Of a DNA stretch of 64,000 nt, positions 1-64,000 are shown piece by piece. Source of the DNA: Faunimonas pinastri. Lineage in GTDB: Bacteria > Pseudomonadota > Alphaproteobacteria > Rhizobiales > Afifellaceae. The position numbers were made by a program, and so were the translations under genes. Every line of letters starts with the position of its first letter. Within the stretch, counting starts at the first letter, position 1. Location: the NCBI RefSeq assembly GCF_900110915.1, contig NZ_FOFG01000007.1:62001-126000 (forward strand), in the 5' to 3' direction. The notes under the pieces are model-generated. The model saw nothing but the letters and a program-made list of their open reading frames with translations. It was not told where the DNA came from and ran no database searches.

Positions 1-806
1 ATCTCGTAGGTCTCGAAGGAGAGCTGCCAAGACCAGTATTGCGCGACGTTGGAGGAGTTTGCCGGCCCGCCCTTGGTCAGGCCGGCGATGAGGTCGAACT
101 GCTGCAGGGTCAGGATAACGCCGAGCGAGACGACGGCGCCCAGCGTCGCCCGCATCATCGGCAGGGTCATCGAGAAGAAGCGCTGGAAGGCGGTGGCGCC
201 GTCGAGCTCCGCCGCCTCGTAGATATCGCGCGGAATGGCGGCCAGACCGACGGACAGCAGGATCATGTTGAAGGGAATGCCCAGCCAGATGTTGGCGATG
301 ATCACGGCGTAGAGCGAATAGGCGGGATCGGAGAGCCAGAAGATCTTGCCCGTCACGATGCCGAGATGGTTGAGCACGTAGTTCAGGACGCCGAAATCGC
401 CGGCGAAAATCCATTTCCACACAGTGCCGACGACGAGGCCGGGCATGATCCAGCCGGCGAGGAAGAGGCCGCGCAGAAAGGTGGCCGCGGGGAAATCCTG
501 CTGGAAGAGGAGCGCCAGCCCGAAGCCGAGGCCGAGCTGGAACACGATGGAGAGCAGGACGAAGATCGCGGTGTTCTTGACGATCAGCCAGGCTTCCGGC
601 CGGTTGATGACGTCGATGTAGTTCTGCCAGCCGACCCAGGGCCGGTTGAAATCGGTGATGGAGAACATGTCCACCGACTGGAAGGACATGATCACGTTGT
701 AGACGAGCGGGAAGGCGGAAAAGACCAGGAGATAGGCGACCGCGCAAAGGATCAGCACCGCGTCGAAGCCGCTGCCTTCCCGGAAGGTTCTGAAAAATGC
801 CGTCAT
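1..806 (-). CDS. Sugar ABC transporter permease (MalF-type), 3' end outside window
   Basis: Inner-membrane subunit of a carbohydrate ABC importer. The ATG lies at 806 and about 268 residues are visible before the frame leaves the window; no stop is seen. The protein starts MTAFFRTFREG, has a first membrane segment at about residues 15-35, and carries the cytoplasmic EAA loop (YEAAELDGATAFQRFFSITLP-like, beginning with YEAAELDGA) that docks on the ATPase. It is the last gene seen of locus A, downstream of the binding protein at 874-2091. A second permease and an ATPase are expected beyond the left edge. The family is certain; the substrate is unknown. Confidence 0.9.
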   Translation of the reverse strand, partial: MTAFFRTFREGSGFDAVLILCAVAYLLVFSAFPLVYNVIMSFQSVDMFSITDFNRPWVGWQNYIDVINRPEAWLIVKNTAIFVLLSIVFQLGLGFGLALLFQQDFPAATFLRGLFLAGWIMPGLVVGTVWKWIFAGDFGVLNYVLNHLGIVTGKIFWLSDPAYSLYAVIIANIWLGIPFNMILLSVGLAAIPRDIYEAAELDGATAFQRFFSMTLPMMRATLGAVVSLGVILTLQQFDLIAGLTKGGPANSSNVAQYWSWQLSFETYE

Positions 807-835
807 GCGATCCTTCGCCTTTGGTGCCGGGGAAG

Positions 836-863
836 GTCGCGCCGGGATCGCTCCCGGCGCGAC
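836..863 (-). promoter_or_regulatory. Hairpin between binding-protein and permease genes
   Basis: A perfect 12-bp inverted repeat (GTCGCGCCGGGA / TCCCGGCGCGAC) with a 4-nt loop sits in the gap between the binding-protein stop (874) and the permease start (806). It has no T-tract. Such hairpins after binding-protein genes commonly stabilise the upstream mRNA or attenuate readthrough, so that the binding protein is made in excess. The function here is inferred. Confidence 0.65.
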
Positions 864-873
864 GGGGGCGACA

Positions 874-2091
874 TCACTGGGTGAGAAGCGGCTTGATGGT
901 CTTCTGCGCCTGCTCCAGCGCGGTCTTGGCGTCGGTCTGGTGCGTCAGCGTCGACTGGATGGCCGTCTGGATCGCTTTGGAGATCTTCGGCCAGTTGGGG
1001 TTCGGGCCACGGGCGCGGGCGTATTTCAGCTGCTCGGTGAAGACGGCGTAAGCAGCCGGCCATTTCGGATCGGCGACCACGGCGGTCTTCACCGCCGACA
1101 TCATGCCGAACTCGTTCCAGTTCCGGTTCGCCTGCGAGTAGACGTATTCCAGGAGGCCGAAGGCTTCCTGCGGGTGCTTGGTCGTCTTCATGATGACGTT
1201 GTTGAACTCGCCGAGGGCGGAGGCGCGGGGCGATCCGTCCTTCTCCACCGGCAGCAGCGCCACGCGGAAGTCGAACTTGGCGTCCGACTGCATGCGCGGC
1301 AGCTCCCACGGGCCGGAGATCACCATGGCGGCGTTGCCGGCATTGAAGGTGCCGGTGGAATCCCACTGCGAGCGGATCAGCGTGTCGGGCGAGGCGAGCT
1401 TCTCGTCGAGGAGCTTCTGCCAGAATTGCAACGCCCGCACGGCGCCGTCGCTGGCGATGGAATCGTAATCGGCGCCGGCGGTCTGCACGAAGGGCAGGAA
1501 CTGGAAGGTGCCCTCCTCGGTGCCGACGGCGGAGAAGGCAAGGCCGTAGACGTTCCTGGCCGGGTCGTTCAGCGCCTTGGCGTCCTGATAAAGCTCCTCC
1601 CAGGTGCGCGGCGGCTTGTCGGGGTCCAGTCCCTTCGCCTTGAACATGTCGGCGTTGTAATAGAGCGCCAGCGTGTTGGAGCCGCGCGAAATGCCGTAGA
1701 TCTTGCCCTTCCAGGTGCCGGAATTGCGCGGGCCGGGGAAGAGGTCGTCCGGCTTGATGACGCTCGACTTGGCGATGAGCGGATCGAGGTCGAGCAGCAC
1801 GCCGCGCGAGGACACCATCGCGTTGTCGGGATTGTCGACGGCCACGACATCGGGCGCGTTGCCGGTCGCATAGGCCCGCGTCAGATCGTTCAGCATGTTG
1901 CCAAGATCGACATGCTTGATGTTGACGGTGATGTCGTCGTGCTTCTTGTCGTATTCCTGCGCCAGCACGTAGGATTGCTGGCCCTCGTGCTCGGTCGTCC
2001 AGAACTGCAGCGTCACCGGCTCGGCAAGTGCCGGAGCGCCGGTGGATGCGGTCAGGAGCAGCGCTCCCAATGCGGCTTTGATCTTCGACAT
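874..2091 (-). CDS. Sugar ABC transporter substrate-binding protein (family 1)
   Basis: Periplasmic binding protein of locus A, 405 residues, of the usual length for carbohydrate family-1 binding proteins. The start at 2091 is chosen because GGGAGG lies 6 nt upstream and a classical signal peptide follows (MSKIKAALGALLLTAS, cleavage near ALAEPV). The mature part opens with the family's typical VTLQFWTTEHEG strand and contains the QEYDKKHDDITV region. It lies between the isomerase gene (2206-3150) and the permease (start 806), with hairpins on both sides. The same frame stays open another 34 codons upstream, but those lack a signal sequence. Confidence 0.92.
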   Translation of the reverse strand: MSKIKAALGALLLTASTGAPALAEPVTLQFWTTEHEGQQSYVLAQEYDKKHDDITVNIKHVDLGNMLNDLTRAYATGNAPDVVAVDNPDNAMVSSRGVLLDLDPLIAKSSVIKPDDLFPGPRNSGTWKGKIYGISRGSNTLALYYNADMFKAKGLDPDKPPRTWEELYQDAKALNDPARNVYGLAFSAVGTEEGTFQFLPFVQTAGADYDSIASDGAVRALQFWQKLLDEKLASPDTLIRSQWDSTGTFNAGNAAMVISGPWELPRMQSDAKFDFRVALLPVEKDGSPRASALGEFNNVIMKTTKHPQEAFGLLEYVYSQANRNWNEFGMMSAVKTAVVADPKWPAAYAVFTEQLKYARARGPNPNWPKISKAIQTAIQSTLTHQTDAKTALEQAQKTIKPLLTQ

Positions 2092-2155
2092 GGCAGCCTC
2101 CCTAAGGCGTTGCTTCGGCTTTGTTTGATCCCGCTTCTGGCTGCGGGTGAAAGGT

Positions 2156-2184
2156 GCCGGGAGGACGGAGGAAGCCCTCCCGGC
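2156..2184 (-). promoter_or_regulatory. Hairpin upstream of binding-protein gene
   Basis: A 9-bp perfect stem (GCCGGGAGG / CCTCCCGGC) with an 11-nt loop lies between the isomerase stop (2206) and the binding-protein start (2091). No T-tract follows on the minus strand. It could be an mRNA processing or stability element separating the enzyme half from the transport half of the operon. This is inference from structure and position only. Confidence 0.5.
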
Positions 2185-2205
2185 GGCTCCCATTCGGGCT
2201 GTTGT

Positions 2206-3150
2206 TCAGGCTAAGGCTCGGGCTCCGGCGGGGTTGGCGACGAACTCCGCGCCCCCGCGGCACCGCTTGAGGTAGTTCAGTCCGGCGACCTGGCCCGTCA
2301 TCTCCAGCGCGTCGCGATAGACGGGGTCGTGCCAGCCCTCGATATCGATGGAGCCGGTATAGCCGGCGAGGCGGAGCTCGGAGATGACGTCGGTCCAGTT
2401 GCTGTCGCCGAAGCCGGGCGTCCGCATGAAGACGAAGGGCACCTTGCCGAAGACGCCGTGCTCGCGGATCACCTCCCAGCGGATCGTCGCGTCCTTGCCA
2501 TGGACATGGAAGAACTTCGGCGCCCATTTGCGGATCTGCGGCATGGGGTCGATCAGGTAGACCATCTGGTGGCAGGGCTCCCATTCCAGCCCCAGATTAT
2601 CCTCCGGCACCTCGTTGAAGATCAGCTCCCAGGCATCCGGGTTGTGGGCGATGTTCCAGTCGCCCGTCGCCCAGTTGCCTTCCATGGAGCAATTCTCGAA
2701 AGCGAGCCGGACGCCCTTGTCGGCGGCACGCCTGGAAAGCTCGCTCCACACTTCGCGGAAGCGGGGCAGGGAAGCCTCGATCGGCTTGCCGCGAACGCGC
2801 CCGGTAAAGCCGGCGATCGTATGGGCGCCGAAGAGATGGGCATTGTCGATCAGCGTCTTCCAGCCTTCCAGCGTCTGCCGGTCGGTATCGGTCTCCTCCA
2901 GCGGATTGCCGAACATGCCGAGCGTCGACATCGTGACGTCGGCGTCCCCGATCGCCTCGCGGAGCTCGCCGGCGAGGCGCGGAATGTCCTTGCCGCCCAG
3001 CGTCTGCCAGAAGAAGGGTTCGATGCTTTCAAAGCCGTGCGGCAGGATCTCGCGGACATAGGCTGCGGGGTCGGCGATGTTGCACTTCACCATCGTGCCG
3101 ATGCGGATCGCGTCGGCTGCGCCGGTCGCGTTCGCGGGAATGTCGGTCAT
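2206..3150 (-). CDS. Sugar phosphate isomerase/epimerase (xylose-isomerase-like TIM barrel)
   Basis: A 314-residue AP-endonuclease-2/xylose-isomerase-like TIM barrel. Candidate metal and acid-base ligands are in place: Glu in the SIEPFFW strand, Glu in AFENCSMEG, Glu/His in EWEPCHQMV, His in FFHVHGKD and Glu in DIEGWHDPVY. The ATG at 3150 overlaps the stop of the upstream oxidoreductase gene as ATGA, so the two are translationally coupled. Proteins of this superfamily next to Gfo/Idh/MocA dehydrogenases act on inositols, 3-keto sugars or aldoses. Which reaction applies here cannot be read from the sequence. The frame is open upstream across the oxidoreductase gene, but that part is only its shadow. 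Confidence 0.88.
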   Translation of the reverse strand: MTDIPANATGAADAIRIGTMVKCNIADPAAYVREILPHGFESIEPFFWQTLGGKDIPRLAGELREAIGDADVTMSTLGMFGNPLEETDTDRQTLEGWKTLIDNAHLFGAHTIAGFTGRVRGKPIEASLPRFREVWSELSRRAADKGVRLAFENCSMEGNWATGDWNIAHNPDAWELIFNEVPEDNLGLEWEPCHQMVYLIDPMPQIRKWAPKFFHVHGKDATIRWEVIREHGVFGKVPFVFMRTPGFGDSNWTDVISELRLAGYTGSIDIEGWHDPVYRDALEMTGQVAGLNYLKRCRGGAEFVANPAGARALA

Positions 3151-4181
3151 GTCTGCTCCGGGATCTCGATTGCGACGCGCCGGCCGGTTTCCGCGCTTTC
3201 GATGGCGCCGAAGACCATGGCCAGGCTCTGGATGTTTTCGCGGTTGATCGTTTCGGGCGTGCCGCCTGCGCGCACCGCCTCCACGAAATCGGCGATGACG
3301 CCGGCATGGCCGCCGATCCGCATTTCCGGCGGGGGCGGGGGCACCTCTACGGTCCGCATCTGCGAGAAGAAATCGCCGGTTGCGGCAACCGCCTCCGCCT
3401 TGAAGGTGTCCTCGCCGTCCCAGGTGAGGGTGCCGGTCTCGCCGATCACCCGCCACTGGCTTTCCCAGCTCGTACGCAGGCCTTCCGCGCACCACGAGCC
3501 GCGATAGGTGAAGACGACATGGTCCTCCATCTCGAAGATGGCGGTAGCAGCGGCGCCTTGCGCGTACCAGGAATTGGACGGGTTGCTCTCGTGGCAATAG
3601 ACGGCGAGCGGTCGCCTGGCGGAGACGTAGCGGCCGGCGTCGAAGGTGTGGATCGCCATGTCGAGCAGCAGCACGTGTTTCATCTCCTCGCGAAAGCCGC
3701 CGAAATGCGGCCCGAGGAAGAAGTCGCAGTGCAGGGACGTGATCTTGCCGATCGCGCCTGAATCCAGGAAAGCGCGCATGCGGCGCACGCCGTCGATGTA
3801 GCGGCGGTTCTGCATGATGGCATGCAGACGATGCGTCTCGTCCGCCGCGGCCAGCAGGGCCCGCGCGTTCTCCATCGTGTCGGCCATCGGCTTTTCCGAA
3901 AGCACGTGGCAGCCATGGCGGAATGCGGTTTCGACGACATTCCGGCGCGCGGCGGGAACGACCACGTCGAAGAGGATGTCGGGTTTCGTTTCGGCCAGCA
4001 CGGCGTCCAGATCGGTCCCGATGACGGCGTGTGTCAGGCCGAACTGATCGGCACGCGCCTGCGCGGCCTCCCGCGAAAGATCGACGAGGGCGACGACCTC
4101 GAAATCGTGGATCTGTTTTGCGGCGTCCAGCCAGGCGCGACTCATCGCACCGCAGCCGACGAGCGCTGCACGCAAAGCCAT
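3147..4181 (-). CDS. Gfo/Idh/MocA family NAD(P)-dependent oxidoreductase
   Basis: A 344-residue oxidoreductase and the first gene of locus A. The N-terminal Rossmann motif is ALVGCGAMSRAWLD, the conserved EKP motif is SEKPMADT (about residue 97), and a C-terminal alpha/beta substrate domain follows. The ATG at 4181 follows GGGAGG with good spacing. A longer reading from 4286 would read through the operator and lacks homology. Known relatives oxidise sugars or inositols at ring carbons. Placement before a TIM-barrel isomerase and an ABC importer suggests initial oxidation of the imported sugar. Likely repressed by the divergent LacI regulator through the palindrome at 4233-4244. Confidence 0.92.
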   Translation of the reverse strand: MALRAALVGCGAMSRAWLDAAKQIHDFEVVALVDLSREAAQARADQFGLTHAVIGTDLDAVLAETKPDILFDVVVPAARRNVVETAFRHGCHVLSEKPMADTMENARALLAAADETHRLHAIMQNRRYIDGVRRMRAFLDSGAIGKITSLHCDFFLGPHFGGFREEMKHVLLLDMAIHTFDAGRYVSARRPLAVYCHESNPSNSWYAQGAAATAIFEMEDHVVFTYRGSWCAEGLRTSWESQWRVIGETGTLTWDGEDTFKAEAVAATGDFFSQMRTVEVPPPPPEMRIGGHAGVIADFVEAVRAGGTPETINRENIQSLAMVFGAIESAETGRRVAIEIPEQT

Positions 4182-4232
4182 ACATCCTCCCGTGGTTCCG
4201 CCCGGGGTCTTCGCCCCGGCTGGGATGGAACC

Positions 4233-4244
4233 GTAAACGTTTAC
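4233..4244. promoter_or_regulatory. LacI-family operator
   Basis: A perfect 12-bp palindrome GTAAACGTTTAC lies in the divergent gap between the oxidoreductase (start 4181) and the lacI-type gene (start 4309 or 4267). It has the central CG dyad typical of LacI/GalR operators (consensus near AAACGTTT) and is placed to control both directions, including autoregulation. Confidence 0.85.
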
Positions 4245-4308
4245 GACGCTATCACGAAGCTTTAGGATGTCAATCGCCCGACCCACGGCGAAGCAGGATT
4301 ACGAAGCC

Positions 4309-5361
4309 ATGAGTATCCGGGATCTCGCGCGTGCCCTCGACATCTCCATCGGGACGGTGTCGCGCGCGCTGAACGACCGCGCCGACGTCAATCCGGAAAC
4401 GCGGCGGCGGGTGCTGGAAGCGGCGGCGGCGATGGGGTACGCGCCCAACCAGTCCGGCCGCTCGTTGCGGCAGGGCACGACCAATGCGGTCGCCTTCATG
4501 ATTCCCAACGACCACGACGTGGCGGCGCTCGGCAACTCGTTCTTCATGAGCGTGTCGGATGGGTTGCAGCCCGTATTGATGGAGGCGGGCCTCGACCTCT
4601 TCGTGCTGCTCTGCCCGTCAGAGATGGACAAGAACGCCTTTCTCCGACGCGTGGTGGAACGGCGCATCGCCGACGGCGTCATCATCTCTTCCATCGAGCG
4701 GCAGGATTCCCGCATCGACTATCTGGTTGGGCGCAACGTTCCCTTCGTCGCGCTGGGGCGGTCGCTGTCGGGCGGCGCCCATGCGTGGGTCGATCTCGAT
4801 TTCGAGGGCGTGATCGCGCAATCCGTGTCGCGGCTGGCGCGGCTCGGCCACCGACGGATCGCCTTTTCCAGTGCGGGCGGCCGGATCAACTTCAGCTTCA
4901 TCTTCGCCGAAGCCTATCGGCGCGCGCTGGAGGCGGAAGGCCTCTCCTTCGATCCCGCGCTGATGATCCGCGAGGACGGCACGGAGGAGGGCGGCTACCG
5001 GCTGGGCGACCGTCTGCTCGCGATGCCGGAGCCGCCGGGCGCGGTGATCCTTGCCGACGAAACCATGGCGATCGGCCTTTACCGCCGGCTCTATGAGGCC
5101 GGACTGACGCCGGGGCGCGACCTCGCCGTCATTGGCTTTCGCGACAGCCCGCATTGCCGCTTCCTGTCGCCACCGCTCACCTGCTTCCGCCTGTCGCTGC
5201 ATGACCTTGGGAGGCGGCTCGGCGAGATCATGCTGGAACGGCTGAAGGGCGGCGGAGGCGCGGATCGTCCACCGCAGGAAATCTGGCCGATGGAACTGGT
5301 GGCGGGGGAAAGCGACGGGCGGCCTAGCCACCGCCTCCGACCGCCCGCAGCGAGCGCCTGA
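4309..5361 (+). CDS. LacI family transcriptional regulator (locus A)
   Basis: A 350-residue repressor. The N-terminal LacI helix-turn-helix begins MSIRDLARALDISIG and continues TVSRALNDR. The hinge region follows (SGRSLRQGTTNAVAF), then a periplasmic-binding-protein-like effector domain with GAVILADETMAIG near the C-terminus. The start at 4309 puts the HTH at residue 2, as usual in the family. ATG at 4267 gives 14 extra residues, and neither start has a strong ribosome binding site. It is divergent from locus A with the operator between them, so it is the likely sugar-responsive repressor. Its last 38 bases overlap the convergent mocR-type gene. Confidence 0.9.
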   Translation: MSIRDLARALDISIGTVSRALNDRADVNPETRRRVLEAAAAMGYAPNQSGRSLRQGTTNAVAFMIPNDHDVAALGNSFFMSVSDGLQPVLMEAGLDLFVLLCPSEMDKNAFLRRVVERRIADGVIISSIERQDSRIDYLVGRNVPFVALGRSLSGGAHAWVDLDFEGVIAQSVSRLARLGHRRIAFSSAGGRINFSFIFAEAYRRALEAEGLSFDPALMIREDGTEEGGYRLGDRLLAMPEPPGAVILADETMAIGLYRRLYEAGLTPGRDLAVIGFRDSPHCRFLSPPLTCFRLSLHDLGRRLGEIMLERLKGGGGADRPPQEIWPMELVAGESDGRPSHRLRPPAASA

Positions 5362-6769
5362 GCCCGTCGATCACCGGTTCACCGGTCTGGGCGACGTTGA
5401 AGCGCATCAGGTCCGGCGCGGACTGGGTGACGCTGAAGACGTTGCCGGGCGCGAGGACGATGCCGCCCCGCAATGCGGCCCGGGCCAATTCTGCGCCGTC
5501 CGTTCTCTCCGGCAGTCGGCACCAGAGGTAATAACCGCCGCGCGGCTCCACCCAGGGACGGATGCCCAGCGGCTCCAGCAGTGCCGACACCTCGCGCCGA
5601 CGCCTAGCCAGCCGCGAGCGCAGGCCGGCGAGATGCTTGCGATAGCTGCCGTCCCCGAGGGCGCCGAGCACGATCTCGGCGGCGACCGGGCTGGGACCGC
5701 CGAAATTGGTCGCCACCTGCAGGTCGACCAGTCCCTCGATCCAGTCCGGTCGCGCCGCGATATAGCCGCAGCGGATCGAGGCGGAGAGCGTCTTGGAGAA
5801 GCTGCCGATCCGGATCACGCGGGAAAGCCCGTCGAGGGCCGCCAGTCGGGGCGATGGCTCGGGTTCGAAATCGGCGAAGATATCGTCCTCCACGATCGTG
5901 AGATCGTGCGCCGCGGCCATGATCAGGACACGGTGCGCGGTCTGCGGCGAGAGCGATGCGCCCGTGGGATTGTGGATCGCGGAATTGGTGATGTAGAGGC
6001 GCGTGCGATGCGCTTCGAGCGCTTCGGCGAAACGGGCGGTATCCGGGCCGGTCGGCGTGTAGGGCACGCTGACGACCCGAACGCGGTGGGCGCGCAGCAG
6101 AGCCTGGAAATTGAAGTAGCAGGGATCGTCCAGCAACACGGTGTCGCCGGGCTGCAGGAGGAACCGGCAAAGGAGGTCGATCGCCTGCGTGCCCGATGCG
6201 GTCAGCAGGATCTGGTCGGTCCCGGCGTCGATCCCCTCGGCCGCGAACTGTCGCGCCAGCAGTCCGCGCAGGGCGAGGGAGCCGCGCGTGGAGCCGTAAT
6301 CGGCCAGCAGCGTGTCCTCGGCCTTCGCCAGATTGCGGATCGCCCGGCGGATCGCGCCCTCGGGCATCCAGTCCGCCGGCAACCAGCCGCATCCGGGCCG
6401 GAGCACACCCGGCGCCGCATCCAGCGATTGGCGCGACACCCAGAGCGGGTCTATCTCGCGATCGAGGCGCGGCCCGACCTCCGCCAGCGCCAGCGGCGGC
6501 ACGGCTCCCGCGACATAGAAGCCGGAGCCGGGGCGTGACCGGATCAGCCCCTCCGCCGCCAGCCGGTCGTAAGCCTCCACCACGGTGGAGGGCGAAACCT
6601 TCATGGCCTTCGCAAAGCCGCGGATGGAGGGAAGCTTCTCGCCCGGCGTCAGGACGCGGCCGCTCATGCGGCGGCGGATCTCGTCCATCACGTCGCCCGT
6701 GCGCGTGGCGGGCCTGCCCGCATCCGCATTTCCGACATCGCGCCCAAGCGTGTGGCTCCGATTATCCAT
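5324..6769 (-). CDS. MocR-type GntR/aminotransferase fusion regulator
   Basis: A 481-residue PLP-dependent MocR-family regulator. Residues about 30-105 form a winged helix (LPSIRGFAKAMKVSPSTVVE, then YDRLAAEGLIRSRPGSGFYV). The rest is a fold-type-I aminotransferase domain with the PLP lysine in GSFSKTLSASIR and the conserved NPTGASLS. The start is ATG at 6769, which overlaps a candidate autoregulatory inverted repeat; an ATG 27 codons further in is possible. The divergent neighbour is an EamA exporter, a common pairing in which the MocR protein senses an amino acid or amine through PLP and controls export. The ligand is unknown. Confidence 0.9.
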   Translation of the reverse strand: MDNRSHTLGRDVGNADAGRPATRTGDVMDEIRRRMSGRVLTPGEKLPSIRGFAKAMKVSPSTVVEAYDRLAAEGLIRSRPGSGFYVAGAVPPLALAEVGPRLDREIDPLWVSRQSLDAAPGVLRPGCGWLPADWMPEGAIRRAIRNLAKAEDTLLADYGSTRGSLALRGLLARQFAAEGIDAGTDQILLTASGTQAIDLLCRFLLQPGDTVLLDDPCYFNFQALLRAHRVRVVSVPYTPTGPDTARFAEALEAHRTRLYITNSAIHNPTGASLSPQTAHRVLIMAAAHDLTIVEDDIFADFEPEPSPRLAALDGLSRVIRIGSFSKTLSASIRCGYIAARPDWIEGLVDLQVATNFGGPSPVAAEIVLGALGDGSYRKHLAGLRSRLARRRREVSALLEPLGIRPWVEPRGGYYLWCRLPERTDGAELARAALRGGIVLAPGNVFSVTQSAPDLMRFNVAQTGEPVIDGLRRSLRAVGGGG

Positions 6770-6788
6770 ACAGTTCGGGGGCACTGTA
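6769..6788. promoter_or_regulatory. Candidate MocR operator
   Basis: Perfect inverted repeat TACAGT-N8-ACTGTA in the 82-bp divergent gap between the mocR-type gene (start 6769) and the EamA gene (start 6852). The left arm touches the regulator's start codon, as expected for autorepression. The assignment to the adjacent regulator is inferred from position. Confidence 0.6.
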
Positions 6789-6851
6789 CGGGACCGTTCC
6801 TGTCGCGGCCAGCGCTTACGGGGTAAGCGCGGAACCGGAACGGAGCTCGTC

Positions 6852-7712
6852 ATGCAGCGGAAAACCGAAGGCTGGGGCAGCGGCCTCCTCGGCGTCATTA
6901 TCTTCAGCGGCTCGCTTCCGGCGACCCGCGTGGCCGTTGGCGGCTTCACGCCGCTTTTCCTCACATCGGCGCGCGCGATCATCGCGGCGTGCCGCGCGGC
7001 CGCGCTGCTCGTCCTTTTCCGCCAGAAGCGGCCGCCGGCGAGCGACTTCGCGACACTCGCCGTGGTGGCGCTGGGCGTCGTCGTGGGTTTTCCGCTGCTC
7101 ACCGGACTGGCGCTGCAGCACATGAATTCCGCGCATTCCATCGTCTTCATCGGGCTCCTGCCGCTGGCGACGGCGCTCTTCGCCGTGCTGCGCGGCGGGG
7201 AGCGGCCCAAGCCGGCCTTCTGGTTCTTCTCCGTTCTGGGTGCGCTTTCGGTGGCAGGCTTTGCGCTCCGGCAGAGCGGTGGCGGCTCTCTCGTTGGCGA
7301 CCTGCTGATGGTCGCCGCGATCCTTCTTTGCGGTCTGGGCTATGCCGAAGGCGCGACCTTGTCCCGCCGCCTCGGCGGCTGGCAGGTGATCTCCTGGGCG
7401 CTGATCGTGGCCCTGCCGGTCATGCTCGTGATCGGCGTGGCGACAATGCCGCATGTCTGGAGCGCGATCCGCGCGCCGGCCTGGGCGGGGCTCGGCTATG
7501 TCTCGGTGTTCAGCATGCTGCTCGGTTTTCTGTTCTGGTATCGCGGGCTCGCGCTGGGCGGCACGGCAGCGGTCGGCCAGCTTCAGCTGCTTCAGCCCTT
7601 CTTCGGCCTGATCCTCGCGGGCGTCCTGCTGGGCGAACCCGTCGCCTGGCCAATGGTCGCGGTGACGGGCTTCGTCGTGCTCTGCGTGGCCGGTGCCCGG
7701 CGATTTACCTGA
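6852..7712 (+). CDS. EamA/DMT family transporter
   Basis: A 286-residue inner-membrane protein of the drug/metabolite transporter superfamily, with about ten hydrophobic segments arranged as two EamA repeats (roughly residues 10-135 and 145-285). Recognisable parts are FSGSLPATRVAVGGFTPLF at the N-terminus and LGYVSVFSMLLGFLFWYRGL in the second repeat. ATG 6852 is preceded by GGAG at 6 nt. It is divergent from the MocR regulator and probably controlled by it, so the likely role is export of an amino acid or related metabolite. The substrate is not identifiable. It converges on the oxidoreductase gene that ends at 7726, only 13 bp away. Confidence 0.88.
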   Translation: MQRKTEGWGSGLLGVIIFSGSLPATRVAVGGFTPLFLTSARAIIAACRAAALLVLFRQKRPPASDFATLAVVALGVVVGFPLLTGLALQHMNSAHSIVFIGLLPLATALFAVLRGGERPKPAFWFFSVLGALSVAGFALRQSGGGSLVGDLLMVAAILLCGLGYAEGATLSRRLGGWQVISWALIVALPVMLVIGVATMPHVWSAIRAPAWAGLGYVSVFSMLLGFLFWYRGLALGGTAAVGQLQLLQPFFGLILAGVLLGEPVAWPMVAVTGFVVLCVAGARRFT

Positions 7713-7725
7713 ACGCCGGGTCTCG

Positions 7726-8865
7726 TCAGCCCTGCAGGAACACCTCTTCGCCGGTCCCTTCCGGAACGGGCTCGGGGCGGGCGCAGGTGCTTTCGATGGC
7801 GATATGCCGCCCCTCCGCCGAGGAGCGCCCGAAGGCTTCCATCACCTCCAGCGCGTGGAGGGCGAGGTCGCCGTTGGCGCGGTGCGGGCGGCCGGCCCGG
7901 ATCGCCGCCGCCATGTCGAAGACACCGATCATCCGGTAATCCGCGACTGACTTGCCGTCGTCCAAGGATCGGTTCGGCGTGCCGAAGGGTTGGGCGGAGA
8001 TATCGACCGGCTGCCACTCGCCGTCGCGGTCGGTGACCTCCGGCGTGCCGCCGAAGAAGTTCGGATCGGGGATGAGGAGGCTGCCTTCCGAACCGTAGAG
8101 CTCGAAGGGAATGCGACGGTTCTTCCACACGTCCCAGGACGCGGTCAGGGAGACGTTTGCGCCGCTGGCGAATTGCAGCACGCCGTTGACGGTGGTCGGC
8201 ACCTCCACCGCGATCTCCTCGCCCCGTCGCCCGGCGCTGCCGATCGTCCGCTTGGGATAGCCCTGTGTCGCCACCGAGGTCACGCGGGTGACCGGCCCGA
8301 GCAGGTTGATCAGCTCTGTCACGTAATAGGGGCCGACATCGAGAATCGGCCCGCCCCCCGGCTTGAAGAAGAAATCCGGGTTCGGGTGCCAGCTCTCCAT
8401 GCCGCGCGAGATGACGGCGGCGGAGCCCGCGAGCACGTGGCCGATGCGCCCGCCGTCGATCAGTCGCCGGCAGGTCTGGTGCGCGCCGCCCATGAAGGTA
8501 TCGGGCGCGCTGCCGACGCGGAGATTGCGGGAGGAAGCCGCCTCGGCCACGGCGCGGGCGTCCTTCAGGAGCGCGGCGAAGGGCTTTTCGGAATAGACGT
8601 GCTTGCCCGCTTCCAGCACCTGCAGGCTGACGCCGGCATGGGCGAGCGGCACGGTGAGATTGATGACGATCTCGATCGCGGGGTCGGCGAGAAGCTGGTC
8701 GATGCCGAGGGCCGCGATGCCGTATCTGGCCGCCTGCGCCTCGGCCGTTTCGGGCCGGAGGTCGGCGCAGGCCTTGAAGCGCACGAGTTTGGAATTGGCG
8801 GCGCCGGTGAGATAGGCGTCGCTGATATTGCCGCAGCCGATCAGGCCGAGTGTCACGGGTTCCAT
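7726..8865 (-). CDS. Gfo/Idh/MocA family oxidoreductase (locus B)
   Basis: A 379-residue NAD(P)-dependent oxidoreductase and the last gene of locus B. It has the Rossmann motif LGLIGCGNISDAYL and the EKP motif SEKPFAALLKDA. The C-terminal domain carries DVGPYYVTELINLLGPV, a signature frequent in sugar-acting members of the family. ATG 8865 is preceded by AGGA at 8 nt; upstream codons in the frame overlap the isomerase gene and lack homology. It is paired with the TIM-barrel isomerase at 8897-9664, repeating the enzyme pair of locus A, but the two oxidoreductases are clearly different in sequence. Confidence 0.92.
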   Translation of the reverse strand: MEPVTLGLIGCGNISDAYLTGAANSKLVRFKACADLRPETAEAQAARYGIAALGIDQLLADPAIEIVINLTVPLAHAGVSLQVLEAGKHVYSEKPFAALLKDARAVAEAASSRNLRVGSAPDTFMGGAHQTCRRLIDGGRIGHVLAGSAAVISRGMESWHPNPDFFFKPGGGPILDVGPYYVTELINLLGPVTRVTSVATQGYPKRTIGSAGRRGEEIAVEVPTTVNGVLQFASGANVSLTASWDVWKNRRIPFELYGSEGSLLIPDPNFFGGTPEVTDRDGEWQPVDISAQPFGTPNRSLDDGKSVADYRMIGVFDMAAAIRAGRPHRANGDLALHALEVMEAFGRSSAEGRHIAIESTCARPEPVPEGTGEEVFLQG

Positions 8866-8896
8866 GGGAGGCGTCCTGGAGTCGGAGAGGGAAAGG

Positions 8897-9664
8897 TCAG
8901 ACGGGCAACCGCGCGAGATAATCGAAGCTCGCCTTGGCGAACGTGTCGGGGTGTTTCGGATTGTCGTGCTCGACGACCATCCATTTCGCGCCGACGGAGC
9001 GCGCCTCTGCCCAGAGCTTCCGCCAGTCCAGCGTACCGGAGCCGACATCCGTCCAGCCGTCCTCGTCCGTCTTTTCGCCGGCGGGCGCGATATCCTTCAC
9101 GTGGACGGAGATGATGCGCGCGCTTTCCCGCGCCAGCCATTCGGAGGGATCGGCCCCGCCGCGCGCCAGCCACGCGACATCCGCCTGCCATGCCAGCGGC
9201 GCTCCGGGGGCCCCTTCGAAGAGGTGGGCGAGGGCGGGCCTCCCGTCCTCCATCGGCGCCAGCTCCCAATGGTGATTGTGATAGCCGAAGCGGATCCCGG
9301 ATCCCTCCATGCGGCGGGCGATCTCGCCGAGTTCCGCTCCGAGCCGCTTCCAGTGCGCGCCGTCGCCCTGCCGGTCCGCTTCCGCGAAGGCGGGCATGAA
9401 GAGTTGCTCCAGGCCGATCGTCCGGGCGGCATCGACCACCCAGTCGAGCCGCTCGCGCAGATCCCCCATGCCGACATGGCCGGATGGGGCCTTGAGCCCG
9501 CGCGCCTGCAATTCCCGCGCGGTGCCGGCGGCATCGGCGAAGTGCGAGCCGATCGTCTCGACATTGCGATAGCCGGCGTCCGCCACGGCATCGAGCTGCC
9601 GGACGAGATCGCCGTGATTGCGGAGGCTGTAGAGCTGGATGGAAATGACGTCGCTTGCCTTCAT
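8897..9664 (-). CDS. Sugar phosphate isomerase/epimerase (TIM barrel, locus B)
   Basis: A 255-residue xylose-isomerase-like TIM barrel. Probable metal and catalytic positions are Glu in NVETIGSHFAD, His in the FGYHNHHWELAP strand, Asp in WQADVAWLA, His in ISVHVKDI and Glu/His in MVVEHDNPKHPD. The ATG at 9664 gives the compact family start (MKASDVISIQLYSLR). The gene sits between the ATPase gene (9694-10788) and the oxidoreductase gene (7726-8865) on the same strand with short gaps, so it is part of the locus B operon. The reaction is unknown; hydroxypyruvate-isomerase, inosose-dehydratase and 3-keto-sugar activities are all found in this superfamily. Confidence 0.88.
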   Translation of the reverse strand: MKASDVISIQLYSLRNHGDLVRQLDAVADAGYRNVETIGSHFADAAGTARELQARGLKAPSGHVGMGDLRERLDWVVDAARTIGLEQLFMPAFAEADRQGDGAHWKRLGAELGEIARRMEGSGIRFGYHNHHWELAPMEDGRPALAHLFEGAPGAPLAWQADVAWLARGGADPSEWLARESARIISVHVKDIAPAGEKTDEDGWTDVGSGTLDWRKLWAEARSVGAKWMVVEHDNPKHPDTFAKASFDYLARLPV

Positions 9665-9693
9665 GACGATGGCCTCTTGAACAATGAGGGGGA

Positions 9694-10788
9694 TCAAAGC
9701 CGGTTTTCCGTCTCGGCGGAAAAGACGGAAGCCTTGGAGATGTCGAAGCGGAGCCGCGCGTCATGCGGCAGTCCGCGCGCGCGATCCGGCGGCAGGCGCA
9801 CGGAGATCGTCCGCCCCGCCCAGTCGAACCAGCAGAGCGTGTCGGCGCCCATCGGCTCGGTGAAGCGGAGTGCCGCCTCCACCACGACGTCCTGCGCCGC
9901 GCCGCCGGTCTCGTCGGCCAGCGAGATGTCCTCCGGGCGCAGGCCCACCACGATGGGTTGGCCGTCGCTGAGCCGCTCGGCGAAGGGGTAGGCCTCGAGC
10001 GGCAGCGATTGCGATCCGACCACCGCCTTGAGGCCGCCGGCGGTGGACAGCGTCGCGGGAACGAGGTTCATCGCGGGCGAGCCGACGAAGCCCGCCACGA
10101 ACAGGGTCGCCGGCCGCTCGTAGAGCGTCTGCGGATCGGCATATTGCTGCACAACGCCGCCGCGCATGACGGCGATCCGGGTCGCCAGCGTCATCGCCTC
10201 GATCTGGTCGTGCGTGACATAGACGATGGTGGAGCCGAGTTTCTGGTGCAGCCGCTTGATCTCGACCCGCATCTCCGTCCGCAGCTTGGCGTCCAGATTG
10301 GAGAGCGGCTCGTCGAAGAGGAAGACCTTCGCCTCGCGCACCAGCGCCCGGCCGATCGCCACGCGCTGGCGCTGGCCGCCGGAAAGCTGGCCGGGCTTGC
10401 GGTCGAGCAGCTCGCGGATCTGCAGGAGGTCGGCAACCCAGGCGACGCGACGCCCGATCTCCGCGCGCGGCACGTGGTTGACCTTGAGCCCGAAGGTCAG
10501 GTTCTGCCGCACGCTCATGGTCGGGTAGAGCGCGTAGGACTGGAACACCATGGCGATGCCGCGCCGGCTCGGCTCCTCGTCCGTGACGTCGGTGCCGCCG
10601 ATGCGGATCTCTCCGTCGGTGGTCTCGTCCAGTCCGGCGATCGTGTTGAGCAGGGTGGACTTGCCGCATCCGGAAGGGCCGAGCAGCACGGTGAACTCGC
10701 CCGGCTCGACCTCCAGGTCGATATCGCGCAGCACATGCAGCGCGCCATAGGATTTGTTGAGGTGGCGAATGGAAATGCCGGCGCTCAT
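9694..10788 (-). CDS. Sugar ABC transporter ATP-binding protein (UgpC/MsmK type)
   Basis: A 364-residue ATPase of the CUT1 carbohydrate importers. Walker A is GPSGCGKST (about residue 37), the Q-loop lies in MVFQSYALYP, the signature motif is LSGGQRQR, Walker B is VFLFDEP, and the H-loop is in YVTHDQIEAM. The C-terminal third (from about residue 240) is the TOBE/MOBE regulatory domain. It lies 4 bp downstream of the permease gene at 10793-11713. It is the only CUT1 ATPase in the window, and locus C has no ATPase of its own, so this subunit may also serve that importer (inference). Confidence 0.95.
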   Translation of the reverse strand: MSAGISIRHLNKSYGALHVLRDIDLEVEPGEFTVLLGPSGCGKSTLLNTIAGLDETTDGEIRIGGTDVTDEEPSRRGIAMVFQSYALYPTMSVRQNLTFGLKVNHVPRAEIGRRVAWVADLLQIRELLDRKPGQLSGGQRQRVAIGRALVREAKVFLFDEPLSNLDAKLRTEMRVEIKRLHQKLGSTIVYVTHDQIEAMTLATRIAVMRGGVVQQYADPQTLYERPATLFVAGFVGSPAMNLVPATLSTAGGLKAVVGSQSLPLEAYPFAERLSDGQPIVVGLRPEDISLADETGGAAQDVVVEAALRFTEPMGADTLCWFDWAGRTISVRLPPDRARGLPHDARLRFDISKASVFSAETENRL

Positions 10789-10792
10789 GCGG

Positions 10793-11713
10793 TCAGCCCT
10801 TCACTGCGCCTGACGCGATGCCGCGCACGAAGTAGCGGCCGGACAGGAAGTAGACCAGAAGTGGGGGGATGGCGGTGAGCAGTGTCGCCGCCATGTCGAC
10901 GTTGTATTCCGCCTCGCCCATCGTGGTGGAGACGATGTTGTTGAGCTGAACGGTCATCGGCAGGTTCTCCCGTCCGGCGAAGATCAGGCCGAGCAGGTAG
11001 TCGTTCCAGATACCCGTCACCTGCAGGATGAAGGCGACGATCAGCATGTTCTTGGACATCGGCAGCATGATGCGGAAGAAGATACGGAAGAAGCCGGCAC
11101 CATCGACGCGCGCCGCCTTCACCAGCTCCTCCGGCATGCCGGCATAGAAGTTACGGAAGATCAGCGTCAGCACCGGCAGGCCGAAGATCACGTGGATCAG
11201 CACGATGCCGGGCAGCGTCCCGTAGAGGCTGAGGCCGGAGAAGATCTTCACCAGGGGATAGAGCATCACCTGGTAGGGAATGAAGGCACCCAGCATCAGC
11301 GCGGTCAGGATCAGGTTCGCGCCCCGGAATGACCATTGCGACAGCGCGTAGCCGTTCATCGCCCCGGCGAAGATGGAGAGGATGACGCTCGGCACGAGGA
11401 TCCTGACGGAATTCAAAAAGCCGACATGCAGGCCCTGGCAATAAAGCCCGGTGCAGGCGGAGAACCACGCCTTGGCGAAGGGCGCCAGAGTGGGGGCATG
11501 GGGCCACGCGAAGATCGTGCCCTGGCGGATCTCGTCCATCGGCTTCACCGCCGTCGCCGCCACGATCAGCAGCGGAATGGCGAAGAACAGGGCGGCGACG
11601 GTCAGGAAGAGGTAAAGTCCGATCCTGCCGGCGGGGCTTCCCCGGCCCCGGCCCCGCGCCTTCGCGCCGGCGGAGGTTTGCGGCAGCACACCGCCGATCG
11701 CGACCTGCCTCAC
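10793..11713 (-). CDS. Sugar ABC transporter permease (MalG-type)
   Basis: A 306-residue inner-membrane permease with six predicted membrane segments, the first at about residues 30-52. The EAA loop reads LVKAARVDGAGFFRIFFRIM, and the C-terminus ends FVRGIASGAVKG as in MalG-like proteins. The start is a GTG at 11713 overlapping the preceding permease stop as GTGA; no ATG gives a full-length protein. The open frame upstream is the shadow of the partner permease. It pairs with the MalF-type permease at 11710-12585 to form the channel of locus B. Confidence 0.92.
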   Translation of the reverse strand: MRQVAIGGVLPQTSAGAKARGRGRGSPAGRIGLYLFLTVAALFFAIPLLIVAATAVKPMDEIRQGTIFAWPHAPTLAPFAKAWFSACTGLYCQGLHVGFLNSVRILVPSVILSIFAGAMNGYALSQWSFRGANLILTALMLGAFIPYQVMLYPLVKIFSGLSLYGTLPGIVLIHVIFGLPVLTLIFRNFYAGMPEELVKAARVDGAGFFRIFFRIMLPMSKNMLIVAFILQVTGIWNDYLLGLIFAGRENLPMTVQLNNIVSTTMGEAEYNVDMAATLLTAIPPLLVYFLSGRYFVRGIASGAVKG

Positions 11714-12585
11714 CGGTTCTTCCTCCCGAGCTCGAAATAGAGATACGGGCCGACGGCGGCGAGGACCACGATCAGCATGATCACCGCGCCGGCGGAAGCG
11801 AGGCCGATATTGGCGCGTTCGAAGCTCATGTCGACGACGAACTTCGCGGGCAGGTCGGTCGAAGTGCCCGGGCCGCCCTTGGTCATGGCGATGACGAGGT
11901 CGTAGCTCTTCACCACGTCGATGGCGAGAAGCACCACGCATGTCACCATCAGCGGACGGAGCATCGGGATGACGATGCGGAGATAGGCCCGCCACCGGGG
12001 AATGCCCTCGACCCGCACGGCGCGCCAGATCTCGCTGTCGATGCCCCGGAGGCCCGCCAGCATGATCGCCATGATCAGGCCGGTGCCGTGCCAGATCGCG
12101 GCGAAGACCAGCGTGTAGATCGCGTAGTTGCGGTCGACGATCCAGTTGAAGGTGAAACTCTCCCAGCCGAGGCTGCGGACGAAGTGCTGCAGTCCCATGG
12201 TCGGGTTGAGGAACCATTGCCACGCCAGTCCCGTGACGATGAAGGACATCGCCAGCGGGTAAAGGAAGATCGTCCGGAACACGCTTTCCAGCCGGATCTG
12301 CTGGTCCATCAGGATCGCCAGCAGCGTGCCCAGCACGATGGCCGCGACGATATAGAGGCCGCCGAAGATGAACATGTTGGCGAACGCCGTATGCCAGCGC
12401 GCCGTGTGGAAAAGGCGCACATATTGCGCCACGCCCTGCAGCGAGTAGCTCGGCAGCATGCCGGAGCGCGTGAAGGAGATGTAGATCGTCCAGAGAATGC
12501 TGCCGTAGAAGCAGACGATCATCACGACGACCGTCGGCAGCAGCACCGCCTTGGACGAGGCATTGCGGATCGCGAGTGCAGGCAT
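11710..12585 (-). CDS. Sugar ABC transporter permease (MalF-type)
   Basis: A 291-residue inner-membrane permease of locus B, starting at ATG 12585. It has six hydrophobic segments, the first at about residues 13-36 (VLLPTVVVMIVCFYGSILW). The EAA-like loop is diverged: IWRAVRVEGIPRWRAYLRIV, with the conserved Gly present but Glu-Ala-Ala replaced. The segment AMTKGGPGTSTDLP is typical of CUT1 permeases. It is translationally coupled by overlap to the next permease and follows the binding protein gene after an 81-bp gap that holds a hairpin. Confidence 0.92.
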   Translation of the reverse strand: MPALAIRNASSKAVLLPTVVVMIVCFYGSILWTIYISFTRSGMLPSYSLQGVAQYVRLFHTARWHTAFANMFIFGGLYIVAAIVLGTLLAILMDQQIRLESVFRTIFLYPLAMSFIVTGLAWQWFLNPTMGLQHFVRSLGWESFTFNWIVDRNYAIYTLVFAAIWHGTGLIMAIMLAGLRGIDSEIWRAVRVEGIPRWRAYLRIVIPMLRPLMVTCVVLLAIDVVKSYDLVIAMTKGGPGTSTDLPAKFVVDMSFERANIGLASAGAVIMLIVVLAAVGPYLYFELGRKNR

Positions 12586-12622
12586 GACGCCTCCCGAGCG
12601 GCAGGACGGATGACGGGGAAGG

Positions 12623-12646
12623 GCGCTCCGGCACGAGCCGGAACGC
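12623..12646 (-). promoter_or_regulatory. Hairpin between binding-protein and permease genes
   Basis: A 10-bp stem with one mismatch (GCGCTCCGGC / GCCGGAACGC) and a 4-nt ACGA loop lies between the binding-protein stop (12667) and the permease start (12585). It occupies the same operon position as the hairpins at 836-863 and 45146-45182. There is no T-tract, so mRNA stabilisation or partial attenuation is more likely than full termination. Confidence 0.6.
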
Positions 12647-12666
12647 AGACGTTCGCTGGTCGCTGC

Positions 12667-13908
12667 CTACTGGTCGCCGGCGATGATGCCGGAGAAGCTC
12701 TTCGCGGCCTCCTCCGAGGTCATGGAGGGATCGCTCCAGAACTGCGCGACCAGGTCGCCGAGCTGGCCTTCCGCGTCGGCGCTCATCGCGAGGGCCGCGT
12801 TGGGCAATTGGTTGTCCTGGACGGACACGACCTTCTTGCCGAGCTGGCTGCACATGTCGAGCGAGCCGACATCGGCGTCGAGGCGCGGGGGAATGGCGCC
12901 CTTTTCCTTGTTGAAGGCGACCTGGACCTCAGGGTCCATCATCACGTTGGCGAGGAGTTGCTGGCCCTTCTGCTTGTCGGGATCGTTCGTCTTGGGGAAG
13001 ACGAAGACGTCCACCGTCATGATGTAGGCGTCCTGGTTGCCCGGCGAGAGCTGGCAACCGAACTCCTTGCCCGGGGTCAGGCCCGCCGCCTTGAACTCGC
13101 CCTTCACCCAGTCGCCCATGATCTGGAACGCCGCCTTGTCGCTGGCGACCAGCATGGCCGTGTCGTTCCACTTGCGCCCGGCCATGCCCTCGTCCGTGAG
13201 CGGCTTCAGGCGCCGCAGCATGTCGAAGGACTTCACCATCTCCGGCCCGGCGGCCGCATCGGCATCGTGGTCGATCATCACCTTCTTGTAGAAGGGCTTC
13301 CCGCCCACGCCGACCATGACGGAGCGAAACAGCAGCGCCTGCTGCCAGGGTTCGCCGCCGACCGCCAGCGGAATATAGCCCTTGGCCTTGATCTTGTCGG
13401 CGGAGGCGATCATCTCGTCGAAGGTCTTCGGGGGCTCCACGCCCGCGTCGGCCAGCACCTTGGTGGAATACCAGAGCCAGTTGTCGGCATGGATATCGAC
13501 GGGAACGGCGACGAAATGGCCCTCATAGCTGGCGTTCCTGGCGATCAGCGGCGGGATCTTGTCCGCCCAGCCGCCGGCCTTCGCCTCCGCATCGAGATCG
13601 GTGAGGATGCCCTGCTCGGCCAGCTTGCGCACCGCGACGCCGATGTTCCACATCAGCGCGGCGGGAGGCTGGCCGCCGGCGATCCGGCTCATGGCCAGCG
13701 CCTGCGCGGGCTGGCCGCCGACCACCGCGTTGTCGATCCACTTGCCGCCGCGCTTTTCGAACTCGGTGGCGAAGACCTTGACGGCCTTCGATTCCGAGCC
13801 GCTCGTCCACCAGTGAATGACATCGGCAGTCTGGGCCGAGGCATGCGAGGACGGGGCAGATGCCAGCGCAAAAACCGCCGACAGGTAAAGCGCCCTGGAA
13901 AACTTCAT
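12667..13908 (-). CDS. Carbohydrate ABC transporter substrate-binding protein (locus B)
   Basis: A 413-residue periplasmic binding protein and the first gene of locus B. The signal peptide is MKFSRALYLSAVFALASAPS with cleavage around HASAQ. The mature protein begins ADVIHWWTSGSESKAVKVF, the family-1 opening found in glucose/mannose-type binding proteins. The start at 13908 follows GGGAGGAAG at good spacing. It is divergent from the LacI-type gene, with candidate operators at 13961-13999, and probably repressed by it. The sugar is unknown, although WW-TSG-type binding proteins are often monosaccharide or glucoside receptors. Confidence 0.93.
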   Translation of the reverse strand: MKFSRALYLSAVFALASAPSSHASAQTADVIHWWTSGSESKAVKVFATEFEKRGGKWIDNAVVGGQPAQALAMSRIAGGQPPAALMWNIGVAVRKLAEQGILTDLDAEAKAGGWADKIPPLIARNASYEGHFVAVPVDIHADNWLWYSTKVLADAGVEPPKTFDEMIASADKIKAKGYIPLAVGGEPWQQALLFRSVMVGVGGKPFYKKVMIDHDADAAAGPEMVKSFDMLRRLKPLTDEGMAGRKWNDTAMLVASDKAAFQIMGDWVKGEFKAAGLTPGKEFGCQLSPGNQDAYIMTVDVFVFPKTNDPDKQKGQQLLANVMMDPEVQVAFNKEKGAIPPRLDADVGSLDMCSQLGKKVVSVQDNQLPNAALAMSADAEGQLGDLVAQFWSDPSMTSEEAAKSFSGIIAGDQ

Positions 13909-13960
13909 ATCTTCCTCCCACTTCTCGTATATTCGGCGTCCGTTGATCGAGCGTCCGATA

Positions 13961-13999
13961 TTGCACTGCAGAGAAGCACCCTGTTACTTTGCATTGCAG
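13961..13999. promoter_or_regulatory. Pair of near-palindromic candidate LacI operators
   Basis: Two copies of TTGCAYTGCAG (13961-13971 and 13989-13999) lie 28 bp apart. Each is a near-palindrome TTGCA-N-TGCAR. They sit in the divergent gap between the locus B binding-protein gene and the LacI-type gene. A further AATCGATT palindrome is at 14028-14035, and TTACTT-N11-AAGTAA spans 13984-14006. Which of these the repressor binds is uncertain; the duplicated motif is the better candidate. Confidence 0.5.
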
Positions 14000-14069
14000 C
14001 AAGTAAGGGTCTATCCGAAAACGCTACAATCGATTACATCTTGCGTCAACGCATGAATGAGCTGCTGCC

Positions 14070-15089
14070 TTGACGGACCGGTTCGTGGGCTCACGGCCCA
14101 AGATGACAGATGTGGCAAGGCTCGCGGGGGTCTCGGTGGCGACCGTCAGCCGCTCGCTCGCCGGCTCGCCGCTGGTGACGGGGGAAACGCGCGAGCGCAT
14201 CGAGGCGGCGGTGCGCGAGACCGGCTATGTCGTGAACCACATGGCGCAGCGGCTGCGGCTGCAGGAATCCCGGCAGATCCTGGCGCTCGTCCCCGACATC
14301 GCCAATCCCTTCTTCGCCGAGGTTCTGGTCGGCGTGGAGGGGGCGGCGCACGAGGCGGGATTCAACGTCCTGATCGGCAACACCGCCGACGACCCGCGCC
14401 GCGCCGATCTTCATGCCCGCCAGCTCCTCACCGGCGGTGTCGACGGGATGCTGCTGATGAACGGCCGCCTGCCCGACGTGCTCTTGGGCAAGGCGCATGA
14501 CGGGCGGCTTGTCGCGGTGGTGGAGCCGGTTCCGGGCAAGAAGCTGCCGACGGTGGAGATCGACCAGCGCGCCGCCGCGGGTGCCGCGACAGAGTATCTG
14601 GCCGGGCTCGGACACCGCCGGATCGCACATATCACGGGCGTCGTCGCATCGACCGTCTCAGACCTGCGGCTCCGGGGCTACCGCGATGCGCTGGCGCGCC
14701 TCGGGCTTGCCGTGGACGAGCACATGATCGCGGCCGGAGACTACACGATAGCCGGCGGCGAACACGCGATGGCGAGGCTGCTTGCGAGCGGAGAGCGTCC
14801 GACTGCGGTGTTCTGCTCCAGCGACGAAACCGCGATCGGCGCGATCAAGGCGATCAGGGCGGGGGGGCTGAGCACGCCGGGGGACATCTCGGTCATGGGC
14901 TTCGACGATATCCAGATCGCCGCGGCCTACGATCCACCGCTGACGACGATCCGCCAGCCCAAGCGACTGATGGGGGCCGAGGGCTTCCGTTTGCTGGCCG
15001 ACAGGATCGCGGGAACGGCGTCATCCGTCCGCAGCGAGCCCCTGCCTTTCGAACTCGTCATCCGCGCCAGCTGCGCCCCGCCGAAATAG
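14070..15089 (+). CDS. LacI family transcriptional regulator (locus B)
   Basis: A 339-residue repressor if the TTG at 14070 is used. The HTH lies at residues 12-31 (MTDVARLAGVSVATVSRSL), followed by the hinge MAQRLRLQESRQILALV and a sugar-binding domain with FCSSDETAIGAIKA near the C-terminus. GTG at 14085 or ATG at 14103 are possible starts; none has a clear ribosome binding site. The longer forms keep the basic RPK stretch ahead of the HTH that many relatives carry. It is divergent from locus B, so it is most likely that operon's inducer-sensing repressor. Confidence 0.88.
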   Translation: MTDRFVGSRPKMTDVARLAGVSVATVSRSLAGSPLVTGETRERIEAAVRETGYVVNHMAQRLRLQESRQILALVPDIANPFFAEVLVGVEGAAHEAGFNVLIGNTADDPRRADLHARQLLTGGVDGMLLMNGRLPDVLLGKAHDGRLVAVVEPVPGKKLPTVEIDQRAAAGAATEYLAGLGHRRIAHITGVVASTVSDLRLRGYRDALARLGLAVDEHMIAAGDYTIAGGEHAMARLLASGERPTAVFCSSDETAIGAIKAIRAGGLSTPGDISVMGFDDIQIAAAYDPPLTTIRQPKRLMGAEGFRLLADRIAGTASSVRSEPLPFELVIRASCAPPK

Positions 15090-15169
15090 GCGACTTCCCG
15101 ACGAAGATCTTCTGTTCGCTCAGCTCAGGATCTGGCCTAGAGCGGGCAGATAGCTCATGGCTTGGACGC

Positions 15170-15524
15170 ATGAGACACGATCGACTCTGCGCAAGCGGCC
15201 ACAACCTCGCCGACGCCTTGGCCAGCGGAATGGGATTCGTGGTCGGATTCCACCCAATGGACGTCTTTGCGGAAGCGGCGTCATCGGCGGATCACGTGAT
15301 GGAAGTCGACCTCCTGAACGGCGCGGTCGTGCGGGGAACGGTCAGCGAAAATCTCGCCTCAGCGGTTGCCGCCTTCGCGGAAGCACCCCCGCGCTCTGGC
15401 GTGAGAATGGCGCGAACGTAAAGGATTTCACGACCCTACGAATTGCATTCGATGCGAGCCTGCCAGAGCGAAGGTGTCGCTCGCCGTCCGGGATCGAAAC
15501 GGACATCAGTCGGTCACCGAATAG
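15170..15524 (+). pseudogene. Remnant of a small unidentified protein gene, two frameshifts
   Basis: An ATG at 15170 opens a frame with protein-like content (MRHDRLCASGHNLADALASG, then FHPMDVFAEA and MEVDLLNG) that loses sense after AVAAFAEA near 15390. The continuation appears in a second frame (ALWRENGANVKDFTTLRIAF, about 15391-15453) and then a third (VSLAVRDRNGHQSVTE, stop TAG 15522-15524). Each shift equals loss of one base, the first within a run of five C. Read together the pieces give one protein of about 117 residues. I do not recognise the function. It is either a true pseudogene or a sequence with two indel errors. It stands alone between convergent loci B and C. Confidence 0.55.
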
Positions 15525-15696
15525 ATGGGCGTGCCGCTCAAGCGGCGGCAGGTCATCGACGGACGAAGCCGAATTCGCCGCGCGACGAGGCAGGCCTGTA
15601 GGACCGGCGGCTGACCGTCTTGAAGGGTTGAAGTCCAGCCGCAGCGCCGCTGGCCGGACGGTACCGCCGCTGAGACGATGATGCCGCGTTCGATGT

Positions 15697-15726
15697 GGCC
15701 GGGCGGAGAGCTTTCCCCGCCCGGCC
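15697..15726 (-). terminator. Hairpin terminator candidate downstream of locus C
   Basis: A perfect 10-bp GC stem (GGCCGGGCGG / CCGCCCGGCC) with a 10-nt loop begins 8 bp past the GH4 gene stop at 15734, on the downstream side of locus C. No T-run follows on the minus strand, so it may act as a 3' mRNA-stabilising structure or a weak terminator. Confidence 0.55.
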
Positions 15727-15733
15727 TCGACGT

Positions 15734-17059
15734 TTATTCCGCGGCTTCGCGCAGCGGCTCGTGCAGGGCGCCGGGCAGCCAGCTGCCATGCTCTTCGATG
15801 AGGTCGTCCACCAGCGACCAGATCTGGTCGACGCTGAGTTCGGCCGCCGTATGCGGGTCGAGCATCGCGGCATGATAGACATGCTCGCGCTTGCCGGTGA
15901 GAGCCGCTTCCACGGTCAGGCGCTGCACGTTGATGCTGGTCTGCATCAGCGCGGCGAGGTGGATCGGGATCTCGCCGATCTGCACCGGCTGGACGCCGTT
16001 CTTGTCGACGAGGCAAGGCACTTCCACGCAGCAATCGGCGGGCAGGTTGCTGATGGAGCCCTTGTTGATGACGTTGGCATAGACCACGCGGCTGACGCCC
16101 GTCTCCGAGCTGTGGATGATCTCGGAGGCGTATTCGCTGCTGCGCTTGGCCTCGATCACCGTGTTCGGGTCTTCCATCTCCGCCTGGGTCTTCTCCCAGT
16201 CCGCGATATGGACTTCGCAGCGCCGGATGTATTCATCGAGCGGAATGTTGAATTCCTCGATCAGGTCCGGACGCTCGCGGTGGATGTACCACGGCACGTA
16301 CTCGCTGAAATGCTCGCTGGATTCCGTCACGAAATAGCCGAAGCGCTTCAGCAGGTCGTAGCGGACGCGGTTGTCGGCGGGCACGCGGCCTTCGGCGAGA
16401 ACCTTGCGGATCTCGGGATAGAGGTCGCGGCCGTCCTTCTCGAACTTCAGGTAGAAGGCGATGTGGTTGATGCCGGCGGCGACATAGTTGATATCGCCGG
16501 CCGGGACGCCGATGTCCTTCGCCAGCTGGGCGGCCGTGCCGCGAACGCTGTGGCAAAGGCCGACCGTGCGCACGCTGCTGCCACGGTTCAGCGCCCAGAC
16601 GTTCATCGCCATCGGGTTCACGTAATTGAGGTGCAGCACGTCGGGGCAGAGCCGCTCCATGTCGTGCACCATCTCCAGCTGCACCGGGATCGTGCGAAGC
16701 GCGCGCATGATGCCGCCGATGCCCAGCGTGTCGGCGATCGTCTGGCGCAGGCCGTATTTCTTCGGGATCTCGAAATCGGTGACCGTGCAGGGCTTGTAGC
16801 CGCCGACCTGGATCATGTTGATCGCATAATCCGCGCCGTCCAGCGCGCGATCGCGGTCGGTGGTCGCGATGATCTTCGGCGAGATCTTGAGAAAGGCCGC
16901 GATCTTGCGCGCCACGATCTCGGAGGTGGAAAGACGCTCCGCGTCGATGTCGTAGAGCCAGATTTCGCTATGGGCGAGTTCGGGATAGCTCAGGATGTCG
17001 CCGAGCAGGTTCTGCGCGAAAACCGTGCTGCCGGCGCCGATGAATGTGATCTTGGCCAT
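15734..17059 (-). CDS. Glycoside hydrolase family 4 (alpha-galactosidase/alpha-glucosidase type)
   Basis: A 441-residue NAD- and metal-dependent glycosidase, near MelA in length (about 450). The N-terminal dinucleotide site is ITFIGAGSTVFAQNLLGDIL. Substrate and metal motifs are NYVNPMAMNVWA, GLCHSVRG (Cys and His) and AGINHIAFYLKF (His). GH4 enzymes cleave by transient oxidation at C3, so NAD is a cofactor, not a co-substrate. The protein has no signal peptide and is cytoplasmic, so it would cleave an intact imported glycoside. The start at 17059 follows TTGGAGG. It is the last gene of locus C after the SIS protein. Alpha specificity is inferred from MelA/AglA-like motifs. Confidence 0.92.
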   Translation of the reverse strand: MAKITFIGAGSTVFAQNLLGDILSYPELAHSEIWLYDIDAERLSTSEIVARKIAAFLKISPKIIATTDRDRALDGADYAINMIQVGGYKPCTVTDFEIPKKYGLRQTIADTLGIGGIMRALRTIPVQLEMVHDMERLCPDVLHLNYVNPMAMNVWALNRGSSVRTVGLCHSVRGTAAQLAKDIGVPAGDINYVAAGINHIAFYLKFEKDGRDLYPEIRKVLAEGRVPADNRVRYDLLKRFGYFVTESSEHFSEYVPWYIHRERPDLIEEFNIPLDEYIRRCEVHIADWEKTQAEMEDPNTVIEAKRSSEYASEIIHSSETGVSRVVYANVINKGSISNLPADCCVEVPCLVDKNGVQPVQIGEIPIHLAALMQTSINVQRLTVEAALTGKREHVYHAAMLDPHTAAELSVDQIWSLVDDLIEEHGSWLPGALHEPLREAAE

Positions 17060-17122
17060 GAATGCCTCCAATCGATGTTGCGGGGTGGGCTGCCGGCCGA
17101 GGGGTCGGCGCCGCTGGGTGGA

Positions 17123-18076
17123 TCAGGCGACCAGCACGACCTTGGTGAGGTGGCGCGGGGCGGTGGAATCGATCTTGCGGCTGACGGCCAGCCGTTCGCC
17201 GAGGATCTGGAGGGCAGGCAGGCAGATGAGGCCGCGCAGGATCTCTTCCGCATCGAGCGAGATGGACAGGTCGCCGGGGCCGCCAAGGCCGATCACGGCG
17301 GCGCCCTTGGCCCGAAGTTCGGCCACGAGCTTGGTTTCCTCGGGCAGCATTTCCGGGCTGTAGAGCATGACGACCAGCGTCCGCGCCTCCACGAGGCTGA
17401 TCGGGCCGTGCCGATATTCCATCGGATGGTAGGCCTGGGTGTAGCTGAGGCTCATCTCCTGCAGCTTCAGCGAGCCTTCCTGGGCGACACCGTAGAGCGG
17501 GCCGCTGCCGAGATAGACGAAGTGCGAGCGGCCAGAGAGCAGCGGCACGATTGCGGCATCGAGCTCCCGCATCACCCGGTCGGCCTCGCGCGTGACGTCC
17601 GGGCCGACGGGGACGCCGATGAAGCGCAGCGCCATCAGCACCATCAGCGAGGCCGAGGACGTCATCACGATGCCCTCCTGCGGATGCGTCTCGGCAAAGA
17701 TGACGTGATCGGAATGGCGGGTCAGGCTGCTGTCGCGGTCGCAGGTGATGCCGATCACCTCGATGCCGACGCTGCGGCTGCGTTCGGCCGCCTGCACCGT
17801 CTCGGTGCTCTCGCCGCTGCGCGACAAAGCGACGACGGTGACGGCCTTCTCATCGCGGACATAGGCCTGCGCGCGGTGCGTCCACTCGCTGCCGGGTACG
17901 GCCAGGGCCTGGATGCCGCGCAGGTTCATCGTGGCGGCGATGCACTGGGCCAGATAATAGGACGTGCCGCAGCCGACCACGACGTAGGACTTCGAGGCAT
18001 CGGCCCGGATCGCGGGCTCGGGCGCTCCGTCCCAGAACGGGAACTGCTCCACGATGCTGCGCTCTGTGGCGTTCAT
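17123..18076 (-). CDS. SIS-domain protein, GlmS-like isomerase/deaminase
   Basis: A 317-residue protein made of two sugar-isomerase (SIS) domains, equivalent to the C-terminal half of GlmS without its glutaminase. Domain 1 has VVVGCGTSYYLAQ and ALSRSGESTETVQ. Domain 2 has FVYLGSGPLYGVAQEGSLKL and the conserved acidic/His region YRHGPISLVE. Relatives such as AgaS and FrlB deaminate or isomerise phosphorylated amino sugars. It lies between permease and GH4 genes in locus C. With the kinase at 21235-22233 it suggests an amino sugar released by the GH4 enzyme, phosphorylated, then deaminated (inference). Confidence 0.88.
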   Translation of the reverse strand: MNATERSIVEQFPFWDGAPEPAIRADASKSYVVVGCGTSYYLAQCIAATMNLRGIQALAVPGSEWTHRAQAYVRDEKAVTVVALSRSGESTETVQAAERSRSVGIEVIGITCDRDSSLTRHSDHVIFAETHPQEGIVMTSSASLMVLMALRFIGVPVGPDVTREADRVMRELDAAIVPLLSGRSHFVYLGSGPLYGVAQEGSLKLQEMSLSYTQAYHPMEYRHGPISLVEARTLVVMLYSPEMLPEETKLVAELRAKGAAVIGLGGPGDLSISLDAEEILRGLICLPALQILGERLAVSRKIDSTAPRHLTKVVLVA

Positions 18077-18096
18077 TTGAAATACCTTCTCCTGGG

Positions 18097-18990
18097 TTAC
18101 TTGCCGGCGCCGGCAGTCAGTCCCTGCACGAGGAACCGGTTGAGGAAGACGACCACGACGAAAGGCGGCAGGATCGCGAGGATGCCGGCAGCGTTGATCA
18201 GGCCGAAATTGAGGTCGTGCCGCGATGCGAGTTCCGGGATCATCACGGTCAGCGGCTTGGTGGCGTAGGTCGGCGAGAAGACCAGCGGGACGCTGAACTG
18301 CTGCCAGACGCTGAGGAAGGTGACGATGGCCGTCGCGATCAGGCCGGGCATGGCGAGCGGCAGCACGATGCGGAACAGCGTGTAGAGCCGGCTCGCCCCG
18401 TCGATCTGCGCCGCCTCTTCCAGCGACTTCGGCAGGCTCAGGAAGAAGCTTCGCATCAGCCAGAGCGCCAGCGGCAGGAAGGCGGACATGTAGATCAGCG
18501 TCAGGCCGAGATAGGTGTCGACGAGCCCGAGCTTGATCATCAGCCGGTAGAGCGGAATGATCACGGTGTAGCCGGGGACCGCGAGGGTCGCCACGACAAG
18601 GCCGAAGACGATGTTGCGGCCGGGAAAGCGGAGCCGGGCGAAGGCATAGCCGCCCAGCGCCGCGACGACGATGGTGCCGAGCGTGCCGGCCACCGCCGTG
18701 ACGAGGCTGTTGATCGTGGCGGCCCGGAAGTGCGGCCAGATCGACGCCCCCGTCGCGTTGTCGGCCGCCCCCTGCAGGCCGAGCAGCCCCGAATAGGTCT
18801 TCAGCGTCGGCGCCGGCGGAAAGGCGTGCGGCGGCACGGCCGTCAGGTCCACCGGCTGCATCAGGCTGGAATTCAGCGCCCAGTAGATCGGCCCGAGCGA
18901 CCAGAGGAGCACCAGCGCGATCAGCACGCCCTTGCCGATCTTGGCCGGAGTGAGCGCCTCCGACAGGCGCAGGGAAAGGGCCTCACTCAC
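18097..18990 (-). CDS. Sugar ABC transporter permease (MalG-type, locus C)
   Basis: A 297-residue inner-membrane permease with six predicted membrane segments, the first at about residues 19-40 (GVLIALVLLWSLGPIYWAL). The EAA loop is LEEAAQIDGASRLYTLFRIV. ATG 18990 overlaps the end of the partner permease gene by 8 bp. It forms the channel of the locus C importer with the MalF-type subunit. No ATPase gene is present in this operon. Confidence 0.93.
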   Translation of the reverse strand: MSEALSLRLSEALTPAKIGKGVLIALVLLWSLGPIYWALNSSLMQPVDLTAVPPHAFPPAPTLKTYSGLLGLQGAADNATGASIWPHFRAATINSLVTAVAGTLGTIVVAALGGYAFARLRFPGRNIVFGLVVATLAVPGYTVIIPLYRLMIKLGLVDTYLGLTLIYMSAFLPLALWLMRSFFLSLPKSLEEAAQIDGASRLYTLFRIVLPLAMPGLIATAIVTFLSVWQQFSVPLVFSPTYATKPLTVMIPELASRHDLNFGLINAAGILAILPPFVVVVFLNRFLVQGLTAGAGK

Positions 18991-19918
18991 TGTGCGTCTC
19001 CCCGCGGCCGCGCAGGACGAACACCGAGGAGACCGCCAGCGATGCGAGCATCACCAGGATCGACAGCGCCATCCCGTAGGACATGTGAAGGTTCTGGAAG
19101 GCGGTCATGTAGACCTCGATCAGCAGGCTGCGTGTATCGAGGCTGGCACCGCCGAGGATCCAGGCCTCGTCGAAGAGGTTGAAGGCCGTCACCGTCGACT
19201 GCGTCATGGCGATGGCCAGCGGCCCGGCGGTGAGCGGCAGGGTGACGGAAATGAAGGTCCGCCATGACGAGGCCCCGTCGATCTTGGCCGCCTCATAAAG
19301 CTGGGCGGGGATGCCCTGCAGCGCCGCCAGCATGATGACGGCGGTCAGCGGCAGCATCTTCCAGACATGCACCAGCGCGATCAGCACGAGCGCGGCCGTC
19401 CGGTTGTTGGACCAGACGAAATCCCCCGAGATCAGGTGCAGTCCGCGCAGGATCGCGTTGATCACGCCGTAGGTCGGATTGAACATCCAGCTCCACATCA
19501 GCGAGTTCACGACCGACGGGATCGCCCACGGGAGAATAATAGCGGCCAGGAGCCATTTCCGGGCCCGGCCCATGCTTTGCAGCAGGAGGGCGAAAGCGAC
19601 GCCCCCCAGCGTTTCCAGCACCACGGCGAGGAGCACCAGCCACAGCGTGTTGGCGGTCGCCGCGCGAACCTCGGGATCGTTGAAGAGGCGCGTGTAGTTC
19701 GTCATCCCGATAAAGGGAGTGCCCGGCCGCATCGGATCGATGCGGAACAGGCTCTGCCCGGCCGTCATGACGAGCGGGAAGAAGACGAGCGCACCCATGA
19801 CGACGATGACGGGCAGCACGAGGGAACCGCCGAGCAGCGCTTCCCGGGCGTCGCTTCCGGTCAACCGCAGCCGTCGTGTCACCCGAACGCGATAAGAGTC
19901 GGTCATCGACAGGGTCAT
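18983..19918 (-). CDS. Sugar ABC transporter permease (MalF-type, locus C)
   Basis: A 311-residue inner-membrane permease. ATG 19918 opens MTLSMTDSYRVRVTRRLRLT, a basic cytoplasmic tail, and the first membrane segment lies at about residues 31-55. The EAA loop is LYEAAKIDGASSWRTFISVT, and NLFDEAWILGGASLDTRSLL follows near the C-terminus. An ATG five codons further in is also possible. The open frame upstream is the shadow of the binding-protein gene. It is co-transcribed with the binding protein (stop 19942, 23 bp away) without an intervening hairpin, unlike loci A, B and D. Confidence 0.93.
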   Translation of the reverse strand: MTLSMTDSYRVRVTRRLRLTGSDAREALLGGSLVLPVIVVMGALVFFPLVMTAGQSLFRIDPMRPGTPFIGMTNYTRLFNDPEVRAATANTLWLVLLAVVLETLGGVAFALLLQSMGRARKWLLAAIILPWAIPSVVNSLMWSWMFNPTYGVINAILRGLHLISGDFVWSNNRTAALVLIALVHVWKMLPLTAVIMLAALQGIPAQLYEAAKIDGASSWRTFISVTLPLTAGPLAIAMTQSTVTAFNLFDEAWILGGASLDTRSLLIEVYMTAFQNLHMSYGMALSILVMLASLAVSSVFVLRGRGETHSE

Positions 19919-19941
19919 GGGTACGCTCTCCCTTGCCCCGC

Positions 19942-21207
19942 CTACTGCTGCTGCGCCGACTGGGCGCGATCGGCGATCTGCTTCACCGCCGCGTCGACGG
20001 TGATCTGACCCTTGGCGACCTGGTTGATCGTCGCGGAGACAGCGCCGCTGAACTCGGAATACCAGGCAGGCGTGCCCTGCGAGAAGATCGCCTGGGTATA
20101 GGCGCTGTACTTGGCGATCTCCGCGCCGCCCTGCAGCTTGCCGTCCTTGGCGAGCCCTTCCAGCGCGGACGTTCGCGTCGGCAGCACGGACACGGCCGTA
20201 TAGATCTCCGGCTGGTGCTCGCTCCACCACTTGATGAACTTCACCGCGGCGTCCTTGTGCTTGGAATTCACGGGAATGCCCATCGCTTCCGGCAGCGCGA
20301 TCGTCATCGGCTTGGCCGGATCGGCCGCTGCCAGGCTGTAGGTCACCTGACCCACCACCTTGGATTTCTGCGGATCGTTGTAGGTCGCGAGGTCGTAGGG
20401 ATGCCCGGCCAGGTCGATCGCCGCATTGCCGCCCGCGAAGGAGGCGGTGACCTGCATGTCGGTGAGGCCGGTCATCGCCGGGTTGATCAGGCCGTCATGC
20501 AGCCCCTGGGCGATCCATTCCAGCGCCTTGTAGCCGGCCGAATCCTTGGCGGTGAAAAGCGGCTTCCAGTCCTTGTCGAAGAGTTCGCCGCCGTACATGC
20601 GGGTGAGGAAATACCACGCGGTCGAGGTGCCCTCCGCCGCCGCCAGCGGGATCGACACGGGGTAGTCAACCACCTTCTTGTCCTTCAGGATCTTGGCGTC
20701 CTTCAGGATGTCGTCGGGCGTCTTCGGCGCCTCGGTGATGCCGGCCTTCTTCAGCAAGGCCATGTTGACGGAGTTGACCCGGAAGTCGTTGGCATAGGGC
20801 ACGCCGTAGAGCTTGCCCTCATAGGTGAAGACGGAAGCCGTCGGCATGTCCTTGATCAGGGCCGCGTCGAACTTGTCGTCCAGCGGCGTGAACCACTTGG
20901 CCGCGCCGAACTGGCCGATCCAGGACCAGTCGAACTCGATCGCATCGGCCGGGGCGGTGCCCGCGACCATCGAGGTCACGATCTTCGGCCGGATGTCGTC
21001 CCAGGACATGGTCTGGAGATTGACTTCGATGCCGGATTCCTTGGTGAAGCCTTCCAGCAATTGCCGCGTCGTGGCATCGGCCCCGAAGGACGGCAGCAGC
21101 ACGGTGATCTCTTCCGCCTGCGCGGCTGCCGCGCAGAACAGCGTCGTCGTCAGCGCCGTGGTGGCCAATGCCGCCGCGAGCTTCCTTGAAATTCCTCTTC
21201 CCAACAT
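19942..21207 (-). CDS. Sugar ABC transporter substrate-binding protein (locus C)
   Basis: A 421-residue periplasmic binding protein of carbohydrate family 1. The signal peptide runs MLGRGISRKLAAALATTALT with cleavage after AAAAQA. The mature part begins EEITVLLPSFGADATTRQLL, with the family's AIEFDWSWIGQFG region at about residues 85-97. ATG 21207 is followed by a plausible Sec signal. It lies between the kinase gene (21235-22233) and the MalF-type permease. The ligand is unknown; the operon's enzymes suggest an amino-sugar-containing glycoside. Confidence 0.93.
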   Translation of the reverse strand: MLGRGISRKLAAALATTALTTTLFCAAAAQAEEITVLLPSFGADATTRQLLEGFTKESGIEVNLQTMSWDDIRPKIVTSMVAGTAPADAIEFDWSWIGQFGAAKWFTPLDDKFDAALIKDMPTASVFTYEGKLYGVPYANDFRVNSVNMALLKKAGITEAPKTPDDILKDAKILKDKKVVDYPVSIPLAAAEGTSTAWYFLTRMYGGELFDKDWKPLFTAKDSAGYKALEWIAQGLHDGLINPAMTGLTDMQVTASFAGGNAAIDLAGHPYDLATYNDPQKSKVVGQVTYSLAAADPAKPMTIALPEAMGIPVNSKHKDAAVKFIKWWSEHQPEIYTAVSVLPTRTSALEGLAKDGKLQGGAEIAKYSAYTQAIFSQGTPAWYSEFSGAVSATINQVAKGQITVDAAVKQIADRAQSAQQQ

Positions 21208-21234
21208 GTCCGCTCTCCCCTTTTTGTGAACGGC

Positions 21235-22233
21235 CTAAACTTCTGGAAACCCGGCCAGCGATTTCCCCAATCGCGAAAGCCAGGTCTCATTCACGGTCCA
21301 GCCGGCGTCGCGGGCGGCGCGCCAGAGCGCCCCCCCGATCGGCGGCAGGGCCGGATCTGTCGGTCGGGTCCCGATCTTCGCGGTGACGCGATCCAGCAGG
21401 ATACGGCTGCGGAAGGCGCCCCCGGCGAAGCTCCAGCGGATCTCGCTTTCGTCCGCTCCGGGCTCGACGATCGCCTTCCATGCGGCAAGGACATGCGCGG
21501 CAAGATGCTCGGCGGCGTCGTCGAGGATCCGTAGCGCCTGCGCGTCGCCGGTTTCCGCCGCCCCGTCGACGAACTGCGCCAGACGCGCGAGGTCGGAGCG
21601 CGGATGCGTGCGCGAGCCGTACCAGTCGATCAGCGCTTCCTGCCGGTCGTCGCGGGAAAGGCCGAGATGCGTGAACAGCGCCTCCGCCAGCCCGCTCGGC
21701 GGCAGTCGGCCGTCGATCATGCGACTGACGCGGGCAATCGTTTCCCGGCCGATCCAGTAGGCGCTGCCTTCGTCGCCGAAAGCATCGCCCCAGCCGCCGA
21801 CCCGGACGTTCTCGCCCGCCGCCGATGCGGCCCAGGCCATGGAACCCGTGCCGGCCAGAAGCAGCACGCCGGGCTGGCCGACGAAGGCGCCCTCATACGC
21901 CGCATGGACGTCGTTCAGCACCCGCAGCGGAAACGCTCCGAACTCCTGGGCGGCGGCCTCCTGCGCGGCGGACACGGCGGAAACCTCGCCATATCCGGGG
22001 AGCCCGAACACGGCGGCTTCGGTGGACGGCAGGAAATCGACCGCGCGCGCCTTCAGGCGCTGCAACACGCCGCGCCAGTCGGGCGCGTCGAAAGGATTGC
22101 TGCCCGCCTCGCGGAAGCAGGCGGCAGCCGTGCCATCCGGCCGGGCGACGGCCAGCAGCGTCTTGGAGCCGCCGCCATCCAGGCCGATCACCACCGGTCC
22201 GGCGCTCGCATCGGGTGCAGCCGCAGCGATCAC
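21235..22233 (-). CDS. BadF/BadG/NAGK-type sugar kinase
   Basis: A 332-residue ASKHA-fold kinase of the BadF/BcrA/N-acetylglucosamine-kinase group. The phosphate-1 loop is VVIGLDGGGSKTLLAV, the phosphate-2 region is LLLAGTGSMAWAAS, and GWGDAFGDEGSAYWIGR is a strong family signature; FAGGAFRS is near the adenosine site. The start is a GTG at 22233 that overlaps the DeoR gene stop as GTGA, so the two are coupled. Family members in ABC-sugar operons phosphorylate GlcNAc, GlcN or glucosyl disaccharides. In locus C it would phosphorylate the cytoplasmic amino sugar. Confidence 0.9.
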   Translation of the reverse strand: MIAAAAPDASAGPVVIGLDGGGSKTLLAVARPDGTAAACFREAGSNPFDAPDWRGVLQRLKARAVDFLPSTEAAVFGLPGYGEVSAVSAAQEAAAQEFGAFPLRVLNDVHAAYEGAFVGQPGVLLLAGTGSMAWAASAAGENVRVGGWGDAFGDEGSAYWIGRETIARVSRMIDGRLPPSGLAEALFTHLGLSRDDRQEALIDWYGSRTHPRSDLARLAQFVDGAAETGDAQALRILDDAAEHLAAHVLAAWKAIVEPGADESEIRWSFAGGAFRSRILLDRVTAKIGTRPTDPALPPIGGALWRAARDAGWTVNETWLSRLGKSLAGFPEV

Positions 22234-23009
22234 GCCTCCACCTCTCCCGCTGCCAGCACGAGATCGGCGCCGAGATCGGCGACACGGCTGCGCCAGTCGG
22301 TCGACAGCCCCTCGTCGGTGATGATCTTCATGCCCGGCGCGAATGTCGCGACCCGATACGGGGCATGCAGGTCGAACTTGGAGGAATCCGCCAGGAGGAC
22401 AGGCTGCCTCGTGCGGTCGAGCATGCGGCGGTTCAGGCTCGCCTCGATCACGTCGAGCGTATGGAAGCTGCCATCCTCGTGGACCGCGCTGAAGCCCATG
22501 AAGAGTTGGTCGAACCAGAGGTCGTCGAGCGTGCGCTCCGCCTGCGGCCCGACAAAGGAAAGGTTCTCGTTGCGAAGCTGGCCGCCGATGACGCTGACGC
22601 GGAGGTCGGGAACGTTGGCGAGTTCATAGGCCACGGCCAGACCGTTGGTGAAGACCGAAAGCGGCATGGGCTGCAGCCGAAGGAGCCGCGCCACCTGCAG
22701 CACCGTCGTGCCCGCATCGAGGAAGATCGTGCTTTGCGGCCGGATCATCTCCGTCGCGCTGCGGGCAATCGCCCGCTTGGCCGCGATGTTGCGCTTTTCG
22801 CGAACCCGGAAGCCGAGCTCCACACCGGCGGTTTCTGCCAGCCTGACACCGCCATGCGTCCGCTCGACGGCCCCTTCGTCTTCCAGGCGCTGCAGGTCGC
22901 GCCTGACGGTCGCCAGCGAGGCGCCCGTGGCACCGCAAAGCTCCTGCACGCTGGCCGAGCCGCGCGCATAGAGATGGTGCCGAATGATCTCAAGCCGGTC
23001 GTCCGTCAT
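22230..23009 (-). CDS. DeoR/GlpR family transcriptional regulator (locus C)
   Basis: A 259-residue repressor and the first gene of locus C. The N-terminal DeoR winged helix covers about residues 5-57 (SVQELCGATGASLATVRRDL then EGAVERTHGG). The sugar-phosphate-sensing DeoR C-domain has STIFLDAGTTVLQVA and VIGGQLRNENLSFVGPQ. It overlaps the kinase gene and is therefore autoregulated with the whole operon. DeoR proteins usually respond to a phosphorylated sugar, which here would be the kinase product. Repeated TGATC elements upstream (23030-23102) are candidate binding sites. Confidence 0.92.
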   Translation of the reverse strand: MTDDRLEIIRHHLYARGSASVQELCGATGASLATVRRDLQRLEDEGAVERTHGGVRLAETAGVELGFRVREKRNIAAKRAIARSATEMIRPQSTIFLDAGTTVLQVARLLRLQPMPLSVFTNGLAVAYELANVPDLRVSVIGGQLRNENLSFVGPQAERTLDDLWFDQLFMGFSAVHEDGSFHTLDVIEASLNRRMLDRTRQPVLLADSSKFDLHAPYRVATFAPGMKIITDEGLSTDWRSRVADLGADLVLAAGEVEA

Positions 23010-23029
23010 CGATCCTCCTGACCTCCAGA

Positions 23030-23102
23030 TGATCAGGAGAAAAGATCAGAGTCAATCAGGATGCTGATCGTATGTGAGCATATTTAGGGCTGATCGTGAT
23101 CG
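23030..23102. promoter_or_regulatory. Cluster of TGATC/GATCA repeats upstream of locus C
   Basis: At least five copies of TGATC or its complement occur within 73 bp: TGATCAGG at 23030, AGATCAG at 23043, CTGATCG at 23064 and 23090, and TGATCG at 23097. AATCAGG at 23054 is a one-base variant. They lie directly before the DeoR gene start (23009). DeoR-family repressors typically bind several short repeats, so this is a candidate multi-site operator. Confidence 0.55.
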
Positions 23103-23481
23103 TTCCTTCGCCATAGCGCCCAGATCCGTGGCTTCGGGAGCCAGCGAACCGAGAACCGGGAGGCCGGTTGATCCGTTCGAAGTCCTGTCGTCCTTGATCA
23201 TCCGCGATCGAACTCGGCGGCACCGCACGCCTGAAGGATTTCGCGGATGGGGGTGCCGCTCCGGGCCATAGTTTCGGCGCGCGACCCCTCTGCCCGGCAG
23301 GCGGCCTCGTCCCGGTGAGCGGCGCCGCGATCCTCATGGCCAATACGCTGCTGGCCGCCTCAGCGCCGATTGTGCGAAACTGCAAGAAAACGCGGCTCGA
23401 ATAAGCGGGGAAGCGATCCGCGCACGGCATATCTGCCGCCCGCTTGTGGTTTTCGTCCCTGATCCTGCATAGATATCGGCC
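23103..23481. other. Gene-free stretch between locus C promoter and flavin monooxygenase
   Basis: About 380 bp without a convincing gene. Short frames on both strands have no protein-like pattern, start-site context or recognisable motif. The last part just before 23482 presumably carries the monooxygenase promoter, but I see no clear -35/-10 pair. Confidence 0.5.
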
Positions 23482-24504
23482 ATGAAAAAAATCGGCTTTC
23501 TCTCGTTCGGGCACTGGACGCCCTCGCCGCAATCGCAGACGCGCTCGGCCTCCGATGCGCTGCTGCAATCCATCGAACTGGCCGTGGCGGCCGAGGAACT
23601 CGGCGCCGATGGCGCCTATTTCCGCGTGCATCATTTCGCCCGGCAGCTCGCCTCGCCGTTTCCGCTGCTGGCGGCGGTCGGCGCCCGCACGAGCCGCATC
23701 GAGATCGGCACGGCCGTCATCGACATGCGCTACGAGAACCCGCTCTACATGGCCGAGGACGCGGGCTCCGCCGACCTCATCGCCGGGGGCCGCCTGCAGC
23801 TCGGCATCAGCCGCGGTTCGCCGGAGCAGGTGATCGACGGCTGGCGCTATTTCGGCCACCGACCGGCCGAGGGGCAGAGCGACGCCGATATGGGGCGGCA
23901 GCGCACGGAAATGCTGCTCGACGTCCTGCGCGGCGAGGGCTTCGCCCAGCCCAATCCGCGGCCGATGTTCCCGAACCCGCCCGGCCCGCTCCGCCTAGAG
24001 CCGCATTCGGAAGGTTTGCGCGATCGCATCTGGTGGGGCGCCGGCTCCAACGCCACGGCGGCCTGGGCGGCAAAGCTCGGGATGAACCTGCAGAGCTCCA
24101 CGCTCAAGGACGATGAAACCGGCGAACCCTTCCACGTTCAGCAGGCAGCCCAGATCCGGGCCTACCGCGAGGCCTGGAAGGAAGCGGGACATGCGCGCGA
24201 GCCGCGGGTGTCCGTCAGCCGCAGCATCTTCGCGCTCGTGGACGACCGGGACCGCGCCTATTTCGGCGGCTCTCGCGAGGAGCAGGATCAGGTCGGCTTC
24301 ATCGACGAGAAGACCCGGGCGATCTTCGGGCGCAGCTATGCCGCCGCGCCGGACGCGCTGGTGGAACAGTTGCGGCAGGACGAGGCGATCGCCGAGGCCG
24401 ACACGCTGCTCCTCACCGTGCCGAACCAGCTCGGCGTCGACTACAACGCCCACGTGATCGAGGCGATCCTGACCCACGTTGCGCCGGCGCTCGGCTGGCG
24501 CTGA
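23482..24504 (+). CDS. LLM class flavin-dependent oxidoreductase (luciferase-like)
   Basis: A 340-residue luciferase-like monooxygenase (F420/FMN TIM barrel, usual length about 340). It starts MKKIGFLSFGHWTPSPQSQT. Family features are ELGADGAYFRVHHFARQLAS at residues 42-61, RIEIGTAVIDMRYENPLYM and AGGRLQLGISRGSPEQ. It is cytoplasmic and uses FMNH2 and O2 on an unknown substrate. It is monocistronic, with no flavin reductase next to it; the SIP protein downstream (24800-25585) is itself a flavin reductase, although a 295-bp gap and an iron-box promoter separate them. Confidence 0.88.
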   Translation: MKKIGFLSFGHWTPSPQSQTRSASDALLQSIELAVAAEELGADGAYFRVHHFARQLASPFPLLAAVGARTSRIEIGTAVIDMRYENPLYMAEDAGSADLIAGGRLQLGISRGSPEQVIDGWRYFGHRPAEGQSDADMGRQRTEMLLDVLRGEGFAQPNPRPMFPNPPGPLRLEPHSEGLRDRIWWGAGSNATAAWAAKLGMNLQSSTLKDDETGEPFHVQQAAQIRAYREAWKEAGHAREPRVSVSRSIFALVDDRDRAYFGGSREEQDQVGFIDEKTRAIFGRSYAAAPDALVEQLRQDEAIAEADTLLLTVPNQLGVDYNAHVIEAILTHVAPALGWR

Positions 24505-24700
24505 CCGCGCGACGCCGATCGGGGAGATCGGGCCGAGCCGCGCCCTCCGCAGAGCCCGCTTCGATCTTCCTCAGCCCCTTGGCGACTGCCAGGGGGCGGG
24601 TCGCCCGACGCGGCAGCCGCGACCTTCAAGAAGCCGAATTCGGCGGCGCTCCCGTCCCATCGCGCAAAGGCGAGGCTTCCATATTTCTTCGGGTGGGCAT

Positions 24701-24725
24701 AATCCTGATATAAATTGTCAGGATT
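24701..24725. promoter_or_regulatory. Iron-responsive operator (IRO/RirA-type box)
   Basis: Perfect 8-bp inverted repeat AATCCTGA-N9-TCAGGATT. Its core is TGA-N9-TCA, the IRO consensus for the iron regulator RirA in Rhizobiales. It lies 75 bp upstream of the siderophore-interacting protein start (24800), exactly where iron control is expected. The AT-rich centre may overlap the -10 region. Confidence 0.8.
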
Positions 24726-24799
24726 TCGATTTCCGCCTCGGTGTTCGCTGGCCAAGCGCGCCGATCCGTCCGCCGGTCATGTCTTCGCAGGAGAGATAA

Positions 24800-25585
24800 A
24801 TGTCAGAGATGCTTGAAAACGGGGCGGCTGCGGCGTCCGGGGCCGGTCGCCATGAGATCGTCCGCATGCGTCACGAGATCCGCCGCCGCACCCTGACGGT
24901 CGCGGCGGTGACGCACGTCACGCCGAAGATGCTGCGGGTGGAACTCACCTCGCCGGAGCTTGCCGATTTCGACAGCCGTTCGCCGGACGATCACATCAAG
25001 CTGTTCTTCCCCGTCGAAGGCGGCGAACCCTGCATGCGCGATTACACGCCCCGCGCCTTCAACCGCGAGAAGCATTCGCTCACCATCGACTTCGCCCTGC
25101 ATGAAGCCGGCCCGGCGACCGCCTGGGCGATGAACGCCAGGGTGGGCGACGAGCTCCATATCGGCGGCCCGCGCGGCTCCATGGTCGTGCCGGACGATTT
25201 CGACTGGTACCTGCTGATGGCGGACGAGACCGGGCTGCCGGCGATCGGCCGGCGGCTGGAGGAACTCCGCCCCGGCGTTCCCGTCTTCACGGTGGTCGTC
25301 GTGGACAATCCGGGCGAGGCGCAGGAGATCGAGACCGCCGCGGACTGGACGCCGCGCTGGCTATGCCGCGAGGAGGGCCGCGACGAGGCGGCGACCATGC
25401 GGCGCGTGGTGCAGGATCTCGCACTGCCCGATGGCGACGGTTACGTCTGGATCGCGGCGGAAGCGGGGATTGCCAAGTCGTTGCGGAGCTACGTTCTCGA
25501 TGAGCTCAGGCATCCGCCCCGCTGGATGCGCGCTTCCGGCTACTGGTCCAATGGCGAGCCCGGCGCACACGAAAATCTCGAATAG
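24800..25585 (+). CDS. Siderophore-interacting protein (SIP, FAD-dependent ferric reductase)
   Basis: A 261-residue cytoplasmic flavoprotein of the SIP/ViuB family, which reduces ferric siderophores to release iron. The N-terminal FAD-binding barrel has RDYTPRAFN (the R-x-Y-T flavin motif) and HIGGPRGSMVVP. The C-terminal SIP domain has ADETGLPAIGRRLEEL, YVWIAAEAGIAKSLR and GYWSNGEPGAHE. ATG 24800 follows GGAGAG at 6 nt. The IRO box upstream predicts induction in iron starvation. No siderophore transporter lies next to it. A strong hairpin follows at 25589-25619. Confidence 0.93.
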   Translation: MSEMLENGAAAASGAGRHEIVRMRHEIRRRTLTVAAVTHVTPKMLRVELTSPELADFDSRSPDDHIKLFFPVEGGEPCMRDYTPRAFNREKHSLTIDFALHEAGPATAWAMNARVGDELHIGGPRGSMVVPDDFDWYLLMADETGLPAIGRRLEELRPGVPVFTVVVVDNPGEAQEIETAADWTPRWLCREEGRDEAATMRRVVQDLALPDGDGYVWIAAEAGIAKSLRSYVLDELRHPPRWMRASGYWSNGEPGAHENLE

Positions 25586-25588
25586 AAA

Positions 25589-25619
25589 AAGGGGAAGAGC
25601 AGCGCCTGCTCTTCCCCTT
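25589..25619. terminator. Bidirectional intrinsic terminator
   Basis: Perfect 14-bp stem (AAGGGGAAGAGCAG / CTGCTCTTCCCCTT) with a CGC loop between the convergent SIP gene (stop 25585) and DUF2778 gene (stop 25677). The A-run before the stem on the plus strand gives a T-run after it on the minus strand, so termination is best for the minus-strand gene. Confidence 0.9.
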
Positions 25620-25676
25620 CGATCTTTCGCCCGGATCGTTTGCCCGCGCGGTTTGACAGCCGGTTCGGACGACGCC

Positions 25677-27095
25677 CTAGAGCATCGCCATATAGGTCGG
25701 CAGCTCGTTCATGTTCGGGACGACCACCAGGCGGTTGATCAGGCCTGCCCGGAAAGCCGCCAGGAAGCGGTTGTAGTCCTTGAAGACCACGCAGCCGTTG
25801 GACTGCGACCGGTCGCCGCCGCCGATATACATGTAGGGATGGGCGAGCAGGCCGTCGCGGTTGTACTTCTTGCGGCCGTCGGCGGGCAGCAGCCGGATGG
25901 CGGCCGCGCCATGGAACAGGCGCTCGCGGGCCACGAGGTTGTAGACGTTGGGCGGCGTCGGGCCACGGTTCTTCTCGTGGACGAAGCGCGCGTCGTCCTG
26001 CATGCGGGAAAGGCCGGAATGGGCCTCCAGCCGCTGGCCGTTCGGCAGGCGAACGCTGGCCGAAGCGATATCGTAGACGGCCACGCCGCTCGAGGGTCCC
26101 GGCAGGTTCGCCATGCCGCCGCCGCGACCGAAAAGCCGCCCGAAGATGTTTTCCGACTTGCCGCCATCGACGTCTTCGTCCGGTGACGCATAGGCGAGCG
26201 TCGTCGAATTCTGCTGCCGCGGCACCGCCATGCGGGTCCCCGGTTCCGGTCGCGTGGCCGGGGTTTCCTGCGTGTAGGACGCCTTGATGATCGGCGCCGC
26301 TCGTGCGGGCTCGGCCTCGGCGCGCGCCACCAGCGTCGGCCGCTGGACGGGTGCCGGAACGGGAGATTGAACGGGAGACTGGGCCACGATGCTCGGGCGC
26401 GGCGAGGGGAGAACCATCGGGATCTCGGCCTCGACGGAGGCCGGGGCTTCGGTATCCGCGCCGAGTTCGGCCGTAACGATCGGTCGGGCCGTCGGGATCC
26501 GCAAGGCCGACGCGGAAGCGACCTCGAGGGAGCGGGCGCTGACGTCGGGGGCCGGCTGGGGCAGGGACGCCAGCGTCACCGGAGCGGCCGCGGGAGAGGC
26601 CGCAAGCTGGGTCGGAAGCTGGCCCGGAAGCTGGCCCGGAAGCTGGAAAGCCTCTTTCCACTCCGGCGTGGTGCTGCGGAAGCGGCTGGCCAGTTCCGTC
26701 GCGGCGATGCGGACCGGGGCGGCGAGATACCCGCCATACCGATCTGAATTCCTGGCGAGTTGCATCGGGGTCGGCTGCCACGCGAAGCGGCCGTTCCGGA
26801 GCAGCGTTCCGCGATCGGCCGAACGCTCCTGATGGACGACCAGCCGGTCGCCGCGCGGAGCCAGAGGGTAGCGGTGGGAGTTTGCATCGCCCTCCGTGCC
26901 GGGGGCCTGGACAGACGGAAGCCCAGCGCCCGCAGATGCGGCGGCGTGCAGGGAAAAGAGGTGCGTGCGCGTTGCCGGCAGCGCGACGACGGCGAGAGCG
27001 GCGGCAATGCTGGTTCCGACGAGGGCCGTGGACATCTTGCGGAACCCGCGCGAGGAACGTCCACCCGACGAGGAATCATCAAAGTTTCTGATCAT
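25677..27095 (-). CDS. DUF2778/Tlde1-like L,D-transpeptidase-fold protein, membrane-anchored
   Basis: A 472-residue protein. Residues about 22-46 form an N-terminal membrane anchor (MSTALVGTSIAAALAVVALP). A long low-complexity Pro/Ala/Gln-rich linker follows (about 100-300), including LPGQLPGQLPTQL repeats. The C-terminal globular domain begins near residue 325 (VAVYDIASASVRLPNGQR). It has YMYIGGGDRSQSNGCVVF, whose Ser-x-Gly-Cys with an upstream His (LLAHPYMY) matches the Tlde1/L,D-transpeptidase-like catalytic pattern. The likely site is periplasmic, acting on peptidoglycan. ATG 27095 is preferred over the GTG at 27098. It is monocistronic. Confidence 0.8.
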   Translation of the reverse strand: MIRNFDDSSSGGRSSRGFRKMSTALVGTSIAAALAVVALPATRTHLFSLHAAASAGAGLPSVQAPGTEGDANSHRYPLAPRGDRLVVHQERSADRGTLLRNGRFAWQPTPMQLARNSDRYGGYLAAPVRIAATELASRFRSTTPEWKEAFQLPGQLPGQLPTQLAASPAAAPVTLASLPQPAPDVSARSLEVASASALRIPTARPIVTAELGADTEAPASVEAEIPMVLPSPRPSIVAQSPVQSPVPAPVQRPTLVARAEAEPARAAPIIKASYTQETPATRPEPGTRMAVPRQQNSTTLAYASPDEDVDGGKSENIFGRLFGRGGGMANLPGPSSGVAVYDIASASVRLPNGQRLEAHSGLSRMQDDARFVHEKNRGPTPPNVYNLVARERLFHGAAAIRLLPADGRKKYNRDGLLAHPYMYIGGGDRSQSNGCVVFKDYNRFLAAFRAGLINRLVVVPNMNELPTYMAML

Positions 27096-27382
27096 CACGC
27101 GCCTTGCCTCGCTGGGTGGGGCCGTTCCGGGTTGCCGAGCACCCGACCGGTTGCTCGTTATCGCGAACTATGGCTACCGAATCCTTAACACAGACGCGTC
27201 TTCCCGTTTAGGGAGAGGGTTCATTTGTGATCGCGGAGCCTACTAGCGCGGGATTGTGCACCAAAAGAGGACAAAGATACCGTCCCGGTGCGACAAGAAG
27301 GCTCAACATCCGTCGCTGAGCAGAAGCCCGCAGGCGGGAAATCGCCCTCCCGGGGAACACGACGAAGCGGCCTCCTGCCTGC

Positions 27383-27979
27383 TCAGCAAACCGTTTCGCG
27401 CTGGGGGAGGCAAAGCCCGTCGGCGAAGACATCCATCAGGCGCACGGCGCTTTCCTGCCAGCCCGGTTGGTCATGCATGTAGCAGACGCCGATCAGCGCG
27501 CGCAGCAGGTCGGCCGCATCGACGTCGTCGCGGATACGACCCGCCGTGACCGCCCGGTCCAGAAGCTGCCCGACGGCCCTGGTCAGGTTCTCGAAGGTAA
27601 AGGCGGAAAGCTCCGAGCAGCCATAGGCAACCAGCGCGAGCGAGGCCACCATGCCTTTCTTGGTCGCCACGAACTCCACGCTGGAATGCATCCAGCGGCG
27701 CAGCGCCTCGATGGGGTCGGCTTCCCCCTTCAGCTCCTCCGCCAGATCCACCAGATGCTGCACCTCGCGCCGGTACACGGCCTCGAACAGCGCCTGGCGT
27801 GTCGGGAAGTGCCGGTAGAGCGTGCCGATCCCGACGCCGGCGCGTCGCGCCACCGCCTCGAGGCTGGCCTCGGGTCCGCCGGCGCTGAACACGCTTTTGG
27901 CCGCTCCCAGCAGGCGCTCGCGATTGCGGGCCGCATCGGCGCGCAGTGCTTTCACCGGTCTGCCTGAACGCTCTTCCAT
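27383..27979 (-). CDS. TetR family transcriptional regulator
   Basis: A 198-residue repressor. The N-terminal TetR HTH lies at about residues 18-62 (RLLGAAKSVFSAGGPEASLE and GVGIGTLYRHFPTRQALFEA). The C-terminal ligand domain contains the SBP-type-C segment VYRREVQHLVDLAEEL. It is divergent from the aldehyde oxidoreductase operon that starts at 28185. A perfect 17-bp dyad lies between them (28006-28022), so it probably represses both itself and that operon. The ligand may be an aldehyde or aromatic compound, but that is inference from the neighbour. Confidence 0.9.
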   Translation of the reverse strand: MEERSGRPVKALRADAARNRERLLGAAKSVFSAGGPEASLEAVARRAGVGIGTLYRHFPTRQALFEAVYRREVQHLVDLAEELKGEADPIEALRRWMHSSVEFVATKKGMVASLALVAYGCSELSAFTFENLTRAVGQLLDRAVTAGRIRDDVDAADLLRALIGVCYMHDQPGWQESAVRLMDVFADGLCLPQRETVC

Positions 27980-28005
27980 GGTCGTCCGGTCTCTGCCCCT
28001 TGAAA

Positions 28006-28022
28006 ACGGAGGCTCCCTCCGT
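28006..28022. promoter_or_regulatory. TetR operator candidate
   Basis: Perfect inverted repeat ACGGAGG-CTC-CCTCCGT, 27 bp upstream of the tetR-type start (27979) and 163 bp upstream of the paoA-like start. The size (17 bp, odd spacer) fits TetR-family half-sites, and the divergent position fits autoregulation. Confidence 0.75.
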
Positions 28023-28184
28023 ATATTTCACCGCAGAGCGAAGCGACAAGCACCCATCGAAGTTCGAGCCGCCCGGCACCCGCGCTCTGCGTCACCGTGC
28101 CGCCGGACGACACGATGACCAGAACTTCACCGCAGCGCCCACGGCGCTGCTCCCTCTTCAGTACAGCTCTGATCGGAGCAACGC

Positions 28185-28682
28185 ATGAGTTTTTCGATCA
28201 CTCTCACCGTGAACGAGGTGGCGCGCACGGTCACCCTCGACGACCCCCGCGTGACCCTGCTGGACCTCCTGCGCGAGCGGCTGGATCTCACCGGCACCAA
28301 GAAGGGTTGCGATCGCGGCCAGTGCGGCGCCTGCACCGTGCTGGTGGATGGCCGCCGCATCAACTCGTGCCTGGCGCTGGCGATCAGCCATGACGGGGCG
28401 CAGATCCGCACCATCGAAGGACTGGCGAAGGGCGACGAGCTTCATCCCGTTCAGGCCGCCTTCATCGCCCATGACGGTTTCCAGTGCGGCTTCTGCACGC
28501 CCGGCCAGATCATGAGCGCTGTCGGCCTGATCGAGGAAGCGCAGGCGGGCGCCGATCCCGAGCGCGTGCGCGAGGGCATGAGCGGCAATCTCTGCCGCTG
28601 CGCCGCCTATGCCGGCATCACCCGGGCGGTGCTGGACGCGCAGGAGCGCATGGCCGGAGCCGGACGAAAGGACGCCGCATGA
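28185..28682 (+). CDS. paoA: Aldehyde oxidoreductase [2Fe-2S] subunit (PaoA/YagT type)
   Basis: A 165-residue iron-sulfur subunit of a xanthine-oxidase-family enzyme. The plant-ferredoxin cluster cysteines are in GCDRGQCGACTVLVDG with the fourth in RINSCLA. The second cluster uses FQCGFCTPGQIMS and GNLCRCAAY. It passes electrons from the molybdenum site to the FAD subunit. ATG 28185 follows CGGAGC. Unlike E. coli PaoA it has no Tat signal at this start, so the complex is probably cytoplasmic. Its stop overlaps the next ATG as ATGA. Confidence 0.93.
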   Translation: MSFSITLTVNEVARTVTLDDPRVTLLDLLRERLDLTGTKKGCDRGQCGACTVLVDGRRINSCLALAISHDGAQIRTIEGLAKGDELHPVQAAFIAHDGFQCGFCTPGQIMSAVGLIEEAQAGADPERVREGMSGNLCRCAAYAGITRAVLDAQERMAGAGRKDAA

Positions 28683-29737
28683 AGACCTTCGATTACGTCC
28701 GCCCCGCAACGATCCCGGAAGCGGTCGCCGCGGCATCCGCCCCCGGAGCCGCCTACCTCGCCGCCGGCACCAACCTTGTCGACCTGATGAAGGGCGGCAT
28801 CGCCCAGCCCGGCCGGCTGGTCGACATCGGCCATCTGCCCGGCCTCGACCGTATCGAGCATATGCCGGATGGCGGCGTCCGTATCGGCGCGCTGGTTCGC
28901 AATGCCGATCTCGCCTACGACCGGGACTTCGCCCGCCGGTTCCCGGCAGTCGCCGAAGCGCTTCTGTCCGGTGCCTCGCCGCAGCTCCGCAATGCCGCGA
29001 CCGTCGGCGGCAACCTGATGCAGCGGACCCGCTGCGCCTATTTCTACGACCTCGCCAGCGCCTGCAACAAACGCGAGCCCGGCAGCGGCTGCGATGCGCT
29101 GGGCGGCGAGAACCGTTTGCACGCCGTGCTCGGCTGGAGCGAAAGCTGCATTGCCACGCATCCTTCCGACTTCTGCGTGCCGCTTGTCGCCCTCAATGCG
29201 ACGGTGGAGATCGAAGGCGCGGCGGGACGGCGCGAAGTGCCCGTGGAAAGCTTCCACCGCCTGCCCGATGGCCATCCGGAGCGCGACAGCGTGCTGGAGC
29301 CGGGCGAACTCATCACCGGCGTGCGCCTGCCGGCCGAGGCGGCGGGTTTCGCCGGCCACGCGCGTTACCTCAAGGTCCGCGAGCGCACGTCCTATGCCTT
29401 CGCCGTGGTCTCCGCCGTGGCGGCGCTGCGGATCGAGGACGGCGCCATCGCCGAGGCCCGCATCGCGCTGGGCGGCGTCGCGCTGAAACCGTGGCGGGTG
29501 CGCGACGCGGAGGCGAGCCTTGCCGACGCGCGGCCGGATGCGCCCGCCTTCCGCGAAGCCGCCCGGATCGCGCTCGCAGATGCCCGTCCCTCCGGCGAGA
29601 ACGGCTTCAAGATCGAGCTCGCCCGCCGCATCGTGACGCGCGCGCTCACCCTGGCCGCCGCTGGAACGCCCGACCGGGTGCCGGCGCTTCCGGCCTCTCC
29701 CTTCGCCCCCGTTCCCGGAGAACTGTCGCATGTCTGA
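28679..29737 (+). CDS. paoB: Aldehyde oxidoreductase FAD subunit (PaoB/YagS type)
   Basis: A 352-residue FAD-binding subunit of the molybdopterin dehydrogenase family. The flavin motif AAGTNLVDLMKGG is at residues 31-43, and LRNAATVGGNLMQRTRCAYF follows. Cysteines in RTRCAYF, LASACNKREPG, SGCDALG, SCIATHP and DFCVPL correspond to the extra [4Fe-4S] insertion seen in E. coli PaoB. It accepts electrons from the [2Fe-2S] subunit and hands them to an external acceptor. It overlaps both neighbours (ATGA upstream, 8 bp downstream), so the three subunits are made together. Confidence 0.93.
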   Translation: MKTFDYVRPATIPEAVAAASAPGAAYLAAGTNLVDLMKGGIAQPGRLVDIGHLPGLDRIEHMPDGGVRIGALVRNADLAYDRDFARRFPAVAEALLSGASPQLRNAATVGGNLMQRTRCAYFYDLASACNKREPGSGCDALGGENRLHAVLGWSESCIATHPSDFCVPLVALNATVEIEGAAGRREVPVESFHRLPDGHPERDSVLEPGELITGVRLPAEAAGFAGHARYLKVRERTSYAFAVVSAVAALRIEDGAIAEARIALGGVALKPWRVRDAEASLADARPDAPAFREAARIALADARPSGENGFKIELARRIVTRALTLAAAGTPDRVPALPASPFAPVPGELSHV

Positions 29738-32003
29738 GATTTCGCTGACGCAGAATCCGGCCCATGTCCGGCACGGCTCCAATGTCGGGCAGCCGCTGAC
29801 CCGGCGAGACGGGCTTCTCAAGGTCACGGGTGCGGCGCGCTATGCCGCCGATAATCACCCGGAAAGCATGGTCTATGCCGCGCTGGCCGTGAGCAGCATC
29901 GCACGCGGCCGCGTCACGGCACTGGATGTCGCGGCGGCGAAGGCCCATCCCGGCGTCATCGATGTCATGACGCCGGAGAACCGGCCACCGCTCGCCGAAG
30001 ATCCGGACGCCAAGAACCACCCCTTTATGTTCCGGCTCGACGTCCTGCAGAACGATCGGGTGCGCTACCCCAACCAGCCGATCGCCGTGGTGATCGCGGA
30101 CACGCTGGAAGCGGCGACCGAGGGCGCGGCGCTGCTGGCGCCCCGCTACGATGTCGAGCCGGCGCGAGTCGGGCTGGACGGGAACGAGGTCTTCACGCCG
30201 CAGGGCGTCGGCGTCGGCAACCCGCCGAACGACAGCCATGGCGATGTGGAGGCGGGTCTTGCGGCCGCATCCCGCCGCGTCGAGGCGACTTACGAGACGC
30301 CGGCCCAGTACCACAATCCGATGGAGCCGCATGCCATCGTCGCCGCCTGGGACGGGGACAGGCTCTCCATCGATACTCCCACGCAGGGCCTTGCGATGGC
30401 GGTCGGCCGGGTCGCCGGCCTGTTCGGCATCGCGCCGGAAGACATCCACATCCGCAGCCCGTTTCTCGGCGGCGGCTTCGGCGGCAAGGGCGTGATGTCC
30501 GGCCCCCAGGTGCTCGGCATCCTGGCGGCGCGGATGGTGGGGCGGCCGGTCAAGCTGGTGCTGCGCCGCGAGCAGATGTACGGCCCCGTCGGCCATCGCG
30601 GCCCGACCCGGCAGACCCTGCGGCTCGGCACGGCCGGGGACGGCGCGTTGACGGCGCTGGCGCACCACACCCGGACCGCGTCCAGCACGTTCGACGACTT
30701 CTTCGAGCCCGCTTCCAATGCGTCCCACACGCTTTATGCGAGCCCGGCAATCGCGACCAGCCATGATGGGGTGCGGCTGGATACGGGAACGCCGATGTTC
30801 ATGCGAGCGCCCGGCGAGGCCACGGGTTCGCTCGCGCTGGAAGGCGCCCTCGACGAAATGGCGGAAGCCTGCGGCATGGATCCGCTGGATTTCCGGCTGA
30901 AGAACTATGCCGAAGTGGAGCCGACATCGGGCAAGCCGTTCTCCTCCAAGGCGCTGCGCGAATGCTATGCGCAGGGTGCCGAGCGCTTCGGCTGGGCGGC
31001 CCGTCCGCTGCAGCCTCGACAGATGCGGGACGCCTCCGGCCTGCTGGTCGGCTGGGGCATGGGCACGGCGACCTTTCCCGCGCTGATGTTCCAGGCCGAG
31101 GCGCGCGCCGCCATCAAGAGCGACGGCACCGGACTGATGGAAACCGGCGCGCAGGACATGGGGCAGGGCGCCTGGACCGCTCTGGCGCAGATCGCCGCCG
31201 ACGGGCTCGGCCTCGACATCGACCAGGTGGAATTCAGGGCGGGCACCTCCGACCTGCCGGACGCCGGTATCGCCGGCGGCTCGGGTCACACCGCAACCGC
31301 CGGCATGGCCCTGCACGATGCCGGCGCGAAGGTGATCGCCCGGCTCGCCGACCTCGCGACCTCGGCCGAGAACTCGCCCCTGTTCGGGGCCGGGAATGCC
31401 GGCGTGGTCGCCCGCGACGGCAGGCTCTTCCGTCGCGACGACGAGAGCCGCAGCGAAAGCTATGCCGACATCCTCGCCCGTGCGGGACTCCCCGAGATCG
31501 AGGCGCGGGGCAAGAGCGCGGCCGATCCGGCGGTGCGGAACGCCTACGCCATGCATGCGCACGGTGCGGTCTTCGCCGAGGTCAAGGTCCATCCTGAGCT
31601 CGGCCAAATCCGCGTGACGCGGCTGGTCGGCGCCTTCGCGGCGGGCCGCGTGATCAATCCGCGCATGGTGGAGAGCCAGTATCTCGGCGGCATGATCTGG
31701 GGCGTGTCGTTCGCACTGCACGAGCATGCGATCACGGACAGGCGTTCCGGCCGCATCATGAACGCGAACCTCGCGGAGTACCATGTGCCGGTCAACGCCG
31801 ACATTCCGTCCGTGGAAGCCATCCTGGTCGAGGAACACGATCCCCACGTCAACGCGCTCGGCATCAAGGGCGTGGGCGAGATCGGGGTCACCGGCACGGC
31901 AGGCGCCATCGCCAACGCGGTCTGGCACGCGACGGGCATTCGCGTCCGGCATTTGCCGATCGGGCTGGAGGGCCTGCTCGCGGGCGGCCTCGGGGACGCC
32001 TGA
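29730..32003 (+). CDS. paoC: Aldehyde oxidoreductase molybdopterin subunit (PaoC/YagR type)
   Basis: A 757-residue catalytic subunit holding the molybdenum cofactor (cytosine-dinucleotide type expected). Motifs are GGGFGGKGVMSGPQVLG at about 247, MRAPGEATGSLALEGA at about 358, DMGQGAWTALAQIAADGL, AGGSGHTATAGMA, and the active-site glutamate in IKGVGEIGVTGTAGA near the C-terminus. It oxidises aldehydes, often aromatic ones, to acids. No PaoD/XdhC-type chaperone gene follows, so maturation must come from elsewhere. The TetR repressor upstream probably controls the operon. Confidence 0.93.
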   Translation: MSEISLTQNPAHVRHGSNVGQPLTRRDGLLKVTGAARYAADNHPESMVYAALAVSSIARGRVTALDVAAAKAHPGVIDVMTPENRPPLAEDPDAKNHPFMFRLDVLQNDRVRYPNQPIAVVIADTLEAATEGAALLAPRYDVEPARVGLDGNEVFTPQGVGVGNPPNDSHGDVEAGLAAASRRVEATYETPAQYHNPMEPHAIVAAWDGDRLSIDTPTQGLAMAVGRVAGLFGIAPEDIHIRSPFLGGGFGGKGVMSGPQVLGILAARMVGRPVKLVLRREQMYGPVGHRGPTRQTLRLGTAGDGALTALAHHTRTASSTFDDFFEPASNASHTLYASPAIATSHDGVRLDTGTPMFMRAPGEATGSLALEGALDEMAEACGMDPLDFRLKNYAEVEPTSGKPFSSKALRECYAQGAERFGWAARPLQPRQMRDASGLLVGWGMGTATFPALMFQAEARAAIKSDGTGLMETGAQDMGQGAWTALAQIAADGLGLDIDQVEFRAGTSDLPDAGIAGGSGHTATAGMALHDAGAKVIARLADLATSAENSPLFGAGNAGVVARDGRLFRRDDESRSESYADILARAGLPEIEARGKSAADPAVRNAYAMHAHGAVFAEVKVHPELGQIRVTRLVGAFAAGRVINPRMVESQYLGGMIWGVSFALHEHAITDRRSGRIMNANLAEYHVPVNADIPSVEAILVEEHDPHVNALGIKGVGEIGVTGTAGAIANAVWHATGIRVRHLPIGLEGLLAGGLGDA

Positions 32004-32051
32004 CAAGGGTCTTGCGGCCCCTGTCGTGACACTGTCGTGACAGCAAAAGGA

Positions 32052-32070
32052 CGGCCGGCATCGCCGGCCG
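32052..32070. terminator. Hairpin between paoC and globin genes
   Basis: Perfect 8-bp stem CGGCCGGC-ATC-GCCGGCCG in the 102-bp gap between the convergent paoC (stop 32003) and truncated haemoglobin (stop 32106) genes. There is no T-run on either side. It is a candidate shared terminator or 3' end protector. Confidence 0.5.
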
Positions 32071-32105
32071 CCCCGTCGGCCGGTGCGGTCGGCTTGGTTA
32101 TCCGT

Positions 32106-32561
32106 CTAGATCCGGGGCGCGACGATCTGGCCGCGGCTGGTCGCGACGCCCATTTCAAGGCTGTTGGCGATCCGGTTCGCCCGCTCGACGAAGTGTTCGG
32201 CAGCGGCGGGCGGGCAGACTTCGCGGGCCGTCTCGCCGAAGATCGCGAGCCAGCGGGAGAAGGCGGCCTGGTCCAGCGGCAGCGGCATGTGAACCCGCAT
32301 GGGCGTGCCGTGATAGCGCCCGGTCATCAGGGCCACCGAGGACCAGAAGTCGCAGAGCTTGGCGATGTGGGCTTCCCAATCGGCGATGTGGGCGTCGAAG
32401 ATGGGGCCGATAAGCGGGTCCTGCCGGGCCCGTCCGTAAAAGGCGCGGACCAGCTTTTCGATCATGAGGTCGTCGATGCCGGTGCGCCCCGCGATCTCGG
32501 CGGTGATCTGCGCCCGCCGGTCCGGACCGCCGGCAACGACCTTCAGATTCGGGGAAGACAC
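32106..32561 (-). CDS. Group III truncated haemoglobin
   Basis: A 151-residue 2-on-2 globin. Group III features are IEKLVRAFYGRARQDPLIGP with the B10 tyrosine, FDAHIADWEAHIAKLCDFWS, the YHGTPMRVHMPLPL stretch with the likely proximal His, and FSRWLAIFGETAREVCPP. It binds O2, NO or related ligands in the cytoplasm. The start is a GTG at 32561. It follows the membrane cytochrome c gene (stop 32590) by 28 bp on the same strand, so it is the last gene of the oxidase operon. A role in NO or oxygen handling next to the terminal oxidase is inferred. Confidence 0.9.
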   Translation of the reverse strand: MSSPNLKVVAGGPDRRAQITAEIAGRTGIDDLMIEKLVRAFYGRARQDPLIGPIFDAHIADWEAHIAKLCDFWSSVALMTGRYHGTPMRVHMPLPLDQAAFSRWLAIFGETAREVCPPAAAEHFVERANRIANSLEMGVATSRGQIVAPRI

Positions 32562-32589
32562 TGCGAGCTCACTCCGTGGACGATGCGCC

Positions 32590-33411
32590 TCAGCGCATCG
32601 TTGTATGGATCCCGGTCGGGGACTGCGAGGCGTAATAATCCGCCGCCTGCTGAATTTCCTCCGGCGTCATCGCGCGGGCGACGTTGCGCATCTGCTGGCT
32701 GATGTCGTTGCGCCGGTCGCCCCTGGCGAACATTTCCAGTTGCGTCCGGATATAGACGGCCGACTGGCCTTCCAGCCACGGGCTGCCCGTCTTGTTGTCG
32801 ATCCGGCCATGACAGGAGCCGCAGGGCGCGATGCCGCGCAGCGGCGCGCCATTGATCACGATGCGCGGCTGCGGCTGGTCGGAGGCCGGATGGTAGCCGG
32901 GCAGGCGCGGGAGGTAGGCATAATAGGCCGCGACGTCCTTCATGTCCTGGTCGCTGAGCTTCACCGCGAAGGGGGTCATCACGGCATTCACCCGCGCGCC
33001 CGACTTGAAGTCCTGCAATTGCTTGAAGACGACGCTCGCATACTGGCCGGCGAGGTTGGGCGATTGCGCCTGGCTGACGCCGCTCGGACCATGGCAGATC
33101 GCGCATTGCAGGGCGATCGTCGCGCCCCGGCCGATGGATTCGGCCGGGGGGTGGGAGAGCATGCCGGAGGTCAGGACCACATCGGATGTCTTGAAGCCCG
33201 GCTCGATCGGGGCCGAGGCCGAGCGCGCCGTCGGCACGCCGGCGGCGCTGCAGATCGCGTCCCAGATGCCGGCGAACTTGATGTCCTTCTGCGCGTAGGG
33301 CAGCAGGATCATGCCGAGCGCCGCGACCAGCAGCACCAGGGCGGCCGTCAGGCTCACGCTGATCACGAACCAGGGATTGCGGCGGGAGAACAGAGGTTCG
33401 CTGGCCATCAT
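32590..33411 (-). CDS. Membrane-anchored dihaem c-type cytochrome
   Basis: A 273-residue cytochrome. An uncleaved N-terminal anchor lies at about residues 13-38 (WFVISVSLTAALVLLVAALG), and two c-type haem sites are CAICH (about 103) and CGSCH (about 195). Axial Met candidates are in NAVMTPFAV and NVARAMTPEE. The ATG at 33411 overlaps the oxidase subunit I stop as ATGA; a second ATG follows immediately at 33408. It most likely passes electrons to the CuA site of the ba3-type oxidase. The open frame upstream of this start is a shadow of subunit I. Confidence 0.92.
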   Translation of the reverse strand: MMASEPLFSRRNPWFVISVSLTAALVLLVAALGMILLPYAQKDIKFAGIWDAICSAAGVPTARSASAPIEPGFKTSDVVLTSGMLSHPPAESIGRGATIALQCAICHGPSGVSQAQSPNLAGQYASVVFKQLQDFKSGARVNAVMTPFAVKLSDQDMKDVAAYYAYLPRLPGYHPASDQPQPRIVINGAPLRGIAPCGSCHGRIDNKTGSPWLEGQSAVYIRTQLEMFARGDRRNDISQQMRNVARAMTPEEIQQAADYYASQSPTGIHTTMR

Positions 33412-35030
33412 CGCGCTCCCACATAGACCGCAGGCACCGACGTATCCTTGCGCACGGCGAGATCGAAGATCGGGAAGGCGTAGTTGGTCAGCGTCAGCGC
33501 GATCATCAGGCCGACCCAGAGCCCGTGGCTGTTGAGGGCCACCGGCACCCGCACCGGCGGATGGACCGCGACGCTGAACCGGTATTCCCCGGCCTGCGTG
33601 CGCGGCGTCATCATTCCGCGCGCCAGCACGGCGAGGAACATGAAGCCGGAGATGACCAGGATGAAGCCGCCGAAGGCGGAGACGATCACCGAGATCGCCT
33701 CGGGCTGGAGCTCGGGGCTGGTATAGTCGAAGAAGGCCATGCGCCTTGGCATGCCGAGAATGCCCACCCAGTGCCACGGGAAGGTGGTCACGATCATGCC
33801 GATGAACCAGAGCCAGAGCTGCGCGCGCATCAGCCGGAGATCGGTCAGCGCCCGGCCCGTCAGGTGGGGCCACAGGTCGTAGGCGATCGCGAAATACATG
33901 ATCACGATCGCGCCGCCGAAGATCAGGTGGAAATGGCCCGTGATCCACTGGGTGTTATGGATCGTCGTATCCAGCTGGTAGCTCATGTTGATGAGCCCGC
34001 CCGCGCCGCCGAAGCCCAGCATGACGAAGGAGAAGGCGACGGCCAGCATGATCGGGTTCTGCCAGGGCAGGACCTTGAGCCAGCCGAAGATGCCCTTGCC
34101 GCCGCGCAGCCTGCCCGCGATTTCGACCGAGGCGCAGATCGTGAAGACGGTCAGGAGCGTCGGCAGGGCCACCAGCGCCGTGAAGGCTGAATGGATGAAC
34201 TTGAAGCCGGCACCGACTTCCGGATCGGCGAAGACGTGGTGGATGCCGATCGGCATGGCGACCACCAGGAACAGGATGAACGAGATCCGCGCCATGGTGT
34301 CGGAGTAGAGCTTGCCGCCGATCGCCCGCGGCACGATCGTGTAATAGGCGATATAGGTCGGCATCAGCCAGAAATAGACGATCGCGTGCAGCGTCCAGGA
34401 GAAGAACACGCGGCTGAGGCCGGCGTCGATCGTGTGCTTGAAGCCGAGCGCCACAGGCAGGATCTGCAGCAGCACTTCCAGCGCCGCGCCGATGGCGGTC
34501 CAGCCCCACAAATAGGATCCGGCCACATTGGCGAACATCGCCAGCGGCACCGGCACGCCGGGGTTGGCGCGCTTCCAGACCCGCAGGTTGATCGACATCA
34601 GCGCGACCCAGATCCACGAGCCGACGACCAGCAGCACGACGCCGATATAGAAGAGCGGGTTGGCGATCAGCGGCGGGTAGAAGGTGTAGAGCACCGAGGC
34701 CCAGCCGAGCGACACCGGGATCATCGCGACGACGGCGCCGCCGGCGACCAGGAAGAAGGACGCCCAGGCCCAGCGCGGGCCGACCAGCGGCTGCTTCAGC
34801 GCCAGCTGGCTGATCGCATAGCCGAAGCCCATCGCGATCAGCGTCGGGAAGGCATAGCCCATCACCGTGCCGTGCGCCGTCAGCGAGCGGTAATAGAGTT
34901 CGGGATTGCTCAGCCAGGGATGCAGCGGGCTGCGGATGTACATCTGCCATGCGCCAAGCAGCAGCGCGACGCCGAAAAGCACGAAGGCGAGGAGAAAATG
35001 GGCAAGGACGAGCCGCTTGTTACTTAACAC
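33408..35030 (-). CDS. Cytochrome c oxidase subunit I, ba3 (type B) family
   Basis: A 540-residue haem-copper oxidase subunit with about 13-14 membrane segments. The low-spin haem His is in YYRSLTAHGTVMGYAFPTL. The CuB site has WTLHAIVYFWLMPTYIAYYT, with the Tyr three or more residues on as in B-type oxidases, and GIHHVFADP. The high-spin haem ligands are in WITGHFHLIFGG. The start is a GTG at 35030, 11 bp inside the end of subunit II. B-type oxidases have high oxygen affinity and pump fewer protons per electron. Low-oxygen function agrees with the FNR box upstream of the operon. Confidence 0.94.
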   Translation of the reverse strand: MLSNKRLVLAHFLLAFVLFGVALLLGAWQMYIRSPLHPWLSNPELYYRSLTAHGTVMGYAFPTLIAMGFGYAISQLALKQPLVGPRWAWASFFLVAGGAVVAMIPVSLGWASVLYTFYPPLIANPLFYIGVVLLVVGSWIWVALMSINLRVWKRANPGVPVPLAMFANVAGSYLWGWTAIGAALEVLLQILPVALGFKHTIDAGLSRVFFSWTLHAIVYFWLMPTYIAYYTIVPRAIGGKLYSDTMARISFILFLVVAMPIGIHHVFADPEVGAGFKFIHSAFTALVALPTLLTVFTICASVEIAGRLRGGKGIFGWLKVLPWQNPIMLAVAFSFVMLGFGGAGGLINMSYQLDTTIHNTQWITGHFHLIFGGAIVIMYFAIAYDLWPHLTGRALTDLRLMRAQLWLWFIGMIVTTFPWHWVGILGMPRRMAFFDYTSPELQPEAISVIVSAFGGFILVISGFMFLAVLARGMMTPRTQAGEYRFSVAVHPPVRVPVALNSHGLWVGLMIALTLTNYAFPIFDLAVRKDTSVPAVYVGAR

Positions 35031-35598
35031 AGGTCAGCCTCCGGTTGTCGGTGCTCATGGCGCGGAACGTGTCCTTGTCGACGACCTGAACCTTGCCCCA
35101 CATGCCTTCGTGGCCGACGCCGCAGAATTCCTGGCAGGGCATGAGATGGTCGCCGGGCTCCTTGAAGCGGGCGTTCATGACGGAGACGTAGCCCGGCACC
35201 AGCATGGTGTTGATGTTGGTGCCCTCGATCAGGATGCCATGCACCACGTCGGCGCTGGTGGCGCGGAGGGTGACCGGCGTGTCGGCCGGCACCACGACGC
35301 ATTGCGGGGTGAAGGAATATTGCTGGCCGATGGCGCGCACGGTGACGCTGCCATCGGGCTCCACGGCGCTGCCGAGATTGCTCTCGATGAACTCGCCGGA
35401 GAGATGCAGGGTTGATGGATCGGCCGTCTCCACCCGCGCCTGCGGCATGGTGGCCTGATGGATGCCGGCGAAGGCCGCCATGGCGGCGAGCAGCACGATG
35501 ATGGCGACCGACAGGGTCGCCCAGCGCTTCTCGATCCGCGCCGCGATCAGCGCGCTGGGACTGTGCCCGTGCTCGCTCTGGATGTCTTCAGAACTCAC
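35020..35598 (-). CDS. Cytochrome c oxidase subunit II (CuA)
   Basis: A 192-residue subunit with one N-terminal membrane helix (about residues 28-48, LSVAIIVLLAAMAAFAGIHQ) and a periplasmic cupredoxin domain. The CuA ligands are in ADVVHGILIEG (His) and MPCQEFCGVGHEGMWG (Cys, Glu, Cys, His, Met). The short length and single helix are typical of ba3 oxidases. The start is a GTG at 35598 overlapping the small-subunit gene as GTGA. It is the electron entry point from the cytochromes c of this operon. Confidence 0.95.
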   Translation of the reverse strand: MSSEDIQSEHGHSPSALIAARIEKRWATLSVAIIVLLAAMAAFAGIHQATMPQARVETADPSTLHLSGEFIESNLGSAVEPDGSVTVRAIGQQYSFTPQCVVVPADTPVTLRATSADVVHGILIEGTNINTMLVPGYVSVMNARFKEPGDHLMPCQEFCGVGHEGMWGKVQVVDKDTFRAMSTDNRRLTCVK

Positions 35599-35774
35599 AG
35601 GGCAGCTCCGCGGGGCACGAATACGAAGAGATAGAAGGCGAACCAGATCAGGACGACGATCGCGGTGGCGATGCCGGCCAGCACGAGGGCGCCGCGAGGT
35701 CCGGCCTCCACGATGCGGTCGACGGCCTCGTCGTCGGACGGAGTGGTGGCGACGGAAGGAGCTGAATTGAGCAT
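35595..35774 (-). CDS. Small single-helix oxidase subunit (subunit IIa-like)
   Basis: A 59-residue protein with a hydrophilic N-terminus (MLNSAPSVATTPSDDEAVDR) and one membrane helix at about residues 30-54 (LVLAGIATAIVVLIWFAFYL). Its position, immediately before and overlapping subunit II, and its size match subunit IIa of ba3-type oxidases, although sequence identity in such small proteins is weak evidence. ATG 35774 is chosen because upstream codons overlap the end of the cytochrome gene. Confidence 0.75.
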   Translation of the reverse strand: MLNSAPSVATTPSDDEAVDRIVEAGPRGALVLAGIATAIVVLIWFAFYLFVFVPRGAAL

Positions 35775-35781
35775 CGAGGCC

Positions 35782-37149
35782 TCAGTCGAGCGGGGCGGAG
35801 CGAAGGGCGTTGGCGTCGGCGGCGGACACGGGTGCGCCGCGATTGCCCCAGGACGTGCGGATGTAGGTGACGACGGCGGCGATCTCGTTGTCGGAGAGCG
35901 ACTGCGCGAAGGGCGGCATGCCATAGGGATGCGGATTGCCCGACGTGCCCGGCGGATAGCCGCCGTTCAGCACCATGCGGATCGGGTTCACGGCCGAGCC
36001 CATCTGGATCGACTGGTTGCCGGCCAGCGGCGGATAATGCGGGGGCATGCCCTTGCCCTCGGCGCCGTGGCAGCTGGCGCACTGGCGGTCGTAGACCGTC
36101 TTGCCGAGCGACAGCAGCAGGCTGCTTTCGGTGGTCGGCAGCGGCGAGGCGGCCGGCTCCGGCGGCGTGCCCTGCGCCAGGCTCTTGAGGTACACGGCCA
36201 TGGCGCGGGTATCCTCGTCGGACAGGTACTGCAGGCTGTTGTAGACCACCTCGGCCATCGGCCCGTAGACCACGCCGCGATGCGAGACGCCGCTTTTCAG
36301 CAGGTCGGCGATGTCCTTGATGCTCCAGTCGCCGAGGCCGGCCTCCTTGTTGGAGGTGAGCGAGGGGGCGTACCAGTTCTGCATCGGGATGAGGCCGCCC
36401 TGGAAGGCCTTCGATTCCGAGCTGCCGCCGAGCGCGTTGATCGCCGTGTGGCACATGCCGCAATGGCCGAGGCCCTCGACGAGGTAAGCACCGCGGTTCC
36501 ACTCGTCCGACTGCTTCGGATCGGGCCTGAAGGTGCCCTCGCTGAAGAACAGCGTGCGCCAGCCGAGGATCAGCGAGCGGTTGTTGTAAGGGAACTGCAA
36601 GTCGTGCGGCCGGTCGGCCTGGCGAACCGGCGGGATCGTCCGGAGATAGGCGAAGATCGCATCGCTGTCTTCACGCGTGACCTTGGTATAGGACGTGAAG
36701 GGCATCGCCGGATACAGCAGGCCGCCATCGGGGAAGCGGCCCTCGTGCATGGTCTTGTAGAAATCGTCCGCCGTCCACTTGCCGATCCCGGTTTCCGGAT
36801 CCGGCGTGATGTTGGACGTATAAAGCGTGCCGAACGGCGTCGGCATGGCGCGTCCGCCGGAGAAGAGCTTGCCTTCCGGGGTGGTGTGGCAGGCGACGCA
36901 ATCGCCGGCGCGGGCGAGATACTCGCCCTTGGCGACGAGATCCCCGCCGACGCCGACGCGCGTCTGGGCCGGCGCGGCTGGCTGGGTTGGCGCCGGCGGC
37001 TGGCTCTGGGCCTGCGTCGGTGTGGCCCCCGACGTTTGTGCCGGATTTTGGGCGAGCGCCGCCGTGGAAGCTGCCAGCGCCAGCGCCAGCGCCAGGCCGG
37101 ACAAGACTTTCTTGAAGAGGTGCGAAGGTTTCAAGCGTCCTCTCCTCAT
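35782..37149 (-). CDS. Trihaem c-type cytochrome (alcohol-dehydrogenase cytochrome-subunit type)
   Basis: A 455-residue periplasmic cytochrome with three c-haem sites, CVACH, CGMCH and CASCH, in the order and spacing of the AdhB/GDH cytochrome subunit family. The signal peptide covers about residues 16-34 (LSGLALALALAASTAALAQ), followed by a Pro/Gln/Ala-rich linker to residue 63. The family signature GEYLARAGDCVACHT is present. The start at 37149 overlaps the upstream cytochrome stop as ATGA. No dehydrogenase subunit lies beside it, so it may act as an electron relay to the oxidase. It could also pair with the aldehyde oxidoreductase, but that enzyme appears cytoplasmic. Confidence 0.92.
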   Translation of the reverse strand: MRRGRLKPSHLFKKVLSGLALALALAASTAALAQNPAQTSGATPTQAQSQPPAPTQPAAPAQTRVGVGGDLVAKGEYLARAGDCVACHTTPEGKLFSGGRAMPTPFGTLYTSNITPDPETGIGKWTADDFYKTMHEGRFPDGGLLYPAMPFTSYTKVTREDSDAIFAYLRTIPPVRQADRPHDLQFPYNNRSLILGWRTLFFSEGTFRPDPKQSDEWNRGAYLVEGLGHCGMCHTAINALGGSSESKAFQGGLIPMQNWYAPSLTSNKEAGLGDWSIKDIADLLKSGVSHRGVVYGPMAEVVYNSLQYLSDEDTRAMAVYLKSLAQGTPPEPAASPLPTTESSLLLSLGKTVYDRQCASCHGAEGKGMPPHYPPLAGNQSIQMGSAVNPIRMVLNGGYPPGTSGNPHPYGMPPFAQSLSDNEIAAVVTYIRTSWGNRGAPVSAADANALRSAPLD

Positions 37150-37859
37150 CGGGTGGGCTCGCTGCCGCAGGCGAAAGGCAGCGCGTAGCTGCCCTGCGCG
37201 GCGGGCGAGGATTCCTTGGGGGCGGGTTGCGCCGACAGGTAGGCGGCGATGGCCCTCACGTCGTCTTCGGTCAGATGGCCGGCGACGATCTGCATGCAGT
37301 CCGGCGCGATGGCCGTGCGCGTGCCGTAGCGCCAGGCGCCGAGCTGCGCGCTGATATAGGACGCTCGCAGGCCGAGCAGGCCGGGAATGCCGGGCTCCAT
37401 GCCGGTCAGCGACGGACCGTGGCAGCTGGAGCAGGCCGGGATCTCGTGGGCATAGTCGCCCTGCGTCACCAGCGTCCTGCCGCGCTCCATCACCTCCGGG
37501 CTTGCATCCACGACGGCGGGGGCCGGCAGCGGCGGATGCTGGGCCGCGAAGTAATCGGCCATGTTCTTCAGATAGTCCGGCGGCAGGAACTCCAGAAGAT
37601 AGTTCATCGGCGGGTAGTGCCGCCGCCCGTTCCGGAAGGCCAGCAGCTGATTGTTGAGGTAGCCCGAAGGCTTTCCCGCCAGCCGGGGGAAGTACGGGTC
37701 GCTGGTTCCCTGGCCGTTGGCGCCATGACATGGCGTACAGGCCTGGACGCGCGCCTCCATCGTGTCGGGAGCGGCCTCCGGCTGTTGCGCCTGGGCCCCC
37801 GCGAGCGGAGCTGCTGAAAGAGCGAGCCAGACCAGCACTCGCTTAAATCGAATTATCAC
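37146..37859 (-). CDS. Periplasmic dihaem c-type cytochrome (first gene of oxidase operon)
   Basis: About 237 residues from a GTG at 37859, which has GGAG 9 nt upstream and gives a clean signal peptide (MIIRFKRVLVWLALSAAPLA, cleavage near GAQAQ). ATG 37868 and GTG 37874 are alternatives with poor spacing. Haem sites are CTPCH (CHGANGQG) and CSSCH. The domain arrangement, CHGANGQGTSDPYFPRLAGK then a second haem domain, matches cytochrome c4-like proteins. Its gene heads the operon of cytochromes, ba3 oxidase and globin. The FNR box at 37974-37987 is 115 bp upstream. Confidence 0.88.
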   Translation of the reverse strand: MIIRFKRVLVWLALSAAPLAGAQAQQPEAAPDTMEARVQACTPCHGANGQGTSDPYFPRLAGKPSGYLNNQLLAFRNGRRHYPPMNYLLEFLPPDYLKNMADYFAAQHPPLPAPAVVDASPEVMERGRTLVTQGDYAHEIPACSSCHGPSLTGMEPGIPGLLGLRASYISAQLGAWRYGTRTAIAPDCMQIVAGHLTEDDVRAIAAYLSAQPAPKESSPAAQGSYALPFACGSEPTR

Positions 37860-37973
37860 CGTGCACATCTCCACGATGCGTTCACGGAGACTTTACGCGG
37901 GATTGATCGGGTCTCTTTGCTTTCGAGCAAAGAGGCGTTTCGACAGGAATGACGGAAGGTCGCACCTCGTTTT

Positions 37974-37987
37974 TTGATGGAGATCAA
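37974..37987. promoter_or_regulatory. FNR-type box (anaerobox)
   Basis: Perfect consensus TTGAT-GGAG-ATCAA in the gap between the cytochrome/oxidase operon (start 37859) and the divergent Crp/Fnr-type gene (start about 38130). Proteins of the FNR/FixK/NNR group bind this sequence. It could drive the oxidase operon, the regulator, or both. Confidence 0.88.
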
Positions 37988-38129
37988 TGCGGGCGCTCTA
38001 CAAAGTCCTAGGCCTGCAAGTTGAGGAGTGCTCGCGGCGGTCGCTTGTCATGGCGAAAGCCGCGCAACCGCAGCGAAATCTACCGCGCCGTCTCGATAAG
38101 TCCGCAAGAACGGACATGGGCGCCGGTTG

Positions 38130-38855
38130 ATGCTGCAGAGACAGATCATGGATCAGCCGATGACCCCCGTCCGGACGGAGGGGACGCTTCTGGCCGGCCT
38201 CGGCCCCGAGGCTCTGAAAGCCCTGTCGGCGCGATCCGTGCAACGGACCTTCGCGGCGAACGCGCACCTGTTTCATCAAGGCGACCTGCCGACCCATCTG
38301 TTTCAGGTCTGCACCGGCCTCGTGAAGGTCGTGCAGATCAGCGCCGGCGGCGCGCAGACCACCTTGCACATCATGGGGCCGGGCGAGCTGATTGGCTGCC
38401 TGGCGGTGGTCCAGCAGTTTCCGTTTCCCGCCAGCGCGGTTGCCAGCCAGGACACGGTGGTCCTGTCCTGGCCGGCGCCGCAGCTGCGCGACCTGATGAA
38501 CCAGTTTCCCTCCATCGCGGCCAATGTGCTGCGCGAGGTCGGCGCCAGGGCGCAGGAGATGGCCGACCGCGTGGTCGACATGCTGCACAAGGACGTGGAG
38601 CAGCGCATCGCCGGCGTGCTCCTCAGGCTGTCCTCCCGCGTCGGGGAGGTCTGCGAGCAAGGCGTGCGGCTCGATTTCCCGATCACCCGCAAGGATGTCG
38701 GCGAGCTTGCCGGGGCCACCTATTTCACGGTGAGCCGAACGCTGGGCGAGTGGCAGAAGCAGGGCATCGTCTGCACCGGTCGCGAGCGCATCATGATCGT
38801 GGCGCCCGACAGGCTGGCGCAGATCGCCGGCGGCTCGTCCTTCGCCTCCGGCTGA
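38130..38855 (+). CDS. Crp/Fnr family transcriptional regulator (NNR/DNR-like)
   Basis: About 241 residues. The N-terminal cyclic-nucleotide-binding-type beta barrel spans about residues 25-140 (LFHQGDLPTHLFQVCTGLVK, then LHIMGPGELIGCLA), followed by the dimer helix and a winged helix with TRKDVGELAGATYFTVSRTL. The four-cysteine N-terminal cluster of FNR is absent, so it does not sense oxygen through [4Fe-4S]. The recognition helix (TVSR with no Glu before it) resembles NNR/DNR regulators. ATG 38130 or 38148 could be the start. It is divergent from the oxidase operon with a perfect FNR box between. Confidence 0.88.
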   Translation: MLQRQIMDQPMTPVRTEGTLLAGLGPEALKALSARSVQRTFAANAHLFHQGDLPTHLFQVCTGLVKVVQISAGGAQTTLHIMGPGELIGCLAVVQQFPFPASAVASQDTVVLSWPAPQLRDLMNQFPSIAANVLREVGARAQEMADRVVDMLHKDVEQRIAGVLLRLSSRVGEVCEQGVRLDFPITRKDVGELAGATYFTVSRTLGEWQKQGIVCTGRERIMIVAPDRLAQIAGGSSFASG

Positions 38856-38894
38856 GCGGCAGCCGGAGCGGCCCGCAGCTCCGTCCCGGGCTCA

Positions 38895-39597
38895 ACCGCT
38901 GGAAGTCGCCGAGGTCCCTCGCGTCGATCAGCGGATCGGGCGCGCATTCCGCGGCCAGCTTCTCCACATCGTTGATCAGGATCGTCTGTCCCGCCACGTT
39001 GATGCCGTGCTTTCCAGCTTCGACAGGGCGCGGGAAAAAAGGATTCGCGCGTCACGCCCAGTTCCCATGCGATCAGCGTCTTCTCATAGGGCAGGGCGAC
39101 CCTGTCCGGCGTGCCCTGCCGTTCCGCCAGCGCCAGCAGGTAGCAGCCGACGCGCTGGGTCGACGAGCGCAGCTTCAGGTTCTTGATCTGCCGCACCATG
39201 CGGCGAAACTGCTGGGCGAGGCTGCCGGTCACCGCCTGCGCCAGCGCCGGCTCGCCACCGACTCGCGAAACACGCCCGCATGGATCAGCAATAGACGCGC
39301 GGGCTCCGGCGCGCGCGCCTGCATCAGGTAGGGCGCGCCGCTTACCACCGCGGCCGGGATGATCAGGTCCGGCCCCCTCACCGCCTCGATCAGCACCTCG
39401 CGCCTCTCCGAAGACTGGCCGAGAAGCTGGATCGACCCGGCCAGCACGACGAGCTGGAAATTCGGGATCTCACCCTGCTCGAAGAGCACGGTGCCGGCGG
39501 CGACGCTGTGCTGGATGGCATTGGCCAGGAGTTCGGCCCGCTTTTTCGCCGGGATCGCGCACAGGAGCGGCAGTTCCTCCGGCGCTAACTCCACCAT
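38895..39597 (-). pseudogene. Decayed Crp/Fnr family regulator gene, at least three frameshifts
   Basis: ATG 39597 opens a cyclic-nucleotide-binding domain ([20 protein letters not shown], then [20 protein letters not shown]) that breaks near 39250 after LLIHAGVFRESV. The protein resumes in another frame (EPALAQAVTGSLAQQFRRMV, then LPYEKTLIAWELGVTRES). It breaks again in a run of six T near 39035 (FSRALSKLES). It shifts a third time to AGQTILINDVEKLAAE and fades near 38900. All three breaks are single-base indels. The recognition helix kept E-S-F-S-R, as in true FNR-type proteins. The distal end runs toward the intact regulator gene (stop 38855). Confidence 0.8.
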
Positions 39598-39608
39598 GTG
39601 CAGCCCCT

Positions 39609-40150
39609 CGGGAAGCGGGGCTGCGGGTCAAGATCAACGCCGTCGCGCTGAAGGGCATCACCGAAAGCGAGCTCCACGATCTCGTCGCCTTCACGCACGG
39701 GCAGGGCATGGATCTCACCCTTTTCGAGACCCTGCCGCTCGGCGATATTGGCGCGGACCGCACCGACCAGTATCTGCCGTTGACGGAGCTCCGCCGCGCG
39801 ATCGAGATGCGCTGGACGCTGACCGACACGGCCGAGCGCACGGGTGGCCCGGCCCGCTATGCCGCGTCGCGGAAACCGGCGGCCGCATCGGCTTCATCAC
39901 GCCGATGACGCATACCTTCTGCGAAACCTGCAACCGCGTCCGGGTCAGCGCGACGGGCACGCTTTACACCTGCCTCGGGCATGAAGACCGGATGGACCTC
40001 AAGGCGGCACTGCGCGGCTCGGAAGGCGACAAGGCGCTCAACCGGGCGATCGACGCCGGCATCCGGGCCAAGCCGGCCGGCCACGATTTCCAGATCGATC
40101 GCGGCGGAAAGCCAGCCCTCGGCCGCCACATGTCGGCGCCGGGCGGCTAG
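39609..40150 (+). pseudogene. moaA: moaA remnant: 3' half only, with a frameshift
   Basis: This is the C-terminal half of GTP 3',8-cyclase (MoaA, molybdenum-cofactor synthesis). The first frame reads [20 protein letters not shown] through [14 protein letters not shown] to ARYA near 39860. A one-base loss then moves it to [20 protein letters not shown], which contains the second cluster motif ([14 protein letters not shown], then YTCLG) and ends at the natural stop 40148-40150. The N-terminal radical-SAM half with CxxxCxxC is missing; homology begins 12 bp from the start codon of the decayed crp/fnr gene, so a rearrangement joined them. It cannot be functional. Confidence 0.85.
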
Positions 40151-40170
40151 GCTCTCAGGCTTCTCGCGTC

Positions 40171-40596
40171 TTAGACGGAACTCAGCAGGATGCTGGTTTC
40201 GCTGTTCAGGATGCCGTCGATCATGCGGACCTCGCGCAGCACGCGGTCGAAATCCTGCAGCGAGGAGGCGCGCAGTTCCGCCACCAGATCCCAGGCGCCA
40301 TTGGTCGTGTGCAGCGAGTGAAGCTCGGGCATGCCGCGCAGCTTCTTGATGATCGCGGTCGTGGACTTGCCCGCTACCTCGATCATCATCACCGCGCGGA
40401 TCGCGCCCTCGTCATTGTCCTGCCGCACGCGGACGGTGAAGCCCAGCACCGCGCCGCTGTCGAGCAGGCGCTCCAGCCGCGCCTGCACGGTGCCCCGCGT
40501 CACGCCCAGAATATCCGCGAGCTTGGAGATCGCCGCGCGCCCGTCGACGCGCAGCACCTCGATCAGCTTGCGGTCCAGATCATCGAGCCGATGCAT
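40171..40596 (-). CDS. Lrp/AsnC family transcriptional regulator
   Basis: A 141-residue regulator. The N-terminal AsnC HTH is at residues 5-60 (LDDLDRKLIEVLRVDGRAAI, then LGVTRGTVQARLERLL), and the RAM ligand domain is at about 65-140 (VMMIEVAGKSTTAIIKKLRG and HTTNGAWDLVAELRA). Lrp/AsnC proteins respond to amino acids and often control amino-acid genes. None of the neighbours makes an obvious target. ATG 40596. It lies downstream of the locus D operon on the same strand, 91 bp after the SDR gene, and is possibly transcribed separately. Confidence 0.93.
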   Translation of the reverse strand: MHRLDDLDRKLIEVLRVDGRAAISKLADILGVTRGTVQARLERLLDSGAVLGFTVRVRQDNDEGAIRAVMMIEVAGKSTTAIIKKLRGMPELHSLHTTNGAWDLVAELRASSLQDFDRVLREVRMIDGILNSETSILLSSV

Positions 40597-40687
40597 CGCC
40601 CTGCTTGGTCATATCCGACATTCTGCGAGCTATAGCACGTCACCGCCGCGTTTTCGCGCGTCCTGCCCGGCAATCTGCAATCGGTGG

Positions 40688-41413
40688 TCAGTTGACGGAG
40701 AAGCCGCCATCCACCGGGAGCGCGACGCCGTTGACCATGGAAGCGGCGTCGCTGAGGAGAAAGGCGATGACCTCGCCCACTTCCGCCGGCTCGATGAAGC
40801 GGCCGAGCGGAATGCGGGAAAGGAGAGGACCGCTCTTGGCCGGGTCGCTCCAGGCCTTCACCGCCATCGGCGTCAGCGTCACCGTTGGATTGACCGCATT
40901 GACGCGGATGCCCTTCCGGCCGAGTTCGTTCGCCATCACCCGCGTCATGGCGTCCAGCGCGCCCTTGCTGGCGCAATAGGCGGTGTGGTCGGCAAAGCCG
41001 AAGGACGAGGACAGGCTGGAAACGTTGACGATCGCGCCGCCCAGCCCCTTGGCTAGGCGGTCGCGGGCATAGGCCTGCGACAGGATCAGCGCCGCGCGGG
41101 TGTTCACGGCATGGAGGAAGTCGAAACTCTCCACGCTGGTGTCCAGGAAGGATTCCAGGATCGTCGTGCCCGCGCAGTTGACGAGATAGTCGACCGGCAT
41201 GGCTTCCTCGGCCGCCGCCAGCGCCGCGGCGGGATCGGCAAGATCAACGACCAATGTGCGGCAGCCGATTTCCTCCTTCAACGACTGGAGGTCCTCCGCC
41301 GAGCGCGTCAGCGCCACGATTTCAGCGCCCTTGCCCGCCAACAGCACGGCCGTCGTGCGGCCGATCCCCTTGCCGGCGCCGCTGACTAGAACCGACTTGC
41401 CTTTCAAACTCAT
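40688..41413 (-). CDS. SDR family oxidoreductase (L-xylulose/carbonyl reductase-like)
   Basis: A 241-residue short-chain dehydrogenase and the last gene of locus D. It has the cofactor motif VSGAGKGIGRTTAVLL, VDLADPAAAL after strand 3, LVNCAGT, the catalytic Ser in VNVSSLSSSFG and the catalytic YCASK. The C-terminal VDGGFSVN is typical. GAGKGIGR with VDLAD resembles L-xylulose reductase/DCXR relatives. The start at 41413 is chosen for GGAG at 6 nt; ATG 41425 has none. It follows the zinc dehydrogenase gene after a hairpin. Together they probably interconvert a polyol and a ketose. Confidence 0.9.
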   Translation of the reverse strand: MSLKGKSVLVSGAGKGIGRTTAVLLAGKGAEIVALTRSAEDLQSLKEEIGCRTLVVDLADPAAALAAAEEAMPVDYLVNCAGTTILESFLDTSVESFDFLHAVNTRAALILSQAYARDRLAKGLGGAIVNVSSLSSSFGFADHTAYCASKGALDAMTRVMANELGRKGIRVNAVNPTVTLTPMAVKAWSDPAKSGPLLSRIPLGRFIEPAEVGEVIAFLLSDAASMVNGVALPVDGGFSVN

Positions 41414-41439
41414 CCCGAACTCCATCCCCTCGATACATG

Positions 41440-41465
41440 GAGCCCCGGCGCATTGGCCGGGGCTC
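41440..41465 (-). promoter_or_regulatory. Hairpin between zinc dehydrogenase and SDR genes
   Basis: Perfect 10-bp stem GAGCCCCGGC-GCATTG-GCCGGGGCTC within the 67-bp gap between the zinc dehydrogenase stop (41481) and the SDR start (41413). It has no T-tract on the minus strand, so it may attenuate or stabilise rather than end the transcript. Confidence 0.6.
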
Positions 41466-41480
41466 TCTCTTACTCGAAGT

Positions 41481-42569
41481 CTATTCGGCCGCCTGGCGCG
41501 CGTGCGGGATGACCAGCACCTTCACCGCGTCCGGCCGGGCGGAGACTTCCAGCGCCTCGTCCCAGTCGTTGAGGTCGTAATGATGGGTGACGATGCCCTT
41601 CGATGTCACGAGCTTTCGGCTGAGGAGATCGATGGCGACGGGATAGCAATAGGGGCCGAGATGGGCGCCGCGCACGTCGAGTTCCTTGCGGTCGCCGATG
41701 ATCGACCAGTCCGCGCTGGTCTCGTGGCCGAAGACGGAAAACTCCACGAAGCGTCCGAGCTTGCGGATCATCTGCAGGCCCTGCGTCACGCCGATCGGCG
41801 CGCCGGTCGCCTCGATGTAGACATCGCAGCCATAGCCGTCGGTCATCTCCTTCACGAGGGCCACCGCGTCCTGCGTCTTCGGGTTGATGGTGACGTCTGC
41901 ACCGAAGCCGCGCGCCAGTGCCAGCCGCTCGTCGACCGGATCGATCACGATCAACTTCTTCGGCGTCTTGAGGTGGGCGACCTGCGCCATCATCAGGCCG
42001 AGCGGGCCGGCGCCGGCGATGACGACAACGTCGTCCAGCTGCACGTCGCCGCGATTGACGGTGTGGATCGCGCAGGCGAGCGGCTCGACGATCGCGGCGT
42101 CCTCCAGCGGCATCTCGGCCGGGATCTTGTGGACGCGGGCGTTGGCCGGGAAGCGCATGTACTCGGCCAGCCCGCCGTCGGCGCTCAGCCGCTGGAAGCC
42201 GAAGATGTCGTGCTTCTCGCACATCCAGTAGGAGCCGGAGCGGCAATAGCGGCACTTCTCGCAGGGCACGATCTGCTCGGCGATCACCATGTCGCCTTCC
42301 GCCACGCCGAAATGCTCGGCCGCGCCGGGTCCCATTTCCTCCACGAAGCCGAAGAATTCGTGCCCGGCGACGACCGGGGCCTTCACCCACGGATCGTTCC
42401 AGAACATGCCCGCGCCGGACCAGCACTTGCGGTCGGACGCGCAGATGCCGCACGCGCCGACGCGCACCAGCAGCTCGTTGGGACCGGCATCCGGCCGGGC
42501 GATCCGCTCCAGCCGGTAATCCCTGGGGCCGTGGCAGACCACGGCATTCATGGTGGTGTTCGAGTTCAT
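41481..42569 (-). CDS. Zinc-dependent alcohol dehydrogenase (polyol dehydrogenase type)
   Basis: A 362-residue medium-chain dehydrogenase. Catalytic zinc ligands are in ACGICASDRKCW (Cys) and AGHEFFGFVEE (His-Glu), the structural zinc uses PCEKCRYCRSGSYWMC (four Cys), and the NAD motif is IAGAGPLGLMMAQ. It is cytoplasmic and oxidises an alcohol carbon of a sugar or polyol. ATG 42569 follows CGGAGACG. It sits directly after the RbsC-type permease gene, so it probably acts on the imported substrate. L-threitol, erythritol or sorbitol dehydrogenases are the nearest kinds; the specificity is not certain. Confidence 0.9.
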   Translation of the reverse strand: MNSNTTMNAVVCHGPRDYRLERIARPDAGPNELLVRVGACGICASDRKCWSGAGMFWNDPWVKAPVVAGHEFFGFVEEMGPGAAEHFGVAEGDMVIAEQIVPCEKCRYCRSGSYWMCEKHDIFGFQRLSADGGLAEYMRFPANARVHKIPAEMPLEDAAIVEPLACAIHTVNRGDVQLDDVVVIAGAGPLGLMMAQVAHLKTPKKLIVIDPVDERLALARGFGADVTINPKTQDAVALVKEMTDGYGCDVYIEATGAPIGVTQGLQMIRKLGRFVEFSVFGHETSADWSIIGDRKELDVRGAHLGPYCYPVAIDLLSRKLVTSKGIVTHHYDLNDWDEALEVSARPDAVKVLVIPHARQAAE

Positions 42570-42604
42570 GGAAACGTCTCCGAAGCGAGAGAATGGAGGA
42601 GGGG

Positions 42605-43627
42605 TCAGGCGCGCCGTTCGCGGCCGATAAAGATGGCGAGCAGGATGATGCCGCCCTTGATGACGTTCTGGACGTATGGGTCGAGGCCCATCATGTTCAG
42701 CCCGTTATTGAGGACGCCGAGGAGCAGTGCGCCGATCAGCGTGCCGATGACGGAGCCGCGTCCGCCGGCGATGGCGGTGCCGCCCAGCACCACGGCGGCG
42801 ATGGCGTCGAGCTCGAAGCCGATGCCGGCATTGGGCTGGCCGCTCATCAGGCGGGAGGTCAGCACGATCGCGGCGATCGCGGCGGTGAGGCCGCTGACGG
42901 CATAGACGATCAGCTTGGCCCGGCCGACCTTGATGCCGGACAGGCGCGTCGCCGTCTCGTTGCCGCCGATGGCGTAGACGTAGCGGCCGAAGGGCGCGCG
43001 CTCCAGCACCACCCAGGCGACGAGATAGACGACGAGCGTGATGATGATCGGCGTCTGCACGCCCCAGACCGCGCCGTTGCCGAAGAAGCGCATCCATTTC
43101 GGCAGGCCGCTGATCGGATAGCCGCCGGAATACATCAGCGCCAGGCCACGGGCGACGCCCATGGTGGCGAGCGTCACGATGATCGGCGGCATTCGCGCAT
43201 AGGCGACGAGCAGGCCGTTGAAGAGGCCGAAGCCGAAGCCCACGCCCAGGCCGACCACGAGCGCCAGCACGGGTTCGAAGCCGTGCACCATCATGCCGGC
43301 CGCGATCGTGCCGGCCAGCGCCATCACCGCGCCGACGGAAAGGTCGATGCCGCCGGTCAGGATCACGAAGGTCATGCCGACCGCGACGATGGCGTTGATG
43401 GAAACCTGCCGCATCACGTTGGTGAGGTTCGCCACGGAGAAGAAGCTCCCGCTGGCGAAGATCATGATGACGATCACCGCCACCAGCCCGATCAGCGGGA
43501 AGAAGATCGGCGAATGGCGGAAAGTCTGGAAGGGGTTGCCGACCGAAGCCGAGCCGACCGAAGCCGAACCGGACGGCAGCGGCGAAGGGTCTGCCGGGCG
43601 GGCGACGTCGAGATTATTGCTGCTCAT
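42605..43627 (-). CDS. Ribose-type ABC transporter permease (RbsC family)
   Basis: A 340-residue inner-membrane permease of the CUT2 family with about 8-10 membrane segments. It has [20 protein letters not shown] followed by [11 protein letters not shown], the family hallmark, and [19 protein letters not shown]. The hydrophilic N-terminus carries a duplicated SASVG pentapeptide encoded by a 15-bp tandem repeat. ATG 43627 lies 14 bp inside the ATPase gene end; an upstream GTG at 43636 is less likely. CUT2 permeases form homodimers, so no second permease gene is needed. Confidence 0.94.
43538..43566. repeat. 15-bp tandem duplication inside the RbsC-type gene
   Basis: CCGACCGAAGCCGA occurs at 43538-43551 and again at 43553-43566 (15-bp period). 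It encodes a repeated SASVG in the cytoplasmic N-terminal tail. It is in frame, so harmless to the protein. Confidence 0.8.
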
Positions 43628-45125
43628 GGGATTCACCTGCCGTCGCGAGACGCATGACGTTTTCGGGGGTGATCTGCGGGCTTTCCAGCGTGCCGACGAT
43701 GCGGCCCTGCCTGAACACGGCGACGCGGTCGCACATGCCGACCACCTCCGGCAGTTCGGAGGAGATCATCACGATGGAGAGCCCCTTTGCGGTGAGGTCG
43801 CGCATGATCTGGTAGATCTCGGCCTTGGCGCCGACATCGATGCCGCGGGTGGGCTCGTCGAAGATAAGGATATCGGCGTGGTGGTCGAGCCAGCGGGCGA
43901 TGACGACCTTCTGCTGGTTGCCGCCGGACAGCGTTTCCACGACGGTTTCGGTGCTGTTGGCCTTGACGCGCACGCGCCGCATGGCGTCCAACGCGCCCTG
44001 CCGCTCGCGCCCGCGGTCCACCAGCATGCCCCAGCGGCGATACTTGGCGAGGTTGTTGAGCGTGATGTTGCTGCGGACGTTGAAGGGTGTGATCAGGCCT
44101 TCCGTCTTGCGGCTTTCCGGCAGGATGCCGATGCCGTTGGCGAGCGCCTCGCTCGGATCGCGGATGGAAGCGGGCTTGCCGCGCACCTGCATCGTCTTGC
44201 GGACCGCCGGCTCGTAGCCGATCACCGCCAGCGCCGTCTCGGTGCGGCCGGAGCCGACGAGACCGGCAAAGCCCAGGATCTCCCCCTTGCGAAGCTGGAA
44301 GCTGTTGACCGGGCTGCGCTTGTCCAGTTGCAGTTCCTGCACGTCGAGCACGATCTCGTGGCTTGTCCCGACCTCTGGCTTGGGCGGAAAGCTCTTCTCG
44401 ATTCGGCGGCCCACCATCATCTCGACGAGTTCGTCGACATTCGTCGCGGCAACGTCGCGGTCGCCGATCCGCCGGCCGTCGCGGAAGACGGTGATGCGGT
44501 CGCAGACCTGGAAGATCTCCTCCAGATGGTGGGAGATGAAGATCATCGCGACGCCCTGGCGCTTCAGCTCGCGCATGATGGTGAAGAGGTGCTCCGCTTC
44601 CGAGGGGGTCAGCGTCGCCGTGGGCTCGTCGAGGATCAGGATGCGCGCGTTCAGCGCCAGCGCCTTGGCGATTTCGATGAACTGCTGCTGGGCGACGCTG
44701 AGCGACGCCACCGGCATGTGCAGCGGGATCGCGACGCCGAGCCGTTGCAGGATGGCTTCCGCCTCGCCGCGCATGAGGCCCCGCTGCATCAGGCCCAGCG
44801 CGTTCCGCTTTTCGCGCCCGAGAAAGATGTTCTCGACCGCGTTCAGATGCGGGATCAGGCTGAATTCCTGGAAGACGATGCCGATGCCGGCGTGGACGGC
44901 ATCCTTGTAGCCGGCGAAGTGATGTTCGACGCCGTCGATGGCGATGAGGCCGGAATCCGGCTGGTAGACCCCGCAGAGGATCTTCATCAGCGTGGACTTT
45001 CCGGCGCCGTTCTCTCCGAGCAGCGCATGGATCTCGCCGGCTTCCACCGACAGGCCGACCTCGGACAGAGCCCGGATGCCGACGAAACTCTTTGAGATGT
45101 TCTCGACCTGGAGAAGGCTGGCCAT
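43614..45125 (-). CDS. Ribose-type ABC transporter ATP-binding protein (RbsA family, two ABC domains)
   Basis: A 503-residue duplicated ATPase. Domain 1 has Walker [10 protein letters not shown], signature-like [15 protein letters not shown] and Walker [13 protein letters not shown]. Domain 2 has the degenerate Walker [10 protein letters not shown] usual for RbsA-type proteins, the signature LSGGNQQK and Walker [16 protein letters not shown]. It powers the CUT2 importer of locus D. ATG 45125. It is separated from the binding-protein gene (stop 45211) by a gap that holds a strong hairpin. Confidence 0.95.
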
Positions 45126-45145
45126 GGGTGCGTCCCTCCGATGAA

Positions 45146-45182
45146 GCCCCGCGCCCCGATGGCGCGAGGCCGGGCGCGGGGC
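45146..45182 (-). promoter_or_regulatory. Hairpin between binding-protein and ATPase genes (locus D)
   Basis: Perfect 11-bp stem GCCCCGCGCCC / GGGCGCGGGGC with a 15-nt loop. It lies just after the binding-protein stop and before the ATPase start, matching the position of the hairpins in loci A and B. It likely limits expression of the membrane and ATPase genes relative to the binding protein. Confidence 0.65.
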
Positions 45183-45210
45183 AGGGCGACGGGGAAGGGC
45201 GAGGGGCCGG

Positions 45211-46128
45211 TTACCAGCTGAAGCCGGCGGCGTTCTTCTTGTCGACGACCTTCACGTCGATCGGCACTTCCTTCGGCACGTTGGCCCCCCAGAACTTCGC
45301 GAGCGCCATGCCGAGACCGATGCGGATCTGGTCGCGCGGGAACTGGGCCGTGGTCTCGATGAAGGAACCGCCGCCCTTGATGGCGTTGACCGCCTCGGGC
45401 GCGCCGTCCACGGAGGTGAGCTTGATATCCTTGCCGCTGGCGTCGATGGCGGACATGACGCCCATCGCGCCGCCGTCGTTGACGGAGAAGATGCCTTTCA
45501 GGTTCGGGTGCGCCTGGATCATGTTCTCGGTGACGGAAAGGGCGGTATCGCGCTCCTGCTTGCCGTTCTGCACGTCCACCAGCTTGATGCCGGACGCTTC
45601 TCCGAGCGCCGCCTTGCAGCCTTCCACGCGCTGCAGGATCGGCACGACCGGAATGCCGTCGAGGATCGCGACCTCGCCCTGGCCGCCGAGCGCCTGCGCC
45701 AGATACTTGCAGGACTGGTAGCCAGCGTCGCGGTTCTTGGAGCCGACGAAGCTGTCGACCGGGCCGGACGCGTTGGCGTCGACCGCCACCACGACGATGC
45801 CGGCGTCATCGGCCGCCTGCACGGCCTGGCCGATGCCGACGGAATCGGTCGGGTTGACGATCAGGATCTTGATGCCCTGCTGGATCATGTCCTCCACGTC
45901 GGAGATCTGCTTGGACACATCGTGGCGGGCGTCGGTAACGACGACGGTCGCGCCGATGGACTTGGCCGCGTCGTCGAGCGCCTTCTGCATGCTGACGAAA
46001 TAGGGATTGTTCATCTCCTGGAAGGTCATGCCGATCTTCAGGGGAGCGTCCTGCGCGACGGCGGCGCCGCCCATGCAGGCTAAGGCGAACGTGGTGGCCG
46101 AAGCGGCCTTGAGAAGCGAACCCATCAT
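45211..46128 (-). CDS. Ribose-type sugar-binding protein (RbsB family)
   Basis: A 305-residue periplasmic binding protein of the CUT2 type (peripla_BP_4). The signal peptide is [20 protein letters not shown] with cleavage after AAVAQ. The mature protein opens [20 protein letters not shown]. Ligand-site segments are [32 protein letters not shown] and [18 protein letters not shown] 46128 has AGGA at 8 nt; a second ATG is adjacent at 46125. It is the first transport gene of locus D, 125 bp after the AraC gene. The ligand is a sugar or polyol. Confidence 0.94.
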
Positions 46129-46253
46129 GTGAGGTTTCCTCGTGTTTATCGTTGGTTGGTTCTTTGTCGGCCGGCGCTTTGTGCGTCCGGGTCTTCCTCG
46201 GGCATTTCCGGGGCGGGCGGCCCGGCCGTCTCCTCCTCTTCTGGCGGAGCTGT

Positions 46254-47138
46254 TCAGGCCGCGCTCTGCTGGGGCGCCTGGGCGGCATGCAAGGCGCGGA
46301 AACGCGACGGGGGCATGCCCTTCAGCACCAGGAACTGGTGATTGAAATTGGAAAGGTTGTTGAAGCCGACGTCGAAGCAGATGTCCGTCACCGCCTGGTC
46401 CGGCTCGCTCATCAGGAGCTGGCAGGCGAGATTGATCCTGAGCCGGTTGACGTACTGCACCGGCGTCATCCCCGTGTGGCGTCGGAACGAGCGGCAGAAG
46501 GCGCTGGGGCTCTGGCCCGCGATGCCGGCAAGGTCGGCCATGCTTTCCCGCTCGGTCAGGTGGCGGGAGAGGTGGTCGAGAACCCGGTTGATCGGGGCCG
46601 ACAGATAGGCGGAGGGATCGGGCTGGTAGCCGCAGCCGACCAGGGTCGCGGGGCGTGGGCCATGCAGCAGCGCATCGAGGATGCCCATGAACAGCGCGAT
46701 CCGCCTCGGTCCCTGCGCGTCGATCAGTTCCGCCAGCCACGGCTTCACGATCTCGGCCGTCGCGGGGGAAAAGAGCAGCCCGCGCCGGCTGCGCTCCAGC
46801 ATGCCTTCGAAGCAGGCGAGTTCGGGAAACGCCGCCATGCACGTCTGGATGAAGGCTTCGGGAAACTGGAGGATCAGCCCGCGCCGCTCGATGGTCGTGC
46901 CCTCCGGCACGTTGCTCACCCAGTTGTGCGGCAGGTTGGGCCCGGTCATCAGCAAATTGCCGGGCTCGAAATCGCCGATGAAGTCGCCGACGAAATAGCG
47001 GCCCGACGTCTCCACCACGAGGTGAATCTCGTATTCCGGATGGAAATGCCAGCGCACCGTGCGAAAGGGATAGCCATGCGACCAGGCCTTGAAGGACTCG
47101 CCCGGGCTGAGCTGAACCACCTCCAGATCGGGCTTCAT
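46254..47138 (-). CDS. AraC family transcriptional regulator (locus D)
   Basis: A 294-residue regulator. The N-terminal cupin sensor domain has RWHFHPEYEIHLVVETSGRY and LLMTGPNLPHNWVSN. The C-terminal double HTH lies at about residues 195-285 (MADLAGIAGQSPSAFCRSFR and AVTDICFDVGFNNLSNFNHQ). ATG 47138 follows GGGGAGGG. It lies upstream of the RbsB-type gene on the same strand, so it may activate locus D directly and be co-transcribed or followed by its own promoter in the 125-bp gap. Confidence 0.93.
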   Translation of the reverse strand: MKPDLEVVQLSPGESFKAWSHGYPFRTVRWHFHPEYEIHLVVETSGRYFVGDFIGDFEPGNLLMTGPNLPHNWVSNVPEGTTIERRGLILQFPEAFIQTCMAAFPELACFEGMLERSRRGLLFSPATAEIVKPWLAELIDAQGPRRIALFMGILDALLHGPRPATLVGCGYQPDPSAYLSAPINRVLDHLSRHLTERESMADLAGIAGQSPSAFCRSFRRHTGMTPVQYVNRLRINLACQLLMSEPDQAVTDICFDVGFNNLSNFNHQFLVLKGMPPSRFRALHAAQAPQQSAA

Positions 47139-47443
47139 GCTTCCCTCCCCCGATATGCGTTTTGTAACGTTCTTGGCCGGCCCTTCTTCTGGCCGACGCT
47201 TCTTTCGGGAAAGGATTAAGGATGCGGCGGCTGCCCCGCTACCGCGTTTCCGCTGTGGGGCCGATGGTTTTTTGATCTTCCGGGCCGCGAAATCCGCAAG
47301 CGTTCGGTTTCGTGCAGATCAGCCATGCTGCCGGTTCGAGACATGGCCATGAGGCGCGGCATTCACCGCGCCCCGGGGCGGTCGGGTTCAGGTGGCGAAA
47401 AGGCCATCCGGAACCGTGTCCGACGCTGCGGCTGGAGACTGGC
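47139..47443. other. Gene-free stretch between TerC and AraC genes
   Basis: About 305 bp without a convincing gene. A short imperfect GC dyad followed by six T near 47260-47275 could be a plus-strand terminator, but no plus-strand gene is present. The right-hand promoter of the AraC gene must lie here; I see no clear box. Confidence 0.45.
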
Positions 47444-48076
47444 TTAGCCTCCGCCGAAAAGAGCCATCTGCGTCGCGACTTCGTGGCTGCCGCGCCAGAT
47501 CATCTCAAGCGCGACGAAAAGGATGATCGCCAGCCCGATCCAGGCGATGAAGCGGAAGCGCTGGAGGAGCCGGGCGATCAGGGTTGCCGCCGTGCCCATC
47601 AGGGCCACGGAGATCAGCAATCCTACGACGAGGACCTCGACGTGCTCCCGCGCGGCTCCGGCTACGGCGAGGACATTGTCGAGCGACATGGAAACATCGG
47701 CGAGGATGATCTGGAGGAGCGCGCGGCCGAACGTCTTTCGCCCCGCCTGGGCGTCGGCGTCCGCCTGCGCGTCCGCCGATGCGCCGCTCCCCGCCCGGAT
47801 TTCCCGGTACATGCTCCAGCAGACGAAGAGCAGCAGAAGCCCGCCCGCGAGCGTCAGCCCGACGATGTCGAGGAGCTTCACGGCAACCACGGCCAGCAGG
47901 ATGCGGAGGACGACGGCGCCGGCAATCCCCCACAGGATGACCTTGCGCCGGATCGAGGAATCCACCCCGGCGGCCGCCATGCCGACGGCGACGGCATTGT
48001 CGCCGGCCAGGACGATGTCGATGAAGAGCACCTGCAGGAGGGCGGAAAATTCCGCCAGCATGAACGACTGGGACAA
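47444..48076 (-). CDS. TerC/YjbE family integral membrane protein
   Basis: A 210-residue membrane protein with about six to seven hydrophobic segments. It has the family's paired acidic motifs VLFIDIVLAGDNAVAVG near the N-terminus and ILADVSMSLDNVLAVAG in the second half. A short Asp/Ala repeat (ADAQADADAQAG) lies in the central loop. Relatives export manganese or calcium and are linked to tellurium resistance. The start is TTG at 48076, supported by GGAAGGA 7 nt upstream; the first ATG (48061) lacks a ribosome binding site. It lies 80 bp after the peptide-type ATPase gene, though a shared function is unlikely. Confidence 0.88.
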   Translation of the reverse strand: MSQSFMLAEFSALLQVLFIDIVLAGDNAVAVGMAAAGVDSSIRRKVILWGIAGAVVLRILLAVVAVKLLDIVGLTLAGGLLLLFVCWSMYREIRAGSGASADAQADADAQAGRKTFGRALLQIILADVSMSLDNVLAVAGAAREHVEVLVVGLLISVALMGTAATLIARLLQRFRFIAWIGLAIILFVALEMIWRGSHEVATQMALFGGG

Positions 48077-48156
48077 TCGTGGTTCCTTCCGCTCGGGACG
48101 CGGGTCAGGACTTCAGGGCGTCAGGCAGCGGCCGCGCGGTGGCGGTCCGCCTCACC

Positions 48157-49785
48157 TCAGAGCAGTGCGAGCGCCGGGGCCGCCCGGGTTTTGCGGCGGC
48201 TGGCCTGCACGTCCGGATCGGGATCGAGACCGGCCGCCAGCAGCGCGCGGGTATAGGGCTCCTTCGGCGTGTCGAAGATCTGCCGCACGGTGCCTTTTTC
48301 CACCAGCCGGCCGCCCTGCATGACGACGACGTGGTCGGCGAAATCGCGCACCACCGGCAGATCGTGGGCGATGAAGAGGAAGGCGATGCCCAGGTCGCGG
48401 CGAAGCTGGTCGAGGAGGGCGATAACCTGCGCCTGGATGGAGACGTCGAGCGCGGAAACCGCCTCGTCGCAGACGATGAGGTCCGGCTCCAGCGCCAAGG
48501 CGCGGGCGATGGCGATGCGTTGCCGCTGCCCCCCCGAGAACTGGTGCGGATAGCGGCGCGCGTGGTCGGGCGAGAGCCCCACCTGCGTCAGCAATTCCGC
48601 CACGCGCTCCCGCCAGCGCGCCTTGGGCAGGATGTCGGGATGGATCGCCCAGGCTTCGGAAATCAGCTGGAACACCGACATGCGCGGGTTCAGCGACTGG
48701 CTCGGGTCCTGGAACACCATCTGGATCTGCCGGCGAAGCGCGAACATGTCCCGGGTCGACATGGCGAGCAGGTCGCGGCCCTTCCAGAGCGCCCGGCCCC
48801 CGCTGGCATCCTCCAGCCGCAGCAGCGTGCGCGCAAGCGTGGATTTGCCGGAGCCGCTTTCGCCGACCACCGCCACGGTTTCTCCCGGCAGGAGATCGAA
48901 GCTGATGCCCTTCAGCGCTTCCACGGCGCCGTAGGATTTGGTGAGGTTCTCGATGCGGAGCAGCGGCTCGCCGGTGGCGACCGGCTCGTGCATGGCGCCC
49001 TTGCCGGGCGCGGCGCCGATCAGCCGGCGCGTATAGGGGTGGGCTGGATTGTGGTAGACGTCCCGCGCCGTGCCGGTCTCGACCACCTTGCCGGCATTCA
49101 TCACGACCACCCGGTCGGCCACTTCCGCCACCACGCCGAGATCGTGGGTGATCAGCAGGAGGCCCATGCCGGTCTCCTTCTGCAACTCCTTGAGCAGCGC
49201 CAGCACCTCCGCCTGCACCGTCACGTCCAGCGCCGTGGTCGGCTCGTCGGCGATCAGGATGTCGGGCTTCATGGCGAGCGCCATGGCGATCATCAGGCGC
49301 TGCCGCTGGCCGCCGGAGAACTGGTGCGGATAGCGGCCGAGCGCGCCTTCCGGATCGGGAATGCCGACGCGGCGGAGAAGCTCCAGCGCTCGCTGGCCGG
49401 CGGCCGCGCGGGAGATCCCGTGGGCCGTCATCATCTCCGAGATCTGCCAGCCGACCGAATAGGTCGGGTTCAGATGCGCCAGCGGATCCTGGAAGATCAT
49501 CGCGATGCGCTTGCCGTGGATGCGGCGGCGTTCCTCGCGGCTAAGCTTCAGCAGGTCGCGTCCCTCGAACAGCACGCTGCCGCGCGCGATCTCGCCCGGC
49601 GGGATATCGATGAGGTCCATCACCGCGCTGGCCGAAACGGACTTGCCGGAGCCGCTTTCGCCGAGGATCGCCAGCGTCTCGCCGCGGTCCAGATACCAGC
49701 TGACACCGTCCACGGCGGTCACCGGCCCGGCCGCCGTGTGGAAGCGGACGACGAGGTCGCGGACTTCGATCAGGTGTTCGCTCAT
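48157..49785 (-). CDS. Peptide-type ABC transporter ATP-binding protein, fused DppD-DppF
   Basis: A 542-residue protein holding both ATPase domains of a Dpp/Opp importer, as in GsiA. Domain 1 (about 1-265) has Walker A GESGSGKS, signature [15 protein letters not shown] and Walker [13 protein letters not shown]. Domain 2 (about 275-540) has [24 protein letters not shown] and Walker [13 protein letters not shown], in which the usual Pro after DE is Ala. ATG 49785 overlaps the DppC-type gene as ATGA. It powers the importer of locus E. The open frame further upstream is a shadow of the permease. Confidence 0.94.
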
Positions 49786-50714
49786 GCTTCGGTTTTCCGC
49801 ATTTCCAGGCGCCAGCGCTGCACGGGATCGAGTACGACCCGCATCCAGTTCGACAGGAGGTTGAGGGAAAGCGTGGTCAGGATGATCGCGAGACCCGGCC
49901 AGAAGGCGAGCCACCATGCGTTCGCCAGGTAGGAGCGGCCCTGGCTCACCATCAGGCCCCAGGTGATCTGCGGCGGCTGGATGCCGATGCCGAGAAAGGA
50001 AAGCGAGCTTTCCGCCAGCATCACGAAGGCGAAGTCCAGCGTGGCGATGGTGACGATGGTGGGAATCACGATCGGCAGGATGTGGCGAAGCACGATCCGC
50101 ATGCGCGAGGCGCCCATCACGGTCGCCGCCTGCACGAACATGCGTTCGCGGATCTCCAGGACCTCGGCGCGAGTGGTGCGGAGATAGACGGGGATGCGGG
50201 TGATCGCGAGCACCACGATCAGGTTTCCGACCGAGGGCGCCAGCATGTAGAGGACGATCACGGCGAGCAGCAGCGAGGGAAACGACATGATGATGTCGGC
50301 CAGCCGCATGATGATCTGGCCGCCGCGTCCGCGCGAATAGCCGGCGACGAGGCCGAGCACCGCGCCGACGAGCGCCGAGCAGGCGACCGCCCCGCAGGCG
50401 ACTGCCATGGTGTTCTGCGAAGCGACGATGATGCGCGCGAGCAGCGGCCGGCCGAGCGCGTCGGCGCCCAGCACCGCCAGCCAGCCATGCGCCAGGCTGA
50501 AGGGCGGCGCGTTGCGGGCGCGCAAATTCGGTCGGGTCGCGATGTCGTTGAGGAGGTACGGCCCGAACAGGGCGCAGGTAATCACGATCAGCAGGAAGAT
50601 CCCGGCGCAGAGCGCGAGCTTGTCGCGGTACAGCATCCTGAGGACGCGGGTTGCCGCAGTGCCTCGGGGAACGGCGATCGCTTCGGGAGTTCCGACGATT
50701 TCGGTGCTCAGCAT
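49782..50714 (-). CDS. Peptide-type ABC transporter permease (DppC family)
   Basis: A 310-residue inner-membrane permease with six predicted membrane segments. Family features are the N-terminal cytoplasmic arm then LALCAGIFLLIVITCALFGP, GADALGRPLLARII, and the EAA-type loop MFVQAATVMGASRMRIVLRH. ATG 50714 follows the DppB-type stop by 2 bp. With DppB it forms the channel of the locus E importer. Confidence 0.94.
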   Translation of the reverse strand: MLSTEIVGTPEAIAVPRGTAATRVLRMLYRDKLALCAGIFLLIVITCALFGPYLLNDIATRPNLRARNAPPFSLAHGWLAVLGADALGRPLLARIIVASQNTMAVACGAVACSALVGAVLGLVAGYSRGRGGQIIMRLADIIMSFPSLLLAVIVLYMLAPSVGNLIVVLAITRIPVYLRTTRAEVLEIRERMFVQAATVMGASRMRIVLRHILPIVIPTIVTIATLDFAFVMLAESSLSFLGIGIQPPQITWGLMVSQGRSYLANAWWLAFWPGLAIILTTLSLNLLSNWMRVVLDPVQRWRLEMRKTEA

Positions 50715-50716
50715 GG

Positions 50717-51631
50717 TCAATACCGGATGCGCGGATCGAGCAGGGCATAGCCGAGGTCGATCAGGATGTTCATGACGAAGATTGCCAGCGCGGTGACCAT
50801 GATCGCGGCCAGGATGACGTTGAAGTCGCGCTGCAGGATGGAATCGATCATCAGCTTGCCGACGCCGGGAAAGCCGAAGATCGTTTCCACGACAACCGCG
50901 CCATTGAGGAGCGACGCGGCCTGATCGCCGATCACGGTGATGACCGGCAGCAGCGCATTGCGCAGCGTGTGGACGAAGATGATCGACTTGGTCCTGACGC
51001 CCTTGGCCCGCGCGGTCTTCACATAGGCCGAGCCGAGGGTGGAGAGCATGGACCCGCGCACCACCTGCAGGATCAGGCCGAAGGGGCGGATGAAGAGCAC
51101 GCCGATCGGCATGATCCAGTGCCACAATGTCCCGGTGCCGGAGGTCGGCAGCCAAGACAGCTTCACCGCCAGCAGGGTGATCGCGACGATGGCGACCCAG
51201 AAGTCGGGCGCCGCCGCGCCGATCAGCGACAGAAGCGAGACGAAGCGGTCGAAAAGGCCGCCGGCATTGAAGGCGGCGAGCGAGCCGCAGACCACCGCCG
51301 CCAGCGTCACCAGCACCATGGTGATGACGGCGAGCTGGAAGGTCCAGACAAAGGCCTGCAGCACGACGTTGATGGCGGGGCGGGCCTGGCGGATGGACTC
51401 GCCGAAATCGAGGTGCAGCAGGTCCCAGACATAACGGCCGAACTGCACGATCAGCGGATCGTTCAGGCCGTGAAGCTGACGGAACTGCTCGCGCATCTGG
51501 TCGCTGGCATCGATGGGGAGGAAGAGATTGGTCGGATCGCCGGTCAGCCGGGACAGAAAGAACACCAGGACGATCAGGCCCACGAGCGAGATCAGGCTGG
51601 CGGTAACGCGTTGCCGCACGAATCTGAGCAC
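50717..51631 (-). CDS. Peptide-type ABC transporter permease (DppB family)
   Basis: A 304-residue inner-membrane permease. The N-terminus MLRFVRQRVTASLISLVGLI begins the first helix, and the large periplasmic loop has DFGESIRQARPAINVV. The EAA loop is AYVKTARAKGVRTKSIIFVH, and the conserved C-terminal GYALLDPRIRY is present. The start is GTG at 51631 with GGAGG 5 nt upstream. It follows the binding-protein gene (stop 51694) by 62 bp. Confidence 0.94.
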   Translation of the reverse strand: MLRFVRQRVTASLISLVGLIVLVFFLSRLTGDPTNLFLPIDASDQMREQFRQLHGLNDPLIVQFGRYVWDLLHLDFGESIRQARPAINVVLQAFVWTFQLAVITMVLVTLAAVVCGSLAAFNAGGLFDRFVSLLSLIGAAAPDFWVAIVAITLLAVKLSWLPTSGTGTLWHWIMPIGVLFIRPFGLILQVVRGSMLSTLGSAYVKTARAKGVRTKSIIFVHTLRNALLPVITVIGDQAASLLNGAVVVETIFGFPGVGKLMIDSILQRDFNVILAAIMVTALAIFVMNILIDLGYALLDPRIRY

Positions 51632-51693
51632 GGGTTCCTCCCTTCAAACGCAATCACGGGGCGACAGCGCCGAAGCGCCGCCGCACCGCGCTT

Positions 51694-53205
51694 TTACTTG
51701 AACTTGATCTCGGAGAGCTGGAGCTGTCCGTTCAGCGCGATCGAGGGCTTGTAGTCGAGCTTCGGCGAGATCCGGGCGAAGCTCACCATGTGGAAGAGCT
51801 GGACATCGGCCACCACGTCGTCATGGAGGTAGGTGAAGAGCTCCGACCAGAGCTGGTTGCGCTTGTCGCCGGTGGCTGCCGTCGCCTGCTTGATCAGGTC
51901 GTCCACATGCGGGTCGGAGAGCGTCGACTGGCGACCGTCCGAAGCGTATTTCCAGAACATGGAGAAGACCGGATCGCCGCGGGCATTGTCGTGCTGGGCG
52001 GCGACGAGCTGGGGCGCGCGGCCCTTCTGGAAGGGCTTGGAGTAGATGCCCTCGAACTCGGCGACCTCGTGCATCTTGAGATCGACGTTGAAGCCCGCGT
52101 CCTTCAGCATTCCAAGCGTCGCTTCCATCACTTCCGTGACGTTGGGGAAGAGGTTGGTCCGGCCCACGAGTTCGAGCTTGGTATCGACGGGAACGCCGTC
52201 GGCCTTGGCTTCCGCCAGAAGCTTCTTCGCGCCTTCCGGATCGTAGGGGAACGGCTTCAGGTCCTTGGGCACGCCGGCCGTCGTGGAGGGCACCACGGTG
52301 GTGGCGATCTCCGTGCCCTCCGGCAGCAGCGAGCCGATAAAGGACTGGCGGTCGATCGCCATGTTCAGCGCCTTGCGCACCCGCTTGTCGTTGAGCGGCG
52401 GCATGGAGTCATCCGGCCGGATATAGAGCGTTTCCGAGTTCGGATAGGAGAAGTCGATGCTCTTGTCGGTCGCGTCCTCGGCGGAGATCGCCGGCGCGAT
52501 ATCGGCTTCGCCGGTCTTCACCATGGCCGCGCGGACGGCGGAATCGGAGCGGAACACGTAGGTCGCCTTCGCCACGGCGGGCTTGTCGCCCCAGTAGCCG
52601 TCTCGCTGCGTCAGCACGATGCGCTGACCGGGCGTCCATTCCGCGAGCTTGTAGGGACCCGTTCCGATCGGATTGCGCGTGAACTCGACCGGCGTTTCCG
52701 ACGGTACGATCGTCAACAGCGACATCAGCAGCGGCAGCACGGGCTCTGCCGGGTCGGTCTTGATATCGATCGTGTGGTCGTCGACCACCGAGGGGGTGAT
52801 CTTGGTGTCGCCGAAGTAGCGGGACGTTTCGCACGTGATCTTCGAGCTCATGCTGCGCTCGATGGAGTGCTTCACGTCCTCCGCGTCGAAGGTCGAGCCA
52901 TCGGAGAAGGTCACGTTCTGGCGCAGGTGGAAGCGCCATGTCGTGGGATCGACCTGCTCCCAGCTCGTCGCAAGCCGGGGCTTCAGCGTGCTGTTGTTGC
53001 GCACGTCGATCTCGGTGAGCGTCTCCGAGATGTTTTGCAGGATGACCCGGCCGATATTCGACCGTGTCGCCATGCAGGGCTCGAGGAGATCGGTCTGTTC
53101 TCCCAGCACGATGGTCACGTCGCTCTTGCCCTGCGCCATCGCCGCGCCGGACCAGGCCAGCATCGACACGAACGCAATCCCGGCCAGTTGTTTCGCCTGT
53201 TTCAA
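51694..53205 (-). CDS. Peptide-type ABC transporter substrate-binding protein (SBP family 5)
   Basis: A 503-residue periplasmic binding protein of the Dpp/Opp type. The start is TTG at 53205: it has GGGAGG 6 nt upstream and yields a signal peptide (MKQAKQLAGIAFVSMLAWSG, cleavage near AMAQG), whereas no ATG does. Family-5 segments are VILQNISETLTEID, LRQNVTFSDGSTFDAEDVKH, NPIGTGPYKLAEWTPG and the conserved VRKALNMAIDRQS. It is first in the transport operon and divergent from the sialidase-like gene. Family-5 proteins also bind glycosides, opines and sialic acid, so a sugar-acid or oligosaccharide ligand is possible. Confidence 0.92.
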   Translation of the reverse strand: MKQAKQLAGIAFVSMLAWSGAAMAQGKSDVTIVLGEQTDLLEPCMATRSNIGRVILQNISETLTEIDVRNNSTLKPRLATSWEQVDPTTWRFHLRQNVTFSDGSTFDAEDVKHSIERSMSSKITCETSRYFGDTKITPSVVDDHTIDIKTDPAEPVLPLLMSLLTIVPSETPVEFTRNPIGTGPYKLAEWTPGQRIVLTQRDGYWGDKPAVAKATYVFRSDSAVRAAMVKTGEADIAPAISAEDATDKSIDFSYPNSETLYIRPDDSMPPLNDKRVRKALNMAIDRQSFIGSLLPEGTEIATTVVPSTTAGVPKDLKPFPYDPEGAKKLLAEAKADGVPVDTKLELVGRTNLFPNVTEVMEATLGMLKDAGFNVDLKMHEVAEFEGIYSKPFQKGRAPQLVAAQHDNARGDPVFSMFWKYASDGRQSTLSDPHVDDLIKQATAATGDKRNQLWSELFTYLHDDVVADVQLFHMVSFARISPKLDYKPSIALNGQLQLSEIKFK

Positions 53206-53381
53206 AGGCACCTCCCGTTTCGACCGTCGTTCTTGATGCCGGCCTGGCAGGAGCCGAGCCGGCATTGCGGATGCGCAGGGCCCGGCGGTCGGCGGGCCTG
53301 CTGTTCTGCACCGGACATTGCGACCGGCAAGCCGCTCCCGAGGGGCGACCTTTGATCCGAGCTTGTCCCAGCCCCGGGATC

Positions 53382-53445
53382 TTGTCAACAGGTGTCAAAT
53401 GATGGTCGGATATAGAGGGAATCACATCAATATTTGTTATCACAA
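53382..53445. promoter_or_regulatory. Candidate GntR-type operator region in the divergent promoter
   Basis: The 357-bp gap between the peptide-type binding protein (53205) and the sialidase-like gene (53563) contains TTGTCAA at 53382 with a TGTCAA repeat 10 bp on, and an inverted repeat TTGT-TATC-ACAA at 53434-53445. The surrounding 60 bp are AT-rich, as expected for promoters. The same TTGTCAA core recurs at 56631 and 61796. Binding by the locus GntR protein is inferred. Confidence 0.5.
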
Positions 53446-53562
53446 CTTATTGCAGATAAAGGGAAATCCTCCGAAATAGGCCTGCGGCAATCGAGTCGTG
53501 AACTTGCCAAATCGAATTGACCGTCGATGCTGCGCCGGGTGATGCGGGGCGGAAGAGTGTCG

Positions 53563-54765
53563 ATGAATCCGGAAGAGATCGCCGCGGCCATGACGGGTCG
53601 GGTAGCCCCTGACGGGGAAGGGCGATCCGCTGCCTTCCTGCCCTCGCCGATGATCCAGAACCACGCGGCATTCCTGGCGTTCCTGCCGGCCGGGGTCTCT
53701 GACGGGGCGCTCGCCTGCGCATGGTTCGGCGGCACGCTGGAGGGGAAATCCGATATTTCGATCTTCGCCTCGGTCCTCTCGGCAGACGGCACGCAATGGT
53801 CGAAGCCGACGCAGCTGACGGACGATCCGGCGCGTTCCGAGCAGAACCCGGTCATATCGGTCAGTCCAGCGGGGGCGATCACGCTGTTTCATACGGCCCA
53901 GCCCGCAGGAAACCAGGACGAGTGTCTGCTGCGGCAGCGGCCCTTGTCACAGGCCGGGGAAGGGCTGGTTTCCGGCCCTTCGCACGACCTCGGCCTGCCG
54001 CGCGGGACATTCGTGCGCGCGCCGCTGCGGTTGCGCGACGATGGCGCATGGATGCTGCCGGTTTTCTTCTGCAACGCCCGGCCGGGCTGGCGCTGGACCG
54101 GCAGACACGACACGGCGGGCGTTGCCGTTTCGGCGGATGCGGGCGAAACATGGTCGCTCGCGCAGGTGCCGGGCTCGCTGGGCTGCGTCCACATGACGAT
54201 CGTTCCGCTCGGTGACGGCTGGCTCGCGGCCTTCTTCCGCCGGCGTAAGGCCGATTCCGTGTTCCGCACCGAGAGCGGCGACGGTGGGCGCAGCTGGTCG
54301 ATACCAGCACCCACGGATGTGCCGAACAACAATTCCTCCCTCGCCGCTATTGCGCTGGCGGATGGGCGCGTGGCTCTGCTCTGCAATCCGGTCTCCGCCG
54401 CCGATACGCCGGACCGGCGGCAGTCGCTCTATGACGAGCTCGACGAGGAGAACACTCGGCCGGACACTCGGTCGGATACGGGGCCAGACACCGGGCCAGA
54501 TAGGGGCGGCGAGGCGATCTGGGGCGTGCCGCGCGCGCCGCTGGCGCTCTGCCTGTCCGAGGATGGCGGCCTGACTTTCCCGCTCAGGCGGATCGTCGAG
54601 GACGGGCCGGGCACGTGCCTTTCCAACAACTCGCTGGATGGCCGCAACCGTGAGCTCTCCTATCCGTCGATGGTGGAAGGCCCGGATGGGGCGTTGCACA
54701 TGGCCTTCACCTTTCACCGCCGGGCGATCAAGTATGTCCGCCTGGCGCCGGGCTGGGCCGGTTGA
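53563..54765 (+). CDS. BNR-repeat sialidase-like glycoside hydrolase (BNR_2 family)
   Basis: About 400 residues of a six-bladed beta-propeller of the sialidase superfamily. Asp-box-like repeats are SADAGETWS, SGDGGRSWS and SEDGGLTFP. Family signatures are LACAWFGGTLEGKSDISIFA, NNNSSLAAIALADGRVALLC and ELSYPSMVEGPDGALHMAFT. No signal peptide is seen, so it is cytoplasmic unless exported otherwise. ATG 53563 follows GGAAGAG; ATG 53527 would add 12 residues. A 12-bp repeat inserts Thr-x-x-Asp units near residues 298-313. It is not a proven sialidase: the substrate may be another uronate or acid-sugar glycoside. It is divergent from the importer of locus E. Confidence 0.85.
   Translation: MNPEEIAAAMTGRVAPDGEGRSAAFLPSPMIQNHAAFLAFLPAGVSDGALACAWFGGTLEGKSDISIFASVLSADGTQWSKPTQLTDDPARSEQNPVISVSPAGAITLFHTAQPAGNQDECLLRQRPLSQAGEGLVSGPSHDLGLPRGTFVRAPLRLRDDGAWMLPVFFCNARPGWRWTGRHDTAGVAVSADAGETWSLAQVPGSLGCVHMTIVPLGDGWLAAFFRRRKADSVFRTESGDGGRSWSIPAPTDVPNNNSSLAAIALADGRVALLCNPVSAADTPDRRQSLYDELDEENTRPDTRSDTGPDTGPDRGGEAIWGVPRAPLALCLSEDGGLTFPLRRIVEDGPGTCLSNNSLDGRNRELSYPSMVEGPDGALHMAFTFHRRAIKYVRLAPGWAG
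54454..54501 (+). repeat. Four-copy 12-bp tandem repeat inside the sialidase-like gene
   Basis: Four units (ACTCGGCCGGAC, ACTCGGTCGGAT, ACGGGGCCAGAC, ACCGGGCCAGAT) encode TRPD, TRSD, TGPD, TGPD. They form a polar surface-loop insertion between blades. The copies have diverged at several positions, so the array is not freshly made. Confidence 0.85.
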
Positions 54766-54795
54766 GCCGCTCCTGCCGCTGAGGTCGGTGTCGGG

Positions 54796-55572
54796 TCAGG
54801 CGCGCGCGTCGCGGAGATGGCCGGCGGCGGCCTTATCCAGATGGTTCAGGTCGGAGGAGATCGAGGCGAAGGTGTAGCCTTGCGCCAGCCGCCGCGCGGC
54901 GACGGTGCCCTCATTGGTATGGATGCCGGCAGCGATGCCGGCCCGCTCCGCCACCTCGGCGATGCGGGCGAGCGTCGCCTCGAATTCATCCGCAAGCGCT
55001 TCGTCATTGGCCGTGCGACCGCCCAGCGAGAGCATCAGGTCGGCGGGGCCGACATAAAGCCCATCGACGCCTTCGACGGCGGCGATGGCTTCCAGATTGG
55101 CGAGCCCCTCGCGGGTTTCGATCATCACGACACAGGCGACCTCGTCGTTCATGTCGGCGGTGACCGGGCCGGAACGCAGGCTTGCGCGCATCGGGCCATA
55201 GGAGCGCACGCCCTTGGGCGGAAAGCGGCAGGCTTCCACGGCGGCCCGCGCCTGCTCCGGCGTATCCACCAGCGGCACGATCACCCCTTCCGCGCCGGCA
55301 TCGAGTGCCTGGCCGATCACGCCGACATTGTTGGCGATCACCCGCACCAGCCCCGCGCACCCCGATTTGGAGAGGGCGGCGCCGGCATCCACGGCGATCA
55401 GCCCGTCCAGCAGCGCGCGATAGTCGAGAAAGCCGTGCTGTGCGTCGAAGCAGACATAGTCGTAGCCGTGGCGCGCCACCCGCTCCTGCACCGCCGGGAC
55501 CGGCAGCTGGGACCAATAGCCGACGAGAGACTCGCGGGCGCGGAGCCGGCGGGCGAAGGTGCGGGAAATCAT
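54796..55572 (-). CDS. HpcH/HpaI family class II aldolase
   Basis: A 258-residue metal-dependent aldolase of the 2-keto-3-deoxy-sugar-acid type (YfaU/GarL/HpaI). Residues match the family: [11 protein letters not shown] with the catalytic His, [29 protein letters not shown], the metal Glu in [13 protein letters not shown] and the Asp in [10 protein letters not shown]. It cleaves to pyruvate and an aldehyde. The start at 55572 overlaps the PdxA2-type gene as ATGA. Together with the DUF1537 kinase and PdxA2-type enzyme it points to degradation of an aldonic or tetronic acid. Confidence 0.92.
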
Positions 55573-56582
55573 TGGGCTTCCTCCAGTTCCAGGCGACGCC
55601 CAGCCAGCCGCGATGCGTAATCGAGCGCGGACAGCATGTTGACGTGATTGGCCTTGCCAGTGCCCGCGATGTCGAAGGCGGTGCCGTGATCCACCGAGGT
55701 GCGGTCGATCGGCAGGCCCAGCGAGACGTTCACCGCCGTATCGAAGGCAACCAGCTTGATCGGAATGTGCCCCTGGTCGTGATACTGCGCCACGACGAGA
55801 TCGAAGCCGCCCTGGAAGGCGCGGTGATAGACCGTGTCGGCGGAAATCGGCCCGACCACGTCGATGCCCTCTGCCTTTGCCGTTTCCACGCCCGGCCGCA
55901 CGTAGTCGTCGTCTTCCGTGCCGAACAGGCCGCTTTCGCCGCAATGCGGATTGATGCCGGCGACCGCGATGCGGGGCTTTTCATAGCCGATGCGCTTCAG
56001 ATGGTCGTTGCCGGCCCTGATCGTGGCGAGGATCCGTTCGGGCCGGGCGCGATCGATCGCGCCCTTCAGCGATATATGGGTGGAAACGTGGATCACCTTC
56101 AGCCGCTCGGAAGCCAGCAGCATGAAGGAGGATTTCGCGCCGGTAAGCGCCGCCAGCATGCCGGTATGGCCGTCATAATGATGGCCGGCGGAGTTCAGCG
56201 CCTCCTTGTTGATCGGCGCGGTGACGATCCCTGCGGCGGCGCCCGACTGGGCCATCTCCACGGCGGTCCTGATATATTGGAAGCACGCCTCGCCGCAGCG
56301 CGGGCTGAGGACGCCGAAGCGGTCCGGCAGGCCCTCCACCGGCACATGGACGAGGGCGACGCTACCTTCTCTGGAAAGTGTGCCGAGATCGTGGAACCCG
56401 AGGTCGATCGAGGTCGCTTCAGCGGCGCGTTCGAGAGTGTTGCGGTCGCCGACCACCACAAAGCCGGAACGCGAGGCGGCAGAGCAGCGGGCCAGCGCCT
56501 TCACAGTCACCTCGGCGCCGACGCCGGACGGATCGCCCATGGTGATGGCGATGGGGGCATGGTCCCGGTTTGGAGCGCTCAC
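55569..56582 (-). CDS. pdxA2: PdxA2-type 4-phospho-tetronate 3-dehydrogenase
   Basis: A 337-residue member of the 4-hydroxythreonine-4-phosphate dehydrogenase (PdxA) family. Motifs are [51 protein letters not shown] and [13 protein letters not shown] with the metal-binding His. PdxA2 paralogues beside DUF1537 kinases oxidise 4-phospho-D-threonate or -erythronate, and the product decarboxylates to dihydroxyacetone phosphate. The kinase gene is divergent at 56777. The start is GTG at 56582 with GGAGG. Vitamin B6 synthesis is the alternative role but does not fit the neighbours. Confidence 0.88.
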
Positions 56583-56630
56583 GGGTTCCTCCTCATGTTT
56601 TGGTGCGGTTTTGACTATGATCTTGGAAAG

Positions 56631-56643
56631 TTGTCAAATACAA
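56631..56643. promoter_or_regulatory. Candidate GntR operator TTGT-N5-ACAA
   Basis: An inverted repeat TTGT-CAAAT-ACAA lies in the divergent gap between the PdxA2-type gene (start 56582) and the DUF1537 kinase gene (start 56777). It starts with the TTGTCAA core found also at 53382 and 61796. FCD-type GntR proteins bind similar TTGT/ACAA dyads. Confidence 0.55.
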
Positions 56644-56776
56644 TCTCTTCCGAGACGATCGGGCAGCCCTTCGGTGGCCGTGAAAGATCAGGGAAATCGC
56701 GCCTTTGAGGAGCGGAAAGAAACGTGGGGAAGGAAGATGACAGATTGACCGGCTTCGTGCGGCGGGGGCTATCCAC

Positions 56777-57883
56777 ATGATCAGGGCCTTGCTGGTCGCG
56801 GACGATCTGACGGGCGCGCTGGACTCCGCCGTCGCCTTCGCAGAGCGCGGCCTGCGCACCGTTGTCGCCCGCCGCCCGTCCGGCCTGCGAGAGGCGTTGT
56901 GGGCGGCCCCGGACGTCCTCGCCGTCAGCACGGCCACGCGGGAGGGGAGCCGGGAAGCTGCCATCGAGGCCGTCCGGTCCGTGGTGTCGGCCCTGGAAGG
57001 CTCCCTGCCGCCGGTCATCTTCAAGAAGGTCGATTCCCGTCTCAAGGGTCACGTCGCGGCGGAAAGCGAGGCGCTGGCCCGCGCCACCGGCCGCGAAACC
57101 CTGCTGATCGCGCCCGCCATTCCCGATCTCGGGCGGATCGTACGGGAGAAGGCGGTTTCCGGTCACGGGATAGACGCGCCGATTTCCATTCCCGCAATCA
57201 TGGGTTCGTGCGGGCTCGCCTGCGAGATCCCCGATGCGATGTGCGATGCGGATCACGAGGCGGCGCTGGCCGCGGCCCCGCCCTCCACGCTGCTGGTCGG
57301 CGCGCGCGGCCTTGCGATTGCGCTTGCGCACCGGCTATCGGGCACCGCGCCGGAAGCTCCTGCGCTTTTGTCCGCTCCGGTGGTGCTGGCGATCGGCTCG
57401 CGCGATCCGGTCACGCTGGAACAGGTGGCGGAGCTGCGACGGGAACGGGGAGTGCGCGAGATTCCGGCCCCCAACGGTCGCGTTCCGCCGCTTGGGGCAG
57501 ACGTGAGCCGGGAAGCCGGCGGCGTGCTGCTGGTGCGGATGGTGCCGGGCCCTGTCGCCGTGACTGCGGGCGAGGCGGCCTCTGTCTTCGCAGTCAGCCT
57601 CGCCGATGCGCTTCGCCGGAACCCACCCGCGACGCTGCTTGCCTGCGGCGGCGAAACGGCGGATGCCCTCCTTGGCGAACTCGGCGTCGCCACGCTCACG
57701 ATATCGGGCGAAATCCTGCCGGGCGTTCCGGTCTCCACCGGCCGGGTGGGCGGCCGGGAGGTCGCATTCGTGACGAAATCGGGTGGGTTCGGAACGCCGG
57801 ACGTGTTTTCGCAACTTGTCAGCTTGATCGACAGGGCCGCAAAGGAGCGCCTCGATCCGACTGGAGCCATGGAAGTCCAATGA
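56777..57883 (+). CDS. Four-carbon acid sugar kinase (DUF1537/OtnK-DtnK family)
   Basis: A 368-residue ATP-dependent kinase of the DUF1537 family, somewhat shorter than the usual 410-430. The N-terminal substrate domain has LLVADDLTGALDSAVAFAER (the hallmark ADDLTGA-D) and VIFKKVDSRLKG. The C-terminal nucleotide domain has LLACGGETADALLGELG and VAFVTKSGGFG. These kinases phosphorylate D-threonate, L-threonate or D-erythronate at C4, which feeds the PdxA2-type enzyme. ATG 56777 is preceded by GGCGGGGGC. It overlaps the GntR gene as ATGA. Confidence 0.9.
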   Translation: MIRALLVADDLTGALDSAVAFAERGLRTVVARRPSGLREALWAAPDVLAVSTATREGSREAAIEAVRSVVSALEGSLPPVIFKKVDSRLKGHVAAESEALARATGRETLLIAPAIPDLGRIVREKAVSGHGIDAPISIPAIMGSCGLACEIPDAMCDADHEAALAAAPPSTLLVGARGLAIALAHRLSGTAPEAPALLSAPVVLAIGSRDPVTLEQVAELRRERGVREIPAPNGRVPPLGADVSREAGGVLLVRMVPGPVAVTAGEAASVFAVSLADALRRNPPATLLACGGETADALLGELGVATLTISGEILPGVPVSTGRVGGREVAFVTKSGGFGTPDVFSQLVSLIDRAAKERLDPTGAMEVQ

Positions 57884-58614
57884 CGACGGAAGATCTAGAC
57901 CGGGAGAAGCCTGAGAGGCCGAGGAAATCGCTCGCCGATCGGACCTATCACCTCCTCTACGGCCGCATCACCAACGGCAATTACACGCCGAACCAGAAGC
58001 TGCCGCCGGAAACCCAGCTATCGCGCGAGTTCAACGTGTCGCGCCCGGTGCTGCGGGCAGCCCTGGAGCGCCTGCGCAACGAGGGGCTGATCTATTCCCG
58101 GCAGGGGGCCGGCAGCTATGTCCGGGCGGCGCAGGCCCAGGCGCTCGGCTTCGCGCGGGTCGAGACCATCGCCGATATCCAGCGCTGCTACGAATTCCGG
58201 CTGACCATCGAAACCGACGCCGCCTTTCTGGCGGCGCAGCGACGTAACGAGGCCCGGCTAAAAGAGATGGAAGAGGCGCTCGACCTCCTGAACACCGCGA
58301 CGGGCTCCATGACGCATCGCGAGGACGCCGATTACGCCTTTCATCTCGCGATCACGCGGGCGGCGAACAACCAGTATTACGAGGCGTCGATGCGCGCGCT
58401 TCGCGAGCACATCCATGTCGGCATGAAGATGCACGGCCAGTCGCTGATGTCGGATGGGCCGAAGGGGCTGCGTGAAGTCTTCGAGGAGCACGGGGCGATC
58501 TTCGAGGCGATCCGGAACAGGGAGCCGGAGACGGCGCGACAGCTCATGCGCCAGCACATCGTCAATTCCCGCGACCGCCTGTTCGGTGGAGGCCTGATCG
58601 ACCTGTCTTCCTGA
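57880..58614 (+). CDS. GntR/FadR family regulator with FCD domain (locus E)
   Basis: A 244-residue regulator. The N-terminal winged helix is at about residues 15-85 (LPPETQLSREFNVSRPVLRA, then LRNEGLIYSRQGAGSYV). The C-terminal FCD domain has the metal-site residues in DADYAFHLAITR, EEHGAIFEAI and RQHIVNSRDR. FCD proteins bind organic acids such as sugar acids or 2-keto acids. Overlap with the kinase gene couples the two. It is the only regulator in the 48-64 kb region, so it is the probable controller of locus E through TTGTCAA sites. Confidence 0.93.
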   Translation: MTTEDLDREKPERPRKSLADRTYHLLYGRITNGNYTPNQKLPPETQLSREFNVSRPVLRAALERLRNEGLIYSRQGAGSYVRAAQAQALGFARVETIADIQRCYEFRLTIETDAAFLAAQRRNEARLKEMEEALDLLNTATGSMTHREDADYAFHLAITRAANNQYYEASMRALREHIHVGMKMHGQSLMSDGPKGLREVFEEHGAIFEAIRNREPETARQLMRQHIVNSRDRLFGGGLIDLSS

Positions 58615-58629
58615 TCGTGGCGGGTCCCC

Positions 58630-58653
58630 GCCGTCGCTCAGAGCGGCGACGGC
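58630..58653. terminator. Hairpin terminator candidate between convergent genes
   Basis: GCCGTCGC / GCGACGGC, an 8-bp perfect stem with an 8-nt loop, spans the 23-bp gap after the GntR stop (58614) and the last codons of the Ldh-type gene (stop 58638). It can form in transcripts from either side. There is no strong T-run. Confidence 0.5.
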
Positions 58654-59687
58654 AGGGTAACACCCAGCCGGTCGGCATGCGGCTTCAGCCCATCCACGAT
58701 GCCGGGATGCAACGTCACGCCGTCGGACAGCGCCTCGCGCTTGCGCCGCAGCGCCGCCTCGCCTGGCAGCCGGACGCGCTCGATGCCGGGGCGCGGTGGG
58801 TTGGCGCGACAGGCATCCGCCAGCCAGCCGGTCTGCCGCAGAAAGGCGTCGCGACCGCCGAAGGCTTCGGGATCGTAGACCTGCACGGTCACGGCGGCGT
58901 TGGTTCCCTTGGGTGCATCGGCGCGACCGTAGCCGGCGAGCCCCTGCGTCACCGCCTCGGCATGGAGCGCCATGCCGTAGCCCTTCTGGCCGTGGTCGTA
59001 GCCGCCGGTCGGCAGCAGCGTGCCGCCCTCCTGGATCGCCCTGGGGTCGCGGGTGGGTTTGCCATCCTTGTCCATCAGCCAGTCGTGCGGGAACTCCTGA
59101 CCTTCGCGGATCAGCCGCTGGCTCATGTTCACCGTGGTAATGGAGGCGGAGATGTCGATCAGGATCGGCTCGCCCGGCGTGGGAATTCCATGGGCGACCG
59201 GATCGGGCGTGTAGAGGCCCTTCGTTCCGCCGAAGGGAGCGACCTGCGCGCCGGACGGGCTGGAACTCGCGACCGTCACCATCATCCCGCGATCGGTGGC
59301 GATCGGCAGGTAGGCGGCGAGACAGCCGACATGGTGGCTGTCGCCAATGACGACCGTTGCAGCCCCATGCGTGGCGGCGCGGTCGCAGGCGAGCTTCACC
59401 GCTTCGGACGTCAGATAGGCCCCGGGCAGGCGCCGCCCGCGCCAGGTGATTACCGCGCCCCGGTCGGCCACCACCTCCGGCTCGCCGGTCGTGGTCATCA
59501 CGCCGTCAGCGATGCTGTCGAGGTACCACGCCGCCAGCGCCAGGCCATGCGTCGTGTGGCCCATCAGGTCGGCTTCGACGAGATAGCGGGCGACCGCGCG
59601 CGCCTTGTCGGCCTCCAGTCCGGCGGCCGCGAAAAGCTCCTCCGCCGCCCGTTCCAGCGCGGCGGGCTCATACCTGAAATCCGTCAT
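58638..59687 (-). CDS. Ldh family (malate/L-lactate/sulfolactate-type) oxidoreductase
   Basis: A 349-residue NAD(P)-dependent dehydrogenase of the Ldh_2 fold, which is distinct from Rossmann enzymes. Motifs are LVEADLMGHTTHGLALAAWY with the active-site His, VVIGDSHHVGCLAAYLPIA, ASSSPSGAQVAPFGG and TGGYDHGQKGYGMALHAEA. It reduces or oxidises a 2-keto/2-hydroxy acid; relatives include AllD, ComC and diketogulonate reductase. ATG 59687 overlaps the D-hydroxyacid dehydrogenase gene as ATGA. It is last of three genes in a minus-strand operon with the DapA-type lyase. Confidence 0.9.
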   Translation of the reverse strand: MTDFRYEPAALERAAEELFAAAGLEADKARAVARYLVEADLMGHTTHGLALAAWYLDSIADGVMTTTGEPEVVADRGAVITWRGRRLPGAYLTSEAVKLACDRAATHGAATVVIGDSHHVGCLAAYLPIATDRGMMVTVASSSPSGAQVAPFGGTKGLYTPDPVAHGIPTPGEPILIDISASITTVNMSQRLIREGQEFPHDWLMDKDGKPTRDPRAIQEGGTLLPTGGYDHGQKGYGMALHAEAVTQGLAGYGRADAPKGTNAAVTVQVYDPEAFGGRDAFLRQTGWLADACRANPPRPGIERVRLPGEAALRRKREALSDGVTLHPGIVDGLKPHADRLGVTLPSPL

Positions 59688-60667
59688 GCGTGTTCAACCG
59701 ATTCCGTCTGGAAGATTTCCGGATTGAGGACGCGCGTGGGCCGGCCGCCGGCGATCAGTTCCTCGATGTCGGCGATGTTCATCAGCCCGATCCGCTCCAC
59801 CGCTTCCAGCGTGTCGCCGCCTGAATGCGGGGTGAAGACGACCTTCGGGTGCCGGAAGACCCGATGCGAGGTGTTCGGTGGTTCCTGCTCGAAGGCGTCG
59901 ATAGCCGCGCCGCCCAAGCGTCCGGCATCCAGCGCGTCGGCCAACGCATCGAGGTCCACGATCTCGCCGCGCGCGAGGTTGAGGAGGCAGGCCGACGGCT
60001 TCATCAGCGCGAGCTTCGCGGCATCGATCAGCGCGGCATTCGATTTGCCGCCGAAAATGTGGAGCGAGACGAAATCGGAGTGCCGGAGCAGGTCGTCCAG
60101 TTCAGCGAGTTCGACGCCGTGTTCCCGGACGAAAGCGAGGTCCGGGTAGAGGTCTGACGCGATGACCGAAAGGCCGAGGGCGGAGGCCTTGCGTGCGAGA
60201 ATGCGGCCGATATTGCCGAGGCCGACGATGCCGAGCGTCTTGCCCTCGATCTCCGACCCGACCTGCCGGTCCCAGCCGCCGGCGACGACGCTCTTGTGCC
60301 CTCCGGGAATGTTGCGCGCCCAGCCGAGCATCAGGCCGAGCGCCAGTTCCGCCACGGCGTTGGCATTGGCGCCCGGCGTGTTGAGGACGGGGATGCCGCG
60401 CGCGGTGCAGGCGGGAACGTCGATATTGTCGATGCCGACACCATGCTTCAGCACGGCCTTCAGCTTCGGCGCTGCGGCCAGCGTCTCCTCCGTAACCGGG
60501 ACGAGACCCGCGACGAGGTAGTCGATCCGTCCGAGGTGCTCGGACAGACCTCCATCCGGCAGCGCCTTGTCGGCGCAGCGGATGAACTCCCATCCGGTTT
60601 CGCGAAGTCGGGCGGGAACGCGACCATGCAGGCCGAAGCCCGGCGATGTCGTCGCGACGATCGTCAC
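59684..60667 (-). CDS. D-isomer-specific 2-hydroxyacid dehydrogenase (SerA-like)
   Basis: A 327-residue NAD-dependent dehydrogenase. It has the dinucleotide motif GIVGLGNIGRILARKASALG and the catalytic Arg in LLNLARGEIVDLDAL. The catalytic Glu is in GAAIDAFEQEPP and the His in VVFTPHSGGDTLEAVERIG. AVLKHGVGIDNIDVPACTAR is typical of phosphoglycerate-dehydrogenase-like proteins. The start is GTG at 60667, overlapping the DapA-type gene as GTGA. It probably handles a 2-keto acid produced by the lyase or a sugar-acid intermediate; serine synthesis is less likely in this context. Confidence 0.91.
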   Translation of the reverse strand: MTIVATTSPGFGLHGRVPARLRETGWEFIRCADKALPDGGLSEHLGRIDYLVAGLVPVTEETLAAAPKLKAVLKHGVGIDNIDVPACTARGIPVLNTPGANANAVAELALGLMLGWARNIPGGHKSVVAGGWDRQVGSEIEGKTLGIVGLGNIGRILARKASALGLSVIASDLYPDLAFVREHGVELAELDDLLRHSDFVSLHIFGGKSNAALIDAAKLALMKPSACLLNLARGEIVDLDALADALDAGRLGGAAIDAFEQEPPNTSHRVFRHPKVVFTPHSGGDTLEAVERIGLMNIADIEELIAGGRPTRVLNPEIFQTESVEHA

Positions 60668-61572
60668 GCAGGAACCCCGGCGTTTTGGAGGAGGTCGTGC
60701 TTTCGGAGTATCTCGCGGATAACGGCGTCCTGCTGGTCGTTCGGCAGCAAGGCCGGCTGGCGGCTGGCGCCGACGCTCGGATCCATCAGGCAGAGCGCGC
60801 GCTTCACCAGTGCCGGCGGGTAGCCAAGGGCGTAGAGATCGACCCGAAGCGCCGTGAAGCGCTCCTGCAGGCGCTCGGCCTCGGGGATGTCGCCCTCGTT
60901 CACGGCGCGGCAAATGCCGGCAAGCACGTCGGGCATCACGTTGCCGAGGCCGGAAATGCAGCCCTTGGCGCCGTTCTGCATGGACCAGAGCACCAGCGAA
61001 TCCGGCCCGGAATAGACGGCGAAATCCTTTTCGGCGTCCCGCGACACCTGGAGATACGCCTCCAGCGTTTCCTGCGCGCCGCCGCTATCCTTGATGCCGG
61101 CAATGTTGCCGTGCCGGGCGAGGGTGGCGGCCGTTTCCGGCTCGATGTGGTTCTGGGTGCGGGCGGGAATGTCGTAGAGATAGACCGGCGTGGCAACCGC
61201 GTCGGCGACGGTGGCGAAGTGCCGGACCAGCCCTTCCTGCGTGCAGGCGATGAAATAGGGGGTGATCACCGCGATGCCGTCGACGCCGATGCGGTCGAAC
61301 TCGCGGGCGAGCAGCACCGTTTCGTGGGTGGCCGGCATGCCGGCATTCACGATCACCCGCGCCCGTCCGTTCACCTCGTCGACGACTTCTTCCGTCAGGC
61401 GGACCTTTTCCTCGAAGGTGAGCGCGGTGAAATCGCCGTTGGTTCCGGCGCACAGGATGTTGTTGCCGGCCTGAACCTGCCGCCGTACCTGCCGCCGCGT
61501 CGCCTCGAAATTGATGCTCTCGTCCGCGTTGAAGCAGGTAACAAGCGCCACGAAGGTCTCATGCGTGCTCAT
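60664..61572 (-). CDS. DapA/NanA family (dihydrodipicolinate synthase-like) lyase
   Basis: A 302-residue class I aldolase. It has the catalytic Tyr in PVYLYDIPARTQNHI and the Schiff-base Lys in GNIAGIKDSGGAQETL. The substrate-loop motif GTNGDFTALTFEEKVRL stands in place of the DapA GTTGE. The family also includes N-acetylneuraminate lyase and 2-keto-3-deoxy-sugar-acid aldolases or dehydratases. The setting favours the latter. ATG 61572 has a distant ribosome binding site; ATG 61608 is an alternative. It heads a three-gene minus-strand operon. Confidence 0.9.
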   Translation of the reverse strand: MSTHETFVALVTCFNADESINFEATRRQVRRQVQAGNNILCAGTNGDFTALTFEEKVRLTEEVVDEVNGRARVIVNAGMPATHETVLLAREFDRIGVDGIAVITPYFIACTQEGLVRHFATVADAVATPVYLYDIPARTQNHIEPETAATLARHGNIAGIKDSGGAQETLEAYLQVSRDAEKDFAVYSGPDSLVLWSMQNGAKGCISGLGNVMPDVLAGICRAVNEGDIPEAERLQERFTALRVDLYALGYPPALVKRALCLMDPSVGASRQPALLPNDQQDAVIREILRKHDLLQNAGVPA

Positions 61573-61795
61573 GCGATGTCGGCGCTCCCTCTGCTTCGGT
61601 GACCGCATCTCCGGCGGCTTCGGTGCCGATCATCGGCAAATTGGTCTGGATGTCAACACGCGTACGGCTACTCGGCCTATGTCTGGCCGGGGGCACTTTT
61701 CGGAATAAACGGAAATCTGCGGAACTCCGCCATCTTCCCGTTCCCGAGCGTCGCAACTCCGACGAAAACTGCCGATCAGCACGGGTTATCATCAG

Positions 61796-61807
61796 TTGAC
61801 AAGTTGT
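61796..61807. promoter_or_regulatory. Candidate GntR operator (TTGACAAGTTGT)
   Basis: TTGACAA-G-TTGT, whose complement reads ACAA-C-TTGTCAA, lies in the divergent gap between the DapA-type gene (start 61572) and the iron dehydrogenase gene (start 61907). It shares the TTGTCAA core with sites at 53382 and 56631. All three sit in divergent promoters of locus E. Confidence 0.5.
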
Positions 61808-61906
61808 GCTTCCGCTCACTATCGCTTGAACAAGGCCGAACGAAAGGCCGCCGCTTTCGGTCCGGGCGGCGAAGCTGACAAATGCCGGCCGAAAGGGAGG
61901 AATGGC

Positions 61907-63031
61907 ATGACCCGTCTCGATCATCCGCTGGAAATGCTTCGCCCGCCCTGCGTGCGCTTCGGCACGGGGCAGGTGGGCACCCTGGCGGACTGGCTCGCCG
62001 CGGCAGGCTGCTCCCGCCCTTTCATCGTCGCCGATGCCTTCAATGCCTCCCGCCTGAGTGCGCTCGGTCTGGGCGAGCCGCGGCTTTTCGGGGAGGTCAA
62101 GCCGGAACCCGATCTGCCGAACCTCCAGAAGGCCGTCGCGGCGGCGGAAGCGGCGGATCCCGATGCGGTGATCGGCTTCGGCGGCGGCAGCGCCATGGAT
62201 CTCGCCAAGCTGGTGGCGGTGATGGTCGGGTCCGGCAAGGGGCTGAAGGACATATCCGGGCCGAACCGCGCGCCGGCGCGCCGCGTCCGGCTGGTGCAGG
62301 TCCCGACCACCGCCGGCACCGGCAGCGAAGTGGGAACCCGGGCTCTGGTGACCGATCCCGAGACGCATAACAAGATCGCGACCGAAAGCCCGCACATGCT
62401 GGCCGATCTCGCCATCGTCGATCCGGAGCTGACGGCCAGCGTGCCCTCATCGGTGACGGCGGCGACCGGAATCGATGCCATGGCGCATTGCGTGGAGGCC
62501 TTCACCAGTCGGCGCTCCCATCCGATCATCGACGCCTATGCCCTGCAGGGGATCGAACTGGTGGGCAGGTTCCTGCCCCGCGCGGTGCAGGACGGCAGCG
62601 ACATGGAAGCGCGCGCGGGGCTCAGTCTCGCCGCGCTTTACGGCGGCGTCTGCCTGGGGCCAGTCAACACGACGGCGGGACACGCGATTTCCTACCCGCT
62701 CGGCTCCCGCCACGAGATCGCCCACGGCATCGCCAACGCCATGATCTTTCCGCATGTGCTGGCGGCGAACGCCTCCGCCGTTCCGCAGAAGACGCGACTC
62801 GTCGGCCGCGCACTGGGCTTCGACGCATCGAGCGACAACGCGACCTTCAACGGCGGCTTCGCCTTTTGCGAAGCGCTGGGCCTCGACATGGCGCTGTCCG
62901 CGCACGGCGTGCCACAAGACGACCTGCCGGCCATGGCGCGGGAGGCGCATGCGATCCGTCGCCTGCTAGACTTCAATCCTCGCGATCTCAGCGAAGCCGA
63001 CATTCTTGCAATCTACGAGGCCGCTTACTGA
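61907..63031 (+). CDS. Iron-containing alcohol dehydrogenase (FucO/maleylacetate-reductase group)
   Basis: A 374-residue group III dehydrogenase. It has the NAD region GFGGGSAMDLAKLVAVMVGS and PTTAGTGSEVGTRALVTDPE. The metal ligands are Asp in LADLAIVDPEL and His in GIDAMAHCVEAFTSRRSHP, with further His in the segment GHAISYPLGSRHEIAHGIAN. The start at 61907 has GGGAGG at 7 nt; the frame stays open upstream without homology. It probably reduces an aldehyde such as lactaldehyde or glycolaldehyde from an aldolase step. It overlaps the next gene by one base (TGATG). Confidence 0.92.
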   Translation: MTRLDHPLEMLRPPCVRFGTGQVGTLADWLAAAGCSRPFIVADAFNASRLSALGLGEPRLFGEVKPEPDLPNLQKAVAAAEAADPDAVIGFGGGSAMDLAKLVAVMVGSGKGLKDISGPNRAPARRVRLVQVPTTAGTGSEVGTRALVTDPETHNKIATESPHMLADLAIVDPELTASVPSSVTAATGIDAMAHCVEAFTSRRSHPIIDAYALQGIELVGRFLPRAVQDGSDMEARAGLSLAALYGGVCLGPVNTTAGHAISYPLGSRHEIAHGIANAMIFPHVLAANASAVPQKTRLVGRALGFDASSDNATFNGGFAFCEALGLDMALSAHGVPQDDLPAMAREAHAIRRLLDFNPRDLSEADILAIYEAAY

Positions 63032-63555
63032 TGCCCTGGACACTGCTCCCATCCGCCCTTGGCGATGACGAGGAACTCGCGCCCTTCGCCACTCCGATCC
63101 GGGGGCAGGAAGGCGAGCGAGCCTTCTTCCCCGTGGCTTCCGAAAAGGACGACGCGCCGGGCCGGTCCGTGCTGTCGGTCTTTCGTCACCCGGAAGCGTC
63201 GGTGGATGCGGCAGGCTTTATCCGCATCGGCAAGATGGAGCGGCATCCGCACAGCAGCCAGAGCTTCCTGCCGCTGAAGGTCGGGCGCTGGCTGGTGATC
63301 GCGGCGCCGGCGTTGGCCGACGGTAGTCCCGACGTCGAGCGGGCGGTCGCACGCCTTGCCGGGCCGGGCGAGGGCATCTGCTACCATCGCGATATGTGGC
63401 ACGCGCCCATGACCGTGCTGGACGGGCCCGCCGACATGGCGATGCTGATGTGGAGCACCGGCACGGCCGCCGACACGGTGAAGGTCGACCTGCCGGAGGA
63501 ACTCATCATCGATCTCACCGGCCCCGGACTTGGGAGCTCTCAGGCGCGGCGCTGA
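63031..63555 (+). CDS. Ureidoglycolate lyase (AllA)-like protein
   Basis: A 174-residue cupin-like protein of the AllA family. It has FRIGKMERHPHSSQSFLPL-type residues (FIRIGKMERHPHSSQSF), WLVIAAPALADGSPDVE, GEGICYHRDMWHAPMTVLDG and DLPEELIIDLTGP. The family signature E-x-HP-x-SSQ-F-P and the WHAP segment are intact, so it is probably active. No other allantoin gene is nearby, so it likely acts on a sugar-acid intermediate and not on ureidoglycolate. The start overlaps the dehydrogenase stop. It is inferred to be part of locus E. Confidence 0.85.
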   Translation: MPWTLLPSALGDDEELAPFATPIRGQEGERAFFPVASEKDDAPGRSVLSVFRHPEASVDAAGFIRIGKMERHPHSSQSFLPLKVGRWLVIAAPALADGSPDVERAVARLAGPGEGICYHRDMWHAPMTVLDGPADMAMLMWSTGTAADTVKVDLPEELIIDLTGPGLGSSQARR

Positions 63556-63956
63556 GCCTCGCCATTGCCTTCACCCATCTCAGGCCCGGCGATCGGCGGC
63601 CACAATGTCCTCGCAGCCGAGAGGCGTCGTGCGGAGTGCCGCCGAGAGCCGTGAGGCGAAGGCCGCTTCCAGCGCGACTTCGCAACCGGGCGCAGCGCGT
63701 GGTGGCGACCACACCGCGGAGTCGGAGTCCTTGCTAAAGCGGGATAGAGCGCCAACTCGCCTTCCGGAAGCGGGCTATGACGCGCGTGCCGTTCGCCTCT
63801 ACGGCCCGCGCCGCCTCCCATCCCTTTGGGGGGGGCAGAGAGCGCTTCCGTCACCGCCGGGTGGAATGCGGCGCCCACCCTGTCCTCCAGCACACGGATG
63901 TGCCGTCTGGAAGCGGGCTTTAGTCCGGCGCGATGAGATCTGATGGAGGGAGCGGA
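63556..63956. other. Gene-free stretch before the enolase-superfamily gene
   Basis: About 400 bp without a convincing gene. It holds a run of eight G at 63828-63835 and two copies of GGAAGCGGGCT (63766-63776 and 63909-63919). Frames on both strands look like random high-GC translation. It may be eroded intergenic DNA. Confidence 0.5.
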
Positions 63957-64000
63957 ATGCGCATTGTGGACATCCGGGAAGTCACGGCCCCGATCGCTTC
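63957..64000 (+). CDS. Start of an enolase-superfamily (mandelate racemase/muconate lactonizing) enzyme
   Basis: Only 14 full codons are in the window: ATG 63957, reading MRIVDIREVTAPIA. A strong purine-rich ribosome binding site (GGAGGGAGCGGA) lies immediately upstream. This opening is typical of mandelate-racemase/acid-sugar-dehydratase members of the enolase superfamily. A sugar-acid dehydratase would supply the 2-keto-3-deoxy acid needed by the aldolases of locus E. Identification from 14 residues is tentative. Confidence 0.6.
   Translation, partial: MRIVDIREVTAPIA

Follow-up and report, generated by a model that had tools for sequence, protein, structure and literature searches.

A predicted galactosamine operon of Faunimonas pinastri encodes a family 4 glycoside hydrolase that may serve the same substrates

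A compact operon located within the window, by which we mean the whole stretch of 64,000 nucleotides of Faunimonas pinastri DNA analysed here, to which all positions refer, is probably dedicated to the acquisition and catabolism of galactosamine, with its family 4 glycoside hydrolase (GH4) serving the same substrates, whether as an amine-specific enzyme or as a plain alpha-galactosidase acting on a mixed polymer. To judge by comparisons among genomes, the substrates of the operon are most likely galactosamine oligosaccharides with alpha linkages, for example fragments of galactosaminogalactan or of Pel, because genes of the SIS type found here co-occur with those for GatZ/KbaZ, and because SIS, GH4, and GH114 genes are clustered in Deinococcus and in Streptantibioticus. 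Gene content, layout, family membership, and co-occurrence are observed directly. The genes of the operon, followed by a gene of a neighbouring sugar operon, are:

22230..23009, minus strand: DeoR-family regulator, nearest to GlpR/AgaR-type models (PF00455/PF08220 above cut-off; AgaR model NF040755 168 bits, below its cut-off of 260)
21235..22233, minus strand: BadF/BadG-type (NAGK-like) sugar kinase, proposed galactosamine 6-kinase (PF01869 88.6 bits, cut-off 31.5)
19942..21207, minus strand: extracellular sugar-binding protein (SBP), SBP_bac_1, CUT1 type (PF01547 134 bits)
18983..19918, minus strand: ABC permease 1 (PF00528; start taken, on the basis of the translation, as the ATG at 19918)
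18097..18990, minus strand: ABC permease 2 (PF00528)
17123..18076, minus strand: double-SIS protein, proposed galactosamine-6-phosphate deaminase/isomerase yielding tagatose-6-phosphate and ammonia (PF01380, two stretches, 102 bits)
15734..17059, minus strand: GH4 NAD-dependent glycosidase of the MelA subfamily, proposed alpha-galactosaminidase, or alpha-galactosidase on galactosamine-containing oligosaccharides (PF02056/PF11975)
9694..10788, minus strand: UgpC/MalK-type ATPase of the neighbouring sugar operon (PRK11650 435 bits, cut-off 432)

The gene set named in the initial annotation (DeoR regulator, BadF kinase, importer, SIS protein, and GH4 enzyme) is thus present in full on the minus strand, in a tight row, with Pfam scores far above cut-off. 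Genes overlap by 4 nt (DeoR/kinase) and 8 nt (permease/permease) or are spaced by 27 nt (kinase/SBP), about 23 nt (SBP/permease, if the first permease starts at 19918), 20 nt (permease/SIS), and 63 nt (SIS/GH4), with the ATG at 17059 being preferable as the GH4 start to the TTG at 17071 chosen in the list of open reading frames. A search of 15500-23400 gave no sigma-70-like promoter, and the terminator-like matches there are as numerous as in shuffled sequence. The operon (15734-23009) has no ABC ATPase gene of its own, and the UgpC-type ATPase at 9694..10788, a 50% match to UgpC of the Rhizobium operon described below, is possibly shared with its importer. The gene set is not a product of chance, as 20 of the 22 SIS places of the host order (Rhizobiales in all order-level counts) have the kinase gene in the vicinity, and the same row, DeoR-kinase-SBP-permease-permease-SIS, recurs in most neighbourhoods retrieved.

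The phosphorylation of an amino sugar followed by deamination/isomerization, as initially proposed, is well supported by comparison, and the amino sugar can be narrowed to galactosamine because of the strict co-occurrence with GatZ/KbaZ and because, in two other phyla, the gene clusters include GH114. GatZ/KbaZ is the C4 epimerase interconverting tagatose-6-P and fructose-6-P (PMC11907403). It is present in all 21 genomes of the order that encode a close SIS homologue, versus 44 of the 376 that do not (Fisher 1.4e-18), and, counted by genus, in 8/8 SIS-positive versus 16/133 SIS-negative (2.3e-7), related genomes not being independent of one another in these tests. The gene lies inside the retrieved neighbourhood at 11 of the 22 SIS places, and also at the single additional match at the class level. 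The F. pinastri genome itself encodes one GatZ/KbaZ, on C36 (TIGR02810 639 bits, cut-off 569), and so possesses a tagatose-6-P-consuming enzyme, its gene adjoining that of a tagatose kinase (NF049991 474 bits, cut-off 420).

The clusters in other phyla include GH114, a family of endo-galactosaminidases (PMC12054363). In each of two Deinococcus clusters, genes for SIS, BadF and PfkB kinases, class II aldolase, and a relative of GH4 stand together with one or more genes bearing the annotation endo-alpha-1,4-polygalactosaminidase, the GH114 domain being confirmed in the first of the two. The Deinococcus GH4, tied to the same gene set, is 36% identical to the window GH4, and its 469 bits fall just under the alpha-galactosidase cut-off of PRK15076 (486 bits). 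Streptantibioticus cattleyicolor encodes, in a single stretch, GH114, aldolase, SIS, SBP, permeases, PfkB, GH4, and DeoR. The aldolase accompanies the related SIS protein in all eight actinobacterial loci retrieved (11 such records were found), while GH4 is missing at seven of the eight; at L202, a 31% GH4-like match lies 10.7 kb away among other genes. Running counter to the linkage, the GH4s of Embleya and S. mirabilis are 77-78% matches to that of Streptantibioticus, and their records are absent from the 14 with a relative of the Streptantibioticus SIS protein and from the 17 with a GH114 relative. Four further GH114 regions among these 17 all contain pelF, with no SIS-GH4 cluster annotated there. 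The F. pinastri genome has no PF03537 match, and thus no GH114 endo-galactosaminidase of its own.

The substrates and reactions assigned to F. pinastri are all inferred, and the route may be pictured as follows. Short alpha-linked galactosamine-containing oligosaccharides, possibly galactosaminogalactan or Pel-like fragments cut outside by enzymes of other organisms, would be taken up by the CUT1 importer, which probably relies on a UgpC-type ATPase encoded elsewhere. In the cytoplasm, the GH4 would cut the alpha bond with NAD and a metal, releasing galactosamine and/or galactose. The BadF kinase would convert galactosamine into galactosamine-6-P, to be deaminated and isomerized by the SIS protein into tagatose-6-P, which GatZ/KbaZ, encoded elsewhere in the genome beside the tagatose kinase, would convert into fructose-6-P. 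The DeoR protein would repress until a phosphorylated intermediate accumulates.

As to the initial statement that no characterised pathway with exactly this gene set is known, the set is not unique, being present in Rhizobium leguminosarum and relatives, where no characterisation of it was found in the literature searched, and a galactosamine pathway built on the same logic has already been proposed for Sinorhizobium meliloti. In the Escherichia coli aga/gam pathway for GalNAc/GalN, uptake is via a PTS, so there is no ABC importer and no kinase, the regulator AgaR is, like that of the window operon, of the DeoR family, and, to our knowledge, the operon includes no glycosidase. As in the window, this pathway employs a SIS-domain protein, AgaS, proposed as the GalN-6-P deaminase/isomerase (PMC3668189); the window protein falls short of the cut-off of the AgaS family model (TIGR02815 84 bits, cut-off 529). 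The R. leguminosarum-type plasmid operon (NZ_CP088096, NC_008378, others), of the order GH4-DeoR-BadF-SBP-P-P-SIS-GatZ-UgpC, shares core gene set and order with the window (SIS 56%, SBP 49%, DeoR 58%, kinase 42%, GH4 61%), but its GH4 gene is upstream, beside an AraC gene, and GatZ and UgpC are inside the operon. The D-galactosamine operon of S. meliloti, Smb21216-21221 with Smb21373/21374, predicted with the help of deletion phenotypes and of a study on transporter induction, likewise includes an ABC importer, a SIS protein, and further galactosamine enzymes (PMC4961836). Its likely counterpart in strain ml46, which we infer from gene content to be Smb21216-21221, differs in having a ROK regulator, a PfkB kinase in place of BadF, its own UgpC, and no GH4, its SIS protein being a 28% match to that of the window. 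A galactosamine-binding protein has also been predicted in R. leguminosarum (PMC6421345); the passages concerned, like those of a report on erythritol (PMC5758756), do not bear on GH4. A galactosamine operon has thus been predicted in print, and a tie between GH4 and galactosamine, or such an operon, was not found in the literature searched by titles, abstract openings, and passages, with subscription journals mostly outside its scope.

Membership of the glycosidase in family 4 is clear from its domains (PF02056 204 bits, cut-off 23.2; PF11975 225 bits, cut-off 24.1). C169, H170, N198, H199, and Y254 (counted from the ATG) are invariant in 13 aligned GH4 proteins, including the conserved Cys, His, and Tyr that we take to be the metal ligands and the base of the active site. 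The predicted fold (mean pLDDT 92.6) best matches LplD (3fef; Z 45.6, 408 residues, 1.8 A), the top 17 rows of the search being GH4 entries before Z falls to 25, and there is no sign of a signal peptide. The protein shares with MelA-type alpha-galactosidases both this fold and a score above the cut-off of their model (PRK15076 678 bits, cut-off 486), while its operon context differs, and so do its Q20, D239, Y262, and S379 (here and below counted from the TTG), the usual residues being K/R, E, F, and N. That the GH4 would free the amino sugar from alpha-glycosides taken up by the cell, as initially proposed, is plausible and in keeping with the recurrent operon linkage, but the sequence class of the enzyme is that of MelA-type alpha-galactosidases.

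The residues common to SIS-linked GH4s are suggestive, and we treat them as a lead only, because the rare residues also occur in unlinked GH4s and the looser counts are not significant. Q20 is common to the SIS-linked enzymes, and N379 is lost in them. With three rows set aside beforehand (L003, S. meliloti AgaL1, and L006_b), 50 alignment columns separate the nine SIS-linked rows of rhizobia and family f50 from 85 unlinked GH4s; the window GH4 has six of the 50 signature residues, which is not outstanding, since ten other rows have at least as many, two of them Deinococcus. More tellingly, the window GH4 departs from strong conservation at six residues, and three of these changes (E239D, F262Y, and N379S) match the rhizobial group, as do at least three such rare residues in 13 of 3570 pairs of unlinked GH4s, many of these pairs being near relatives, and four of the 13 additionally match Deinococcus at one residue. 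D239 and Y262 are also found in the unlinked sisters of the window GH4 (L015 and L035), and distant AgaL1-type GH4s likewise have D, Y, and S at 239, 262, and 379. The Streptantibioticus GH4, found later, has Q20, D239, Y262, and Tyr at 379, whereas Q20 and a His at 379 are all that the Deinococcus GH4 has. Two columns hold residues that are rare in all four lineages (at least two in 24 of 300 random pairs), and six columns hold residues rare in three lineages (at least six in 36 of 300), neither count being significant. The three origins of the SIS linkage forced by the first tree were not retained, as AU tests reject neither a single clade of window and rhizobial GH4s (p 0.108) nor one that also includes Streptantibioticus (p 0.389). 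Only the Deinococcus GH4 counts as a separate recruitment, by its distance (36% identity) and not by test.

An operon for glucosamine, with a glucosamine kinase, a SIS-type GlcN-6-P deaminase (NagB-II/GlmD like), and a GH4 acting on alpha-glucosaminides, seems quite improbable. The labels do lean this way, the best NCBIfam score of the SIS protein being for GlmD (NF041128, 134 bits), its best PDB label being glucosamine-6-phosphate deaminase (1j5x), and the kinase being nearest to NagK-type models. However, the SIS protein is under every NCBIfam cut-off, and those of GlmD (580), NagB-II (NF046059, 61 bits versus 430), and, for the kinase, NagK_SO3507 (NF046058, 78 versus 370) are all missed by far; the galacto series is indicated by the co-occurrence with GatZ/KbaZ and by the GH114 and class II aldolase genes of the clusters, a tagatose-phosphate enzyme is unneeded on a glucosamine route, and the GH4 falls in a galactosidase subfamily. 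Over 32-316, the SIS protein aligns with the isomerase domain of GlmS and retains the E..HGP stretch and the C-terminal Lys. The nearest solved structures of the kinase are MurNAc/GlcNAc kinase 8zo3, hexokinase 2e2n, and the probable GlcNAc kinase 1zc6, and its NagK-like models are silent on galacto configuration. Solved relatives of the SBP, itself a 49% match to its counterpart in Rhizobium SU303, include maltose-, sorbitol-, and other sugar-binding proteins.

Two further alternatives concern the GH4. Within a galactosamine operon, it may possibly, if somewhat doubtfully, be a plain alpha-galactosidase that removes the galactose of mixed Gal/GalN oligosaccharides or of Gal-alpha-GalN units, with galactosamine arriving free or otherwise released, which is a sub-case of our best explanation for the pathway and a rival to it for the enzyme. 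The MelA score favours this, as do 53-55% identity to MelA-type genes of Klebsiella and Enterococcus and to one S. meliloti GH4, a 65% match to a GH4 of its own genome adjoining an oligopeptide-type ABC transporter, and the presence of galactose in galactosaminogalactan (PMC12054363); against it stand the common Q20 with loss of N379, the distant Deinococcus GH4 tied to the same gene set, and the two other GH4 genes of the genome, in another operon, in view of which a third copy suggests another job. Such a second pair is found in two of the five GH4-linked genomes of the order (the other being G395), with one other GH4 listed in each of G128 and G202 and none in G156. It is unlikely that an alpha-galactosidase gene simply became attached to a galactosamine operon at its end, to be co-transcribed without a common pathway. 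There is no GH4 beside 17 of the 22 SIS places of the order, the rhizobial gene is upstream beside an AraC gene, and the two sister genes nearest to the window GH4 sit in unrelated surroundings; yet the linkage recurs in three of the eight SIS-bearing families of the order (f1, f24, and f50), in Deinococcus, and in a streptomycete, and it involves two GH4 groups about 36% identical, which argues for at least two recruitments.

A galactosamine operon with a GH4 serving the same substrates remains our preferred reading, with the frequent absence of GH4 at SIS loci, the absence at 1e-10 of the window SIS and kinase from the surroundings of the 80 nearest GH4 relatives retained (several on contigs of only 3-10 kb), the lack of an own GH114, the MelA class, the glucosamine-type SIS labels (all below cut-off), the lack of a deacetylase gene within the operon, and the NagK-like kinase models counted against it. 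We know of no GH4 enzyme with alpha-galactosaminide substrates. More tentatively, the SIS-linked GH4s could be cytoplasmic NAD/metal-dependent exo-alpha-galactosaminidases, recruited at least twice into galactosamine operons and performing the intracellular last step in feeding on galactosaminogalactan/Pel-type polymers, and the loss of Lys/Arg at 20 and of Asn at 379 would fit a cationic C2 amine.

Cationic galactosamine polymers, fungal galactosaminogalactan and bacterial Pel, shape biofilms, and the families to which the known galactosaminidases for such polymers belong are GH114, GH135, and GH166 (PMC12054363). If true, a GH4 cutting step on galactosamine glycosides would be a new activity for the family, and a candidate intracellular exo-enzyme that has an importer and a catabolic route of its own would make the pathway for the use of such polymers as food complete, while also serving as an analytical tool for them. 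A gene set that many Rhizobium plasmids carry, and that is only loosely annotated, would also become a concrete, testable galactosamine pathway.

The gene set described in the initial annotation (a DeoR regulator, a BadF-type kinase, an importer, a SIS protein and a GH4 enzyme) is indeed present, entirely on the minus strand, running from 23009 to 15734:

22230-23009, minus strand, DeoR regulator
21235-22233, minus strand, BadF-type kinase
19942-21207, minus strand, sugar-binding protein
18983-19918, minus strand, first permease
18097-18990, minus strand, second permease
17123-18076, minus strand, double-SIS protein
15734-17059, minus strand, GH4 enzyme

As the intergenic gaps measure only -8 to 63 nt, these genes are likely transcribed as a single unit. 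No ATPase gene is found within 15734-23009; the adjacent operon encodes a UgpC-type ATPase (9694-10788) that shares 50% identity with the UgpC inside the Rhizobium version. This ATPase belongs to neighboring sugar genes (874-15089) whose layout recalls glycoside-oxidation loci, along with two SBP_bac_1 binding proteins (874-2193, 12667-13908), two Gfo/Idh/MocA oxidoreductases (3147-4286, 7726-9048), a xylose-isomerase-like TIM-barrel protein (8897-9697) and two LacI regulators (4267-5361, 14070-15089). Elsewhere, the protein at 25677-27098 carries a C-terminal Tlde1 domain (PF10908, 86 bits), a fold of L,D-transpeptidase-like effectors.

The GH4 enzyme scores above the cut-off of the MelA-type alpha-galactosidase model (678 bits vs 486), and the 17 best structural matches of its confidently predicted structure (pLDDT 92.6) are all GH4 entries, led by LplD (Z 45.6, 408 residues, 1.8 A). 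The SIS protein falls below every NCBIfam cut-off (GlmD 134/580, AgaS 84/529, NagB-II 61/430 bits), as does the kinase (NagK 78/370 bits). Residues 32-316 of the SIS protein align with the GlmS isomerase domain, retaining both the E..HGP stretch and the Lys at the C-terminus, which have catalytic roles in GlmS.

Among 11 genomes of the family, a close SIS homolog is found in this genome only, the other 10 possessing only SIS proteins at E 1e-14 or weaker; at E <= 1e-40, 21 genomes among 397 of the order encode a homolog, and a class-wide draw of 385 genomes yielded this genome and one other. Across the same 397 genomes, GatZ/KbaZ (PF08013) is encoded in 21/21 SIS-positive vs 44/376 SIS-negative genomes (Fisher 1.4e-18) and, by genus, in 8/8 vs 16/133 (2.3e-7), these values being inflated by kinship, with the SIS-positive genomes spread over eight families. 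Such proteins interconvert tagatose-6-P and fructose-6-P (PMC11907403), a step required for the galactosamine route, not the glucosamine route, so the co-occurrence points to galactosamine. The single GatZ/KbaZ gene of this genome (contig C36) has a tagatose kinase gene and genes for a ribose-type importer as its neighbors. At the 22 SIS places of the order (the window and stretches around 21 others, some ending at contig ends), the kinase is found at 20, GatZ/KbaZ at 11 and GH4 at five (the window and loci L141, L143, L144, L156). Plasmid records matching SIS at 1e-20 number 86, 66 of them from Rhizobium; of 10 such loci examined, seven encode GH4 and seven GatZ/KbaZ, the two from Deinococcus instead encode a class II aldolase plus a PfkB kinase, and L167 possesses neither.

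A case for a polymer source comes from other phyla. In two members of Deinococcus, D. psychrotolerans and Deinococcus sp. AB2017081, the core lies beside genes carrying an endo-alpha-1,4-polygalactosaminidase annotation (backed by GH114 domains in the former), with an aldolase, a PfkB kinase, a distant GH4 (in D. psychrotolerans 469 bits vs the alpha-galactosidase cut-off of 486) and a Gfo/Idh/MocA protein. The latter gene immediately follows GH4 in both clusters (L137 16940-18244, L166 17550-18821) and could encode a GH109-like alpha-N-acetylgalactosaminidase. Streptantibioticus cattleyicolor encodes in one stretch GH114 (269 bits), an aldolase, SIS, a binding protein, permeases, a PfkB kinase, GH4 (PRK15076, 586 bits) and a DeoR protein closest to AgaR (211 bits vs cut-off 260). 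Of 11 actinobacterial records with related SIS, eight loci were examined: all encode the aldolase, six a PfkB-type kinase, three a ROK kinase and two NagA, with GH4 adjacent only in Streptantibioticus. GH114 comprises galactosaminidases acting on galactosaminogalactan-type polymers (PMC12054363). GH114 was not found in the genome of F. pinastri, which would therefore depend, for feeding, on fragments produced by others. Separately, polygalactosaminidase-annotated genes adjoin pelF-type glycosyltransferases in four pel-like biosynthesis clusters (L193, L194, L195, L196; Kocuria, Deinococcus and Streptomyces plasmids), two of them also with a spherulation-specific family 4 protein.

As to GH4 specificity, the window enzyme is a third copy, two further GH4 genes surrounding an oligopeptide-type ABC transporter (L114, contig C41 85001-104500), with AraC and MFS genes close by. 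A similar GH4-ABC-GH4 row on S. meliloti pSymB (L171) serves raffinose-type sugars. At position 20 (from TTG at 17071), 81/85 GH4 relatives without the SIS neighborhood possess Lys/Arg and 3/85 Gln, and at position 379, 84/85 possess Asn. All four SIS-linked lineages possess Gln at 20, with Ser (window; rhizobia with family f50), Tyr (Streptantibioticus) or His (Deinococcus) at 379. The residues were chosen on the window, rhizobial and Deinococcus enzymes; Streptantibioticus, found afterwards, fits. Loss of the positive residue would fit a cationic amine replacing the C2 hydroxyl. As evidence, this signature is weak, because unlinked sisters also have D239 and Y262, the D, Y and S residues recur in AgaL1-type enzymes, neither of two null counts reached significance, and a single clade of MelA-type SIS-linked GH4s was not rejected.

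A galactosamine pathway of S. meliloti was predicted from phenotypes and transporter induction (PMC4961836); at its likely locus the kinase is of PfkB type, the SIS protein is distant and GH4 is absent. E. coli AgaS is a proposed GalN-6-P deaminase/isomerase (PMC3668189). Literature searches did not bring up the link between a galactosamine operon and GH4. The BadF/SIS variant, the strict association of this variant with GatZ/KbaZ across the order, the recurrent tie to GH4 and the GH114 tie in other phyla look new, and it is the specificity of the GH4 enzyme that could hold a real discovery.
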